Below are positions 1 through 64,000 of a stretch of 64,000 nucleotides of DNA, in pieces. This DNA comes from Zanthoxylum bungeanum. Taxonomy: Eukaryota > Streptophyta > Magnoliopsida > Sapindales > Rutaceae. The translations under genes were made by a program, and so were the position numbers. The DNA is taken from the NCBI GenBank assembly GCA_019454045.1, contig SKCR01021383.1:50931-114930 (forward strand), given 5' to 3'. The notes under the pieces are model-generated. The model was not told the DNA's origin and did not search any database. It worked only from the letters and a program-made list of their open reading frames with translations. Position 1 is the stretch's first letter, and each line of letters starts with the position of its first letter.

Positions 1-1
1 A

Positions 2-142
2 GTACAGAGATGAGACGTTTCTGTTATAAAGATTGCATCCGCAGAGAACCTAGCTGATCCGTTTACAAAGACCTTATCGGCTAAAGTGTTTCAAGGTCAC
101 CTAGATGGTCTAGGATTACGTGACATTTCCCATTTCCTCTAG
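2..142 (+). pseudogene. copia-1 RNase H C-terminal tail (partial)
   Basis: Last part of the Ty1/copia polyprotein. The frame starting at base 2 reads ENLADPFTKTL, then GHLDGLGLRD, and ends with TAG at 140-142. The 'NLADPFTK' motif followed by about 25 residues and a stop just before the polypurine tract is typical of the end of copia RNase H. A TGA at 11-13 lies in the same frame, so the copy is inactive. The rest of the element lies left of the window. Recognition is from motif and position relative to the PPT and LTR. Confidence 0.8.
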
Positions 143-145
143 TGT

Positions 146-156
146 AAGTGGGAGAT
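146..156 (+). other. copia-1 polypurine tract
   Basis: AAGTGGGAGAT immediately before the LTR start TGTTGG. The same tract precedes the 3' LTR of copia-2 at 26965 and, inverted, that of copia-3 at 54493. It is the plus-strand DNA primer for reverse transcription in plant copia elements. Confidence 0.85.
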
Positions 157-926
157 TGTTGGAATATATGCCATAGAGCATTATGTAATGTAAACAATAT
201 TATGTTTTATGAAATAAAATAATGCATTGTTCATTTATCAAAGTGTTTATTTAATATCGCATATTGTATATTATCATGTTTACCCTAGATTACTCATATG
301 CCTTCAGACTTAGTGTATGAGTGTTATACACAAGAGGATTTAAGTATAAAGTTACTAATCTAAAATATTCCATGGAGATCAAACAAAACAGATACTTTAT
401 TTGTGGTTTATCAATAGATGCGGTCCATTATATAACTGTATGGCGACTTTGATCCGAGATCGTCCATGTGGAGACATGAGAATGAAGGCAATTTGTATGA
501 TGTTATCATATTGGACTGGACCTAGATATAAATGAGTTTATTATAACTTACCGTTAAATAAAGAAATTCATTTCGATCTACCAGATTGTCATATATGGAT
601 TGATCTTAATCCTGAGTGTATTACGAACTTCTGCATGGCAGGCTATGTCCTTTGATTTATAAAGGTGAGGTGGATGTAGCAATCCCGACCAATAGCTACA
701 TACTTTGGGGACATGGTTTGGTGTTTAGCTGGAGATATTTTACATAGAAATGGAGTTCACTCATTAAGGGTTAATTCGGTACTTGAATGGTTAAAGCACT
801 CAAGTCTTTCTATTACAAATAGAACGATTAATATTCACAATGGTTATGAATAAATAGTTCATTAGAGAATCAATGGTACTTAAGGTTAAAATAATTACAG
901 AGGTATAACAAATATTATGACCCGAC
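157..926 (+). mobile_element. copia-1 3' LTR, left part
   Basis: Begins TGTTGGAATATATG right after the PPT and continues until the Tat/Ogre-like insertion. The remaining part of the LTR resumes at 13372. CCGAC at 922-926 is the left copy of the target duplication of the insertion. Total LTR length without the insert is about 2.08 kb. No coding capacity is seen. Confidence 0.8.
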
Positions 927-1377
927 TATGAGAACACAGAAATCGGCGACGCTATTCTGTCCCGGGCTCGCTGCTCGGTTGGGAGTACGGAGTAGCCCGC
1001 GGGAGACTAAACCGGAGAATGATGGATTCGCCACTCGGTGTGAACCGGGAATATGAGATTTAAGGCCGCACTCACCCCTCGCAAGGGAAGACCTTAAACT
1101 GTTGGGTTCGGAATGGTCCCTTACTTATGTCACTTGTAATGAAAAGATTTGTGCAATAATTTAGTCAAACCAAAGTAACACCTATTTCCAAGAGTATTAT
1201 GCTTCTAAGTTCACATGCATGAAAGTAATCATCGTAACGGAAAACATGCAATAGCACACGGAAATCTCATGAACACATCAAACAGATAGACGCATGGATA
1301 CAAATAATATGATTGATTACATGATATAAGAGAAATCACCTAAGAAACAATTATACAAGACATGTGATGAAAATGAC

Positions 1378-1545
1378 TCAATTCAGTGTATTCGCGTTCA
1401 TGTAGCGTTTGTAAACGCGTTCGAACGGTAAACAAAAGGTTCGTGTTCGTATAGCGTTAGTTAACACGTTCGAACGGGACCAGACAGAAAACATGCGTTC
1501 GTGCGGTGTTCCGAAACACGTTCGAATGGGGTTACAGCAGTGACC
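1378..1545. repeat. Three-copy short repeat around CGTTCGAACGG in the LTR
   Basis: Three successive units of about 60 bp, each with a GTTCG-rich start, a GTAGCGTT-like middle and an ACGCGTTCGAACGG-like end. The end contains the palindrome GTTCGAAC. The counterpart in the other LTR is at about 10735-10880. Confidence 0.65.
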
Positions 1546-1614
1546 TCCAAAATGCAGTAAACAACATGACACATACATGAACGGATGAATAGATGACACC
1601 TAATAAATAATAAC

Positions 1615-2935
1615 GGGCTAAAAGCGCGACAAAGCATCGTGGTAAATGATTTTAACCTCTCAAAATAGAGGACCTTTACTCGCACTTACTAAGCCCATGC
1701 GCAATCAACACAATACATATATAAAAAGTATAGACAATGATATCGGACTTCGTATACCCGATTGAACACATCTTACATTCAACCGAATATACATCAACCG
1801 GCGCGGCAAAACATCAAGGTAAAGGGTTTTAACCCCTCAAAACAGGGGACCTTTAATCCAACTTACTAAACCCAGCGCTCGATCACTTAATGCATATAAA
1901 AATAAAGACAATAATATCGAACTTCGTATACCCGATTGAACACATCCTACATTCAACCGAATATACATCAACCGGCGCGGCAAAGCATCATGGTAAATGG
2001 TTTTAACCCCTCAAAACAGGGGACCTTTAATACAACTTACTAAGCCTATGCGATCGATCGCGTCATGCATAAAAAATAAAGACAATAATATCAGACTTCG
2101 TATACCCGATTGAACACATCTTACATTCAACCGAATATACATCAACCGGCGCGGTAAAGCATCATGGTAAAGGGTTTTAACCCCTCAAAATAAGGGACCT
2201 TTAATCCAACTTACTAAGCCCATGCGCTCGATCGCGTCATGCATAAAAAAATAAAGACAATAATACCAGACTTCATATACCTGATTGAACACATCTTACA
2301 TTCAACCGAATATACAACAACCGGCGCGACAAAGCATCGTGGTAAATGGTTTTAACCCCTCAAAACAGGGGACCTTTAATCCAACTTACTAAACCCATGC
2401 GCTCGATCACGTAATGCATATAAAAATAAAGACAATAATATCGAACTTCGTATACCCGATTGTACACATCCTACATTCAACCGAATATACATCAACCGGC
2501 GCGACAAAGCATCATGGTAAAGGGTTTTAACCCCTCAAAATAGGGGACCTTTAATCCAACTTACTAAGCCTTTGCGCTCGATCGCGTCATGCATAAAAAA
2601 TAAAGACAATAATATCGGACTTCGTATACCCGATTGAACACATCTTACATTCAACCGAATATACATCAACCGGCGCAGTAAAACATCATGGTAAAGGGTT
2701 TTAACCCCTCAAAATAAGGGACCTTTAATCAAACTTACTAAGCCCATGCGCTCGATCGCGTCATGCATAAAAAAATAAAGACAATAATATCGAATTTCGT
2801 ATACCCGATTGAACACATCTTACATTCAACCGAATATACATCAACCGGTGCGGCAAAGCATCGTGGTAAAGGGTTTTAACCCCTCAAAATAGGGGACCTT
2901 TAATCCAACTTACTAAACCCATGCGCTCGATCACG
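1615..2935. repeat. 174-bp tandem array in the left LTR (about 7.5 units)
   Basis: The phrase CTTCGTATACCCGATTG, with variants, recurs near 1746, 1920, 2094, 2269, 2443, 2618 and 2793, a period of about 174 bp. Each unit also has a hairpin-forming segment (GGGTTTTAACCCCTC followed by AATAGGGGACC). The right LTR has only two such phrases, near 11090 and 11265. Confidence 0.85.
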
Positions 2936-4379
2936 TAATTACATAAAAAAATAACATGCGGAAATCAAGTAACGAATAATAAATAAATCAAAACAATATA
3001 AAATGAAATATGTGCCGTTTACTCAAGTGGTATGTGTAGTTGTATCCCGAGTACAGATCATACTACCGTCCATTCGAAATCGGCTATGAGATTTATGTCC
3101 GGGTTTCCATCCTATATACCACAAGAGGCGACACATTTTCCGTTTTACTCAAGGGCCACAACATACATAATTCCACAATACATGCATTTACTATCTATTC
3201 AATGGCCACAATCATGCATCAATAAACGACTCTCATGCGATAAAAACGAATAAAACAATTAAAAAGATAGATGGAAATAATAGGAAAAGTACCCTCAGGT
3301 CTAACCTTTTATGTCGACTTTCGGACTCGCATTTCACGGCCGTCGGAAGGGTTATCACTCCGCAACTCTTTCGGTTTACTGGATTAACGTCTTAGCTCGC
3401 TGTTTTGCTGTTTTGGTCGCTGTTTTCACTCCGTTTTACTGTTGTTTCCTCCCAGTTTTCTGGTCACTGTTTTGGTTGTATTTGTTCACTGTTTTGGCGA
3501 TTTTTGGAGGCTAGGGGCTGCTATTTTTGATGTTTTTTTAGGGGGGGTTTTGTGCAGTTTTTTAGTACAGTTTTTTGGGGTGTTTTCTGGACTGTTTTGA
3601 GGGTTTAAGTTGTGGCAAAACTGGACAGAATAGAGGTGTAATGTGCGGCAGTGAATGAGGCAGTGCAATGGGTGTTTTGGGGTTGTGTTTTGGGCGTGCA
3701 GTGGGGCTTTGCAAAAGTGGAGTGAAGATGTGATTTGTTGAGTGAGGCTTCTGAGCGTGAAGGCCTGAGTTGGTTTATGGTGACGTGTGTGCAGTTTTTG
3801 ATGGTGAGTTAGTGAAGTGGTATCGGTGTTGTGTGAAGGCAGGTTAGGTGTCTTGGCGTGAGTTTTTGATGGTTCACGTGAAGTGTATGGCTGAATGAAG
3901 GACAAAGACGTGTGGTGATGAGTGTTTTATATGGCAGTGAGTTAGGTGGTTTGGCTTATTTGATGCAGTGTTGTGCGTGAGGGTTGCATGGGGCTGTGAA
4001 GGGCTCGTGTGGTCAAAGGGCTGATGAACGGCGTGGCTTATGGCTACACGTGAAGGCAACTAAAATGCATGGGTGCTGTGTGGTTTGTGGCAATTGGCGT
4101 GTCGTGGAGTGAGGGGCAAGGCGCTGATTGTGAGGGTAGCGCGATGTGTTGAATCGGCGAAGGTGCATGGCAATGTCGCTTAGGGGCTACTAGGTGATTT
4201 GGTTATTGTTCGTGAGGGCGTGGAGGCTGCTGTTAATGGAGAGAGTAGGGTTTTTCTTTGTTTTAGTTTCTTTCATTTGTAATTGCCGTGTGAGAGAGAG
4301 ATCTCTTAGGGTTGATTTTAAGTTATTTTTATAGTGAGAGATTAGGATTAGGGTTTGCATGCATTTGTTAAGGAAATAA

Positions 4380-4690
4380 ATCAAATTAATTGGGAAATGA
4401 TTTGTTTGTTTAGGAAGGTTATATATTTGATTGACTTTAATTAGGCATGGTATTTGTTTTATTTAGGCATTTAATTTGTTAATTAGGTAGGTGATTATTT
4501 AATTTTGGTAATGATTTATTTAATTTTGGTATTAGATTTTAATTAAATATTAATTTAATTTAATATAGATTTATTTTAATTGGTTTAATTTAATTAGCTT
4601 TAACTAAATTTAATTTAATTGGTTTAAATTAATTTCAATTATCTTGGTTTAAATTAATTTAATTTGTGTCATGTATTTTAAATGTTTTAA
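4380..4690. repeat. AT-rich low-complexity part of the LTR
   Basis: Irregular repeats of TTTAATTGG, TTTAATTT and AATTTAATT. Also present at about 12840-13150 in the other LTR. No gene is seen. Confidence 0.7.
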
Positions 4691-4904
4691 TTATCTTTGG
4701 ATTGGGCTTGTTGTGTGTTTAGTGGACTAAGGGTGTGTTTTAAACAGAGGTCCAACAAGCGAACCCGAAGCTACATCAGCGAATCCAACAAAAAAAACTT
4801 TTTCACTTCCGACGTCCGTTTCCCGCGGCTCTCGCGACTTAAAAGGTAGTGCCTCCAAATGAAACTCATCATCAGGTCTTATATGCAAAAATACAGTGCC
4901 TACA

Positions 4905-4920
4905 GTCGCCCCCACTTTGA
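4905..4920 (-). other. Polypurine tract of the Tat/Ogre-like element
   Basis: On the minus strand the sequence reads CAAAGTGGGGGCGAC directly before the LTR start TGTAGGCACTG. Its position and purine richness fit the 3' PPT and fix the element as minus strand. Confidence 0.75.
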
Positions 4921-5030
4921 TGGGACTTGTGTAATGTGTAACAGTGACAATCCTATCAAAGTTATGCAATGTATTTTTACTTACCTGGCTCGCCAGCTGC
5001 CAACTGACTTGCCTGCTACTCCGCTGAGCT

Positions 5031-6715
5031 GATGATGCAGTGGACCTCGATCCTGGGACGCATCCCAATAACTGCAACTGATGTGTGGGCCTCGACCCTG
5101 GGACGTATCCCCAAACTGGAACTGCAGTGGACCTCGATCCTGGGACGCATCTCAATAACTGCAACCGACAACAGGGGCCTCGACCCTGGGACGCATCCCA
5201 AAACTAAAGTACAGGGGGCCAACGGCCCTGGGACGCATCCCGATAACTGCAACCGACAACGGGGGCTCACAGCCCTGGGACGCATCCCAGTAACGTTGCC
5301 AAAATGGGCCTCGACCCTGGGACGCATCCCCAACACTAAAGGTGCAGGGGGCCAACGGCCCTGGGACGCATCTTGATAACTACATCCGACAACGGGGGCT
5401 CACGGCCCTGGGACGGATCCCGATAATGTTGCCAAAATGGGCCTCGACCCTGGGATGCATCCCAAAAACTGCTGATGATATGGGTTTACAACCCTGGGGC
5501 GCATCCCCAAAATGCTGATAAAATATGGGCCTCAACCCTGGGACGCATCCCCAAAACTGCTGATATGACGAAGTGGGCCTCAACCCTAGGACGCATCCCC
5601 AAACTACTGATAAAATATTGGCCTCAACCCTGGGACGCATCCCAAAAATTGCTGATATTGATGGAGTGGGTACAACCTTGGGACGCATCCCCAAAACCGC
5701 TGATACTGATGAAGTGGGTTACAACCCTGGGGCGTATCCCCAAAACTACTGATATAATGTGGGCCTCAACCCTGGGACGCATCCCAAACAAAACTGTTGA
5801 TTGAAGAAGTGGGTACAACCCTGGGACGCATCCCCGAAACTGCTGATATTGATGAAGTGGGTTACAACCCTGGAACGTATCTCCAAACTGCTACTGATGC
5901 TGATGTGGGTCTCGACCCTGGGACTCATCCCTAAAACTGATACTGATATTGTTACGGGCCTCGACCCTGTGACTCATCCCTAAAACCGATACTGATATTG
6001 TTACGGGCCTCGACCTTGGTACTCATCCCTAAAACTGATACTGATGATGACGTAGGCCTCGGCCCTAAGACTCATCCCTGAAACCGATACTGCTGTGGGC
6101 CAAGACCCTGGGACTCATCCCCACAACTGATACTGATGATGACGTATGCCTCAGCCCTAAGACTCATCCCTGAAACTGATACTGTTGTGGGCCTAGACCC
6201 TGAGACTCATCCCAACAACTGATACTGATGATGACGTAGGCCTCGGCCCTGGGACTCATCCCCGCAACTGATACTGATGATGACGTAGGCCTCGGCCCTA
6301 GGACTCATCCCTGAAACTGATGCTGATGTAGGCCTTGACCCTGGGACTCATCCCCAAAAACTGATAATGATGTAGATGTGGGCCTCGCCCCAAACCGTTA
6401 CTTATATGGGCCTCGCCCGCAGACTGATACTGATGTGGGCCTCGCCCGCATACTGATACTGATGTGGGTCTCACCCCCAGACTGATACTGATGTGATACG
6501 GGCCTCGCCCCCGAGTGCCATACCAAGCAGGACTGATTCTGATAAGGATGTGGGCCCCGCCCCCAGAGTGCAATACCCCGCAAGACTGATTCTGATAAAG
6601 ATGTGGGCCTCGCCCTCAGAGTGCCATACTCGGCAAGACTGATACTGATAAGGACGTGGGCCTCAAACCCCAGAGTGCCATACCCAGTAAGACTGGTTCT
6701 GATGCTAATGTGTCA
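5031..6715. repeat. About 46-bp minisatellite with GGGACGCATCCC core
   Basis: About 29 units up to about 6350 share a core CCCTGGGACGCATCCC, followed by a spacer of about 30 bp (AACTGCTGATA-like). Unit length varies from about 42 to 51 bp. From 6370 to 6715 the units shorten and drift to GTGGGCCTCGCCC plus GACTGATACTGAT. The core is an imperfect palindrome (GGGA...TCCC). Several overlapping frames stay open only because many unit lengths are multiples of three. The array lies on the 3' side of the element, where Ogre-type elements often carry tandem repeats. Confidence 0.9.
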
Positions 6716-6802
6716 TTTCAACATATTAAATTGCCTCTCATGAGATAATCTTGATAGATAGACATATTCTCGTCCTCAACGAATGTTTTCGCATCGAAAC
6801 CT

Positions 6803-7460
6803 GAGAACCTTCAAAGTACTTGATACACTCAACTCTGATCCTATGAATAGGTGATCTGAACTAGACTCCTAGTGTGTGTGCCATGGCTCTTTCGCAGTTT
6901 ATTCCTTAAGTGAACTAACTCGATGATTTCGTTTATGAGAATCAGATCGGTGGGTCTAACCAAACTGGATGTCTTGATCACACTCTAAGATTACTTCGTC
7001 ATACTCAACATGATATGGTATTCTTCTATTTTCTTGTCTCTTTCTTTTCATTCTTTTGATTTTTGTTTTCTTTCACACCTACCCTTTAAGGTAGCATTTC
7101 TCCTCATGGTGGTCCTAATACTCGCTCATGGGTAGCTTCACGCTTATCGGTTATAGGCGGTCTATTTTTCTTTTCTTTTCAGAGACTTTCTTTGTTCCCA
7201 ACCATATCATATATCGTAGCATAAGTAAACCAGGCTGGACATCCAGGCAAACAGTCATTCATCGATCCATCATCCCTTCGGCTAGTCATCTTGCCTACCA
7301 GTTAGGTTTCCACTGTTGAGATCCCGTAATCAAATGCTCGCGAGTCCAGCTGAGATCAATCCATTCAGAATACCGAACGAGAGCACGTCTCGCACTTATC
7401 GTTTCTCAAGCTTCTCCCTACAGCAAACAATGTCATCACCGGACATATGTCTAACTATCA
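6803..7460. other. Non-coding module shared with the Athila-like element
   Basis: Aligns by eye with 43861-44530 in the same order. Shared anchors are GAGAACCTTCAAAGTAC, GATGATTTCGTTTA, AAGGTAGCATTTCTCCTCA, TAGCTTCACGCTTATCGG, AAACAGTCATTCATCGA, CTAGTCATCTTG and GCACTTATCGTTTCT. No frame stays open through it in both copies. It lies between coding remnants and the PPT in both elements. Function unknown. Confidence 0.8.
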
Positions 7461-7554
7461 AAGATTTCTCTCTCTCATTTTTCTTCTTTTTTTTTCACTT
7501 ATTCCATAGAATTCTTCCGTCTTCTTATGATAATCGGGGCTTCGCCCCTTGAGA

Positions 7555-7705
7555 TCCATTCCCGAAACTCAAACTCATATGGGCCTCAGCCCTAGGACTC
7601 ATCCCCAAAACTAGCACCAATGTGGGCCTCAACCCTCAGATTACTACCCGTATTTTCACCAACATGGGCATCAGCCCTAGGATTATTACCTGAATCCGAT
7701 ACTGT
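7555..7705. repeat. Detached minisatellite units
   Basis: Three copies of a GGGCCTCAGCCCTAGGAC-like unit (near 7580, 7625 and 7665) resemble the 5031-6715 array but are separated from it by the conserved module. They probably mark an older extent of the array. Confidence 0.65.
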
Positions 7706-7887
7706 GCTTTCGCTGTTTCTGAATGGCTTGTCTTTACCCCTTTCTCTATTCTTCTTCAAAACCTGTGAACACAAAACAAAACAAACACAAAAGGAATGCA
7801 AAATGGGTTACGTGTATGCATGCATGCATGTGTTTCTTATCCCGTCGGGTTAGGTCTTCCGCCAATTCTCTTGGTGACTGCTCAGTC

Positions 7888-7980
7888 TCAGGCAAAATAT
7901 TGCTTCAATCTGTCAACATTGATCAGCTTGGTGAACTCATTCCCTTCCAAGTCTGACAGCCTCACTGCCCAATTTCCCAT
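7888..7980 (-). pseudogene. Probable integrase C-terminal tail (Tat-like pol remnant)
   Basis: A 30-codon minus-strand frame from ATG at 7980 to TGA at 7888 contains WAVRLSDLEGNEF and then NVDRLKQYF. The pattern 'xL.DL.G......N...LK.Y' matches the last residues of gypsy/Tat polyproteins, which end just after the integrase. It sits downstream of the gag remnant and upstream of the 3' region, as expected for a pol end left after a large internal deletion. The match is from family knowledge and short, so it is tentative. Confidence 0.45.
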
Positions 7981-8243
7981 TACTGAGCGGCTATCCTGTC
8001 TGTTCTGTTTGCTTCTTCTAAAAATTCACCGGGTTTGAAATATCGTTGAGTATCATAGTACCAAGGTTGAATACTTTTGTCAAATATACTCATTTGCAGA
8101 GACTCAGGCAAGTTAACGAAATGAACATCTTTATTATCATTGAGAAAAGGTTCGAACAAATAGACAAAATCAATGTCTCTATTAATAAATGCTGGATCAC
8201 AACTGAATAAGATCTGGGAGACAAACATCTCCATAAATTGCAA
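7980..8243 (-). CDS. Short ORF of unknown function (87 aa) in the Tat/Ogre-like element
   Basis: Open minus-strand frame with MEMFVSQILF near the start and PWYYDTQRYFKPGEFLEEA near the end. I do not recognise a domain. It lies between the gag remnant and the likely integrase tail, in a different frame from the tail, so it may be a scrambled pol piece rather than a gene. The high aromatic content and lack of frame continuity with its neighbours argue against an independent protein. Confidence 0.3.
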   Translation of the reverse strand: MQFMEMFVSQILFSCDPAFINRDIDFVYLFEPFLNDNKDVHFVNLPESLQMSIFDKSIQPWYYDTQRYFKPGEFLEEANRTDRIAAQ

Positions 8244-8521
8244 CTTTATTTTCCCTTGCTTTCTTATTTCCTTCTACCATCAATTTCTCCAGGTATAGTA
8301 GTTCCTCTTCCATTCTTCACTTCTCCCTTTTGCAACCTCCGTCTCATCACTGTCTGAGAAGTTTTCCCAAAGATCCTCCCTCTACTTTATTTCACTTTTA
8401 CCACTGTTGCCCTATATCCCTATGCGAGAAGTTTTTAGTTGTGGGTTTGAAGGACATGGCTGTTAGGTAGGCCGGAGTTAATAATGTGGGTAGGTGGAGG
8501 TTTTATGTGTATGTTGGCTTG

Positions 8522-8960
8522 TTATTTTTCCGGGTTGGGTATTTTATGGGCATCAATGATGTTCTGGATCTCATGCGTAAGGCGGGTACAATTGTTGGTT
8601 TCATGGCCTCTTTGCTGGTGGTAGTGACAGTAAAGGTTTAGCTTAAGGTAGCGTGGTACAGGGTTTGGAAGTGGTCTGAGCTCTAAGGGAATTAGGAGTT
8701 CTTGTCTTTTCAGCTCTTTAAACACCTAAGTTTGGAGAATCGTCTGTTTCTAACAGGGGCAACCTCAGGGGAAGTGGACTTGGTCTCCGAAGGTTCCCCG
8801 ATGATCTTTCCATTCTGATTGTTCATCTCTCTGTTATCGGCTATACAGTGCGGTCAAATTGGCCACAACATTAGTCAAAACTTGCAATATCTCAATAATT
8901 CATATTACTTTGGTCTCCAATTGATCCAGGCGGGATCCCTCATTGGCTGACTCACTCATG
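8522..8960 (-). pseudogene. Decayed Tat-like gag with zinc knuckle
   Basis: A minus-strand start near 8960 gives MSESANEGSRLDQLE, an N-terminus with coiled-coil character. The frame is broken by stops and a shift, then resumes at 8725-8522 with LELRPLPNPVP, CHYHQQRGHETNNC (a C-x2-H-like CCHC knuckle variant) and RLTHEIQNIID. The order 'PLPNP / C.YH...GH.T..C..L.H.IQ.LID' is characteristic of plant Tat/gypsy gag. Gag would form the virus-like particle and bind element RNA. The copy cannot make a full protein. Confidence 0.75.
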
Positions 8961-9159
8961 TTAGCTGATGGTCTTCTGACAAGTCTTCCTCCAACCTAAC
9001 GGGTATCTATAATGGGTTTTAGAACACAAGGGGTTAGCATGATGCGTGTATGCATGAGGTGCACGATATGTATGCGATATATGTAATAAATAAGCTTATA
9101 AAAGAATTTGCACGAATTGGCCCATTATTATTTTAAACTTTTCAATCATATTATTGCAC

Positions 9160-9520
9160 GGTGCAAACTTGTCCCAGTTGAAATGGCCCAACAGGTTTAC
9201 ACTTCGCGATAACATAACCAAATAACTTCAAATGATAAAAGTCCTATACATAAAATGGCCCACCGACATTTTAGAAGCCTTTGCCCAACTGTCTAAGGAC
9301 ACGAACTCGTCCCAGTTTAAATAGCCCAACAAGTTCACATCTCTTGACAAAAGGTCCAACTGGATCCAAATAATGATGGTCCAAAACACAAACAAAAAAC
9401 AATAAGTTCTACAGAGTGGCCCACCAACATTTCAGAAGCTTTGGGCCTAATTGTCATAGGATACGAACTCGTCCCAGTTTAAATGGCCCAACAAGTTCGC
9501 ATTTCTGACAAAAAGTCCAA
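9160..9520. repeat. Three-unit repeat in the leader of the Tat/Ogre-like element
   Basis: The phrase ACTCGTCCCAGTTTAAATGG, followed by CCCAACAAGTTC, occurs with variants near 9167, 9305 and 9470, spaced about 140-165 bp. It lies between primer site and gag on the minus strand, in the long 5' leader (9000-10069). I see no gene there. Confidence 0.65.
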
Positions 9521-10069
9521 CCGCATCCAAATGAGAATGGTCTACAAGCACAAGGAAATAGTTGCTATAGGCCATACAGCCTCAGTCTATGCGTGGGTTC
9601 GTGGGAGTATAGACAAAGACTCTCGCTGGCGAATGATTGCCCACAACTAGGTCTCCCCACTCAAGGGTTCGAGCGACCAAGTGAGCGCACCTTTTTTATA
9701 CTTTAAAGTATGTACCAACAAGTCATAGCGTGTGACTAACTGTCAAATGGATTTCTTGTTGAAGATTCCCTAGAGGGAGGGTGGAGCGAACTCTCTTAAA
9801 TACCCAAGCCTCTTAGGCTCTTATCGCTTGGTGACAGGAATAAGCAACAAGTCATCCAGATTAGTCTGTCACAACAGGCCAATGGTCATGACTATCTAGG
9901 TGCCTTCATAGCTTTTCCTTATAGAAAGGTAGTGAATGAAGGAAGACACCAAACCATTACCTAGCCTTAAAATGTCTTTGATCAAACCCTCATTTTACCC
10001 ACTATAGACACGGTTAATTAAAGCACAAATCTAAACATTACAAGACAATATTTCGGGGCCGATTCTCTA

Positions 10070-10087
10070 TCCCCAGTGGAGTCGCCA
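10070..10087 (-). other. Primer binding site, tRNA-Arg type
   Basis: The minus strand reads TGGCGACTCCACTGGGGA, three bases after the end of the right LTR. A plant tRNA-Arg ends CCCAGCGGAGTCG plus CCA, whose complement differs at one position. This identifies the right repeat as the 5' LTR of a minus-strand element. The match to tRNA-Arg is from memory of the tRNA family. Confidence 0.75.
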
Positions 10088-10090
10088 GAC

Positions 10091-13000
10091 TGTGCGAACA
10101 CAAAAATCGGTGACGCTATTCTGTCCCGGGCTCACGGACCGGTTTGGAGTACGGAGTAGCCCGCGGGAGACTAAACCAGAGAATGGTGGAGTCGCCACCT
10201 AGTGTGAACCGGGAAAATGAGTTTTAAGGCCGCACTCACCCCTCACAAGGGAAGACCTCAAACCGTTGGGTTCGGAATGGTCCCTTACTTATGTCACTTA
10301 TAATGAAAGGATTTGTGCAATAATTTATTCAAACCTAAGTAACACATATTTCCAAGAGTATTATGCTTCTAAGTTCACATGCATGAAAGTAATCATCATA
10401 ACGGAAAATGTTCAATAGCACACGGCAATCTCACGAACATGCTTCGATCATATAATACGGAAAAAAAAAAGAACAACCTAAACATAATGCAAATTCCAAA
10501 CGCAAAACAAAACGATTAATCATGCTTGAAAATAAACAACTAAATAGGCTAAATCATGCCTAAGAACCAAGTAAAATACTAATGACCTAATCATGATTGA
10601 ATACCATCTCATGAACACATCAAACAGATAGACGCACGGATACAAATAATATGATTGATTACATGATATAAGAGAAATCACCTAAGAAACAATTATACAT
10701 GACATGTGATGAAAATGACTCAATTCAGTGTATTCACGTTCGTGTAGCGTTCGTAAACGCGTTCGAATGGAAAACAGAAGGTTCGCGTTCGTATAGCATT
10801 TGATAACGTGTTCGAACGGGACCAGACAGAAAACATGCGTTCGTGCGGCGTTCCGAAACGCGTTCGAACGGGGTTACAACAGTGACCTCCAAAATGCAGT
10901 AAACAACATGACACATACATTAACGGATGAATAGATGAAACCTAATAAGTAATAACGGGCTAAAAGTGCGACAAAGCATTGTGGTAAAGGATTTTAACCT
11001 CTCAAAATAGAGGACATTTAATCGCACCTACTAAGCCCATGCGCAATCAACACAATACATATATAAAAAGTAAAGACAATGATATCGGACTTCGTATACC
11101 CGATTGAACAAATCTTACATTCAACCGAATATACAGCAATTGGCGTGGCAAAGCATCATGGTAAAGGGTTTTAACCCCTCAAAATAGGGGACCTTTAATC
11201 AAACTTACTAAACCCATGTGCTCGATCACGTAATGCATATAAAAATAAAGACAATAATATCGAACTTCGTATACCCGATTGAACACATCTTACATTCAAC
11301 CAAATATACATCAAGCGGCGTGGCAAAGCATCGTGGTAAAGGGTTTTAACCCCTCAAAATAGGGGACCTTTAATCCAACTTACTAAACCCATGTGCTCGA
11401 TCACGTCATTACATAAACAAATAACATGAGGAAATCAAGTAACGAATAATAAACAAATCAAAACAACATAAAATGAAATATGCACTGTTTACTCAAGTGG
11501 TACATGGAGTTGTATCCCGATTACAGATCATACTACTGTCCATTCGAAATCGGCTATGAAATTTATGTCCGGGTTTCCATCCTATATACCACAAGAGGCG
11601 ACACATTTTTCGTTTTACTCAAGGGCCACAACATACATAATTCCACAATACATGCATTTACTATCTATTCAAGGGCCACAATCATGCATCAATAAACGAC
11701 TCTCATGCGATAAAAACGAATAAAACAATTAAAAAGATAGATGGAAATAATAGGAAAAGTACCCTCAGGTCTAACCTTTTATGTCGACTTTCGGACTTGA
11801 GTTTCACGGCCGTCGGAAGGGCTATCACTCCGCAACTCTTCCGATTTACTGGATTAACATCTTAGCTCGCTGTTTTGTTGTTTTGATCGCTGTTTTCACT
11901 CCGTTTTGCTGCTATTTCCTCGCGGTTTTCTGGTCACTATTTTGGTTGTATTTGTTCACTGTTTTGGCGATTTTTGGAGGCTAGGGGCTACTATTTTTGG
12001 TGATTGTTAGGGGGGTTTGTGCAGTTTTTTAGTGCAGTTTTAGGGTGTTTTCTGGACTGTTTTGGGGGGTTAAGTTGCGGCAAAACTGGACAGAATAGAG
12101 GTGTAATGTGCGGCAGTGAATGAGGCAGTGCAGTGGGTGTTTTGGGGTTGTGTTTTGGGCGTGCAATGGGGCTATGCAGAAGTGGAGTGAAGACGTGATT
12201 TATTGAGTGAGGCTTCTGAGCGTGAAGGCCTGAGTGGGTTTATGGTGACGTGTGTGTAGTTTGTGATGGTGAGTCGGTGGAGTGGTATCGGTGTTGTGTG
12301 AAGGCAGGTTAGGTGTCTTGGCGTGAGTTTTTGATGGTTCACGTGAAGTGTATGGCTGAATGAAGGGCAAAGACGTGTGGTGATGAGTGTTTTATGTGGC
12401 AGTGAGTTAGGTGGTTTGGCTTATTTGATGCAGTGTTGTGCGTGAGGGTTGCATGGGGCTGTGAAGGGCTCGTGTGGTCAAAGGGCTGATGAACGGCGTG
12501 GCTTATGGCTACACGTGAAGGCAACTAAAATGCTTGGGTGCTGTGTGGTTTGTGGCAATTGGCGTGTCGTGGAGTGAGGGGCTAGGCGCTGATTGTGAGG
12601 GTAGCGCGATGTGTTGAATCGGCGAAGGTGCATGGCAATGTCGCTTAGGGGCTGCTCGGTGATTTGGTTATTGTTCGTGAGGGCGTGGAGGCTGCTGTTA
12701 ATGGAGAGAGTAGGGTTTTTCTTTGTTTTAGTTTCTTTCGTTTGTAATTGCCGTGTGAGAGAGAGATCACTTAGGGTTGATTTTGTGTTATTTTTATAGT
12801 GAGAGATTAGGATTAGGGTTTGCATGCATTTGTTAAGGAAATAAATCAAATTAATTGGGGACATGATTTGTTTGTTTAGGAAGGTTATATATTTGATTGA
12901 CTTTAATTAGGCATGATATTTGTTTTATTTAGGCATTTAATTTGTTAATTAGGTAGGTGATTATTTAATTTTGGTAATGATTTATTTAATTTTGGTATTA

Positions 13001-13366
13001 GATTTTAATTAAATATTAGTTTAATTTATTATAGATTTATTTTAATTAGTTTAATTTATTAGCTTTAATTCAATTTAATTTAATTGGTTTAAATTAATTT
13101 CAATTAGCTTTAATTCAAATTAATTTAATCTGTGACATGTATTTTAAATGTTTTAATTATCTTGGATTGGGCTTGGTGTGTGTTAGTGGGCTAAGGGTGT
13201 GTTTTAAACGGAGGTCCAACAAGCGAACCCGAAGCTACTCCAGCGAATCCAACAAAAAAAACTTTTTCCCTTCCGACGTCCGTTACTGGCGGCTCCCGCG
13301 ACTTAAAAGGTAGTGCCGCCAATGAGACTCATCATCGGGCCTATATGCAAAAATGCAGTGCCTAAA
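10091..13366 (-). repeat. Tat/Ogre-like 5' LTR (right copy, 3276 bp)
   Basis: Partner of 927-4904. It begins TGTGCGAACAC and ends GTGCCTAAA on the plus strand; terminal bases differ slightly from the left copy (TATGAG, CCTACA). It has two 174-bp-unit phrases (about 10970-11395) instead of seven. It contains extra sequence at about 10435-10612 bounded by two ATCTCAYGAACA repeats. Confidence 0.85.
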
Positions 13367-13371
13367 CCAAC

Positions 13372-14681
13372 TCTAATAACGAGATACTCGTTAAGGGTCT
13401 AATCCGTATGTAATGACTATATTGATGGACATCGAACGTGGTTCAATTTAATTTATCTATCAGCAGCAACGAGAGTGCAGCTTCAGTTTTTTAGTGGAAT
13501 AACCCGGAGTTAATAATTCAGAATATTTAATTAAGAGCTTAATTAATATTTCGAGACTATTGGAGTTCGGAACCGTAGGTCCATTTGTCCCCGTGCTAGC
13601 TCGATATACTGTAACATTTTAAATATAATTGGAAAGTCCAATTATATACTCACATATGAAAATATTATTAATATGATTAATAATAATATTTTGTCACACT
13701 TGAAATTATATATTTAAATTTAATACATGGTTTTAATAATTTTATGATAATTATTAAATACATGAAATTAAATTATATGTGATATAATTTAATAAGGTCA
13801 AATTTGGAATTTCAAATTTTGGGTTTTGGAAACCCTTGGATTCAATTTGGTATTTACAGTTTTTAAAGGTGATAATTATGTCTTATTTTGCAATATCTTT
13901 GTCTTTATGGACAGTAAATATGTTGTAACAAAATTTTGAAAAATAAATCACTATGGCCGAATTTTTGAAGGTGGAATGGGAAGGGGTTTTATTTTATTTG
14001 GCAAAATAAAACATTAAGTATAAAATGATACATGTTATTCTTTTTAACCTAACTGCGTAATTCAAAACCTAGCCACCTCTCTTGTTCTTCAAACTCTCTC
14101 AAGTGTTGAGAAAAGAAAAGTATAGCAAAAAGAAAAAATATTATTGTGTGACTTTTAATCTTTAAAGTGTTTATGGATTAGTTTTGTGAGTTTAGCCCAC
14201 ACTAGTTTTTGTTGGTTGCGAGACATAGCACATAAGTCCTTTTGGTGTTGAACCAAAATCCAGCTTCATTTTCTTATTATTTGATTCACGACAGTAAGCA
14301 TTATTTTTGCTCACTGCCGCATATAGTTTGGTGATAATTGGGCTCAGTTTGTTTTATTTTTATCCGAAATTTTTAGGGAACTTTAAGGGGTGTTTTAGGG
14401 CTATGTTGGGTGAAAAATCATACCAGAAATATAGCAGAAACTGAATCATAAAAGGGCTGAACTTGACAGTGAATTGGGTGCATTTCGGGTCCAAAACAGT
14501 TTAGTTTTTGTGCCTCTGTTCGGGGGCTATTATGGGGCTGAAATTTTGTTCAAAACAAAATTAAAAATTCAATCTTGGTGTTGGTAACATTCGGCCTTTT
14601 AGTGAGAAGGGAAAAAAACTTTTTCAAGTCATATCTGTGTGTCTAACGTGTTTCCGCTGCGCTAAGAAAGTGGTTCCTACA
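13372..14681 (+). mobile_element. copia-1 3' LTR, right part
   Basis: Resumes the LTR interrupted at 926 and ends GTGGTTCCTACA, a CA end matching the TG start at 157. Directly after it the Athila RNase H sequence begins on the minus strand, so copia-1 had inserted into Athila coding sequence. No ORF of note. Confidence 0.75.
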
Positions 14682-15366
14682 CCTGAAGCAACAAAATCCA
14701 CCATAATAATCTTGGCTTTGCATCCATTTTAGACATCAAATATCTAACAGTAGCATGATCATAATAAACAACGGTTAAAGAACCTATTAAATATGATCGA
14801 AATTTATCTAATGTAAATATTATAGCAAAAAGTTCTTTTTCCGTGGTAGTTTAATTCATTTGTGCACTGTTTAAAGTTCTACTTGTGTAATATATTACAT
14901 GCGGCTTACCTTTCTTTCTCTGTCCTAACACTGCACCAACTGCATAATCACTGGCATCACATATTAGCTCAAAAGGCAAAGACCAATCAGAGGATTGCAT
15001 GATAGGAGCAGAAGTCAAAAGATTGATAATCTTTTCAAATGATTTTTGAAATTCTTATATCCATTCAAATGTTGCATCTTTTAATAAGAGGTTACATAAG
15101 GATCTGGATATGGTACTAAAGATTTTAATGAACCTCCTATAAAATCCAGCATGTCCTAAGAAAGAACGGATTTCCCTGACTGTTTTTTATGATGGCAATT
15201 TAGAGATTACCTCTATTTTTGCCTCGTCAACCTCAATACAACGTGACCCAAAACAATTCCTGAATTAGTCATGAAATGGTATTTTTCCCAGTTTAACACA
15301 AGTCTTTTTTCTTCATATATTTTAAAAATATTTTCCAAATTATTCAAGCAATTATCAAATGTGTTC
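14682..15366 (-). pseudogene. Athila RT thumb / RNase H remnant
   Basis: Minus-strand reading downstream of the RT catalytic motif shows NTFDNCLNNLENIF, VLNWEKYHFM and GIVLGH. Close to 14682 it shows [19 protein letters not shown], the Athila RNase H motif. Many stops interrupt it. The junction with the copia-1 LTR at 14681 falls inside RNase H. Confidence 0.75.
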
Positions 15367-15693
15367 CTAAAAAAAAGTAATATCATCCATAAAGACCTCT
15401 AAACAGTGTTCAACCATGGCACTAAATATGCTTAACATGCATCGTTGGAATGTTGCTGGTGCATTACAATGTCCAAAAAGAATTTTCCTAAATGCAAATG
15501 TTCCAAAATGACATGTGAATGTGGTATTTTCTTGATCCTCTAAGGCAATGAGAATTTGATAATAACCTGAGTAACCATCAAGAAAACAATAGTATGGATA
15601 TCCTGCTACTCTTTCCAAAATTTGGTCAAGAAATGGTAAAGGAAAATGATATTTTCTAGCGGCGTCTTTTAGTTTTCTATAGTCAATACACAT
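15367..15693 (-). pseudogene. Athila reverse transcriptase core
   Basis: 108-codon open stretch within a decayed pol. It reads MCIDYRKLKDAARK, then FPLPFLDQILERVAG, YYCFLDGYSGY, TFTCHFGTFAFRK, CNAPATFQRCM and FMDDITFF. FMDD, rather than YVDD or FIDD, and the run 'GYSGY.QI.IA.EDQE.TTFTC' are Athila/Tat RT signatures. RT would copy element RNA into DNA. Upstream at 15694-15790 the same strand continues the RT N-terminus (VKKDKGELIP-like) with defects, so this is a fragment, not a gene. Confidence 0.9.
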
Positions 15694-16312
15694 ACGCCAA
15701 CTAGATGGGATTCAATTTGGAATTAATTCTCCTTTATCCTTTTTTTACAATAGTTATTCCAGACTTTTTAGGTATAATTTGTGTAGGACTTACTCACTAA
15801 CTATCGGAGATATGATAGTTAATGCCTACATCAAGAAGTTTAAGGACTTCTGTTTTTACCACTTCTTTCATGTGGGGGTTTAATTTTCTTTGGGGTTGAC
15901 GATATGTCCTAGAATTATCTTCTAAATGTATTTTGTGTGTGCAAATCAATGGATTAATTCCTTTTATGTCTTATAAAGTTCATCCAATTACCAGTTTATG
16001 TTTTTCAACACATTTAATTACTTACGTCATGATTGCTTATGAGGGAAGAAGAAATTACCACAGGGTAAGTTTTTCATCTCCAAGAAATGAAAACTTTAAT
16101 CCTTCTGGCAAAGTATTTAACTCCAATTTTGGTGCTTCCACATGTTTTTCTTCTTCCAGTGTTCCTAATTCATCCAAATTCTATTTTTCTCCATAATCTC
16201 CTAGTACCTATGTAGAATCAAGCGAAAAATCATTAGGAATATCCGAATCTAATTGCGTACTTGATTCAAGAAAATTAGTAGTACAAATTTCCACGGGATC
16301 AGATAAACTCCC

Positions 16313-16588
16313 TTAAATATGCTCCACCAAAATTGGTTCAATTAGTTCTATGCTCTCATTTTTACTGTCCTCATCATATGGTTGTTTGCACATATTAAAA
16401 ACATCTAGCTCCAACGTTATATTGCCAAAAGACAATTTAATGATTCCATTCATGCAATTAATCAAAGCGTTAGCTGTTTCTAAAAATGGATGACCAAGTA
16501 TTACAGGAACATGCTTATAACTGTCTGCTATATGTGTTTCCAAGACAATAAAATCCACATTATATATAAATTTATCGACTTGTAATAA
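16313..16588 (-). pseudogene. Athila protease region (C-terminal half)
   Basis: Minus-strand frame with VDKFIYNVDFIVLE, PVILGHPFLETANALIN and IKLSFGNITLELDVFN. This is the conserved Athila segment at the end of the aspartic protease and before RT. The N-terminal half is at 39158-39267, beyond the nested insertions. The interval 15700-16312 has no intact frame and is pol linker decay. Confidence 0.85.
16584..16588. repeat. Target duplication of the solo chromovirus LTR, left copy
   Basis: AATAA before the LTR start TGTAACGACCGG. The partner AAGAA at 39158-39162 differs at one base. Confidence 0.6.
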
Positions 16589-16666
16589 TGTAACGACCGG
16601 AAATTCTGACTACTGATACACTGTGAGATGGGTGTTTCATAATATAAATTTTGAATGGAAACATGT
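16589..16666 (+). mobile_element. Solo chromovirus LTR, left 78 bp
   Basis: Starts TGTAACGACCGGAAATTC. The rest resumes at 36625 after the Tekay-like element. The total is about 2.61 kb with no internal region attached, so it is a solo LTR left by LTR-LTR recombination. CATGT at 16662-16666 is the target duplication of the inserted chromovirus. Confidence 0.8.
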
Positions 16667-18697
16667 TGTAACGACCCCAAATATTTTAGTTTGCCCGGTA
16701 ACGCGTAGGGATTTTATTTTCCGGGCAAGTAAATAATTTCCGGGATCGACTTAGAAATAACGAACAAGCACTCAATACCAAGCCCAATTTTCTTTCTTGG
16801 ATTTCTCTAAAGCCCAACAATCAAATAAAAGAAAAGAAGAAAGAAATAAGCCCAAGCCCAACAATCAATTAAAAGAAGAGAGAGAGCCCAAGGCCCAACT
16901 AATGAAATTCCTAAACTTTTCTAGAAACTTATTAAGTAATGGAAATAATAATAAAACAAAACAATTAATGAAGGAAATCATTTTTCTTCATTTCTTTTGG
17001 CAAAAATGTGAATAGAGGGAGAGAGAGAGAAGAGAGAGAGCAAGTTGTATTTTCTTGGTAAGAATCAAAACTTATCTAGAGTAAATCCATCAAAGTAAAC
17101 CTTAAGAGAAGAAATAGAAGAGCAGAGTGTTTTGTTAATGAGGGAAATGACATTGAAACAAGGTCAGGTTGCTTGACCCAACTTTGGTATTTTTGAATTT
17201 TGGTAGTTGGATGATTGCGGGTGAGGTAATGACTTGATAATAATGAAGTTTAGATGGTTTTGTGTTAAGGAAATGGGTGTTTGGGTAACTCTAGACATGT
17301 TATCCAAGTGTTTAATCTAGTAAGGATGATGGGATTTGATGGTGTTTGGATGTTAGAAGTCTGATATAATGAGAAATTAAATGTATATTTGCTTGTGGAT
17401 GTGTTGAAGATGTAATATTTGTTTGGTTTTGTGTGGGAATGGATTTGGAGGCTAGCCATGGAGAAACAAAATCTGCCCTTGGAAACGATGACGCGTCGCG
17501 ACACAGACGAGGCAGAGAGGTATAAAAGTTTAACATAGGCACGTCACGACGCGACGATCGAAAACCATAATTTTTTAGAAAATACACGCGTAACCAAAAG
17601 TCTGGATTTTTGTTTTACATTTCGTTTGAGGAATTGAAATGTTCTAATGGGGAAATGCAATTACGTTAAGCAATTTTATGTGATTAAGAATCGTATTTTA
17701 TAACTGATGATTCTAACACCATGTATTCTATATAGATACTCGTCAAGAGCCACGCTCGCCCCCAGCGACGTGAAGGAAACTTAGCTGGACTTCAAATCTA
17801 TGAGTGAAGATTTATTTTCTTATGAAATGATTCTATAATTACTTGCTTCAGATTAAAATTATTTCCAGATTTATTTTTCTAAAGTTTTAGGACATAAGCT
17901 TTATTTAAATAACAATTACTTACTAAATAACATTTGATTTTAGAGTTTTTGAATTTATCAGTGATGCTTTTATGTTTTCGAGGCATGAGGGAAAAACCCA
18001 CCTTAACTTTTACTTATGGAATTGACGAAAAGAGACCGCGTACACACGTAGTTCAGGACTAGGGGGACGACGATACGTAACGCCCCTTGACCCATAGTTT
18101 CATAACTTAGAGGGTAGTATAGATCTGCACCCCTAGTTCTAGATTGTAGCTTGGAAGACGGCGATACGTAACAACTTAAGACCACTAGTTTCAGGGACAT
18201 GAGTGGTATACTTTTTGGGACGGCGATATGTAACGCCCCAAAGTCATGGATTTACATTTCTGGCTCCAGATAGGCGTATGGGGGGACGACGATACGTAAC
18301 GCATCCATGCCTTTAGTTTTTCTACGGAACTAGAGTTATTTTTCTAAGAAATCTTTCAGAAAAATGTTTTCCAGTTAAAAGAAAAGAATGAGTTTCAAGA
18401 AAGTTTTCAGAAAATCTCTAAGTATAAATGGTTTCATATGATGTTCTGATTCAGTTTCTTATTTGGTAGCTCCACTCTCTGAGATCCTTTGGACTCACCC
18501 CACCATTTCCCAATTATTTTGCAGGATACTTCTTTTGGTGAGCCATGTGCCGTTTTGGAGACCCCAGTTCGAGGACAAGTGTTACACTGCAGTCACTAGT
18601 CATCGGGTCCATCATCCCATAGCTATATTCATCTAGAGTGTAGTCTTCTGAGGAGTCCTTTTGTTGTATTACTGACATGAGAGTGATGTTTTGTATA
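16667..18697 (+). repeat. Chromovirus 5' LTR, left part
   Basis: Begins TGTAACGACCCC and aligns with 34353-36400. GTATA at 18693-18697 is the target duplication of copia-2. It holds purine-rich and AG-rich stretches near 16990-17040 and a four-copy GACGRYGATACGTAACG motif array at 18060-18306. No gene. Confidence 0.9.
18060..18306. repeat. GACGRYGATACGTAACGCCCC motif array (5' LTR)
   Basis: Four copies near 18062, 18152, 18216 and 18280, with GGGG upstream and CCCC downstream in the better copies, so each can form a short GGGG/CCCC-closed hairpin around TACGTA. Counterparts are at 35779-36017 and 38247-38470. Confidence 0.75.
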
Positions 18698-20658
18698 TGT
18701 TAGACATTATGTCCCATAGCGTCACTGTTTGTAAATGATATGGTATTATTGTACAAAATTAACTATGTGATAATGAAATTGCCTTTTGCCGTTTTGTAAT
18801 ATTATTTACTTTGACTAATAAATGGCGAAAGTCCATATGATTAATACTGGATTGAGATGATATGAGACAGTATCAATCTGTAAAAGTTTAATCATTAAAT
18901 ATCCCTAGTCGGAGTATTATCGAGATCGGACATCGATAATGCGGAATAGACTAGTATTGCGCTTGTGCACGTTGTGAGGGCACAACAGCATAGTTCTCAT
19001 ATATTTAAGTATTGGATACTTATGCAAGTGCAATAGGAGGTTGTGTTTTACCGATGGTACGGAAAACAGCTTCGCTCTGGATAGACCCCGCGGAATCCCA
19101 TTGGTAGTATGTCTGCGTGTCTATGGGAGGCCGCATCAGGGTAGGTGTATATGGTCTTAACCTGAGACTTACATCGCTAGTACTTGCGACAATCGGTAAA
19201 CTTTGGTTTTGGTGGTTGGGGACCCTAACGGTTCTGTGTACACCTTTTCTGGGTTTATCGAGAATCGTAGTGTGCTGGATGTGATGTCAAGATGGAAGTA
19301 TCGCTTCAGACATATGGAGGCGATGATCACGCAGGGCACAGAACTAGTACTCTATAAAAGGTTGCAACCGTCGGGACAATATGACTAGGTCAGGATTGTC
19401 TGATTTAAAGAGACTAGCTGCTTGATGTCCGATATATGTTTCGTACGGGGCAGACACATCTCCAGCCCCAGGCCTAGCATGTGATCATCCGATACTGGAT
19501 CGATTTACGCAATACTACGGTATACTACGCCTGATACAGATCTTATATTCCTATTAGAATATTTCTGGAGAATTGGGTAGGCATGGCGCTTTGCTAGAAG
19601 CCAACCTTGTCTTGTGAATCGGTAAAGACGTAGTACGAGGTACGTACGTGTTCGGATTATCCGACGACCGTATTTACTGCCAAAATATCCGAGATCTCTT
19701 GGGTCGCTTCCTGAAGATTCACCTATGATATTTGATTCGAACTTAATTAATCTTGGATTAATTGCGGAGAAACTTTATCTCGGATAAAGTGCCTTATTTA
19801 GAGAGAGAGAGAACGATTAATTTGGAATTAATCGATATAATTATTATATTCGATATAATAATCGAAATTCGATTTCGACGCGAAATTAAAATTAGATTTT
19901 AATTCGGGCATACGAGTTAATTTAGAATTAATTCGTAAGCGACGTAAATAATAATTTCGCTAGGAGCGATTATTTATTTAAAATCGATTTAATTAACGTC
20001 GCGACGCTAGCTCGGTATTTCGGAAATATCGAACCCGAACGCGTGAGTGGACGTGGGCCCACTTTCATTGGGAAACGTGTGGGGCCCACATGACACTTGT
20101 CATTGATATGGCATTGCATGTTAATAGTGTACAAAACACTCTAAGGCATTGCATGGTGATAGTGTGCATTTCACTCAAAGGCTTTGCATGGAGTTTGAGT
20201 GTTTGACACTCTAAGCCATTGCATGGATTATGTCATAGATTTATTATTAATTTAATAAATTATAACATAAATATAAATTGATTTTTGGTAATACAAAAAT
20301 TAATTAATCAAAACTCTCTCTTCTCTCTCAAATTGCCGAAACTTCACCATTGAGGGCAAAGGAAGATTTGATCTTCCATTCTCCATTTTTGCTAGCACAA
20401 GCAAGGGATCAAAAGAGGTGATAGGGAAACCATCAAAGAGCTTGGAATACAAGAGCTTGGAGCTTGGAGTCTTCTTCCTCCTCTTGGCCGAAACCAACCA
20501 ACCAACTTGGAGCTTGGAGATTCAAAGGTTTTGTTCATCTTCTTCATCACATAACTTTGTAAGTATGATTCCGCCATGCTTCAAGTCTTTTATATATATT
20601 CATTTTAGTATTTCATATGTTTAATCTTTGTTTGGGACCTATATAATAGAAACCAACA
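18698..20658 (+). repeat. copia-2 5' LTR
   Basis: Starts TGTTAGACATTATGTCCC and ends AAACCAACA. It contains a TATA box, a cascade of inverted repeats (about 19740-20000), two GTGGGCCCAC-type sites (20053, 20079) and four TTTGCATG/ATTGCATG repeats (about 20110-20230). No gene. Confidence 0.95.
19353..19360 (+). promoter_or_regulatory. copia-2 TATA box (5' LTR)
   Basis: TATAAAAG, 655 bp into the LTR, conserved at 27632-27639 in the 3' LTR. Likely positions the U3/R boundary about 30 bp downstream. Confidence 0.65.
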
Positions 20659-20659
20659 A

Positions 20660-20673
20660 TGGTATCATTGAGC
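20660..20673 (+). other. copia-2 primer binding site (tRNA-iMet type)
   Basis: TGGTATCATTGAGC one base after the LTR end. It resembles the usual plant TGGTATCAGAGC site but has ATTG for AG at positions 8-11, so annealing to tRNA-iMet would be imperfect beyond the first eight bases. In copia-3 the site is TGGCATCAAGAGC. Confidence 0.75.
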
Positions 20674-20699
20674 TAGGTTTAAGCATGAAATACTTTAGG

Positions 20700-21270
20700 T
20701 TAAAATTTGGGTTAAATTGATTGAAGCATGTTCTTGTTGTGAAATTTGATGAATGAGTATGCTTATATGTATGTTAAATGACATTATATGAAATCAATTT
20801 TATGAAAAATGCATTGGATGATTTTTCCCCCAAATTTTGACCTTGGCCGAATGGGTGTGTTAAATTGATTAAAGCATGTTCTTATGAAATTTGATTAATA
20901 AGTATGCTTGCATGTGTATAACATGATGTTATATAGAATCAATTTTATGAAAAATGCATTGGATGATTTTTCCCCACCTTGGCCGAATGGCATGATGAAA
21001 TTGATATAAGCATGTTCTTATGAAATTTGATTAATAAGTATGCTTGCATGTGTATAACATGATGATATATGGAATCAATTTCATGAAAAATGCATTGGAT
21101 GATTTTTCCCCAAATCCATGCCTTGGCCGAATGTGTTACTACTTGGAGTAGATTGAAATTTTTTGTGTTTAAGATCATTAGATGACTTAGAACGTGTACG
21201 GGACGTAGATTAGTAATTCAATCGGATTGAAAAACAAATCGACACAAAAAACTCACCTTGGCCGAATGAA
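20700..21270. repeat. Leader repeat with ATGCATTGGATGATTTTTCCCC and CTTGGCCGAATG
   Basis: Three to four units of about 135-145 bp, with ATTGGATGATTTTTCCCC near 20814, 20958 and 21094, and CTTGGCCGAATG near 20844, 20979, 21122 and 21258. Inverted counterparts (CATTCGGCCAA) occur in the copia-3 leader near 60024 and 60173. The interval 21270-22350 is AT-rich leader without a recognisable gene. Confidence 0.7.
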
Positions 21271-22358
21271 CAAGGACATGAAATGGAGTTGAATTTTGAT
21301 AAAATTAATGTTGGACATTTAATTTGACAAATACATGATTAATAAATTAAATGGGTATTTTTGAAATATTTGGTTTAATATATTAATCTTGATATTACAC
21401 TTTAATTAATTGGACTTTAATGTTTGGAATATTAAAATTTATTAATGGGCTTTAATAATTTAATGGGCCTTATGGGCTTAAAATTGGTTTTATGGCACTT
21501 AAGGGTGATTCCTTATTTGGGCTTGGCAATTGGGTTTGACCCACATTGACCAAAAGCCCAAGCCTTAATAAATCAATTCTAAGCCCATTTGACTTGAATT
21601 AATTCAACATTGGATGTTAATTGGGCTTTGAGACCCAATAGGATTAGATTTAGAATCTAAGTCTTTAAAGCATATTAAAAGTGTAAACATTTGATTTGGA
21701 ATTAAATAATTGGATTAGTATTGAATACGAATTGAATTAGATTTAATTAGTAGTTCGATATAATTCGCGAATTCGTACTTTATGTACTTATTCTCAATCG
21801 AGTTGGACTCGCACAAAATCAAACCGTTGTTTGAACATTGGATGATCACTTTAAATAAGACTAATTAATTGGATAGATTGGTTGTAAAAGCATGTCTTGT
21901 TTGAATATATATGTATGTGATGAATGAATAGTGTATATCGGATGGATATTAGAAGGGAAAAGGGTAATTTTAGAAATTATTGTAAATTTGGAATTTATAA
22001 ATTGGACCTGCGTGTCCAGCCTTATCTCTTTATCTCTTTGTATTCTCTTCTCACCTAATTCCCCTCAATGTAAATGAGGTTTCTCTTATTGTATTATGTA
22101 ATTGGGTAGTTGTAGAATAGTGCTAGCGGGGAGAGGAAAGGGAGTGATTTGTTCTAGGAACAAGTTGTTTAAATATCCATCCGCATATCACTATTACTTT
22201 ACTTTACGCGCTTTATGATGTTTTAGAAGCATGCTTAAGGGTGTATGAAGATGAGACCTAACAAAGATAATAAAATTGGTTGCCAATTACGCGAAAAATC
22301 CCTCAAACAATATTAAGCGATTTTCCTTCCGTTGAATGATTCTTTCTCAAGATCCGAA

Positions 22359-22768
22359 ATTGGCATTGGTTTGTTGGCCAAAGTCAAGACCTTTGTCAAT
22401 TGAGGATGTGTTTGAATCATGAGAATTTTGTTACACATCGGTGTCCTGTCCAAGTTGTGATTTGTTGGCCAAAGTCAAGATCACTTCTTGTCCATCGACA
22501 TTGATTACGAAATTTTCTTGTCAATGGGTCCCGCTTAACTGGAATCATTAGGTTTGTTGTGCCAAAGCCAAGGCTTAGTTGATTCAGAGGAAATGGTTAG
22601 GAAAATGTATTGGATACATTGACATATGTATTAGATATATATGTTTTGAACTTGGATGTCCACCTAACCGGATCTAGGAATTGGATGGGATCCAATTGAT
22701 CTTCGAGATCTACCTAGTTAAATATCATACAACTTGTTGGCCAAAGTCAAGGTTGTGTGTTATTTAAC
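22359..22768 (+). ncRNA. Four-hairpin leader array (copia-2)
   Basis: Four stem-loops at 22359-22400, 22451-22490, 22542-22585 and 22717-22768. Loops 1, 2 and 4 are exactly TTGTTGGCCAAAGTCAAG. Loop 3 is TTGTTGTGCCAAAGCCAAG. Stem 1 pairs ATTGGCATTGGT with ACCTTTGTCAAT (TT/TT internal loop). Stem 2 pairs CAAGTTGTGAT with ATCACTTCTTG (again TT/TT). Stem 3 pairs 12 bp with one bulge. Stem 4 pairs GTTAAATATCATACAAC with GTTGTGTGTTATTTAAC, 16 of 17. The loop contains palindrome TTGGCCAA, which could let two RNAs kiss. The array lies about 250 bp upstream of the gag start. The same ordered array is in copia-3. The structure is seen by hand pairing; the role is inference. Confidence 0.7.
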
Positions 22769-23013
22769 AGGATCCTAGCCCACTAGGAAATTAGATTTCC
22801 CGAGTTGTCTACAGAGGGTTAGAAACTTGAAGAAAATAGTGGGAGGCTATTATTGAATTTGCAATTTCGTTCAGATACTTAGCCTTACGCGTCTTTCAAA
22901 AACATTTCGTCAATATTTTAATTAGTTGGACTAATATATTGTTATTTTTATTTGTAACAGTTTGACTGTACCCATAACATCGTTGACTTTATAGTTGGAC
23001 TATAGTTGTCAAG

Positions 23014-23730
23014 ATGATTGGCAAAGGTAATATCCGCGACATAATCATGGGTGATAATGTCTTCAGAGGGACAAACTTTGCCGACTGGGAAATGAACCTC
23101 AAGATAGTGCTTGGGGCTGAGAGGATACTGTATACTATTCAGAGACCTCTCCCGCCTAAACCCACTGAGCCACTGGAGCTAGAGTTATGGAAAACTCATA
23201 GTGATGATTGTGACCAAGCTCAGTCAGTTATGCTAGCTGCAATGACCCAGCATTTCAGACGCCAGAATAGGGACTTGGATCCCTATAACATGATGGCAAG
23301 ATTGCGTGATCTTCACCGCACTAATAAGCGGATGAAGAGGTACGAGCTAGTAAGGAAACTCTTCCGCTCCCGGATGACAGATGGCGCATCAGTTGAAGCC
23401 CACGGGGCTCAAATGATCGCCGATATTGATGAGTTGGCCAATATGGGAATAGTCTTGGAGGCTGAGCTGACTATAGATATGATCTTGCAGTCACTTCCTG
23501 ATACTTGGAAACAAATCATAGTCAACTACAAGTTGATGGATACAGATGACACTCTTGGAGAGCTGTTATCTATATTGAAGGAGTCCGAAAGGGAACTCCT
23601 AAAGGGGAGCAAGCGCGAGGCGCATTTTGCATCGACCTCTCATGCGCCAAGGGTGGCCCCAGGCAATTGGAGGTGCAAAGAAGAAGAAGTTCAAGAAAAA
23701 GGGCAAAGGCAAGTTGACATCTGCTTCTAG
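23014..23730 (+). pseudogene. copia-2 gag (N-terminal frame)
   Basis: ATG at 23014 opens 238 codons. It includes FADWEMNLKIVLGAER (UBN2/Retrotran_gag-type 'F.DW...L...L'), YELVRKLFRSRM, and LQSLPDTWKQIIVNYKLM, the typical copia gag 'LPESY..F...' region. The true product continues in another frame from about 23650, where a one-base shift leads into a lysine-rich stretch and the zinc knuckle. Gag assembles the particle and packages the RNA. The start was chosen because it is the first ATG of the frame, after a 2.3 kb leader, and the protein aligns from its N-terminus. Confidence 0.85.
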
Positions 23731-24247
23731 GAAGCCAAGGGACAAATCTCACGACATCTGCCTCAACTGCGGCAAGAGGGGTCACTGGAAACGTGACTGC
23801 CGAATGGGCAAGGGGCAGAAGGAGGATATCAAGGATGGCAAGGCTATCGCTTCTGGTATGTTTGTTATTGAGATAAATATGAATACTTCTAGTTTTAAAA
23901 ATTGGATTTTTGATTCTGGTTGTGGTGCTCATATTTGTACTGATGTGCAGGATCTGCAGGATAGCAGGGTGCTGGCATCCGGGGAGATGGATCTACGGGT
24001 TGGAAACGGAACACCAGTTGCTGTTTTGGCCGTAGGGACTTTTGTTTTAGAACTGCCCTCGGGGCATGAACTTAAACTTTTGAACTGTTATTATGTACCT
24101 AGTTTAACTAGGAATATTATATCTGTATCCTTGTTAACCCAGCAGGGTTACACTTTTGTATTCAGGAACACTGGGTGTTATTTATATAAAAATGATGCAG
24201 AAATTTGCACAGCTGTTGCAAATAACGGTCTTTATATTTTGATATAA
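23627..24247 (+). pseudogene. copia-2 gag zinc knuckle and protease
   Basis: Frame 2 stretch entered after the shift near 23650. A lysine-rich segment precedes the CCHC knuckle CLNCGKRGHWKRDC (23759-23800), which binds element RNA. The aspartic protease active site follows as WIFDSGCGAHIC (near 23904), with the catalytic Asp in DSG. Then come GNGTPVAVLAVG and LKLLNCYYVPSLTRNIISV, the standard 'VLYVP.L..NLLSV' protease-to-integrase linker. The frame is lost near 24240. Confidence 0.9.
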
Positions 24248-24308
24248 ATGAATCTCCTAAAATAACGAACAAAAGGCTCAAGAGAATAATCTAAAAGATG
24301 AAGCTTAT

Positions 24309-24980
24309 ATGTGGCATTGTCGTCTGGGACACATCAACAAGACTCGCATATCCACACTTTCGAAGAGTGGGTACTTGGACGAATTTGATCCCAATTCATA
24401 TGACGTCTGCGAATCTTGTCTTTTAGGCAAAATGCCTAAATCACCTTTTAGCGGTAAAGGTGAACGTGCCACAGAACTGTTGGCTCTTGTACATACTGAC
24501 GTATGCGGGCCCATGTCTGGCCAGGCTAGAGGTGGATTTCACTACTTCGTAACCTTTACAGATGATGCATCTCGTTACGGTTATGTGTATCTTATGAGAC
24601 ACAAGTCGGAAACTTTTGAGAAATTCAAAGAGTTTCGACACGAAGTGGAGAAACAAACAGGGAAGAATATTAAGACATTACGGTCAGACCGTGGTGGCGA
24701 ATACTTAAGTTATGAGTTTCAAGATTACTTGAAAGAATATGGTATTCTTTCACAGTGGACTCCTCCTGGAACACCGCAATTAAACGGTGTGTCCGAACGG
24801 AGAAACCGCACCTTGTTAGACATGGTAAGGTCAATGATGAGTCGCACTGAGCTACCAATATCCTTCTGGGGATATGCATTAAACAGTGCTATACTTATTG
24901 AAATAAGGTACCGTCGAAGTCTGTTGAACAGACTCCATATGAGATATGGACAGGAAGGAAACCAGGTTTCTCTTTCCTGA
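24309..24980 (+). pseudogene. copia-2 integrase (zinc and catalytic core)
   Basis: Begins with the HHCC domain (WHCRLGHI ... CESCLLGK), then the DDE core: HTDVCGPM (first Asp), LRSDRGGEYLS (second Asp), PQLNGVSERRNRTL (Glu). Integrase inserts the cDNA into the genome. The catalytic residues look intact. The frame breaks near 24900, after which the normal sequence continues in another frame (PYEIWTGRKPGF), and the remainder reads 9 off-frame codons to a stop. Confidence 0.9.
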
Positions 24981-25012
24981 AGATTTGGGGATGCTGGGCA
25001 TATGTTAAACGT

Positions 25013-26209
25013 TTGGAAGGTACCAAACTTGAACCCAAGTCAGATAAATGCCTTTTCGTAGGATATCCTAGGGAAACCAAAGGATATTACTTCTATCACC
25101 CACTAGAGAACAAAGTATTTGTTGCTCTACATGCGGTTTTCCTTGAGAAGGAATTCCTAAATGCAGTGGCAAGTGGGAGGAAAGTAGAACTCGATGAAGA
25201 TCGTAGTGATACTGTTCCTGGCAATGAATCAATGACGGAACATGAACAGACCATCCGGGATGAGTCTGTACCACAAACTTCACATACACAAGGACCGCGT
25301 AGGTCGGAGAGAGTCAGAACAATACCTGAGAGGTATGGGTTCCTGATCTCACCTCATGTAGATATTAATCTTATTGAGGATAATGAGCCGGCTACGTATG
25401 AGGAAGCGATACAAAATATCGATTCCGCTTTATGGCAAGAAGCCATGAAGTCCGAGATGGATTCCATGTACGCCAACCAAGTTTGGACACTGGTTGATGC
25501 ACCAGAAGGTGTGAAGCCTATTGGATGCAAATGGATCTTCAAGAAGAAGACCGACATGGATGGCAACGTACAAACGTACAAAGCTAGGCTTGTAGCGAAG
25601 GGGTATCGTCAACAATATGGTATTGATTATGACGAAACCTTCTCACCCGTTGCCATGATTAAATCCATTCGGATAATGCTTGCAATAGCTGCATATTTCG
25701 ATTACGAGATATGGCAGATGGACGTTAAAACCGCTTTCCTTAACGGAAACCTTTTGGAGGATGTTTATATGCAACAGCCTGACGGTTTTATCGTACCTAG
25801 ACTTGCAAACAAGGTTTGTAAGTTAAATCGATCCATTTATGGATTAAAGCAAGCATCACGGTCATGGAATCAGCGTTTTGATGAGATCATAAAGGAATAT
25901 GATTTCGTGCAAAACGCAGATGACCCTTGTGTATACAAGAAGGTTAGTGGGAGAGCACTTACTTTTATTGTCCTTTATGTCGACGACGTATTGCTAATAG
26001 GCAATGACATTCCCATGCTGACGTCGGTGAAAGCTTGGCTTTCATTAAAATTCTCCATGAAAGATCTGGGAGAAGCAGCCTTTATTCTTGGAATAAAAAT
26101 CTACAGGGATAGATCTAGAAAGCTGCTTGGACTCTCCCAGAGTACATACATTGATAAAGTGTTGAAGCGATTCAACATGGAACAATCCAAGAGGGGATTG
26201 GTTCCATGA
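25013..26209 (+). pseudogene. copia-2 integrase C-terminus and reverse transcriptase
   Basis: 398 codons open. It includes the end of integrase (CLFVGYPRETKGY), an acidic linker, RRSERVRTIPERYGF, then RT from WQEAMKSEMDSMY through GCKWIFKKK, YKARLVAKGY, DYDETFSPV, MDVKTAFLNGNL, YGLKQASRSW and the catalytic YVDDVLLIGND (near 25975-26007). The RT core residues are intact. The frame ends near 26200 with a shift; the next frame continues directly. Confidence 0.92.
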
Positions 26210-26899
26210 TGATACGAGGTACCTCTCTGTCTAAAGACATGTGTCCTAAGACTCAGGAAGAGAGGGACAACATGAGTCGGATACCGTTCGCCTCGGCAGT
26301 CGGATCGATCATGTATGCTATGATATGTACACGACCTGATGTCTCATATGCTTTGAGCATGTGCAGTCGCTATCAGGCCGATCCAGGTGAAGGTCACTGG
26401 ATAGCAGTTAAGAATATCCTTAAGTATCTTAACGAACTAAGGATGCTTCTTAATTTATGGAGGTGGAGAACTTGCGGTATCTGGGTATACCGATGCAAGT
26501 TTCCAAACCGACAAAGATGACTACAAGTCGCAATCCGGGTACATTTTTTGTTTGAATAACGGAGCAGTGAGCTGGAAATCTTCCAAGCAAGATACTGTTG
26601 CCGATTCAACAACAGAAGCGGAGTACATCGCTGCATCTGAAGCAGCAAAGGAGGCAGTTTGGATCCGAAAGTTCCTAATCGGATTAGGGGTAGTTCCGTT
26701 AGCAGCTGAGCCCGTTCCATTGTATTGTGACAATAACGGAGCTATAGCACAGGCTAAGGAACCAAGGTCTCATCAAAGGTCCAAGCATGTTCTTCGACGT
26801 TACCATCTGATTCGGGAGATTATACATCGTGGCGATGTAAAGGTCGAGAAGGTCACATCAGATGACAACATTGCAGATCGCTGACGAAGGCTGTTCTTC
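26206..26899 (+). pseudogene. copia-2 RT end and RNase H in broken frames
   Basis: 26206-26520 carries SLSKDMCPKTQEE, PFASAVGSIMYAM, RPDVSYALSMCSRYQ. After another shift, 26552-26884 carries GAVSWKSSKQDTVADSTTEAE (RNase H Glu), YCDNNGAIAQAKEP (Asp) and SDDNIADR. A TGA at 26882 replaces the expected 'ADP.TK' ending, probably by a small indel. Confidence 0.88.
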
Positions 26900-26964
26900 A
26901 GCAAGTTTTTGAACGACACATACATAGTTCGGGTATTAGATGCTTGAGTGACTGGCTATAGGCC

Positions 26965-26975
26965 AAGTGGGAGAT
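26965..26975 (+). other. copia-2 polypurine tract
   Basis: AAGTGGGAGAT directly before the 3' LTR start TGTTAGACA. Confidence 0.9.
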
Positions 26976-28935
26976 TGTTAGACATTATGTCCCATAGCGT
27001 CACTGTTTGTAAATGATATGGTATTATTGTACAAAATTAACTATGTGATAATGAAATTGCCTTTTGCCGTTTTGTAATATTATTTACTTTGACTAATAAA
27101 TGGCGAAAGTCCATATGATTAATACTGGATTGAGATGATATGAGACAGTATCAATCTATAAAAGTTTAATCATTAAATATCCCTAGTCGGAGTATTATCG
27201 AGATCGGACATCGATAATGCGGAATAGACTAGTATTGCGCTTGTGCACGTTGTGAGGGCACAACAGCATAGTTCTCATATATTTAAGTATTGGATACTTA
27301 TGCAAGTGCAATAGGAGGTTGTGTTTTACCGATGGTACGGAAAACAGCTTCGCTCTGGATAGACCCCGCGGAATCCCATTGGTAGTATGTCTGCGTGTCT
27401 ATGGGAGGCCGCATCAGGGTAGGTGTATATGGTCTTAACCTGAGACTTACATCGCTAGTACTTGCGACAATCGGTAAACTTTGGTTTTGGTGGTTGGGGA
27501 CCCTAACCGGTTCTGTGTACACCTTTTCTGGGTTTATCGAGAATCGTAGTGTGCTGGATGTGATGTCAAGATGGAAGTATCGCTTCAGACATATGGAGGC
27601 GATGATCACGCAGGGCACAGAACTAGTACTCTATAAAAGGTTGCAACCGTCGGGACAATATGACTAGGTCAGGATTGTCTGATTTAAAGAGACTAGCTGC
27701 TTGATGTCCGATATATGTTTCGTACGGGGCAGACACATCTCCAGCCCCAGGCCTAGCATGTGATCATCCGATACTGGATCGATTTACGCAATACTACGGT
27801 ATACTACGCCTGATACAGATCTTATATTCCTATTAGAATATTTCTGGAGAATTGGGTAGGCATGGCGCTTTGCTAGAAGCCAACCTTGTCTTGTGAATCG
27901 GTAAAGACGTAGTACGAGGTACGTACGTGTTCGGATTATCCGACGACCGTATTTACTGCCAAAATATCCGGAGATCTCTTGGGTCGCTTCCTGAAGATTC
28001 ACCTATGATATTTGATTCGAACTTAATTAATCTTGGATTAATTGCGGAGAAACTTTATCTCGGATAAAGTGCCTAATTAGAGAGAGAGAACGATTAATTT
28101 GGAATTAATCGATATAATTATTATATTCGATATAATAATCGAAATTCGATTTCGACGCGAAATTAAAATTAGATTTTAATTCGGGCATACGAGTTAATTT
28201 AGAATTAATTCGTAAGCGACGTAAATAATAATTTCGCTAGGAGCGATTATTTATTTAAATTCGATTTAATTAACGTCGCGACGCTAGCTCGGTATTTCGG
28301 AAATATCGAACCCGAACGCGTGAGTGGACGTGGGCCCACTTTCATTGGGAAACGTGTGGGGCCCACATGACACTTGTCATTGATATGGCATTGCATGTTA
28401 ATAGTGTACAAAACACTCTAAGGCATTGCATGGTGATAGTGTGCATTTCACTCAAAGGCTTTGCATGGAGTTTGAGTGTTTGACACTCTAAGCCATTGCA
28501 TGGATTATGTCATAGATTTATTATTAATTTAATAAATTATAACATAAATATAAATTGATTTTTGGTAATACAAAAATTAATTAATCAAAACTCTCTCTTC
28601 TCTCTCAAATTGCCGAAACTTCACCATTGAAGGGCAAAGGAAGATTTGATCTTCCATTCTCCATTTTTGCTAGCACAAGCAAGGGATCAAAAGAGGTGAT
28701 AGGGAAACCATCAAAGAGCTTGGAATACAAGAGCTTGGAGCTTGGAGTCTTCTTCCTCCTCTTGGCCGAAACCAACCAACCAACTTGGAGCTTGGAGATT
28801 CAAAGGTTTTGTTCATCTTCTTCATCACATAACTTTGTAAGTATGATTCCGCCATGCTTCAAGTCTTTTATATATTCATTTTAGTATTTCATATGTTTAA
28901 TCTTTGTTTGGGACCTATATAATAGAAACAAAACA
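26976..28935 (+). repeat. copia-2 3' LTR
   Basis: Matches 18698-20658 almost base for base. Seen differences include one substitution near 27157 (A versus G), an extra C near 27509, an extra G near 27970 and a different terminal A/C run. TATA at 27632-27639. Confidence 0.95.
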
Positions 28936-28940
28936 GTATA

Positions 28941-29154
28941 CACATTACATTTTACTTTGATCATGTATATATGCATGTTGTTTCTATTCATGATCTTGCA
29001 TCCTAGCTTATTAAGTATTCAAAATTGCATATGTGGTTTAGTGGATATTGCATAGTACGGAAATATGAAGCAAGTGTCCTAGTTCATGTGTAGAGGCTCA
29101 GCGACAGTGGGATCTTTTGCCTGCCGGTAACATTTCCGTATCGGGGATGTTACA
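28941..29154 (+). repeat. Chromovirus 5' LTR, right part
   Basis: Continues the LTR interrupted at 18697 and ends GGGGATGTTACA, the same end as the 3' LTR at 36624. Confidence 0.88.
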
Positions 29155-29158
29155 CAGA

Positions 29159-29170
29159 TGGTATCAGAGC
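29159..29170 (+). other. Chromovirus primer binding site (tRNA-iMet)
   Basis: TGGTATCAGAGC four bases after the LTR end, the perfect plant tRNA-iMet complement. Confidence 0.9.
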
Positions 29171-29364
29171 ATGGTCTAGGGAGTCAGTGACTGTAATAAG
29201 GGAGTAACAGTGGCTTGTATATGTGGTATATCTGAGGTACAACTATTTAGGAATGGTTGTTTACTCTAGTAACCTTGTCTCGAGATATGTCTTATTTTAA
29301 TTACTTACAATTCCTTTACATATAATTGACCATTTCTTTTTCTTTCTTAATTTCTTAGATATCC

Positions 29365-30660
29365 ATGCCACCCAATGGAAAAACTAGAGTCAGGGGTAGA
29401 CCCAGGTGTGGTAGGGAACATTAAGGCATAAATCTGGATCAAAGATCAGTAGTACCTCCCCCTGTGCCAGATAGAGGGCATAGAGTGGATTCTGTTCATA
29501 AGAGTGTTGTGGGGGAAGGTAGAGTTGTGCCAGTGGTTCAGTCCAATGACCCAGTAGTTGCGGGTTTACAGCTGATTCAACAGTCAGTAGCAGCTTTAGC
29601 CCAACTGATTACCCGTTAGCCGCAGCCACCAGGCCCAGATCCGAGAGCTGCAAAACCCACCATTCATGTTCCGCCACCACTAGTAGGAGTACCCATGGCT
29701 CACCAAATAGTAACTCCTCCAAATATACCAGACCCTACTACATACCGAGTCAGACCTTCTGTTATGCCTCTTGAGTCACCCCCATTGACGGTTCAGGTTA
29801 TGTAGCGACAAGAGCTACTTGTATCATTACATGACTTCCGGAAGCTTCATCCTCCCACGTTCTTGCGAGTAGAGACCTCCCCTGATCATTGTGGCATTAT
29901 TGAGGAGTCAGATAAGATATGTACAACTTTGGGATGTTCTTCGGAGAGAGGGGGTGGAATTAGTTAGTTTTCAGTTAAGAGATGTCGTCAACACTTGGTT
30001 TATGTCTTTTCAGGATGGTAGGCGATGAGACGCCCCTCCTCTGGCGTGGGCTGAGTTCAGTACGACCTTTTTGTCTAGATTTTTGCCACAAAGTATCAGG
30101 GATGCCAGAGCCCGTGAGTTTGAACAGCTAGTACATGGCGAGCAGATGACGATTTCTGAATATGACATATGGTTCACACTGTTGTCTCGCTATGCCCCAC
30201 ATCTGATTAATACTGAGAAGATGAAGGTGAAGAGGTTTGTAAACGGGCTTCAGGACTACTTATTTCACTCCATTCATTTTACAGAGACCACTACCTACAC
30301 CCAAGTTTTAGATGGTGCTTTACGATTTGAAGCGCGGGCTAGAGAAAGACAAGCAGAAAGGGAGTATCGAAAGAGACCTAGATCAGAGGAGAAGGTGAGG
30401 CCTCAACAGAGTGGGCCTAGTAGACAGCAGCAGATGTTAGCTCCGCCTACGGCACGTAGAGACCTGGGTTTAGTTGAAGGGGGTCAGGTCCGTAGGCCGG
30501 TTCAAAATGTTGCTTCTCGTGCAGTTTCCTCCCCCTTGGTAGCCCAGCCTGGGTAAACCCTACCGCAGTGTCCTGTTTGTGGACGAGCTCATACAGGGAC
30601 TTGTAGATCTGGGAGTAGGGGTTGTTATTGATGCGGACAAATGGTTCATTTGAAGAGAGA
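29365..30660 (+). pseudogene. Chromovirus gag, inactivated
   Basis: ATG at 29365 gives a proline-rich N-terminus. Premature TAA 29422, TAG 29617 and TAG 29803 occur in that frame. A one-base insertion in a G run near 29955 moves it to frame 2, where WAEFSTTFLSRFLP, FEQLVHGEQMTISEYD and FVNGLQDYL mark the gag core (30030-30330). TGA 30026, TAA 30554 and TGA 30629 follow. The last falls inside the zinc knuckle (CY-stop-CGQMVHLKRDC). Almost every stop is one transition away from a Gln or Arg codon. Confidence 0.88.
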
Positions 30661-31330
30661 CTGTCTGGTGCCAGCAGAGCAGTTGCCATCTTTCAGTGCC
30701 GCCCCATCTACACCCCAACCACAGCCTAACAGAAATGTAGGAGGAGGAGAGCAGAGGCCAGTGAGTAGAGGACAAACAATTGGTGGAAGGGAACAACTAG
30801 TTGGTGATCAGGGACAGGCTTCTTCCAGTAGAGTTAATGACAGGGTGTATACTCTTACTCCTCATGAGGCACATGCATCCAATTCAGTGGTCACAAGTAC
30901 ATTTTTGATTGATTCAGTGCAAACAAGAGTATTATTTGATTCAGGAGCTACACATTCCTTTATGGCACCGTGTTTTGTCACTCATATGGGTAGAAACATT
31001 GAGCTTTTAGACTCCCCTATCATTATAGCTACACCAGCAGGAGACCCCTTAGAAGCTACACAATGTGTGAGGCAGTGTTCTATAGATATTGACAGATACA
31101 TTTCCTATACCAATTTAATAGTGTTGGGTATTTTGAGCTTCGATATCATTCTGGGGATGGATTAGCTAGCTAGGCACCATGCATTACTTGATTGTATGGA
31201 GAAGATCGTTACACTACATGTTTCCGATAGACCGGTAAAAGTTTATCAGGGAGATAGAACAGTAGCGCCTCATAATTTGATATCAGCTATACATACATTT
31301 AAGCTACTTTAGAAGAGGAATATTGGTTAT
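30661..31330 (+). pseudogene. Chromovirus protease
   Basis: Frame 2 continues from the knuckle through a Pro/Gln-rich linker to VLFDSGATHSF (near 30930), the aspartic protease active site, then ILSFDIILGMD. TAG at 31163 replaces a Trp codon (the family has GMDWL) and TAG at 31310 a likely Gln. Protease would cleave the polyprotein. Confidence 0.88.
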
Positions 31331-32776
31331 TTGGCTTATGTGACTGATAGTAGAGCGGGAAATAAAGATCTTGAACAGATTTTAGTGGTGAATGAGTATC
31401 CTGATGTGTTTCCAGATGAGTTGCCAGGATTACCACGGGATAAAAAGATTGAGTTTTGTATAGACGTCTTACACAGGACGCAACCTATATCAATTCCTCC
31501 ATACATGATGGCCCATGCAGAATTCAGAGAGTTAAAGGCGCATTTGCAATACTTATTGGACAAGGGCTTTATTTGCCCCAGTGTGTCTCCATGTGGTGCT
31601 CCGGTGCTGTTTATGAGAAAGAAGAATGGAATTCTGAGATTGTGTATAGATTATCGGTAGTTGAATAGGGTAATGATCAAGAACAAATATCCACTGCCAA
31701 GGATTGATGATATATTTGATCAGTTGCAGGGGGCGCATTGTTTCTCAAAAATTGACCTGCGCTCGGGTTATCATCAATTGAAGATTATTGAGAGTGATGT
31801 TCCGAAGACAGCTTTTCGAACTAGATATGGGCATTACGAGTTCTTAGTGATGTCATTTGGTCTGACCAATGCCCCTGCAACATTTATGGATCTGATGAAT
31901 AGTGTGTTAAGACATTTTCTAGACCGGTTCGTGATAGTCTTTATTGATGACATTATGGTGTATTCGCGTAGTGAGCAGGAGCATGCATAGCATTTGCATT
32001 AGGTGTTGCAGACACTGAGGGAGTAGAAGTTATACGCCAAGTTCTCGAAGTGTGAGTTTTGGTTAAATAGTGTGGTATTTTTGGGGCACATGGTGTCCAA
32101 AGAAGGGATTGGAGTAGATTCTCAGAAGATTTAAGCTATTCAGAATTGGCATCGACCAAAAAGCGTAATAGAGATTCGTGGCTTCTTGGGATTAGCAGGG
32201 TATTATAGGAGGTTCGTAGAGAATTTCTCCAGACTAGCTGCTCCATTAACGCGGCTAACTTAAACGAATGTCAAGTTTGAGTGGTCTGATGCTTGTGAGA
32301 AGAGTTTTCAGGAACTCAATCGCCGATTGACTACTGCTCCTATTCTTGCACTGCCAGTGGGATTAGGAGGATTTACAATATATTTTGATGCTTCCAGAGT
32401 GGGTTTAGGCTGTGTATTGATGCAGAGAGTGAAAATAATTGCTTATGCCTCTAGGCAATTGAAGCTATATGAGCAAAATTACCCCACTCATGACTTGGAG
32501 ATGGCTGCAATTATTTTTGCTCTGAAGATATGGCGGCATTATTTATACGGTGAAAAGTTTGAAGTTTTCACCGATCATAAAAGCCTTAAGTACATCCAGA
32601 GCCAGAAGGATCTTAATCTGAGGCAGATGAGATGGGTAGAGTTGTTGAAAGACTATGATTGCTCCATTCAGTATCATCCGGGTAAAGCTAATGTTGTTGC
32701 AGATGCCTTTAGCAGGAAGTCTATAGTGAGTTTAGTTCATTTTCCGGTAGAGAGATGGCGCCCAGTCAAACATATA
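31331..32776 (+). pseudogene. Chromovirus reverse transcriptase and RNase H
   Basis: RT starts around YPDVFPDELPGLP (31390). CIDYR (31646-31657) is followed by TAG 31658 where the family has Gln. Then [28 protein letters not shown] and the catalytic FIDDIMVYS (near 31940). Stops TAG 31988, 32000, 32024 and TAA 32132, 32261 follow. RNase H from 32327 has [11 protein letters not shown], the [20 protein letters not shown] motif, and TDHKSLKY. The catalytic aspartates are visible, so decay is by nonsense rather than by loss of core residues. Confidence 0.92.
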
Positions 32777-33660
32777 TAGAGTTGTATGCTGGATGGAGTG
32801 AACTTCCAGGTGACGACAGAATGAGGGTTATTGGCACAGATTCAAGTTAAATCCACTCTTATTGATGAAATTAGAGTTGTACAGGAAGTAGATCCTGAGG
32901 TGCAACGGATTAGATGCCGATTACAGTAAGGTACTGAGGATGAGTATTATTTAGATAGTGAAGACGTCATAAGAAAGCAGAATAGAATTCTTGTGCCTCT
33001 TGTTCCAGAGTTGAAACACTCGATATTGGAGAAGGCCCATACTTCATCTTACATCATGCATCATGGGATCACCAAAATGTATCATGAACTTAAGGATCTG
33101 TATTGGTGGGATGGCATGAAAAATGATGTAGTTGAATTTTTCAGCAGGTGTCTCACTTGTCAGCAAGTTAAAGCTGAACATCAGAGACCAGCAGGAAATT
33201 TATAGAGTTTAGAGATTCCAGAGTGGAAATGGGAGAAAATCACCATGGATTTTGTCGTTGGGCTTCCGCGTACCTCAAAGGCATGTTATTCTATATGGGT
33301 GATCATAGATAGATTAACTAAATCATCACATTTTCTTCCAGTGAAGACTAGCTTTACAATAGCTCAGTCTGCCAAATTGTACCTAGATGAGATAGTGTCG
33401 TTGCATAGAGTACCTATCTCAATTGTCTCAAATCGAGTCTCTCAGTTTACCTCTAAGTTTTGGCAGTCATTCTAGGAGGCTTTGGGCTCACAGTTACATT
33501 TTAGTACAACTTTTCACCCACAGACCGATGGTCAGTCGAAGCGCACCATACAGACTTTGGAAGACATGTTACGAGCCTGTGTGATTGACTTTGAGGGTGG
33601 TTTGGATTGGTATTTACCACTCATAGAGTTCGCCTATAATAATAGTTATCAAGCAGTATT
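32777..33660 (+). pseudogene. Chromovirus integrase, catalytic residues altered
   Basis: Stops TAG 32777, TGA 32822 and TAA 32927 precede the HHCC domain (HHGITKMYHELKDLYWW ... CLTCQQVKAEHQ). TAG 33203 and TAG 33473 sit at positions where the lineage has Gln. The first catalytic Asp is in MDFVVGLP (33245). The second position reads [15 protein letters not shown], with Asn for Asp. The third reads [10 protein letters not shown], with Lys for Glu. Both are single G-to-A changes from the expected codons. A frameshift near 33660 moves to the last frame. Confidence 0.88.
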
Positions 33661-33666
33661 ATTCAA

Positions 33667-34311
33667 ATGGCATCGTTCGAGGCATTGTATAGGCGAAAGT
33701 GCAGATCACCAATGGAATGGTTTGAAGTCGGGGAGCAGAAATTGTTATGGCCGGATTTAGTACAAGATGTCGTGGAAAAAGTAAAGTTGATCATAGAGAG
33801 GTTGAATATAGCTCAGACTCGTCAAAAGAGTTATGCAGATCACTTGAGGAAGGATTTGGAGTTTCAGGTGGGGGATTTTGTATTTCTAAAGGTATCTCTT
33901 TTCAAAGGAGTCATGAGATTCGGTAAGAAGGGTAAACTTAGCCCTAGATTTATTGGACCGTTTCATATACTTCAGAGAGTTGGAGGAAGAGCTTATGAAC
34001 TGGTGCTTCCACCAAGTATGGATAGGATAAATCCGGTTTTTCATGTGTCTATGCTATGGAAGTACTTGCGAGATGAATCCCATGTGTTGGAGCCTCAAAC
34101 GGTTGATATCCATCAAGATCTGTCATATTCAGAACAACCGATGGATGTGGTGGGTAGAAAAATAAGAAAGCTACGATCTCGATGGGTTCTTTCAATCAAT
34201 GTGATTTGGCAGCATCACGAAGATCAAGAGGCTACTTGGGAACCGGAGGAAACTATAAGAGAGGAATATCCCCAACTCTTCGAGGATGAAGGTACATTTT
34301 ATATCCTTTAA
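33667..34311 (+). pseudogene. Chromovirus integrase tail with chromodomain
   Basis: 214-codon open end of pol: [50 protein letters not shown] (GPY/F module), AYELVLPPSMDRINPVFHVS, then the chromodomain YSEQPMDVVGRKIRKLRS through VIWQHHEDQEATWEPEETI. The chromodomain targets integration to heterochromatin and places this element in the Tekay/Del chromoviruses. The open frame ends in TAA at 34309. Confidence 0.92.
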
Positions 34312-34340
34312 GCATTTTGATTCGAGGACGAATCATTTTA

Positions 34341-34352
34341 AGGGGGAGAATT
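34341..34352 (+). other. Chromovirus polypurine tract
   Basis: AGGGGGAGAATT just before the LTR start TGTAACGACC, preceded by the common TTCGAGGACGAAT string of plant chromoviruses. Confidence 0.85.
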
Positions 34353-36624
34353 TGTAACGACCCTAAATATTTTAGTTTGGCCAGTAACGCGTAGGGATTT
34401 TCTTTCTCCGGGCTAGTAAATAATTTTCGGGATCGACTCAGAAATATCGAACATGCACTCAATACCAAGCCCAATTTTCTTTCTTGGATTTCTCCAAAGC
34501 CCAACAATCAATTAAAAGAAAAAAAGAAAGAAATAAGCCCAAGCCCAACAATCAATTAAAAGAAGAGAGCCCAAGGCCCAACTAATGAAATTCCTACACT
34601 TTTTCTAGAAACTTATTAAGTAATGGAAATAATAATAAAACAAAACAATTAATGAAGGAAATCATTTTTCCTTATTTCTTTTGGCAAAAACGTGAATAGA
34701 TGGAGAAGAGAGAAATAGAGCAAGTTGTATTTTCTTGGTAAGAATCAAAGCTTATCTAGAGTAAATCCATCAAAGTAAACCCTAAGAGAAGAAATAGAAG
34801 AGCAAAGTGCTTTGTTGAGGGAAACGTCATTGAAACAGGTAAGGTTGCTTGACCCAACTTTGTTATTTTTGAATTTTGGTAGTTGGATGATTGTGATGAG
34901 TTAATGACTTGATAATAATGAAGTTTTGATGATTTTGTGTTGAGGAAATGAGTGTTTCGGTAACTCTAGACATGTTATCCAAGTTTGTTAATCTAGTAAG
35001 GATGATGGGATTTGATGGTGTTTGGATGTTAGATGTGTGATATAATGAGAAATTAAATGTTATATTTGCTTGTGGATGTGTTAAAGATGTAGTATTTGTT
35101 TGGGTTTGTGTGGGAATGGATTTGGGAGGCAAGCCATGGAGAAACAAAATATGCCCCTGGAAACAATGACACATCGCAACGCGCAGCTTGGTTTGCGATG
35201 CAGATGAGGCAGAGAGGTGGAAAAGTTTAACATAGGCGCGTCGCGATGCGAATGAGGCTTGGTCGCGATGTGACAACCGAAAACCAGAATTTTTTTAGAA
35301 AATGCGACGCGTAACCAAAAGTCTAGATTTTGTCTTACATTTCATTGAGGAATATAAATGTTCTATTGGGGTAATCCAATTAGGTTAAGGAATTTTATGT
35401 AATTACGAATCGTTTTTTATAACTGATGATTCTAACTCCATGTATTTTGTATAGATACTCATCAAGAGCTGCGCTCACCCCCAGCGACGTGAAGGGAACT
35501 TAGCTGGACTTCAAATCTATGAGTGGAGATTTATTTCTTATGAAATGATTCTATAATTACTTGCTTCAGATTAAAATTTATTTCCAGACTTATTTTTTAT
35601 AAATTTTTAGGACATAGCTTTATTTAATTATCAATTACTTACTAAATAAGATTTAATTTGAGAGTTTTAGAATTTATCAGTGATGGTTTTATGTTTTTGA
35701 GGCATGGGGAAAAATCGACCTTAGCTCTTACTTATGGAATTGACAGATAGAGACCGTGTGCACACGTAGTTCAGGGTTAGGGGGACGGTGATACGTAATG
35801 CCCCTAGACCATAGTTTTAGAACTTAAAGGGTAGCATAGATCCACACCCCTAGTTCTAGATTATGGCTTGGGGACGGTGGTACGTAACGCCCCAAGATCA
35901 CCAATTTCAGGGACATAAGTGGCACTTTGGGGGACGGCGATACGTAACGCCCCAAAGTCATGGATTTGCACTTCTGGCTCCAGATAGGCTCTTGGGGGGA
36001 CGGTGATATGTAATGCCCTCATGCGTCCAGTTTTTATACGGCACTAGAGTTATCTTTCTCAGAAATTTTTCAGAAAAATGTTTTCCAGTTAAAAGTAAAG
36101 AATGAGTTTCAAGAAAGTTTTCAGATAAGCTTTAAGTATAAATGGTTTCATATGATGTTCTGATTCAGTTTATTATTTTGTAGCTCCACTCACTGAGATC
36201 CTTTGGACTCACCCCACCACTTCCCATATCTTTTGCAGGATACTTCTTTTGGTGAGCCATGTGCCGTTTTGGAGACCCAGTTCGAGGACAAGTGTTACAC
36301 TGCAGTCACTAGTCGTCGGGTTCATCATCCCATAGCTATATTCATCTAGAGTGTAGTCTTCTGAGGAGTCATTTTGTTGTATTACTGACATGAGAGTGAT
36401 GTTGTTTACATATTACATTTACTTTTGATCATGTATATATGCATGTGTTTCTATTCATGATCTTGCATCCTAGCTTATTTAAGTATTCAAAATTGCATGT
36501 GTGGTTTAGTGGATATTGCATAGTATGGAAATATTAAGCAAGTGTCCTAGTTCATGTGTTAGAGGCTCAGGTGACAGTGGGATCTATTGCTTGTCGGTAA
36601 CATTTTCATTTTGGGGATGTTACA
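34353..36624 (+). repeat. Chromovirus 3' LTR (2272 bp)
   Basis: Partner of 16667-18697 plus 28941-29154. It holds the motif array at 35779-36017 and about 20 bp near 35175 absent from the 5' LTR. It ends GGGGATGTTACA, followed by CATGT. Confidence 0.92.
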
Positions 36625-37823
36625 CATGTACTCTTGTGAGACGACTATCGGTAAATTCTTCGGAAGTCCGATACGAGATTTTAAGATATTTTACTCCGTA
36701 CATACGATGGTATTTAGGCTATAACGTTTTCATACGAACTCTGATTTTTATGAAATTTATACCGTCGGAAAGATGAGATTGAGATCTAAGACTTTTACGT
36801 TGATTAGTTTTCTAAATTCGGACCGGAAACGAGTCGAAAATGCAGATTAAATATTTAGATGAATAATATTGAGGGGCATTCTAGAGAATTCTTCAAGTTT
36901 CCAAAAATTTCTCAATTCTTCCCCATTTTGACAATTTCAAAAATACCCAAGTATAAAAGGATGTCAATGTTTTCATTTTATAAAAATTAGAGAAAATGAG
37001 AAAGAAGAATCATGAGGAAAGATAAGAGAAAGAAGAAAAATGAAGAAGAAGAAGAAGAAATAAGAAGTAGCACATGAGAAAAGCAAGTCCAAATCTTCAA
37101 GAGTTAAGAAGATAATTGGCAACAATTGGGGACTTAGAGAATGAAGGAAAATTAAGGAAAATAAGGTAAAGAATCTTGAGCCAAAAGCCAAGTCATAGAA
37201 TTTTATGTGTTCGATGTTATAATGAGATTATTGGTACAATAAGGATTGCCAATTGGTAATTTATGTATAGAGAAATTGATTAAGTGTTCAATTGGTGTTT
37301 TGGAAATTCTTAAGGATTAATGTAGTAATGAGAAAAATGAAATGAAGAGTATTTGGAGATGATAATAATGATGTTGTAGAATGTATATTTGGGGATATTT
37401 GCCTGTGTAATTGTTGGGGGGAAATTTGTAGCAATTTGGGTATGGGAAATGAGGATTTAGGCCTGGTATTGGCCTTGCGTCGCGACGCAGAAAGCCCCAC
37501 GTCGCGATGCCATCCGAGAAATTATCCAGAAATGCTTCTGGTGCAAGTCGCGACGCGAAGGGTTCTTGCGTCGTGACTCGCACGGTGAAAATTAGGGTGC
37601 GTCTCTAGACGATTTATGTCACGATGTGAAATGCCTTTGCGTCGCGACGCGTGAGTCAATAATTGCCCAAATTAGGTTCAAGACATTATAGTTTCACCCG
37701 AACACATTAGAGACTACCCTATAAGTCTCGTATCAACCCGTATGTAAATATTTTTTCGTGATTCACATACTACATGTTTTAGAGTGATAGTCCTTAATTA
37801 AACAAGCGAACTTAGCTTAGTCG

Positions 37824-37855
<32 letters not shown>
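37824..37855. repeat. TA dinucleotide microsatellite
   Basis: Pure (TA)n of about 16 units inside the solo LTR. Confidence 0.95.
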
Positions 37856-37859
<4 letters not shown>

Positions 37860-38246
37860 TTCGTCCATTGCCAAACCGAAAGTATCGATGATAGATCATC
37901 GCATGAATCACAAATTCCTCCAGCAAAGTGAAGAATGGATAGCAGAATTCCAAAACCTGTGAGTGGACCTCTTTTCTCAAACTGGTTTTATTTATTAAGT
38001 TTTGATATCAGATTTACTTTCACGCTTTAGGGCGTTAGAATGTTTTATTATTACAGTCATTTCGTAAATAGTTATGATTTGAGTTTTAATTAAGAAAGAA
38101 ATGTTTTCAGAAAATGTTTGATACAGTTTTGAGATTTAAATCATGAGTTTTATGTTTTTTGGGGCATGGGGGAAAAACCCACCCCAGTATGCAACTTGTT
38201 ACAGTTTGGAATTGACGGACATAGAACATGTGCATATGTAGAGGAC

Positions 38247-38470
38247 TGGGGGGACGGTGATACGTAACGCCCCAAGATCTTAGATCAGGGCTAGGGGGAC
38301 GGTGATACGTAACGCCCCTAGACCCTAGTTTCAGAGCTTGGAGGGTAGCATAGATCTACACCCCTAGATCTGTGGCTTAAGGAACTACGATACGTAACGC
38401 CCCAAAGTCATGGTTTTGCATTACTGGCTCCAGATAGGCGTATGGGGGACGGCGATATGTAACGCCTTCA
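38247..38470. repeat. GACGRYGATACGTAACGCCCC motif array (solo LTR)
   Basis: Copies near 38249, 38296, 38383 and 38447. The first two are the most regular in the window (GGGGGACGGTGATACGTAACGCCCC type). Confidence 0.8.
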
Positions 38471-39157
38471 TACGTTAAGTTTTTCCGAAAAATATCAGTT
38501 TTCAGATATTAGTTTTTCAGAAACAATTTTAGATTTCAGATGTAGCTTTCAGACACAGTTTTTCAGATAACGTTCTTTAGAAAGAGTATTTTTCAGAAAA
38601 CAACAGTTTTATAAGAAACATTCAGGAAAAATAAGTTTTATGAAGAAAATTATTATGAGATTTCCAGAGGAGAGTTTTCATACAATTTATTTCTGATTTG
38701 AGATTTTAGAATCAACTATTTTTGATTCAGTATTTCAGTTCTTATTTTAAACCGTCCACTCACTTAGATCGTTCAACGTTCTAACCCCTCTTCTAGTTTC
38801 ATTGTTTTGTAGGGTTTTTTGGAGGATGAGCCCGGGAGTACGGATACTGATGCAATCACTAGGGTTGGAGTCCATCAGATCAAGTCAGAGAATGTGTGAG
38901 TCCAGTCAGTTCAAGAAAAAGTTATGTATTAATCATTATTTGTTATAGTCGTTGTATAGTAAATATAATTGAGTACACAGACATTAATAATGATTTTTGA
39001 GTTATGTTATGAAGTTTTGGCCTTGGTCCCACACTTAAGATATTTAAATAAAAGAATAAAGAGTTTTAGTATATGTTTATGATGGGAGGTCAGAGGCTTA
39101 GGGAAATAGTATGGCTTATTCCTTGCCGGTAACGTCTTCCAGATCGGGGATGTTACA

Positions 39158-39312
39158 AAGAACATGTCTTCCATAATTCCTTTCGGTACCTTGACTGATC
39201 TATCGGCAAGTAAAAGAGTAGTTGAAGTTGGTTTTAACTCGCCAATATTAAGTTGTCGGTAAACCAAAATGGAAGCAAATTGACACTGGCTCCAAGATCA
39301 AGCAAAACATGT
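39158..39312 (-). pseudogene. Athila protease N-terminal part
   Basis: Minus-strand VYRQLNIGELKPTSTTLLLADRSVKVPKGIMEDMF, the Athila protease run after the active site. It is cut at 39158 by the solo LTR and continues at 16588. Confidence 0.85.
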
Positions 39313-39849
39313 TCAATTTTTTTGATTTTCAAAAATACATGAAGTAGTTGGACAACCAGGATCCTTATATTTTAATGCATTATTGGTTGAGAGAATGAAA
39401 CTTACCTGTTCAGCTAGAAAAGCTTTCTTTCTTACCCGATGTTTCCTTTTAACGGTACACAAGTCTTTCAGAAGTTTGACATAAGATGGTATATCTTGGA
39501 TGACATCTAACAAAGAAATATTGACATTTACCTGTTTGAATATTTCATTTATCTCTGGGGAATGGTTCAATTTCTTTATTTTTAATGCCTGAGGAAATGA
39601 AGGTGTATGAGAAATTTTTTTATCATCAATGATGGGTAATGGTTCATCAATAGGTTCAAGAATAGGTATGTGGATGACCTTACCACTGCGAGGAGTAATA
39701 ATATATTTGACTTGGTCTATGTGTTGACTACTAGAACTACCCTCACGAGGATTTTGATGACTCTTGGGATTTGGATATGGATGGGCAGGAAACTTTCCTT
39801 TCTCATTAATGATCATTGCATATCTGATTTTAGAGAATGTATCATTCAA
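39313..39849 (-). pseudogene. Athila gag-protease linker region
   Basis: 178-codon open minus-strand stretch. It includes FPAHPYPNPKSHQ, YIITPRSGKVIHI ('TLRSGK' motif), FPQALKIKKL, VNISLLDVIQDIPSYVKLLKDLCTVKR and KAFLAEQVSFIL. This run links gag to the protease in Athila elements. The frame is open but its neighbours are broken, so it is a remnant. Confidence 0.85.
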
Positions 39850-39854
39850 ATCAA

Positions 39855-40368
39855 TTATTGTTTGAAAATTTTTGTTATTGATGGCTTCCTATTTCTCAAT
39901 GAATGCGTACAAGATATCCTCAAGGGTTTTCCGAGGTGGTGGGACATATGGTGCATAACTCTTAGAATTTTGGAAATTCTGGTGTACCTGGGGATGTTTT
40001 TATGATGGTCGTACTTGGTTATCATTCCTCCAATTGAAGTTAGAATGGTTTCTCCAACCAGAATTATAGGTGAGGAGTATGAGTTTGTATTTGGTCTCTC
40101 AAAGGTGTTTATGGATTTGACTTGGTCATGGAAACATTCTTGCAGGGCTGGCAAAGTTGGGAAAACTTGTGTGACATGTTCATTTAAATTACAAAAATGA
40201 CATATGACTTCTTAAATTGACTTAAAATGATCACTCCTCCTCATTTCTAATGCCTCAAATTTTTTAGTTAGAGATGCATAGTTAACAGAAAGGTCATGAA
40301 CTTCACTAAGCTTAAACATACATATACCTGATGGATGTGGTTTTATAGGCGATTCATAAGTGCCAACT
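39855..40368 (-). pseudogene. Athila gag C-terminal part with zinc-knuckle remnant
   Basis: Minus-strand frames read VICHFCNLNEHVT followed by TLPALQECFHDQVKSINTF, the degraded Athila knuckle and its downstream run. Frameshifts are present. Gag N-terminal sequence is missing because LTR-like sequence starts at about 40369. Confidence 0.7.
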
Positions 40369-41030
40369 GTTGGGGTTTTGAGCGATGTGCGCTTCAGAAA
40401 CGAAGTTTGGGTGAAATCATATTTTAAAACTTTTTCAAAATACCAAATAAATTATTCAATATCTAATATGAATAATTTATTCATATTTCACCTAAACCTA
40501 TTTATTCAATATCAAATATTGACATAAATAAAGTTGAAACTTCGTGAAACTTTTACGAAAACTATTTTTCCACTAAATGACGTAAAACGCGTTTTCAACT
40601 GAACCGACCACCCGACACTTATGGGGACTACCCAGGTCAGCCCCAATATTTTCAGGGCAGTTCGTGGGCTGCCCGAACAGTGAAAAATTCACTTTTTGGA
40701 CCGCCGTCACCCGGTTCGCTCGAAATCCACCCGGTAACGCCGTTTTTGGCCGTTTTCGCTTATTTCAATTCGGAAACACTTTCTGGAAATTGTTCCAACA
40801 CCTAAAAGGTATCCAAAACATTCATAAGACAACAATTTCATCACAAATACAGAATCATTTCTAGGTCTAACATAAAAAACGAAATTGTCCAATTTTATGA
40901 TTCCAATTTTATCACAAGATTAATCAAATTAATCTTACACCAAAGAAGTCCCACCACACATGAAGAACTCCAGAACAATTCTAGGTTATTTTAGAGTTTT
41001 TCAAAAATTCTAGGTGACTGCAGCTACAGG
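40369..41030. mobile_element. LTR-like fragment beginning TGTTGGGGTTTTGAG
   Basis: Starts with TG in a copia-LTR-like way and interrupts Athila gag. No second copy or clear end is visible in the window, so the assignment is weak. No gene seen. Confidence 0.35.
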
Positions 41031-42125
41031 TTATCAGATCGTCTGAGTATGTTTTTTGCTACGTATAGACTATATAGGTCTCATGTTTGAAATTTGATTT
41101 TATTTTTGGTATATGCTATGATATGCTATGATTTTGATTGATATAGGTGATTTGGATTATACGTATATGTTTGTGTACTATGAATATATGTATGTGCATA
41201 GAACTAAGTTAAAGTATGTGGTTTATTTAAGTATATGTATAAGTAAGTAATGTTAATTTGAGGTGTTTTGAGGTATAGGAGATTCTATGATGCTCATAGT
41301 TTGAAATGTGAATTGATATTTTGAACCATATTTTGAAAACTTGATATTTGATTTTTGACAAAAAAAAATTTATTTTGAAAAGAAAAAATGAAAGAAAATA
41401 AAAAAAAGAAATACGGTTTTCAGATATTTCGATTTTGATTATAAAGAATAAAGAAAATATTTACGCCTCGTCGCTTGATTTACGTTTTATGTTTTGAGAT
41501 TTATCAATGTGTTTCCGTCGAGGTGCTTGAAAATATATTTCCGTCTCCGGCATTCGAAAATGATTTTGATTTTTTAAACCGTAAAATTTTATTTCCGTCA
41601 AGACGCTTGAAAATATGCTTCTACCACAAGGCTTGATGATTTTATATTTTTGATCCTCCATAGCGCTTGTATATGTTTCGTTTCGACTTGGTCGGGGTGC
41701 TTATTATGAGGTCCAGACCATCGAAAAATGGCTGGTCCATTACCCTGTCGACATGGTCCGTACATTGTCCGGTCTGTACGCGCGACTGAACAGTGGACGA
41801 TCGATATGTATTTCCATCACGACACTTGTATATGGTTTTTACAATTTTATAATTTAATATGATTTGTTTCCACTGTGATGCTTGTATAGGGATTTGACCA
41901 ACTGCAGTGGGCTGACCCGAACCTCTGTCGATAGGAGATTGTTTCGTTCACTGTCAGACTATCAACATCATAAGAGCATGTATGATTATTTGTCAATTCT
42001 GGCTGTGACGATAGATGTATTTGTCTGTATAAAAGTTTATGTTCGTTACGAGAGCACGTATGTAAGTTTACGGTTTGACATGGATTTTTTAGGTATTGTG
42101 ATGGTTAAGTATGCTATGTTGTTGT
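41031..42125. other. Unassigned AT-rich sequence with GCTTGAAAATAT-like repeats
   Basis: Loose repeats of 'TTTCCGTC ... CGCTTGAAAATAT' occur near 41510, 41585 and 41810. No ORF with a domain. The sequence continues at 47683 after the Athila-like insertion (GTTGT duplicated), and that side ends in a chromovirus-like 3' end, so the whole may be a degenerate chromovirus. Confidence 0.4.
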
Positions 42126-43545
42126 TGTGATATTTTTATATCGTACCGCAAGTGTACGGTGTCAAGTTTTAGTATAAATCAGGGAAAGAGTGTCGAACCC
42201 ACAGGGATTGCGTTAACTCGCATTAAGTACTACAATTGATAATCATAACTTTATTTAGAAAAACAATAATAAAGATTTAATTAAATAAACAAAATATAAA
42301 ACAATAAAATATGAGGAAATAATACTATAGAGATTCAGGATCCTGATTTCACCTAGCTGTCGCCTATGTATTTGTCATAATTAATTATTGTTCAGTTATA
42401 TTGTTTATAAGTCAAGACTCCTAAAATATCCACTCCCTCTCTCGAGTGCCGAGTGAAAAGATCATCAACTATAGACTTCGATATCTCTATAAAAATCCAA
42501 TAGTTAACAACTCATTACGCTTTGTGATTCTATGTTAACGACTTCAAATGACTACAGATTCTCTCGAACTCTATAAAATCCTAGGTTATATTCCCTAAAT
42601 CCATTCAAAATCCCCTCTCTCGAGTGATAGATTCTAAACATATATCATCTTCAATTGTGGCCAACAATCAAGAAGCATTAAACTCAAAAGAATATAAATA
42701 AATTAATAAAACTTCATAACAAAATTGATAAACACAATACAAGGTTCAAGCATAGATTACATCATTCTCCAGAATTAAGGAGTTAGTTCATGACAATAAA
42801 ATAAAACAATGAATAATAAGTCATGAATCTAATGGAAATCATTAGAGTTCTAATAAAGAAACAAGAAGATAAAACCCGAATTAAATCTCTTCCTCTCCGG
42901 ATATTACAGCCATTAATCTCCTCTTGTCGCTCTTCAATCCTCCTCCATGGATCTCTAAAAATATTTAATTCTGTGTTTTGTGCAGTCTATTAGCCTCCCT
43001 CTTGAGTGTTGGATGGACTGTTATATTTATAGTTGAGTCTGGGAGTCTTTAGGTGTCATTAGTATTATTAAAAACCCTAAAAAGTGAATCCTGGAATGCG
43101 CGTCCCGCAGCGCCGCGGCCCTGGTTGAGTGGCGCCACGGTGCCAAAGTCTCGGGAAATTTGTATGGATGCGTGCAACTTGGGGAGGCGCCATGGCGCCC
43201 TTACATTGTTTAGCAAACGGCGCCATAGGGCCATTTGCATGCAACATGCGCCTTGGCACTTGTTGTTTCCAACATAGTGGCGCCAATGCATGGAATTTGT
43301 GGCGCCTTGGCGCCCTTCTCTCGGGATCTTGGCTGGGTGTGATGAATTTCTCCCCTGTTTCTCCTGTCTTTTGTCATATGCTCCCGTATGGTCCCAAAAC
43401 ACGTGCAATTGTTCCAAGATCCATGTAATAATGCTCCTACAAATAAAATGCAAAATAAACTATAAATGACATTTAAATATCTCGAAATATAACAAAACAG
43501 TAAGCTAAAAATGCTGTAATAAGTGAGTATAAACCATACTTATCA
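42126..43545 (-). repeat. Athila-like 3' LTR (1420 bp)
   Basis: Plus-strand start TGTGATATTTTTATATCG, end CATACTTATCA. It holds a cluster of GGCGCC palindromes at 43130-43310. A minus-strand TATAAATATA lies at 43022-43031. Confidence 0.92.
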
Positions 43546-43562
43546 AACACCCCCAAACTTAA
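43546..43562 (-). other. Athila-like 3' polypurine tract
   Basis: Minus strand AAGTTTGGGGGTGTT directly before the LTR start TGATAAGTATGG. A near copy is at 44590-44606. Confidence 0.85.
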
Positions 43563-43860
43563 GGTTTTGCTAGTCCCGAGCAAAAGATAAAATAAAAACT
43601 AAATTCTCATAAACAATTAAAAATAACTAAATTAACTAAGCCACTTTCGTAGGGATCACGATTGCATTTATCATATGCAACAAGCCTTTAAACCCCTAGG
43701 TGGCCCTAGTGGACGAGTTATAGTCTCGTGAGGGTTTACAGCGACGACACCCACAAACGTCATTCACACACAATCATGCAAAAATATAAAACAAATAAAA
43801 ACATAGTCCCGATAGTTACACATAAAATTTTCCTCAAAGAAAGCTTATAAATGAAATTAG

Positions 43861-44530
43861 AGAACCTTCAAAGTACACAATTGCAACTCGAATCCAAATT
43901 CTTGAATAAATTATCTAAGCTAGACTCACGGTGTGTGTATGTGTAAAGGTTCAGTCACAGCTTGATTCATAAGTAAGTCAACTCAATGATTTCGTTTAAA
44001 AATTAGAATCGATGGGTCAAACCAACCTAGATATCTCAATTATGCTCTGTAATTGCTTTATTTCGTGCTCAGTATGGTATGATTTTTCTTTTTTTTTTCT
44101 TGTCTCTTTTTTTCTTTTCTCATTTTTGCACTTTTTTTTCATTAACACACCAACCCTTTAAGGTAGCATTTCTCCTCATGGTGGTCCTAATACTCACCCA
44201 TGGGTAGCTTCACGCTTATCGGTTATAGGTGGTTTATTTTTTTTATTTAGAGACATTTTTCTTTTTAGCTATACCATACTTCATAACACTAGCAAATCAA
44301 GATAGATATCTAAGCAAACAGTCATTCATCGACATGCAAGTTCGTCAACTAGTCATCTTGTTAACTACTTAAGTTTTACTGCTAAAAACCTATTTTTAAG
44401 TGCTTACGAGTCTAATATAGATCAGTTATTCAAGGCATCAGATAAAAGTAAATTGGGCACTTATCGTTTCTAAAATTTCACCCATAAATAATCAATATTA
44501 TCACAGGATTTATGTTTTACTAACTAAGAC
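43861..44530. other. Non-coding module shared with the Tat/Ogre-like element
   Basis: Counterpart of 6803-7460, same order of anchors. Located between the ORF and the 3' PPT on the element's own strand. The best-conserved core is 44158-44231 (AAGGTAGCATTTCTCCTCA ... TTATCGGTTATAGG). The interval 43563-43860 shows nothing recognisable. Confidence 0.8.
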
Positions 44531-44589
44531 TAAAAATAAATAATTTTTTTTTAAACTTAAACAAATAAATAACAAGTAAGCAACATGCA

Positions 44590-44606
44590 CACACCCCCAA
44601 ACTTAA
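44590..44606 (-). other. Internal PPT-like copy
   Basis: Minus strand TTTTAAGTTTGGGGGTGT, almost the same as the terminal PPT 1 kb away. A possible central PPT or the scar of an old LTR boundary. Confidence 0.55.
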
Positions 44607-44884
44607 AACTTGCATTGTCTTCAATGTAAGATAAAAATTTCAAGAACAAGAGTGAGGAACAACACTACCGTGCATGGAGTTGATCAGGCTCTTGCTGGTT
44701 AGAATTTGGTTGCGCGGGCATTGTGTGTTTCGTGCTACCTGCATAAATAACATGCAAATTAATAAATAGCACACAATAAAATAAAAATTAAAAACAAAGA
44801 AAATAATAATAAAATAAATGCAAGGGTTGTCTCCCCGCTAGCGCTAAGTTTAACGTCTTCAGCCAGACGGAACCACCCAAATGG

Positions 44885-45829
44885 TTATGGTGGCTTAAAC
44901 GTAGTGAACCGGGTAATCTCATCTTCTTTCTTCTTTGGTATCCACCGATTCTTATGACATGAAAAAGACAGCTTGGCAGATTGTGGTAATTTATCCATAG
45001 ATGGTCCAACAGGATATGTAGATTGTCCCCCAGTTGGAAATTCTGGACTGCACATTCGGCAAAATTGGCTCGGCTTCCTTTTTAACCTTCCAGGGATCAT
45101 CTCCAAGTGAGAACTGGCCTTTCTTTTCCTCTTTTTACGGTGCTTTGGGAGTGGTTTCAGGTTTAGCTGCATAGAATCTTCCTTTATGCATGGCTGTATT
45201 ATGCTCATAGGTTGCTGAAATACCGATTCGCCCTGTCTGGTTTCAACTCCCTTTTCTACTGTATCTATCATGTGACAGTCTGCATCACCTTGAGAACTCG
45301 GCATGGCTTTGAAAACATTGAAGGTGATTTCTTCATATTGACCTCTCATTATCAATTCACCTTTGTTCTCTTCTTCTGTAACTGTTTCCTCCTGAAATAC
45401 CATTTCATCTTCTTTACTGCCTAAGTCCTGAGAGGTGTCTTTAAACTCTTTTCCGCTCCTACAGGTTATGATTTGACATTGCTCATTGGGGTTGACTTCA
45501 ATATCACTCGGAAACATCCATGTCTGTTGATTGGCCATTGAAGAAACAAGAAACCCAATTTGCGCTTCTACAGATTTCATATTTGCCTCTATATTGCCCA
45601 TTCGTGTTTCGATGTTATCCAGCATTGACTCATTCTTCTCAAACCTCTCTGAAGCTGTAGCTACAAACGTGCTCATGAGGTCTTCTAATGAAGGTTTCTG
45701 CTCAGCTCTTAGATAATTGAAGCCATGAGGAGGTTGCAAAATGTTTTCCATATCAGCATATGAAAAATTCGGATGATAATAATTAGGCATAAGACTGCCT
45801 CTATATTTGTTGAAGTTCCGATTGTTCAC
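44885..45829 (-). CDS. Intact 314-aa composite Gag-like protein
   Basis: Uninterrupted minus-strand ORF. Residues 15-45 resemble the Asn/Tyr/Pro-rich Athila gag segment. 46-100 form a heptad-like helical region (LEDLMSTFVATASERFEKNE ... NIETRMGNIEANMKSVEAQIG), typical of Athila gag downstream of the knuckle. 122-128 is TCRSGKE. 135-165 is acidic. 168-176 (ITFNVFKAM) and 224-228 (LKPLP) match segments that in full Athila lie after the protease. 229-238 is very basic (HRKKRKRKAS), and the tail 250-314 is unfamiliar. So the protein appears to be gag fused across a protease deletion to pre-RT sequence. It lacks a visible CCHC knuckle. An intact frame in an element with near-identical LTRs suggests recent mobility or selection. 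An in-frame deletion not yet decayed is the alternative. Confidence 0.75.
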   Translation of the reverse strand: MNNRNFNKYRGSLMPNYYHPNFSYADMENILQPPHGFNYLRAEQKPSLEDLMSTFVATASERFEKNESMLDNIETRMGNIEANMKSVEAQIGFLVSSMANQQTWMFPSDIEVNPNEQCQIITCRSGKEFKDTSQDLGSKEDEMVFQEETVTEEENKGELIMRGQYEEITFNVFKAMPSSQGDADCHMIDTVEKGVETRQGESVFQQPMSIIQPCIKEDSMQLNLKPLPKHRKKRKRKASSHLEMIPGRLKRKPSQFCRMCSPEFPTGGQSTYPVGPSMDKLPQSAKLSFSCHKNRWIPKKKEDEITRFTTFKPP

Positions 45830-46009
45830 ATACTGTACTTGTTCAAATCCTGCTACTCTGTTGGATAAAGCATTCCATTAGCATAAGCAGCTTCAATAGA
45901 CGGTTGGCCATTTGGTTTGTCAATACTGCTAGATGAGTCGTGAGGGACGATACTTGAGCTATCAGTGCACCAATAGGATCTGCCATTGCTTCTTTTCAAA
46001 TTCACCTCA

Positions 46010-46180
46010 TATGAAAAAAAATATAAACCAAACAAAAATAAAATAAAATAAAAATAAAAGATAAAGAAAATAAAAAATAAAAACAAAAATAAAACTTAAG
46101 ACAAAACTAAAGAAAATAAAGAAAATAAAGAAAATAAAGAAAATAAAGAAAATAAAATAAAAATAAAAATAAAAATCTAA
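46010..46180. repeat. AAAATAAAG-type low-complexity tract
   Basis: Runs of AAAATAAA and GAAAATAAA between the ORF and the primer site of the Athila-like element. Confidence 0.9.
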
Positions 46181-46231
46181 ATTAAAGCTAAGATTACTTG
46201 GTAGCAGTATTAATGTGAATTAAACAAACAA

Positions 46232-46249
46232 TCCCCAGCAACGGCGCCA
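46232..46249 (-). other. Primer binding site, tRNA-Asp type
   Basis: Minus strand TGGCGCCGTTGCTGGGGA. The Athila-type site complementary to tRNA-Asp is TGGCGCCGTTGCCGGGGA, one difference. It lies about 9 bases inside the right LTR boundary, as usual for Athila (AACAAGTTTT spacer). Confidence 0.9.
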
Positions 46250-46258
46250 AAAACTTGT

Positions 46259-47682
46259 TGTGGTATTTTTATATCGTACCGCAAGTGTACTGTGTCAAGT
46301 TTTAGTATAAATCAGTGAAAGAGTGTCGAACCCACAGGGATTGCGTTAACTCGCATTAAGTACTACAATTGATAATCCTAACTTTATTTAGAAAAAAAAT
46401 AATAAAGATTTAATTAAATAAACAAAATATAAAACAATAAAATAGGAGGAACTAATACTATAGAGATTCTGGATCCTGATTTCACCTAGCTGTCGCCTAT
46501 GTATTTGTCATAATTAATCATTGTTCAGTTATATTGTTTATAACTCAAGACTCCTAAAATATCCACTCCCTCTCTCGAGTGCCGAGTGAAAAGATCATCA
46601 ACTATAGACTTCGATAACTCTATAAAAATCCAATAGTTAACATCTCATTACGCTTTGTGATTCTATGTTAACGACTTCAAAGGACTACAGATTCTCTCGA
46701 ACTCTATAAAATCCTAGGTTATATTCCTAAATCATTCAAAATCCCCTCTCTCGAGTGATAGATTCTAAACATATACCATCTTCAATTGTGGCCAACAATC
46801 AAGAAGCATTAAACTCAAATGAATATAAATAAATTAATAAAACTTCATAACAAAAAAAATTGATAACCCAATACAAGGTTCAAGCATAGATTACATCATT
46901 CTCCAGAATTAAGGAGTTAGTTCATGACAATAAAATAAAACAATGAATAATAATCATGAATCTAATGGAAATCATTAGAGTTCTAAGAAAGAAACAAGAA
47001 GATAAAACCCGAATTGAATCTCTTCCTCTCCAGATATTACAGCCCTTAATCTCCTCTTGTCGCTCTTCAATCCTCCTCCTTGGATCTCTAAAAATATTTA
47101 ATTCTGTGTTTTGTGCAGTGTATTAGCCTCCCTCTTGAGTGTTGGATGGACTGTTATATTTATAGTTGAGTCTGGGAGTCTTTGTGTGTCATTAGGATTA
47201 TTAAAAACCCTAAAAAGTGAATCTTGGAATGCGCGTCCCGCAGCCCGCGGCCCTGGTTGAGTGCGCCAACGGCGCCAAAGTCTCAGGAAATTTGTATGGA
47301 TGCGTGCAACTTGGGGAGGCGCCATGGCGCCCTTACATTGTTTAGCAATGGCGCCATGCCGCCATTTGCATGCAACAGGTGCCTTGGCGCTTGTTGCTTC
47401 CAACATAGTGGCGCCAAGGCGCCAATGCATGCAATTGTGGCGCCTTGGCGCCCTTCTCTCGGGATCTTGGCTGGGTGTGATGAATTTCTCCCCTGTTTCT
47501 CCTGTCTTATGTCCTATGCTCCCGTATGGTCCCAAAACACGTGCAATTGTTCCCAGATCCATGTAATAATGCTCCTACAAATAAAATGCAAAATAAACTA
47601 TAAATGACATTTAAATATCTCGAAATATAACAAAACAGTAAGCTAAAAATGCTGTAATAAGTGAGTTAAACCACACTTATCA
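46259..47682 (-). repeat. Athila-like 5' LTR (1424 bp)
   Basis: Near-identical to 42126-43545. GGCGCC cluster at 47260-47460. Confidence 0.93.
47155..47164 (-). promoter_or_regulatory. TATA box of the Athila-like 5' LTR
   Basis: Minus strand TATAAATATA, conserved at 43022-43031 in the other LTR. Confidence 0.55.
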
Positions 47683-47687
47683 GTTGT

Positions 47688-48239
47688 CAGCCATATAAAA
47701 TGGTATGTGCGATGGGAATTGTATAAATGTAAACTTTGATATTGAGTCGTTCACATATATGATATAGAATGAGATTGTTGTGAATTGAATGAGTTTCATT
47801 TTTGTACCGTGGACGAAATATGTAGTATGAATTTGTGTTAAGTTTCCATTTTGATATTGTATTTGATTGCGTGTAAATAACATGTGCTATGTTCTTCGTT
47901 TCGGATGATGCATGTGATTGGATGTATAGAATCCATGTTCGACTTTATTTTTTTTGTTGATGGATTAGTTTGAAATTATTTGAGTGTGTTTCTATGAATG
48001 AGCGTGAATTGATATGATAAGTTTGATGTGTTTTTGGCATAAAATGTTTGATTCAATGTGTTCTGTTTTGAAATAGTATAGTTTGTATTGATGTGTGAAA
48101 TAAATAAATTTTGAAGATGTGTAAAGTGAGAGGATTCCTGAATACGGATAAGATTTTAATGTACGTATGTTCGGTTCTGAATTATCAGACATAAGGATGG
48201 AGAAATTTCAAGGATGAAATTTTTATAAGGATGGGAGAA
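47688..48239 (+). other. Degenerate chromovirus 3' end
   Basis: No open frame, but it ends TTCAAGGATGAAAT and AAGGATGGGAGAA before TGTAATATCC. This is a decayed form of the TTCGAGGACGAAAT-PPT-LTR junction of plant chromoviruses. Confidence 0.5.
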
Positions 48240-49701
48240 TGTAATATCCTAAATTTATCATAACGATTATGGAAGCTTTCTGAATTGAAGTTTAAAATTT
48301 GGAACTGAATGACATTCAGAAATAAGACTTTATGTGTTAGAAATAGGTTATAGAATATTTTTAACTGAAGTTTTATCACATGGAAAACGTGTGGTTTCGA
48401 GAACGATTACGCGATTTTTGATTTTATCGTTATAAAACGGATAAATATTTATTGTCTCGGCTATAAAAATAGCAGACAAACTCCAATTGAGCTGATTCCT
48501 GAACCAACGTGTTGGACCGTTGAATATTTTTCAAAATTTACATCAGAAGAGCTTCAAAAATATAAATTTCCGAGAAAGCCCAATGAGAGAGACCTTATTA
48601 CAATTTTACAGGGGTCAGTTTGTAATTTTCGAAAATTTTTCTATATATACCTTTATGTTTCAAGAAATTATAGAAAGGGCATAAGCTTTTCTCTCTCTCC
48701 ACCCGACCCATTCTCTGCGCTATGGATTTTCGGCCGGTACGCCGACATAGAGAGGGGCACTGGCTCACCCCCAATCTCCAGCTACCGGCGGCCGGCCAAG
48801 GGACGCCAGAATCCGGCGAAACCAATGTGATTTAGGCACAATGAATGGGTATTCTGATCCCGGCTCATCGTTTCGTTTCACGACTCGAGTCCCTCGTCAA
48901 ATCGAAGCTCTCAGAGAGTACTACAAGATGGGAGTGATAATATTTTCGATCTGTGCTCGTTTATACGTGAAACGAGATAGGAAGACTCATATGAATAGTT
49001 TCCTAAGATGAACAGTTGCTCTGATCGGAATTCCTTCGATTCCAGTGGGATCGTTTGGAGTCCGTATATGCCCTCGGAATCTCAGTAAGACCTCCCGTTA
49101 AAAATCCTCAAATTTCAAGTTTATAGTTAAATGTTCAGATGTATCCAATAGCTTTGTAGAGTAGAGTATTGATATAAATGGAATTATTTGAGTATTAGTA
49201 TATTGAATATGAGCATTTGGTAGAATCCTAGTGAAAACAGAACGAGTTTGATCGATCCGAGAGAATATGTAAGTTTTCGGTAAAAGTGGGATTTTGCGTA
49301 CAAAAAGTGTTTTGGTTTTGATGATAGTTTGAGTTATTTATGATATTACGAACATGTTTGGATAAATCCGGGAAGATTCATGACCTTCTGTAGCGTTTGC
49401 GAAAACTTTTTCGGAAGATTTTCCCAAAAATACATAACCGAGAATTTAAGTTAACTGATCACTTGGGTTAGTTTATAATGATGTTTTAAAATTACTGAAA
49501 CATAAAGTGTTGAAAATGGACTTGATTTGGTTGTTCCAAAAAGATCTAGGATTTTGTCTTAGTTTAGTCCAGAACTCTATAAATCGTGATTTTGATTGCA
49601 TTTCGCCATTTATTTTGACAGATGTGACTAGGACCAGGAGTGCTCGCGAAGTCAGGTAAGTAACACATACGTAGAATACTTGAATGTTGATTTATGTTTA
49701 A

Positions 49702-49732
<31 letters not shown>

Positions 49733-50877
49733 TGATTGAAGAGTTTAGTTTAAGAGGAGAATAGATAATAGATGGTATTGAGAAAGAAGTTCGTCATTAT
49801 ATATAGTTAAGTAATCGACCACCACCGGTATAGGTATTTTTGGTTATTGAAATTTTATAAGTGAAATAATTGACGAGCTCAATGTCTATATGCATGTGTT
49901 TATGTATGTAAGTGTATGAATATGTAATGGTACATATATGTATATGTAAAAGAACAGTATATGTATAAGTATTGGTACATTTTTTTGTATTTATATGTGA
50001 TGATAAGCTATGAATAAATTGAGTATGTAAAATTGGTAAATGAAGTAAGTCATGATTTCTATTTTTTGTATTTGCATGTGTAGATGTGTGTTATTGGAAT
50101 AAGTTAGTTAATGACTAATGCATACGATTTAGTTGTATAAAGTTGAGTTGGTATAAGCTAAGTCTTTCCTGATTGATTAAAGTATGTGATTGATAAGAAA
50201 CGAATATGAATGAAAATATATAATTGGTAAGACACTGTATCAAAGTTTCAGAAAGAGTTTTGAAAACAGTGTATGTTTGATCAATAGGTAAAGGATATGA
50301 GGATAATAAAATGGTATGGTATCGAAATCCGAAATAATAGGTATATTCATATGTTTGATATATATACGTATGTGTACGATGATTCAGATGATAAAAAATA
50401 TTTGACATGTATGTTTTTGTGTAAGTGAGATCGTATGATGAGTTTGTGTCACTTGAAATATATTCATGTATATCTATGTGTAAGAGCTCTGAAAATGGTA
50501 TTGGTATGAATTTAAGAGAAGTAATTTATGATTTTCGCACTGTTATGGGTGAATGTGTATAACTCATAAATGTTAAGTTGTTGTAAAGCTATCGGGATTT
50601 AAAGATAGTTTGTAATCGAATAGATGAAAGTTTGTTTGATGTTTTAAGAACGTTTATTCGTGATAAAAGTATAAATATGTGATTGTATGTTTCACGTGAT
50701 TAAAATGAATTTGATGTTAGCGAAGCACTTTGTGATATTTGAATTATTGTCTCACGTGTTTTAAATGTTTTAGCTTTTATATTGCCCGCACATATTATAT
50801 ATATGTAAATAGATATGAAGATTGCATATGAAATAGATAAAGGGTTAGTTAAAAGTTGATAAAACTAACTTTGTAAC
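48240..50877 (+). mobile_element. Chromovirus-like 3' LTR, truncated by copia-4
   Basis: Starts TGTAATATCCTAAATTT after a PPT-like tract. It has a GC-rich patch (48690-48830) after CTATATATAC, and a TA tract at about 49703-49727. The end is not seen because copia-4 begins at 50878. No gene. Confidence 0.55.
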
Positions 50878-52461
50878 TGTTAGGGATATGCCCTATACCC
50901 AACTTGTGGATGGGCTATATGTACATGTATTTGTAATATTTTCATTAATTAATGAAATGGCAATTTTTATTATACGTGTCTTACATAACTTATATGAATT
51001 ATCAAACACTGTAATAAAGCACTTGGAGTAATAAGATGATGGCTTCCACGCCTTATGAGAATCATTACTCTTAAACGTTCCTAGTCATAGTTTTGTGAAT
51101 AATCTGGGCGTTCATAAAGCGGAGAGACTAGCATGTGTTGGGGTTGGTGCTCAGAGGGCCAATTCCCGGTTGTATTTCTTTTGAATACTTATGTAAAACA
51201 TTATTATTATGAATAATATATGCAGTTTCTATAATATAATGTATCTTTTTATAAGGTAAAGACGTAAGGACCTTAGAATGATTAGTCATGGTACTGTTGC
51301 AAAAGCGTCGCAACTGACATTGAGTAGTATCATGACGTTGTCATTCTCAGACAGTTCCTGGTCAAGGTTTACACTACTTGGTCAGTATAGTAAACCGTTG
51401 AGACCGGTACATGTCGTATACTGAATATATGATTCCAATGGTTTCTCAATGAACCATTACTCTTGGAGACTAGTATAGATGTGTGGGTGTTTATAGCGGA
51501 TAAACATTGAACGACTCACCGAAGATTCTTAATGGATGGTACACCAACATCAATAAGAATCTTCTCGGGTTGAGTAGCACTTGTGATTCTTAGACTTGAG
51601 ATGCCATTGTGGGCACATGAGACATCTTCTACACTTAGATGGCAGTCACGTCACTGATCTATTTAGATCAGACCTCTGCATGTTCGTTGGGTGTAGATAG
51701 ATCCTCAGGGTGTCCTATGTGTATCAAGATAGGATCCGTCAGTTCTGTGCACCAGAGCATAGGTAGTCCATATGATTAGCAATCAGATAAAACCATAGGC
51801 CTGTGGTAAATTTAGAAGCTAGTTCTAAACATTCTTTTAGAGATTGCTAAAGAATAGTCGATGGATAATCCCCATAGAGATTTGACGTTTACATCTATAT
51901 CTCTGGGATATATCCGGATACCTGTGACGGAGGAATTATACATTTGCCTTGACCTCGACCTGTATGATTCAGCGAGTTTATCCGTGATCGTCATAATTTA
52001 CGGGTGGATAAATTATGGACACGAAATTGGATTTCGTGATGGATATACCTGAATCTAGAGAGTCTCAATAATGAAACATACTCGTAGAGCACTAGAGCAA
52101 CATTTATAAATAATATTGATTATTTATAAATTCGTTTAAAGGTTAAACGCAAGATACATGCTAAAGGGACCCGATAGTCATTTGCTTAATTATTGTGTAT
52201 TTACATTTAATACTTGATAATTTTAATACACATTAATTAATAGTCAAATTAAGATATTTGACTAATATCCTAAATGAATATATGTATTTGATATTTAATG
52301 TAAATATTATACATATATCTAATATATTGTATTTAATTAATTATTTAATTGTTAAATGATTAAATTAATTAAAATATAAATATCTTAACATTTGGTTATT
52401 TGGATTAAATGATTTAGTTGCCTTTGTTGACTTAATTAAAATATCTATAAAGTGTTATTAG
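50878..52461 (+). mobile_element. copia-4 5' LTR, left part
   Basis: Starts TGTTAGGGATATGCCC. Interrupted by copia-3 after ATTAG (52457-52461) and resumed at 62455. No recognisable gene. Confidence 0.8.
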
Positions 52462-54492
52462 TGTTGGTTTATTCTAAGGTCCCAAGATCAAATCAAGACA
52501 TGAAAACATGCGTGAATACACAATGAAGATAGCGGAATACTTACATTGATCGGTTATGTCGATTTGTAGACGAATCATGGCCAAAAACGCACTGCCTTGG
52601 TAAGCTTACTGCAACCAGTCCATGCTCACTGTCTTGGCAGTTTCGGGTCTCAAAACGAAGCTCCAAACTCCATCGGATGAGTCCCGCCTCATGGTCGAAC
52701 CTCCCTACCCACCTTCGCAAGACTTGAAGTGTGCTAGCACTTGATTTCTCACCATGAGAAACCACTCTTGGCTTCCCTTTGTTCACGCCATTTCTGGTTC
52801 CAAACCAGTGAACAATTCCTTCATTTGGGCGTGAGAGAAGAGAGAGTTTGAGAGAGAAGAAGTTTTTGTGTATTAAGTTGAAATCATTTACCAAAAAAAT
52901 CATTTATATTTATGCCATAATTTTCATTAAATTAATAATAAAATTATGACACATAACATGCAATGGCTTAGAGTGTCAAACACTCAAACTCCATGCAATG
53001 ACATTGAGTGCAATGTACACAATCTACATGCAAAGCATTAGAATGACATGTGTCATGTGGGCCCCACACGTTTCCAAATGAAAGTGGGCCCACGTGCACT
53101 CACGCGTTCGGGTTCGATATTTCCGAAATACCGAGCTTACGTCGCGACGTTAATTCAATCGAATTTAAATAAATAATTGCGCCTGGCGAAATTATTATTT
53201 ACGTCGCTAACGAATTAATTCTAAATTAACTCGTTTGCCCGAATTAAAATCTGATTTTAATTCCGCGTCGAAATCTAATTTCGTCTAATATATCGAATAT
53301 ATAATACATCGATTAATTCCGAATTAATCGTTCTCTCTCTTTAGACGACATTTTATCCCGGATAAAATATCTCTGTTATTAATCCTAGATTAATTTTCTC
53401 TCTCTTCTGTATAATCCCAGATTATTCAAGAGTACGAGTTGTGCGTCATCGGTGGATTATCGGGAAGCGCCCATGAGATCCCCGGATAATCTGGCAGTAA
53501 ATACGGTCGTCGGAGTATCCGAATCACGTACCATTACTACTACTACTCTACCGATTTACGAGACAAGGTCGACTCCTAGCAAAGCACCAAGTCTACCACC
53601 CAATTCTCCGGACATATCCATTTAAGAATATTAGATCTGTATCAAGCTAGTATACTAATGTATTGTGCATATCGGCCCAGTATCGGATAATCACGTGCTA
53701 GGGCTGAGGGCTGGATAAGTGTCTGCCCCGTCCGAAACACATATCGGATGTCTGGTAACTAGTCTCTATAATCGGATATTCATGACCTGGTCATAATATC
53801 ACGATTGGATGCGCATCACTTTAAGAGCACTAATACCGTATCCTGCGTGACATCATCTCCAATATGACTGAGTGATACTTCTGTCTCGACATCACACACC
53901 AATACACTAACGACTCTCTGATAAACCGAAGTGGTGTACGCAAAACCGGTTAAAGCCCTGTACCACCACCATACCAAAGTCTATCCGATTATCGCAAGTA
54001 TTAGCGATGCAAGTCTCAGGTTAAGACTATAAACACCTACCACCTTGATTTCGGCCTCCCATAGACACATAGTCATAATACCAATGGGATTCCGAGGGGT
54101 CTATCCAGAGCGAAGCTGTTTCCCGTACCATCGGTGAAACACGACCTCCTATCGCACTTGCATAAGTATCCAATACTTATATATATGAGAACTATGTCGT
54201 TGTGCCCTCACAACGCGCACAAGTGCAATACTAGCCTATACCGCATTATCGATGTCCAGTCTCGATAATACTACGGCTAGGGATATTTAATGATTAATCC
54301 TTCGTGGACTGATACTGTCTCATATCATCTCAATCCAGGAACTAATCATAGGGACCTCTCTTCATTTATATATCTATGGTGATCTAATCACAAATGACGA
54401 GAGTGTATTTTCCTTGTTACATAGTTAATTTGCTACAACAGCAACACAATGATCTGTGCAAATAGTGACGCTATGGGTCATATTATCCAACA
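52462..54492 (-). repeat. copia-3 3' LTR
   Basis: Plus-strand start TGTTGGTTTATTC, end TTATCCAACA. It contains the inverted-repeat cascade (about 53140-53400) and GTGGGCCCAC-type sites (near 53058 and 53085), as in copia-2. Confidence 0.88.
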
Positions 54493-54506
54493 ATCTCCCA
54501 CTTGGC
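54493..54506 (-). other. copia-3 polypurine tract
   Basis: Minus strand GCCAAGTGGGAGAT before TGTTGGATAA. Confidence 0.85.
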
Positions 54507-57500
54507 ACATAGCCAGTCACTCGAGTGTCCTACACCCGAACTATGTAAGGTTCGCTCAAATTGCTGAGGAAAGGTTTTCGTCAGCGGATTTGTTTGATTA
54601 TCATTTGACGCGATTTATACGATCATCACATCGCCACGATGTATGATCTGAACGAATCAGATGATATAGAAGTATATATCTGGATCGTCGATGAGACCTT
54701 TAATTCCTTAGCTTGTGCTGACGCCTAGCTCAGTTGCTAACAGAACTATATCTAATCTAATTATATTTTGTTTGATCCAAATGGCTTCTATTGCTCCTCA
54801 GCTGCAGCAATAATCTGCATTTGTTGTTTATTCGGCAACAGTTATCTTGCTTGGAAGATTTCCAGCTCACTATCCCGTTATTCAAACTTTATAGTACCGC
54901 AGTATTTAATCGTTTGGAAACTTGCTGCAGTGATCCCAGTCACTTCAAGTTCTCCATCTCCATAGTTTAAGACAACATCTTTAGTTCTCTCAGATACTAA
55001 CATATGTTCTTAATTCAATCCAAGTGACTATCCTTGGATTGACCCGATTGTGACTCCATATGCTCGAAGCGTATGAGACACCAATACAAGTACATTTTAA
55101 ATGTACAATTTCCCTCAGAGAGTGTTACCAACTCTAAATCTAGCCCAGTAGATCTTTATTCCTTGAATAAAGGTTGTTACTCCCCAGAATTCTACGGAGA
55201 ATTTCTTATGAAGAATATCTATGAAAGCCAAGCTTTCACCAATTGCTTTATGGGAATTTCACTGTCAGTGCGCTCTCCCACTAACCTCCTTATATATACA
55301 AGAATTATTTCGTTTTGAGTTAAATCATAAACCATTATGATTATTTCAAAACGTCAGTTCCAAGAACCTTATGCTTGCATTGATCCAAACATGGATCGAA
55401 TAACCCGCAAACCTTGTTTGTCGGTTATACAAAATCGTCAGGATGTTGTGAACATCCTCCAAAAGGTTTCCTTTTCAGGAAAGCGATTTTGATTTGTAAC
55501 TGACATATTTCATAAATGAAATATACAGTTATCAACAAGCATCTTCAAAATGGATTTACCATGGCAACAGGTAAAAAGGTTGAACCGTTATTAACACAAT
55601 GTTGATAACGATACCTTTCCGTCAAAACCTTAGGTTTGCACGTTGGTATGTTGCCTTCCATGATGTCTTCTCTTCCTTGAAGACGTTTAATGTACCATAG
55701 GCACAATGCCTTGTGGTACAACAACTAGTATCCAAAATAGTTGTTATACATGGAATCCATTTCGGACTCATGGCACTTTGCCATAACAGGGAGTCATACA
55801 CCTCGTATTACTTCCTCATAACGTAGTCGGATGGTACACCTCCATAAGATTGACATCTTTATGAGGTTAGATCAGAAACCCATACCCTAGGTTGTTTTCT
55901 GACTCTATCCGATCTACTAGTTTCTTGTGTATTTGAAGATTAATGGTAATTTTTCATCATAGATGAACTGTTTGTGTTCCATTACGGACTTCGTGCTAGA
56001 ACAGTTTCCTTTACTTTTTCACTTCCGATTTTTTCATCGAGTTCACTATCCTCCCACTGACCACTGCATATCGGTATTCCTCTCAGGAAAACCGCATGGT
56101 GAGCAACAATTCATTGTTCTCTTTGGGATTTATAAGTACTATATTAAGGTTTCCCTTAGGATAACTTATATTGGCACTTATCCAATTTGGGTCCTTAGTT
56201 TGGTATCATCCAAACGCTATGCCTCGCATACCCAAATTATCAGGAATGAGAAACCTCGTTTCTTTCCCTGTTCATATCCTATGATATCTTGTCAACAGAT
56301 TTAATGGAACCTTATTCTAAATAAGTTTTTGCACTGTTAATACATATCCTGTTGAAGGAAATTGTAGCTCAGAGCGACTCGTGATAAACCTTATCATGTC
56401 CAACAAAATTCGGTTTTAGTTCAGACACACCGTCTAACTGACGTGTCTCGGGAGGAGTCCTCACATGAAAGAACACCGTACTCTTTCATTTATATATGAA
56501 ACTTACTGCTTAAGTATTTTCCATTTCGGTCTTACCGTGGCGGAATAACACTATAGCCGATCCGTTTGTTTTCTTCTTCGTGTCGAAACTTCAAAAGTTT
56601 CGATCTGTGTTCTTCAAAAGAAACACATAACCATAACGTGATGCTACATCCGTTAAGGTCACGAAATATTCATGTTCACATCTAGCCTAGCTAGATATGG
56701 GCCCACTTAATTCACACCATGAATAGGGCTAACAGATCGGTGGCCCTTTTACTATTACCAAGTAAATAGTATTTTAGGTATTTAACCTAATAAACTAGAT
56801 TCGTAGACCTTATTGAATAGTCAAATCAGTCCTAGTACCCACTCTTCAAAAGTGTGGATATACGAGTCTTGTTTAATTGTGTCCTAGACAACAATGCCAC
56901 AAATAAGTCTCCATTGATCAATCAATTTTGAGCTATTTATTTGTCATTTTATATGTTTGAGATTTTATTATATTCAAAATATAAATTCTGTTATTTACAT
57001 CCAATGTATTTATCTCAGTATCATCTTTATATAATGAAACACTTTAGTGTTCTAGAATATAAAGGTTTTATCCGCATCGGATTAAACACTGATATAGAGA
57101 TAATGTCTCTAGTCAAACTAGTTACATTATAACATTTCCTAATTTAAGTACATACCCAAATGGTAGTTCCTAAACTTAGGTATCTACGGTCGAAACAACG
57201 ACTTTCGTCCCGTTTCCAATTCGCAGAGAAATCTCGGCTTGAAGCCAGTATCCAGCTCACAGCGGATTCTGAACGTCAATACATATATATATTATGTACC
57301 ACACTAAGTATTTAAAATCCAATTTAATACTAGTAGTAAACATAACTTTGACAAATATTTTTAAAGTTAGAGCCTCTCCCCTATCTTTAATTCCTTCGTG
57401 TCTTCCATATCCAAATGGTAGTCACTTTGGGATATGTCAATTATCTTTTCAATATTTCACAAACCTTTGGCCAAGCCTTGGGTTTTAGAATATCGAAATG

Positions 57501-58000
57501 ATGTGCACCTTGTGCTACATGCCCAATTGCAAACTTTGACTTTTCTCCACTAGAATAGTCAATTAATTTTGCAATTTAAATACTTTTAATCTAAAGATAG
57601 ATTTATTATAAGTATATTAATTAAGCACTAAAGTCATCATCACATAAATCTTCCAAAGACTTTATGCTCTACTATTTGCTTATAATGGGCTTAGTCATAA
57701 TAAGTTATTTTATCAAATAAATTAACCTATTATTAATTCCCAATTGAAAATTAAATCATTTAAAGCATTTAATCCAATGATTATATATTTTAAATATTCA
57801 ACTTTTCAATTCTTTCTTTCTTGATTTCAATAGTCCAACTATTTAATCAATTTAATAAGGTACTATTTATTATAATGATTACAATAATCCAATTATTTAA
57901 TCAACTATAATTTTTAATATTGATTACTATAATCTAATTATAAATCAACTATCATTTTAATTCAATTATATTGATTACTATAATCCAATTATAAAATCAA
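54507..58000 (-). pseudogene. copia-3 pol, heavily decayed
   Basis: No long frame remains, but nucleotide similarity to copia-2 pol is visible inverted. The minus strand of about 55740-55800 matches the RT segment at 25435-25480 (GCCATGA-GTCCGAAATGGATTCC, one base missing). The minus strand of 56090-56300 matches the 24960-25140 integrase-RT region. An AT-rich zone from about 57120 has no coding trace. Confidence 0.7.
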
Positions 58001-58233
58001 CTATATATTGAATGAGTTTGTATATAGTCCAACTATATATAATTTAAAACAACATAAAATATTAGTCCAACTAATACTTTTATTAATATGACGAGTAAAT
58101 AAAAATGAGCGTGTTTAGCGAGTATTCGAACGAATGTTGCAAATTCAATACTTGCCTCCCACTATTTTTCGTCGAGCCTCTAACCCTCTGTCGAGTACTC
58201 GGGAAACCGTGTTTCCTAGTGGGCTAGGATCCC

Positions 58234-58632
58234 GTTAAATATCACACAATCTTGACTTTGGCCAACAATTGTATGATAATTAACTAGGTAGATCTCGAAG
58301 ATCAATTGGATCTCATCCAACTCCTAGATCCAGTAGGTGGACATCCAAGTCCCAAACATATATCTTATATATGCCTATACATCGAATGTATACCCTAACC
58401 TTTTTTCCTCTGAATCAACTAGGCCTTGGCTTTGGCACAACAAACCTAGTGATCCCAGTCAAGCGCGGACCCATTGACATGGAAGCTTCGTAATCAATGT
58501 CAATGGACAAGAAGTGGTCTTGACTTTGGCCAACAAACCACAACTTGGACACGACACGATATGGAACAAAGCCTCGTGATTAAAACACATCTTTGACGGA
58601 CAAGGGCTTGACTTTGGCCAACAACCCCTGCC
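58234..58632 (-). ncRNA. Four-hairpin leader array (copia-3)
   Basis: Minus-strand hairpins at 58599-58632, 58508-58547, 58412-58455 and 58234-58284, the same order and nearly the same spacing as in copia-2 (loop starts 88, 93 and 175 bp apart versus 91, 92 and 180). The loops are identical to those of copia-2, including the variant third loop. Stem 2 pairs CAAGTTGTGGT with ACCACTTCTTG, an A-T to G-C double change relative to copia-2. Stem 3 keeps all pairs with G-U/G-C exchanges. Stem 4 pairs GTTAATTATCATACAA with TTGTGTGATATTTAAC, 15 of 16. Confidence 0.7.
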
Positions 58633-60355
58633 AATCTCGGATCTTGAGTAAGAATCACTCAATGGAAGGAAAATAAACGCTTGATATTTAACGAGGGTTT
58701 TTCGCGTGCAAATTGGCTACCATTTAATTATCTTGTTAAGGTCCATCATCAACCACCCTTAACATGCATTCTAAATACATAATAAAGCGAGTATGAAAAT
58801 AAATAATAATGATATGCGGATGGATACTTTACACATTGATCCTAGATCATATCTCTCCCTTTCTCACTCAAGCTAGCACTTGTACTACTTCTACCCGTTA
58901 CACTACACTTCTAAAGAAACCTCATATACATAGAGGGGAATAGGTGAGAAGAGAATACAAGAGAAAGAAGGTGATAAGGCTGGACACGCAGGTCCAATTT
59001 AATAAATCGAATTTATTACAACAATTTCTAAAATTGCCCACCCATCTAATATCCATCCGATATACATTATTCATTCAACACAACCATGTATTCACACACA
59101 TAAGCATGCTATCAATCAATCTAATCAAATTAATTAATCTGATAATTAAGTGATCATCCAATGTTCAAACAACGATTTGATTTTGTTCGAGTCAAACTCG
59201 TTTTTGCGAATAAGTACTTAAAGTACGAATTCATGAATTAAATTAAACTACAAATCTAAATCTAATTTAACATGTATTTAATACTAATTCACTATTCATT
59301 CTAGATTAAATATTACACGTTTATTTAATAAACCTTTTACGATTTAAATTCCAAATCTAATCGTAACGCGTCTCAAAGACCGATTAACGTCCAACGTCAA
59401 TTCAATAAAGTCCAATGGGCTTTGATTGATTTCTTAGGCGGGACTTTTGGTCAACTCGGGTCAAACCGATAACCAAAGTCCAATCCGGGATTTACCCACC
59501 CCATAAGCCCATAAATCAATCTTGGCCCATTAGGCCCAATTGAACTTAAAAGGTTCATTAAGTCGCATTTGGGCTTTATGTCAAGTTTTTGGGCCCAATT
59601 GGATCCAATCCATTTGGCCTAAACCAAACTTGATAATCAAGCCCAATAGCCCCAATTACAACAATTCAAGTCCAAATCCAATTTAAAGCCTAAATAATTA
59701 AATTACACTAATCCAATTACGCAATTTAATTACCTAAAGTGCATTATATGATTAATCGACTACTAAATTTATATTTCCGAAGCACCAAATTCGTCCAATT
59801 AATCATGCTTAATTCATTATCATATGTCCAACACACAAATTGAAAATCAAACCCATAAACATGCTTCAATGCTCTCGGCCAAGGAAGGTTTTGTTATTTT
59901 GTCCGATTTGAATTCAATCCGATTAATTACACAATTGACAACGTATTAACTTCCCGAATGATTTCATACACATCCAATGTTCATAAAATCAAAATTACCA
60001 AGACATTCAATAGGGCTATACATTCGGCCAAGGTGAAGGAAATTTGGGGATTTTTTGTTCAATTCAAAATTCAATCAAATTGACTTCAAATTACATCATC
60101 CTATATCATTATAAAAATAACTCATCCAATGAATTTTAAATGAAAAATTCCAAGAACTCCAAGACTCCTACACATTCGGCCAACATGAATAAATTGGGGA
60201 AAATTATTCCAAATCAATTTTCAACAAATTGGTCCAACCAAAATGCAATCAAAACATGGTATAAGCATACTTAAACAATCAATTTATTTCAAATCATGCT
60301 CAACAAACATTTCCCCAAATTTTAAAACCCTAAAATTTTCATGCTTGCAACATTA

Positions 60356-60368
60356 GCTCTTGATGCCA
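60356..60368 (-). other. copia-3 primer binding site
   Basis: Minus strand TGGCATCAAGAGC one base after the LTR end, a variant of the tRNA-iMet site. The leader 58633-60355 is AT-rich with inverted CATTCGGCCAA repeats and no gene. Confidence 0.75.
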
Positions 60369-60369
60369 T

Positions 60370-62454
60370 TGTTGGTTTATTTCTAAGGTCCCAAGATCAA
60401 ATCAAGACATGAAAACATGCGTGAATACACCAATGAAGATAGCGGAATACTTACATTGATCGGTTATGTCGATTTGTAGACGAATCATGGCCAAAAACGC
60501 ACTGCCCTTGGTAAGCTTACTGCAACAACCAGTCCATGCTCACTGTCTTGGCAGTTTCGGGTCTCAAAACGAAGCTCCAAACTCCATCGGATGAGTCCCG
60601 CCTCATGGTCGAACCTCCCTACCACCTTCGCAAGACTTGAAAGTGTGCTAGCACTTGATTTTCTCACCATGAGAAACCACTCTTGGCTCCCTTTTTTCAC
60701 GCCATTTCTGGTTCCAAACCAGTGAACAATTCCTCATTTGGGCGTGAGAGAAGAGAGAGTTTGAGAGAAAGAAGTTTTTTTGTATTAAGTTGAAATCATT
60801 TACCCAAAAAATCAATTTATATTTATGCCATAATTTTCATTCATTAAATTATATATAAATTATGACACATAACATGCAATGGCTTAGAGTGTCAAACACT
60901 CAAACTCCATGCAATGACATTGAGTGCAATGTACCACAATCTACATGCAAAGCATTAGAATGACATGTGTCATGTGGGCCCCACACGTTTTTCCAAATGA
61001 AAGTGGGCCCACGTGCACTCACGCGTTTGGGTTCGATATTTCCGAAAATACCGAGCTTACGTCGAGACGTTAATTCAAATCGAATTTAAATAAATAATTT
61101 GCGCCTGGCGAAATTATTATTTTACGTCGCTAACGAATTAATTCTAAATTAACTCGTTTGCCCGCCCGAATTAAAATCTGATTTTAAATTCCGCGTCGAA
61201 ATCTAATTTCGTCTCTAATATCTCGAATATATTAATACAATCGATTAATTCCGAATAATCGTTAATCTCTCTTTCGACGACCTTTTTATCTAAATCCGGA
61301 TAAAATAATCTATATCTCCTTTATTAATCCTAGATTAATTTTCTCTCTCTTCTGTATAATCCCAGATTTATTCAAGAGTGCGAGTTGTGCGTCATCGGTG
61401 GATTATCGGGAAGCGACCATGAGATCCCCGGATAATCTGGCAGTAAATACGGTCGTCGGAGTATCCTAATCCGAGTACGGTACCAAGTACTACCTTCTCT
61501 CCGACTTTACCGAGACAAGGTCGACTCCTAGCAAAGCACCAGTCTCCACAATTCTCCCCAATTCTCCCGGACATATCCATTTAAGAATATTAAGATCTGT
61601 ATCAAGCGTAGTATACTAATGTATTGTGTCATATCGGCCCAAGTATCGGATAATCACGTGCTAGGGCTGGGGCTGGATAAGTGTCTGCCCCGTCCGAAAC
61701 ACATATCGGATGTCTGTAACTAGTCCTCTATAATCGGATTTCATGACCTGGTCATATATCACGATTGGATGCGCATCACTTACGAGCACTATACCCCTAT
61801 CCTCCTTCGTGACATCACTCTCCAATATGACTGAAGTGATACTTCCGTCTCGTCATCCATCACCCCCATACACTACGACTCTCTGATAAACCCAGAAAGT
61901 GGTGTACGCAAAAGCCGGTTAACGCCCTGTACCACCAAGACCAAAGTCTACTTATACGATTATCGCAAGTATTAGCGATGCAAGTCTCAGGTTAAGACTA
62001 ACCACCACCTACCTTGATTTCGGCCTCCCATAGACACATAGTCATAATACCAATGGGGATTCCGAGGGGTCTATCCAGAGCGAAGCTGTTTCCCGATCGG
62101 TGAAACACGCCTCCTATCGCACTTGCATAGTATCCAATACTTATATATATGAGAACTATGTCGTTGTGTGCCCTCACACCGCGCACAAGTGCAATACTAG
62201 CCTATACCGCATTATCGATGTCCAGTCTCGATAATACTACGGCTAGGGATATTTAATGATTAATCCTTCGTGGACTGATCTGTCTCATATCATCTCATCC
62301 AGGAACTAATCATAGGGACCCTCTCTTCATTTAATATATCTATGGTTATCTAATCACAAATGACGAGAGTGTAATTTCCTTGTTACATAGTTAATTTGCT
62401 ACACAGACCCAATGATCTGTGCAAATAGTGACGCTATGGGTCTATTATCCAACA
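60370..62454 (-). repeat. copia-3 5' LTR
   Basis: Partner of 52462-54492. It differs by numerous one- and two-base indels, for example TTTATTTCTAAGG versus TTTATTCTAAGG at the start. Confidence 0.88.
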
Positions 62455-63554
62455 TTAGATATTTAAATCAAGTTGATCAATTGAAAATCAAATGAAATTG
62501 AAATTACATTTCCTAATATATATTGCTTGTGAATTTCCGGCCAAGGCTTTTGTGTAACAAGTATATATTGTTTTTCTTTTCTTTTGGTAAATAACCTAAA
62601 CAACTTTCTAACCTAAACTCCATTAAAGAAAAACAAAATAAGCTAAAGAGGAAGAAAGGAAAAACAAAGAAAAGGCTTGGATTTTAGTAAATTTTCTTAA
62701 CTTGCTATTAGAGAGGAAATTGTTCCTTATTTGTTCTAGGCTACTTCTTGTTGATGTTATCATGTTGTTCTTTTCTTTATTCTTTTGTTTTTTTTTATGA
62801 ATGGAAGTTTGGTGAAATTGTTGAGCATGTATAATGATGGAAGCTTGTGATTAGTGTAGTTATAAGTATTCTTTTAAAGTTTTGGAAACTTTGTTGCTAA
62901 TCTAGAGTTGTTGACCACTCTTAGATGACCTAGATTTTATCTAGACTTGTTTTTCATTGTGTGAGACTTTGGTTGGATGGAAGAATGATGATTGAAGTAA
63001 TTGATTTAACCAATTTGGTCTAATTTGTCCAATTTGAAGAATTTGAAAAATTAGGGTTTAAGGCCTCAACCAAATTTGGGGATTTTCATTTATGTTGTGT
63101 ATAAGGATGTTTATATGATGCATATAAAGTTTCATGTTGATTGGATTTAATTTGGATGTGTCTTGAAGCATGGAATTGAAATATGCACAATCCCCCCCCC
63201 CTTTGGAGGCTCTCGGCCAAATGAACAAAATTGGGGATTTTTGTTGCTTTTGGTGTTTTGATGTTTTGAACATGCTAAGTTCATCTTAGAACTGATTTAG
63301 AATCATTCAAAATTGATTTGATCAATTTCGGACCAAAATGAACAAAATACAAAGTGTAAGGGCAATTCGGTAAATTCACTTAAATATGATTTATTGAATT
63401 TTTATTTCATAATTTGATAATTGATTATTGGATAATTAATAAATATGTTTATTTAATTAATCCGAGAAAAAGTTTTGAAATCGGAAAATTTTGATTTTCC
63501 ACCGTTCCGCTGCGTTACCCTTATACCGCGGATTTAGCCCCTAAAACCCCTACA
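62455..63554 (+). mobile_element. copia-4 5' LTR, right part
   Basis: Continues the LTR cut at 52461 and ends AAAACCCCTACA. It includes a run of about 11-12 C near 63192. No ORF of note. Confidence 0.82.
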
Positions 63555-63557
63555 AAA

Positions 63558-63569
63558 TGGTATCAGAGC
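63558..63569 (+). other. copia-4 primer binding site (tRNA-iMet)
   Basis: TGGTATCAGAGC three bases after the LTR end, a perfect plant copia site. The element therefore runs rightwards out of the window. Confidence 0.92.
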
Positions 63570-64000
63570 GAGTCCGATTCTAGGCCCCCTAAAATGATTA
63601 GCCTTTATTAAATCAATGTTTAATCATGTTTCTTGACTTTATACTGATTATTAGAATCTAATTTGATTAGATTTAGGGTGTATGACACTAAGCGGAAAAA
63701 ATCCCTGATTATAAGGTTTTAATGTTATTATGTATTTGATGCATGTTATGTGGTCTGTCTTGCAATACGGTTTATGAATACTTCTCTGTGACTACATCCG
63801 AGACTGTGCCTCTGCTGTGAGGGTGTAGCCGATAGAGATTTATTTATACCGGATGTATATCAGATACTAGATAAATTCAAGCGAAAGCGGAATTCTGAAC
63901 GTGCCCTAGCTGTCAGGATTACGTAAGTAATTTGAGTTTATCTTTGACGAGTTTAACCTGGTACGTCTCCTTGTGGGCCTGCCTTCGCAACGACAACGAG
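63570..64000 (+). mobile_element. copia-4 leader, cut by the window edge
   Basis: Non-coding leader of copia-4. No ORF is seen before base 64000. Gag would be expected downstream. Confidence 0.7.

Follow-up and report, generated by a model that had tools for sequence, protein, structure and literature searches.

Elements of the locus

The window (the whole stretch of 64,000 nt of the Zanthoxylum bungeanum contig SKCR01021383.1 analyzed here) contains on its plus strand a Copia element, E1, at 18698..28935, identified from its LTR pair, its target-site duplication, and the Pfam domains in its ORFs. The two LTRs (18698-20658 and 26976-28935) are 99.4% identical over 1,959 aligned columns, and a GTATA target-site duplication flanks the element at 18693-18697 and 28936-28940 (ends read from the sequence). 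The ORFs contain PF14223, PF13976, PF00665, and PF07727 and occur in the order gag (23014), integrase (24309), and reverse transcriptase (RT, 25013). With its LTRs, a Copia-type gag, and the integrase upstream of an RVT_2 reverse transcriptase, E1 has the organization of a Copia LTR retrotransposon, with pol broken into several ORFs. The gag ORF occupies 23014..23730 on the plus strand (PF14223, E 5.5e-15). One base past the 5′ LTR, the plus-strand primer-binding site TGGTATCA... (20660..20673) is, we assume, of the initiator-Met type. The leader is 2.36 kb long, and there are 77 ATGs in 20654-23013.

A diverged element, E2, is present on the minus strand, with LTRs at 60370-62454 and 52462-54492 that are 92.7% identical. 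The primer site is present in E2; in the stretch searched, no gag is detectable (the top tblastn match covers 10 residues, E 5.0). Between the pol regions of E1 and E2, the divergence at codon positions 1/2/3 is 0.26/0.26/0.28 in the RT frame, 0.25/0.26/0.33 in the integrase frame, and 0.35/0.27/0.40 in the frame preceding the integrase frame. The divergence of the leaders is uneven, from ∼55-60% down to 7% nonidentical columns per 100.

Next to E1, one LTR copy of another element (16666-18690) adjoins the 5′ end, and the second copy lies at 34352-36403. The flanks 28936-29156 and 36404-36626 are similar, as if E1 had been inserted near the LTR end of that neighboring element. The ORFs at 30071-34311, beside E1, are presumably Gypsy-like from their appearance.

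Four hairpins in the leader

Between the primer site and gag, the leader of E1 contains an array of four hairpins (22358-22771), as proposed in the initial annotation. The apical motif occurs three times in exact form (at 22371, 22462, and 22734) and once, third in order, as the variant TTGTTGTGCCAAAGCCAAG (22554). All four hairpins are on the plus strand and are seen in the folds and in an alignment of 45 copies: hairpin 1 at 22358..22401 (apex 22371-22388), hairpin 2 at 22437..22505 (apex 22462-22479), hairpin 3 at 22542..22585 (apex 22554-22572), and hairpin 4 at 22713..22771 (apex 22734-22751). The arms pair as described from the letters: 10 bp around a TT/TT internal loop in hairpin 1, 9 bp around TT/TT in hairpin 2, 12 bp with one bulge in hairpin 3, and 16 of 17 in hairpin 4. 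Relative to the motif, the apex of hairpin 3 has one additional base, and C replaces U at motif position 14.

Hairpins 1 and 2 belong to a closed domain (22313..22538, plus strand), with basal helices 22313-22319/22532-22538 and 22328-22335/22521-22528 followed by two long arms; it is drawn from the pairs of the 45 copies and from compensatory changes between E1 and E2. On the 3′ side, a further stem-loop domain is predicted at 22774..22846 (plus strand), with a small hairpin at 22786-22800 inside, from both the E1/E2 and the 45-copy alignments; its outer 5′ strand pairs with different partners in the two predictions. Taken as a whole (22313-22846), the array stands where a packaging element would be expected, in the 5′ leader, 3′ of the primer site at 20660, and 5′ of gag at 23014. 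The same four hairpins occur in the same order in E2 (58237..58638, minus strand, apices from 58624 to 58251), as seen in the motif scan and the folds.

Allowing up to three mismatches, the motif is found six times in the window, against 0.04 expected by chance, and three of the six are in the minus-strand E2. In all eight hairpins of the window, the arms pair better than in shuffled flanks (p 0 to 0.0085; 2,000 shuffles each), the outcome on which the initial annotation had made its claim depend. As a test of place, arm pairing is weaker, since 1 to 39 of the 2,260 or 2,390 leader positions, own place included, score equally. Two candidate readings were set aside. The array does not behave as a coding leader (eight of the 10 gaps between E1 and E2 are of 1 nt, and stops occur in all frames), and a hairpin at 47381-47428 (E 0.0022) is taken as a chance match, with a tip of 18 nt instead of 8 and a position in the LTR of another element.

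Fold of the apices

In the window hairpins, the predicted apex consists of a U·G pair (motif positions 1 and 18), a two-base UG bulge, a UUGGC/GUCAA helix with an inner G·U pair, and a CAAA tetraloop. The apex of hairpin 4 in E2 is predicted with a bulge of one base instead of two. In hairpin 3, the predicted form is UUG-U-GC/GCCAA with a bulged U; the G·U pair is turned into G-C, so that the palindrome disappears and the stem stays intact. This loss is common to E1 and E2. Among the 45 copies, the additional base of hairpin 3 is U in 38 and A in seven, and its position 14 is C in 42, a gap in two, and U in one, while position 14 is U in 45/45 in each of hairpins 1, 2, and 4.

The initial annotation had supposed that the loop exposes the 8-nt palindrome TTGGCCAA, a feature of dimerization initiation sites. 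The predicted monomers do not agree with this, since half of these letters are engaged in the intramolecular stem. Seven of the eight window hairpins favor the bulged CAAA fold over one with the palindrome exposed, by a margin of 3.9-4.8 kcal/mol; the exception is hairpin 4 of E2, where a one-base shift of the arms gives poor scores to both fixed structures. Across the six exact-motif hairpins, CAAA alone is unpaired (P 0.98-1); G6, G7, and C8 take part in pairs (P about 0.98-1), and the probability that U4 is unpaired is 0.31-0.48.

Covariation of the stems

The 45 arrays aligned comprise 43 of the 46 stretches fetched from the genome together with E1 and E2 (L073, L084, and L092, with matches below 540 nt, were left out), and their mean identity is 0.893. 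The pairs tested are the 123 on which separate predictions from E1 and from E2 agree, with slid pairings as controls. An absence of excess compensatory change in aligned copies had been named beforehand as the refuting result; the excess is present in these 45 copies. Mapped on the tree, the two-sided events in the 123 pairs are 22 compensatory and four disruptive, against 0-4 and 3-12 in the slid controls; in slid pairs with a majority of standard pairs (37-51 pairs), there are 0-3 compensatory and 0-4 disruptive events. Of the one-sided events, 114 are compatible and 120 disruptive (slid controls, 38-81 and 222-262), which would be expected from the decay of many copies after insertion. Standard cells with two changes number 111, against 7-24 in the slid controls, and nonstandard cells 78/5,286, against 749-1,206 of 2,633-3,425.

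Among the pairs of the 45 copies, 22314-22537 is UA in 36, UG in three, and CG in five; 22336-22420 is AU in nine, GC in 21, and GU in 15; 22360-22399 is UA in 22, UG in five, and CG in 16; 22460-22481 is AU in 25 and GC in 18; and 22733-22752 is UA in 24, UG in four, and CG in 15. The eight window hairpins, compared as paralogs, give a covariation score of 0.455, against 0.236±0.043 in shuffles and a maximum of 0.283 in slid versions, with 84.4% of cells paired (72.2±2.9 in shuffles) and 22 cells with two-sided changes (10.6±2.3); for each of the three measures, none of 500 shuffles reaches the observed value.

When only one of the two elements supplies the structure for the E1-E2 comparison, 10/12 two-sided changes prove compensatory either way (1.6 and 1.8 at random), and 14 and 10 pairs are broken (31.6 and 33.1 at random). 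In the domain of hairpins 1 and 2, the compensatory fractions are 6/6 and 6/7; hairpins 3 and 4, taken singly, have no two-sided change. The control regions are not flat in this comparison: an LTR window (18700-19250) gives 9/15 compensatory (p 0.0005) and, in the other direction, 6/13 (p 0.067), and the pol windows give up to 12/17 (p 0.010) and 11/13 (p 0.016). Two of 10 windows have compensatory counts above those of all 100 column shuffles in a joint fold of E1 and E2: the array, with 10 against a shuffle maximum of 8, and the adjoining leader window, with 17 against 16. Folding-energy z-scores were dropped as evidence, the pol and LTR controls being equally extreme (pol control −14.6 vs. 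array −11.5).

In an unrestricted test over all pairs (160,461 pairs, 60 tree-based nulls), no pair reaches E < 0.05; within the structure, 22460-22481 comes first (E 0.55), and the highest-scoring pair overall, 22597-22602 (E 0.47), lies outside it. Because the copies are so alike and this test is negative, the structural claim rests on the prespecified pairs, and it is on these that the conserved, covarying stem-loops expected of a packaging element are found. The stems of the four hairpins are kept by compensatory change.

Conservation of the apices and strand

The apex, on the other hand, is kept by sequence, unlike the freely varying stems. Between E1 and E2, there are 0/73 differences in the apices, against 82/468 in the remaining array (Fisher p 4e-6). 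Motif columns have a mean minor-letter fraction of 0.019 in the 45 copies, and the other columns 0.076; the loci were picked for the exact motif, which inflates the apex conservation of hairpins 1, 2, and 4, and hairpin 3, with the variant not used for picking, is conserved to a similar degree. The array as a whole has 75/541 mismatches between E1 and E2, against 421/1,516 in three pol windows (p 2e-11).

Among helices found on both strands, one-change cells are G·U in 41 cases and A·C in 18 (18 and 12 distinct kinds). With the E1/E2 fold, there are 39 G·U cells in the sense and 12 in the antisense direction. The antisense structure is weaker than the sense one, yet present (two-sided changes compensatory in 8/9 and 4/7). 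These counts mildly favor sense-strand over antisense RNA, and a role of the DNA is compatible with the bias.

Carriers in the genome

The exact motif has 193,312 matches on both strands of the 3.96-Gb genome (51,709 contigs), a reversed control pattern has none, and one single-mutant variant of the apex has 2,234. From 100 places listed, the 46 stretches were fetched, with 2.2 exact copies each, and extrapolation from them suggests about 90,000 arrays in the genome, as an order of magnitude.

The downstream 5 kb was read for 40 of the 43 aligned genomic copies. DNA similarity to gag is present in 12 of the 40 and absent in 28; of the latter, 11 lack any tblastn trace of gag and 17 have weak traces (47-195 residues, 29-47% identity). 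Retention of the array by elements without their own Gag, expected of a packaging element, is thus seen in these 28 copies. We softened an initial reading of outright gag loss across the whole E2 lineage, since 17 of the 28 keep weak traces. No pol occurs within 5 kb in three of the 28 (L056, L062, and L078) and in three of the 12 with gag (L051, L080, and L094), and truncation or nested insertion may hide some genes in the sampled copies. Longer gag traces, of 188 and 195 residues and 45-47% identical to E1, occur in two E2-like copies, L055 and L067 (downstream stretches L101 and L113), perhaps members of an intermediate lineage.

The two groups differ in pol. Between E1 and eight gag-containing copies, the RT frame diverges by 0.084/0.055/0.167 at codon positions 1/2/3, as is characteristic of coding selection. 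The values are 0.159/0.156/0.157 between E2 and 19 other E2-like copies, 0.109/0.101/0.099 within these 19, and 0.148/0.115/0.124 within four copies grouped by hand with E2. Among the 24 E2-like RT segments, there is thus no third-position excess and no sign of coding selection, and the array is still carried. In-frame RT stops number 3-15 in E2-like and 0-6 in gag-containing copies. The array is less diverged than pol between E2 and the 19 copies (0.091 vs. 0.157), within the 19 (0.078 vs. 0.103), and between gag-containing and E2-like copies (0.129 vs. 0.237); among gag-containing copies it is no less diverged (0.100 vs. 0.103).

Of the sampled copies, the four closest to E2 in pol similarity (L066, L074, L083, and L085; 86-92%) are all without a gag trace, and the loss of gag is therefore best placed before the transposition of these four. 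The E2-like noncoding elements must then have used proteins in trans, and the parts that they retain include the LTRs, the primer site (found in E2), and the leader array. In L069 (739-1979), exact motifs occur at 739, 1194, 1285, 1888, and 1979, an apparent duplication of hairpins 1 and 2.

Other features of the leader

Just 5′ of gag, a second array is formed by triloop mini-hairpins with the core AGT-TKG-ACT (22921..23004, plus strand). There are three in E1 (two of 1000 shuffles have as many) and 12 within 400 nt in E2 (0 of 1000). On the plus strand of the window, AGTTKGACT occurs four times, always in the E1 leader (21801, 22924, 22959, and 22993). On the minus strand, this class of mini-hairpin occurs at 59198, 58072, 58034, and 57840; the only other strict core of the window is at 57119 (minus). 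The stems vary, with AGT/ACT and AAT/ATT forms in E2, and the hairpins cluster 5′ of gag. At least one AGT-TKG-ACT is present within 700 nt 3′ of the array in 39 of 40 genomic copies.

Upstream, a 22-bp long-range helix (21928-21950/22172-22194) encloses about 220 nt of leader and is conserved in E2, with one two-sided and one one-sided compatible change. A repeated CTTGGCCGA motif occurs on the plus strand at 20842, 20978, 21122, and 21257, in the LTRs at 20483 and 28761, and on the minus strand at 60032 and 59883; it sits in the upstream leader, otherwise poorly alignable between E1 and E2, and partly in 136-bp tandem repeats. TTGGCC is common to this motif and the apices, and pairing between them is possible. 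In both elements, the junction of LTR end and primer site, CCAACAA (20653-20659 in E1), complements the seven letters at the start of the apex, UUGUUGG, which may be due to chance.

Possible functions of the array

A fixed apex on free paired stems, present in four copies, looks like the signature of a recognized RNA hairpin. On balance, the array is probably a cis-acting packaging element recognized in trans, most likely as sense-strand RNA. Four stem-loops of free sequence each offer one fixed, bulged CAAA apex, and the apices could serve as docking sites for a protein given in trans, most likely the Gag/nucleocapsid of autonomous copies. Acting together, several hairpins would then single out the full-length RNA to be packaged into virus-like particles and reverse-transcribed, possibly with dimerization alongside. 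Since carriers without gag DNA similarity keep the array, recognition most likely serves the RNA as cargo; Gag as the binder and packaging as the outcome are what we infer from this.

A sequence-fixed apex on free stems would suit any RNA-binding protein, and the apices may instead be bound by a host protein or govern how the transcript is exported, stabilized, or translated, for example by shunting over the many AUGs of the leader. The number of ATGs in the leader would make simple scanning to gag unlikely. However, the array is carried by copies with neither gag DNA similarity nor signs of coding selection, where the translation of gag is not under selection. Translation control of gag is thus disfavored, export and stability are still conceivable, and we regard this family of explanations as unlikely, with some weight left to it.

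Another use of a repeated apex would be dimerization, the TTGGCCAA loops of hairpins 1, 2, and 4 kissing within or between RNAs. Palindromic loops are used by retroviral dimerization hairpins (passages of PMC5874298), and here three of the four apices contain an 8-nt palindrome identical between E1 and E2. That palindrome is half paired in the predicted monomers, however, and absent from hairpin 3 in both lineages. For the four E1 hairpins, the predicted gain on homodimer formation is the same with or without the palindrome, −5.1 to −5.7 kcal/mol (for extended duplexes only, as the program cannot represent kissing loops). Nor is the palindrome singled out by conservation: over 135 hairpins, the GUCAAG half outside it has 14 changes in six columns, and the palindrome itself 14 in eight. 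Kissing as the main role is rather doubtful. From the initial annotation, the repeated structured RNA between primer site and gag, plausibly for packaging, thus stands, and the palindromic apical loop for kissing is not supported.

We think it very unlikely that the repeats act as regulatory motifs of the DNA. Clustered, sequence-fixed repeats are typical of transcription-factor sites, the reverse strand of the motif, CTTGACTTTGGCCAACAA, contains TTGACT, which we take to be W-box-like, and the untranslated leader of Drosophila copia reportedly contains an enhancer. The palindromic motifs of Sireviruses provide another precedent (passages of PMC2829016). Such sites do not need pairing arms, yet the arms covary; TTGACT is lost in hairpin 3, and the deviations are more often G·U than A·C, a mild argument. 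The absence of any selection, with a young hitchhiking sequence and with E1 and E2 leaders made alike by recombination of leader and LTR across lineages, is hardly credible: recombination could account for the lower divergence of the array and of two of three LTR windows compared with pol, but the leader divergence varies widely along its length, and neither the compensatory excess nor the complete lack of apex change would be expected.

LTR retrotransposons make up a large share of plant genomes. Building on the packaging reading, one may tentatively envisage, with somewhat less assurance, a multi-hairpin packaging code of plant Copia elements, in which the bulged CAAA hairpins and the UGG-triloop array near gag would be read by Gag in trans, and whose retention would have let a noncoding parasite lineage spread widely and help shape a 4-Gb genome. 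For the way in which plant LTR retrotransposons select their RNA, the array is a candidate supported by evolution, with a defined apex. A natural variant (hairpin 3) and carriers of both autonomous and noncoding type in one genome make packaging, trans-mobilization, and nonautonomous spread testable.

Comparison with known systems

With Rfam 15 (20600-23100, E up to 5), no family reaches its gathering score, the only match being mir-374 (21.2 bits vs. 54 needed). The exact motif is absent from the viral contigs, where a loose pattern matches in 31 stretches, once each; in bacterial and archaeal genomes, the motif occurs in 11 stretches, once each, close to the 7-8 that we estimate for chance matches of an 18-letter motif in 257 Gb. 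Searching the viral contigs with RT yielded no relative, and the 18 proteins homologous to Gag each lie on a contig of 560-1,527 bases, without DNA context. Among the PMC matches listed, mostly titles and the beginnings of abstracts, no such array is described in the leader of a plant retrotransposon, and in the available text of PMC12786077 no passage on packaging or hairpins was found.

Sireviruses also contain repeated dyad-symmetric motifs in noncoding regions of plant Copia elements, discussed as transcriptional elements; according to the passages available (PMC2829016), these motifs are located upstream of the TATA box of the LTR (in two elements also at the env gene) and have mostly a CGG-CCG core. 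The motif of the array, the only one assessed here, is in the leader and has no CGG-CCG core in its letters. Retrozymes, like the E2-like copies, are nonautonomous plant retroelements with a functional RNA structure, in their case hammerhead ribozymes (PMC4918200); the E1 leader (20600-23100) has no hammerhead match.

In barley, the Copia element BARE2 is packaged by BARE1, and the E1-like and E2-like copies appear to form a comparable pair; a repeated hairpin array is not described in the parts of that paper available (PMC3735527), and the noncoding lineage here also has a decayed pol. The same passages state that packaging in elements other than BARE is fairly little known (PMC3735527). The dimerization and packaging domain of murine leukemia virus (MuLV), with SL-A to SL-D, similarly has several stem-loops near the 5′ end, and SL-C and SL-D have in common a conserved apical tetraloop, GACG (passages of PMC5874298). 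Here, the apex is longer, bulged, with CAAA, and common to four hairpins of a plant Copia element, and the palindrome is unexposed in the predicted fold; we do not claim descent. MuLV is the nearest functional parallel of the array, and the BARE2/BARE1 couple its nearest biological one.
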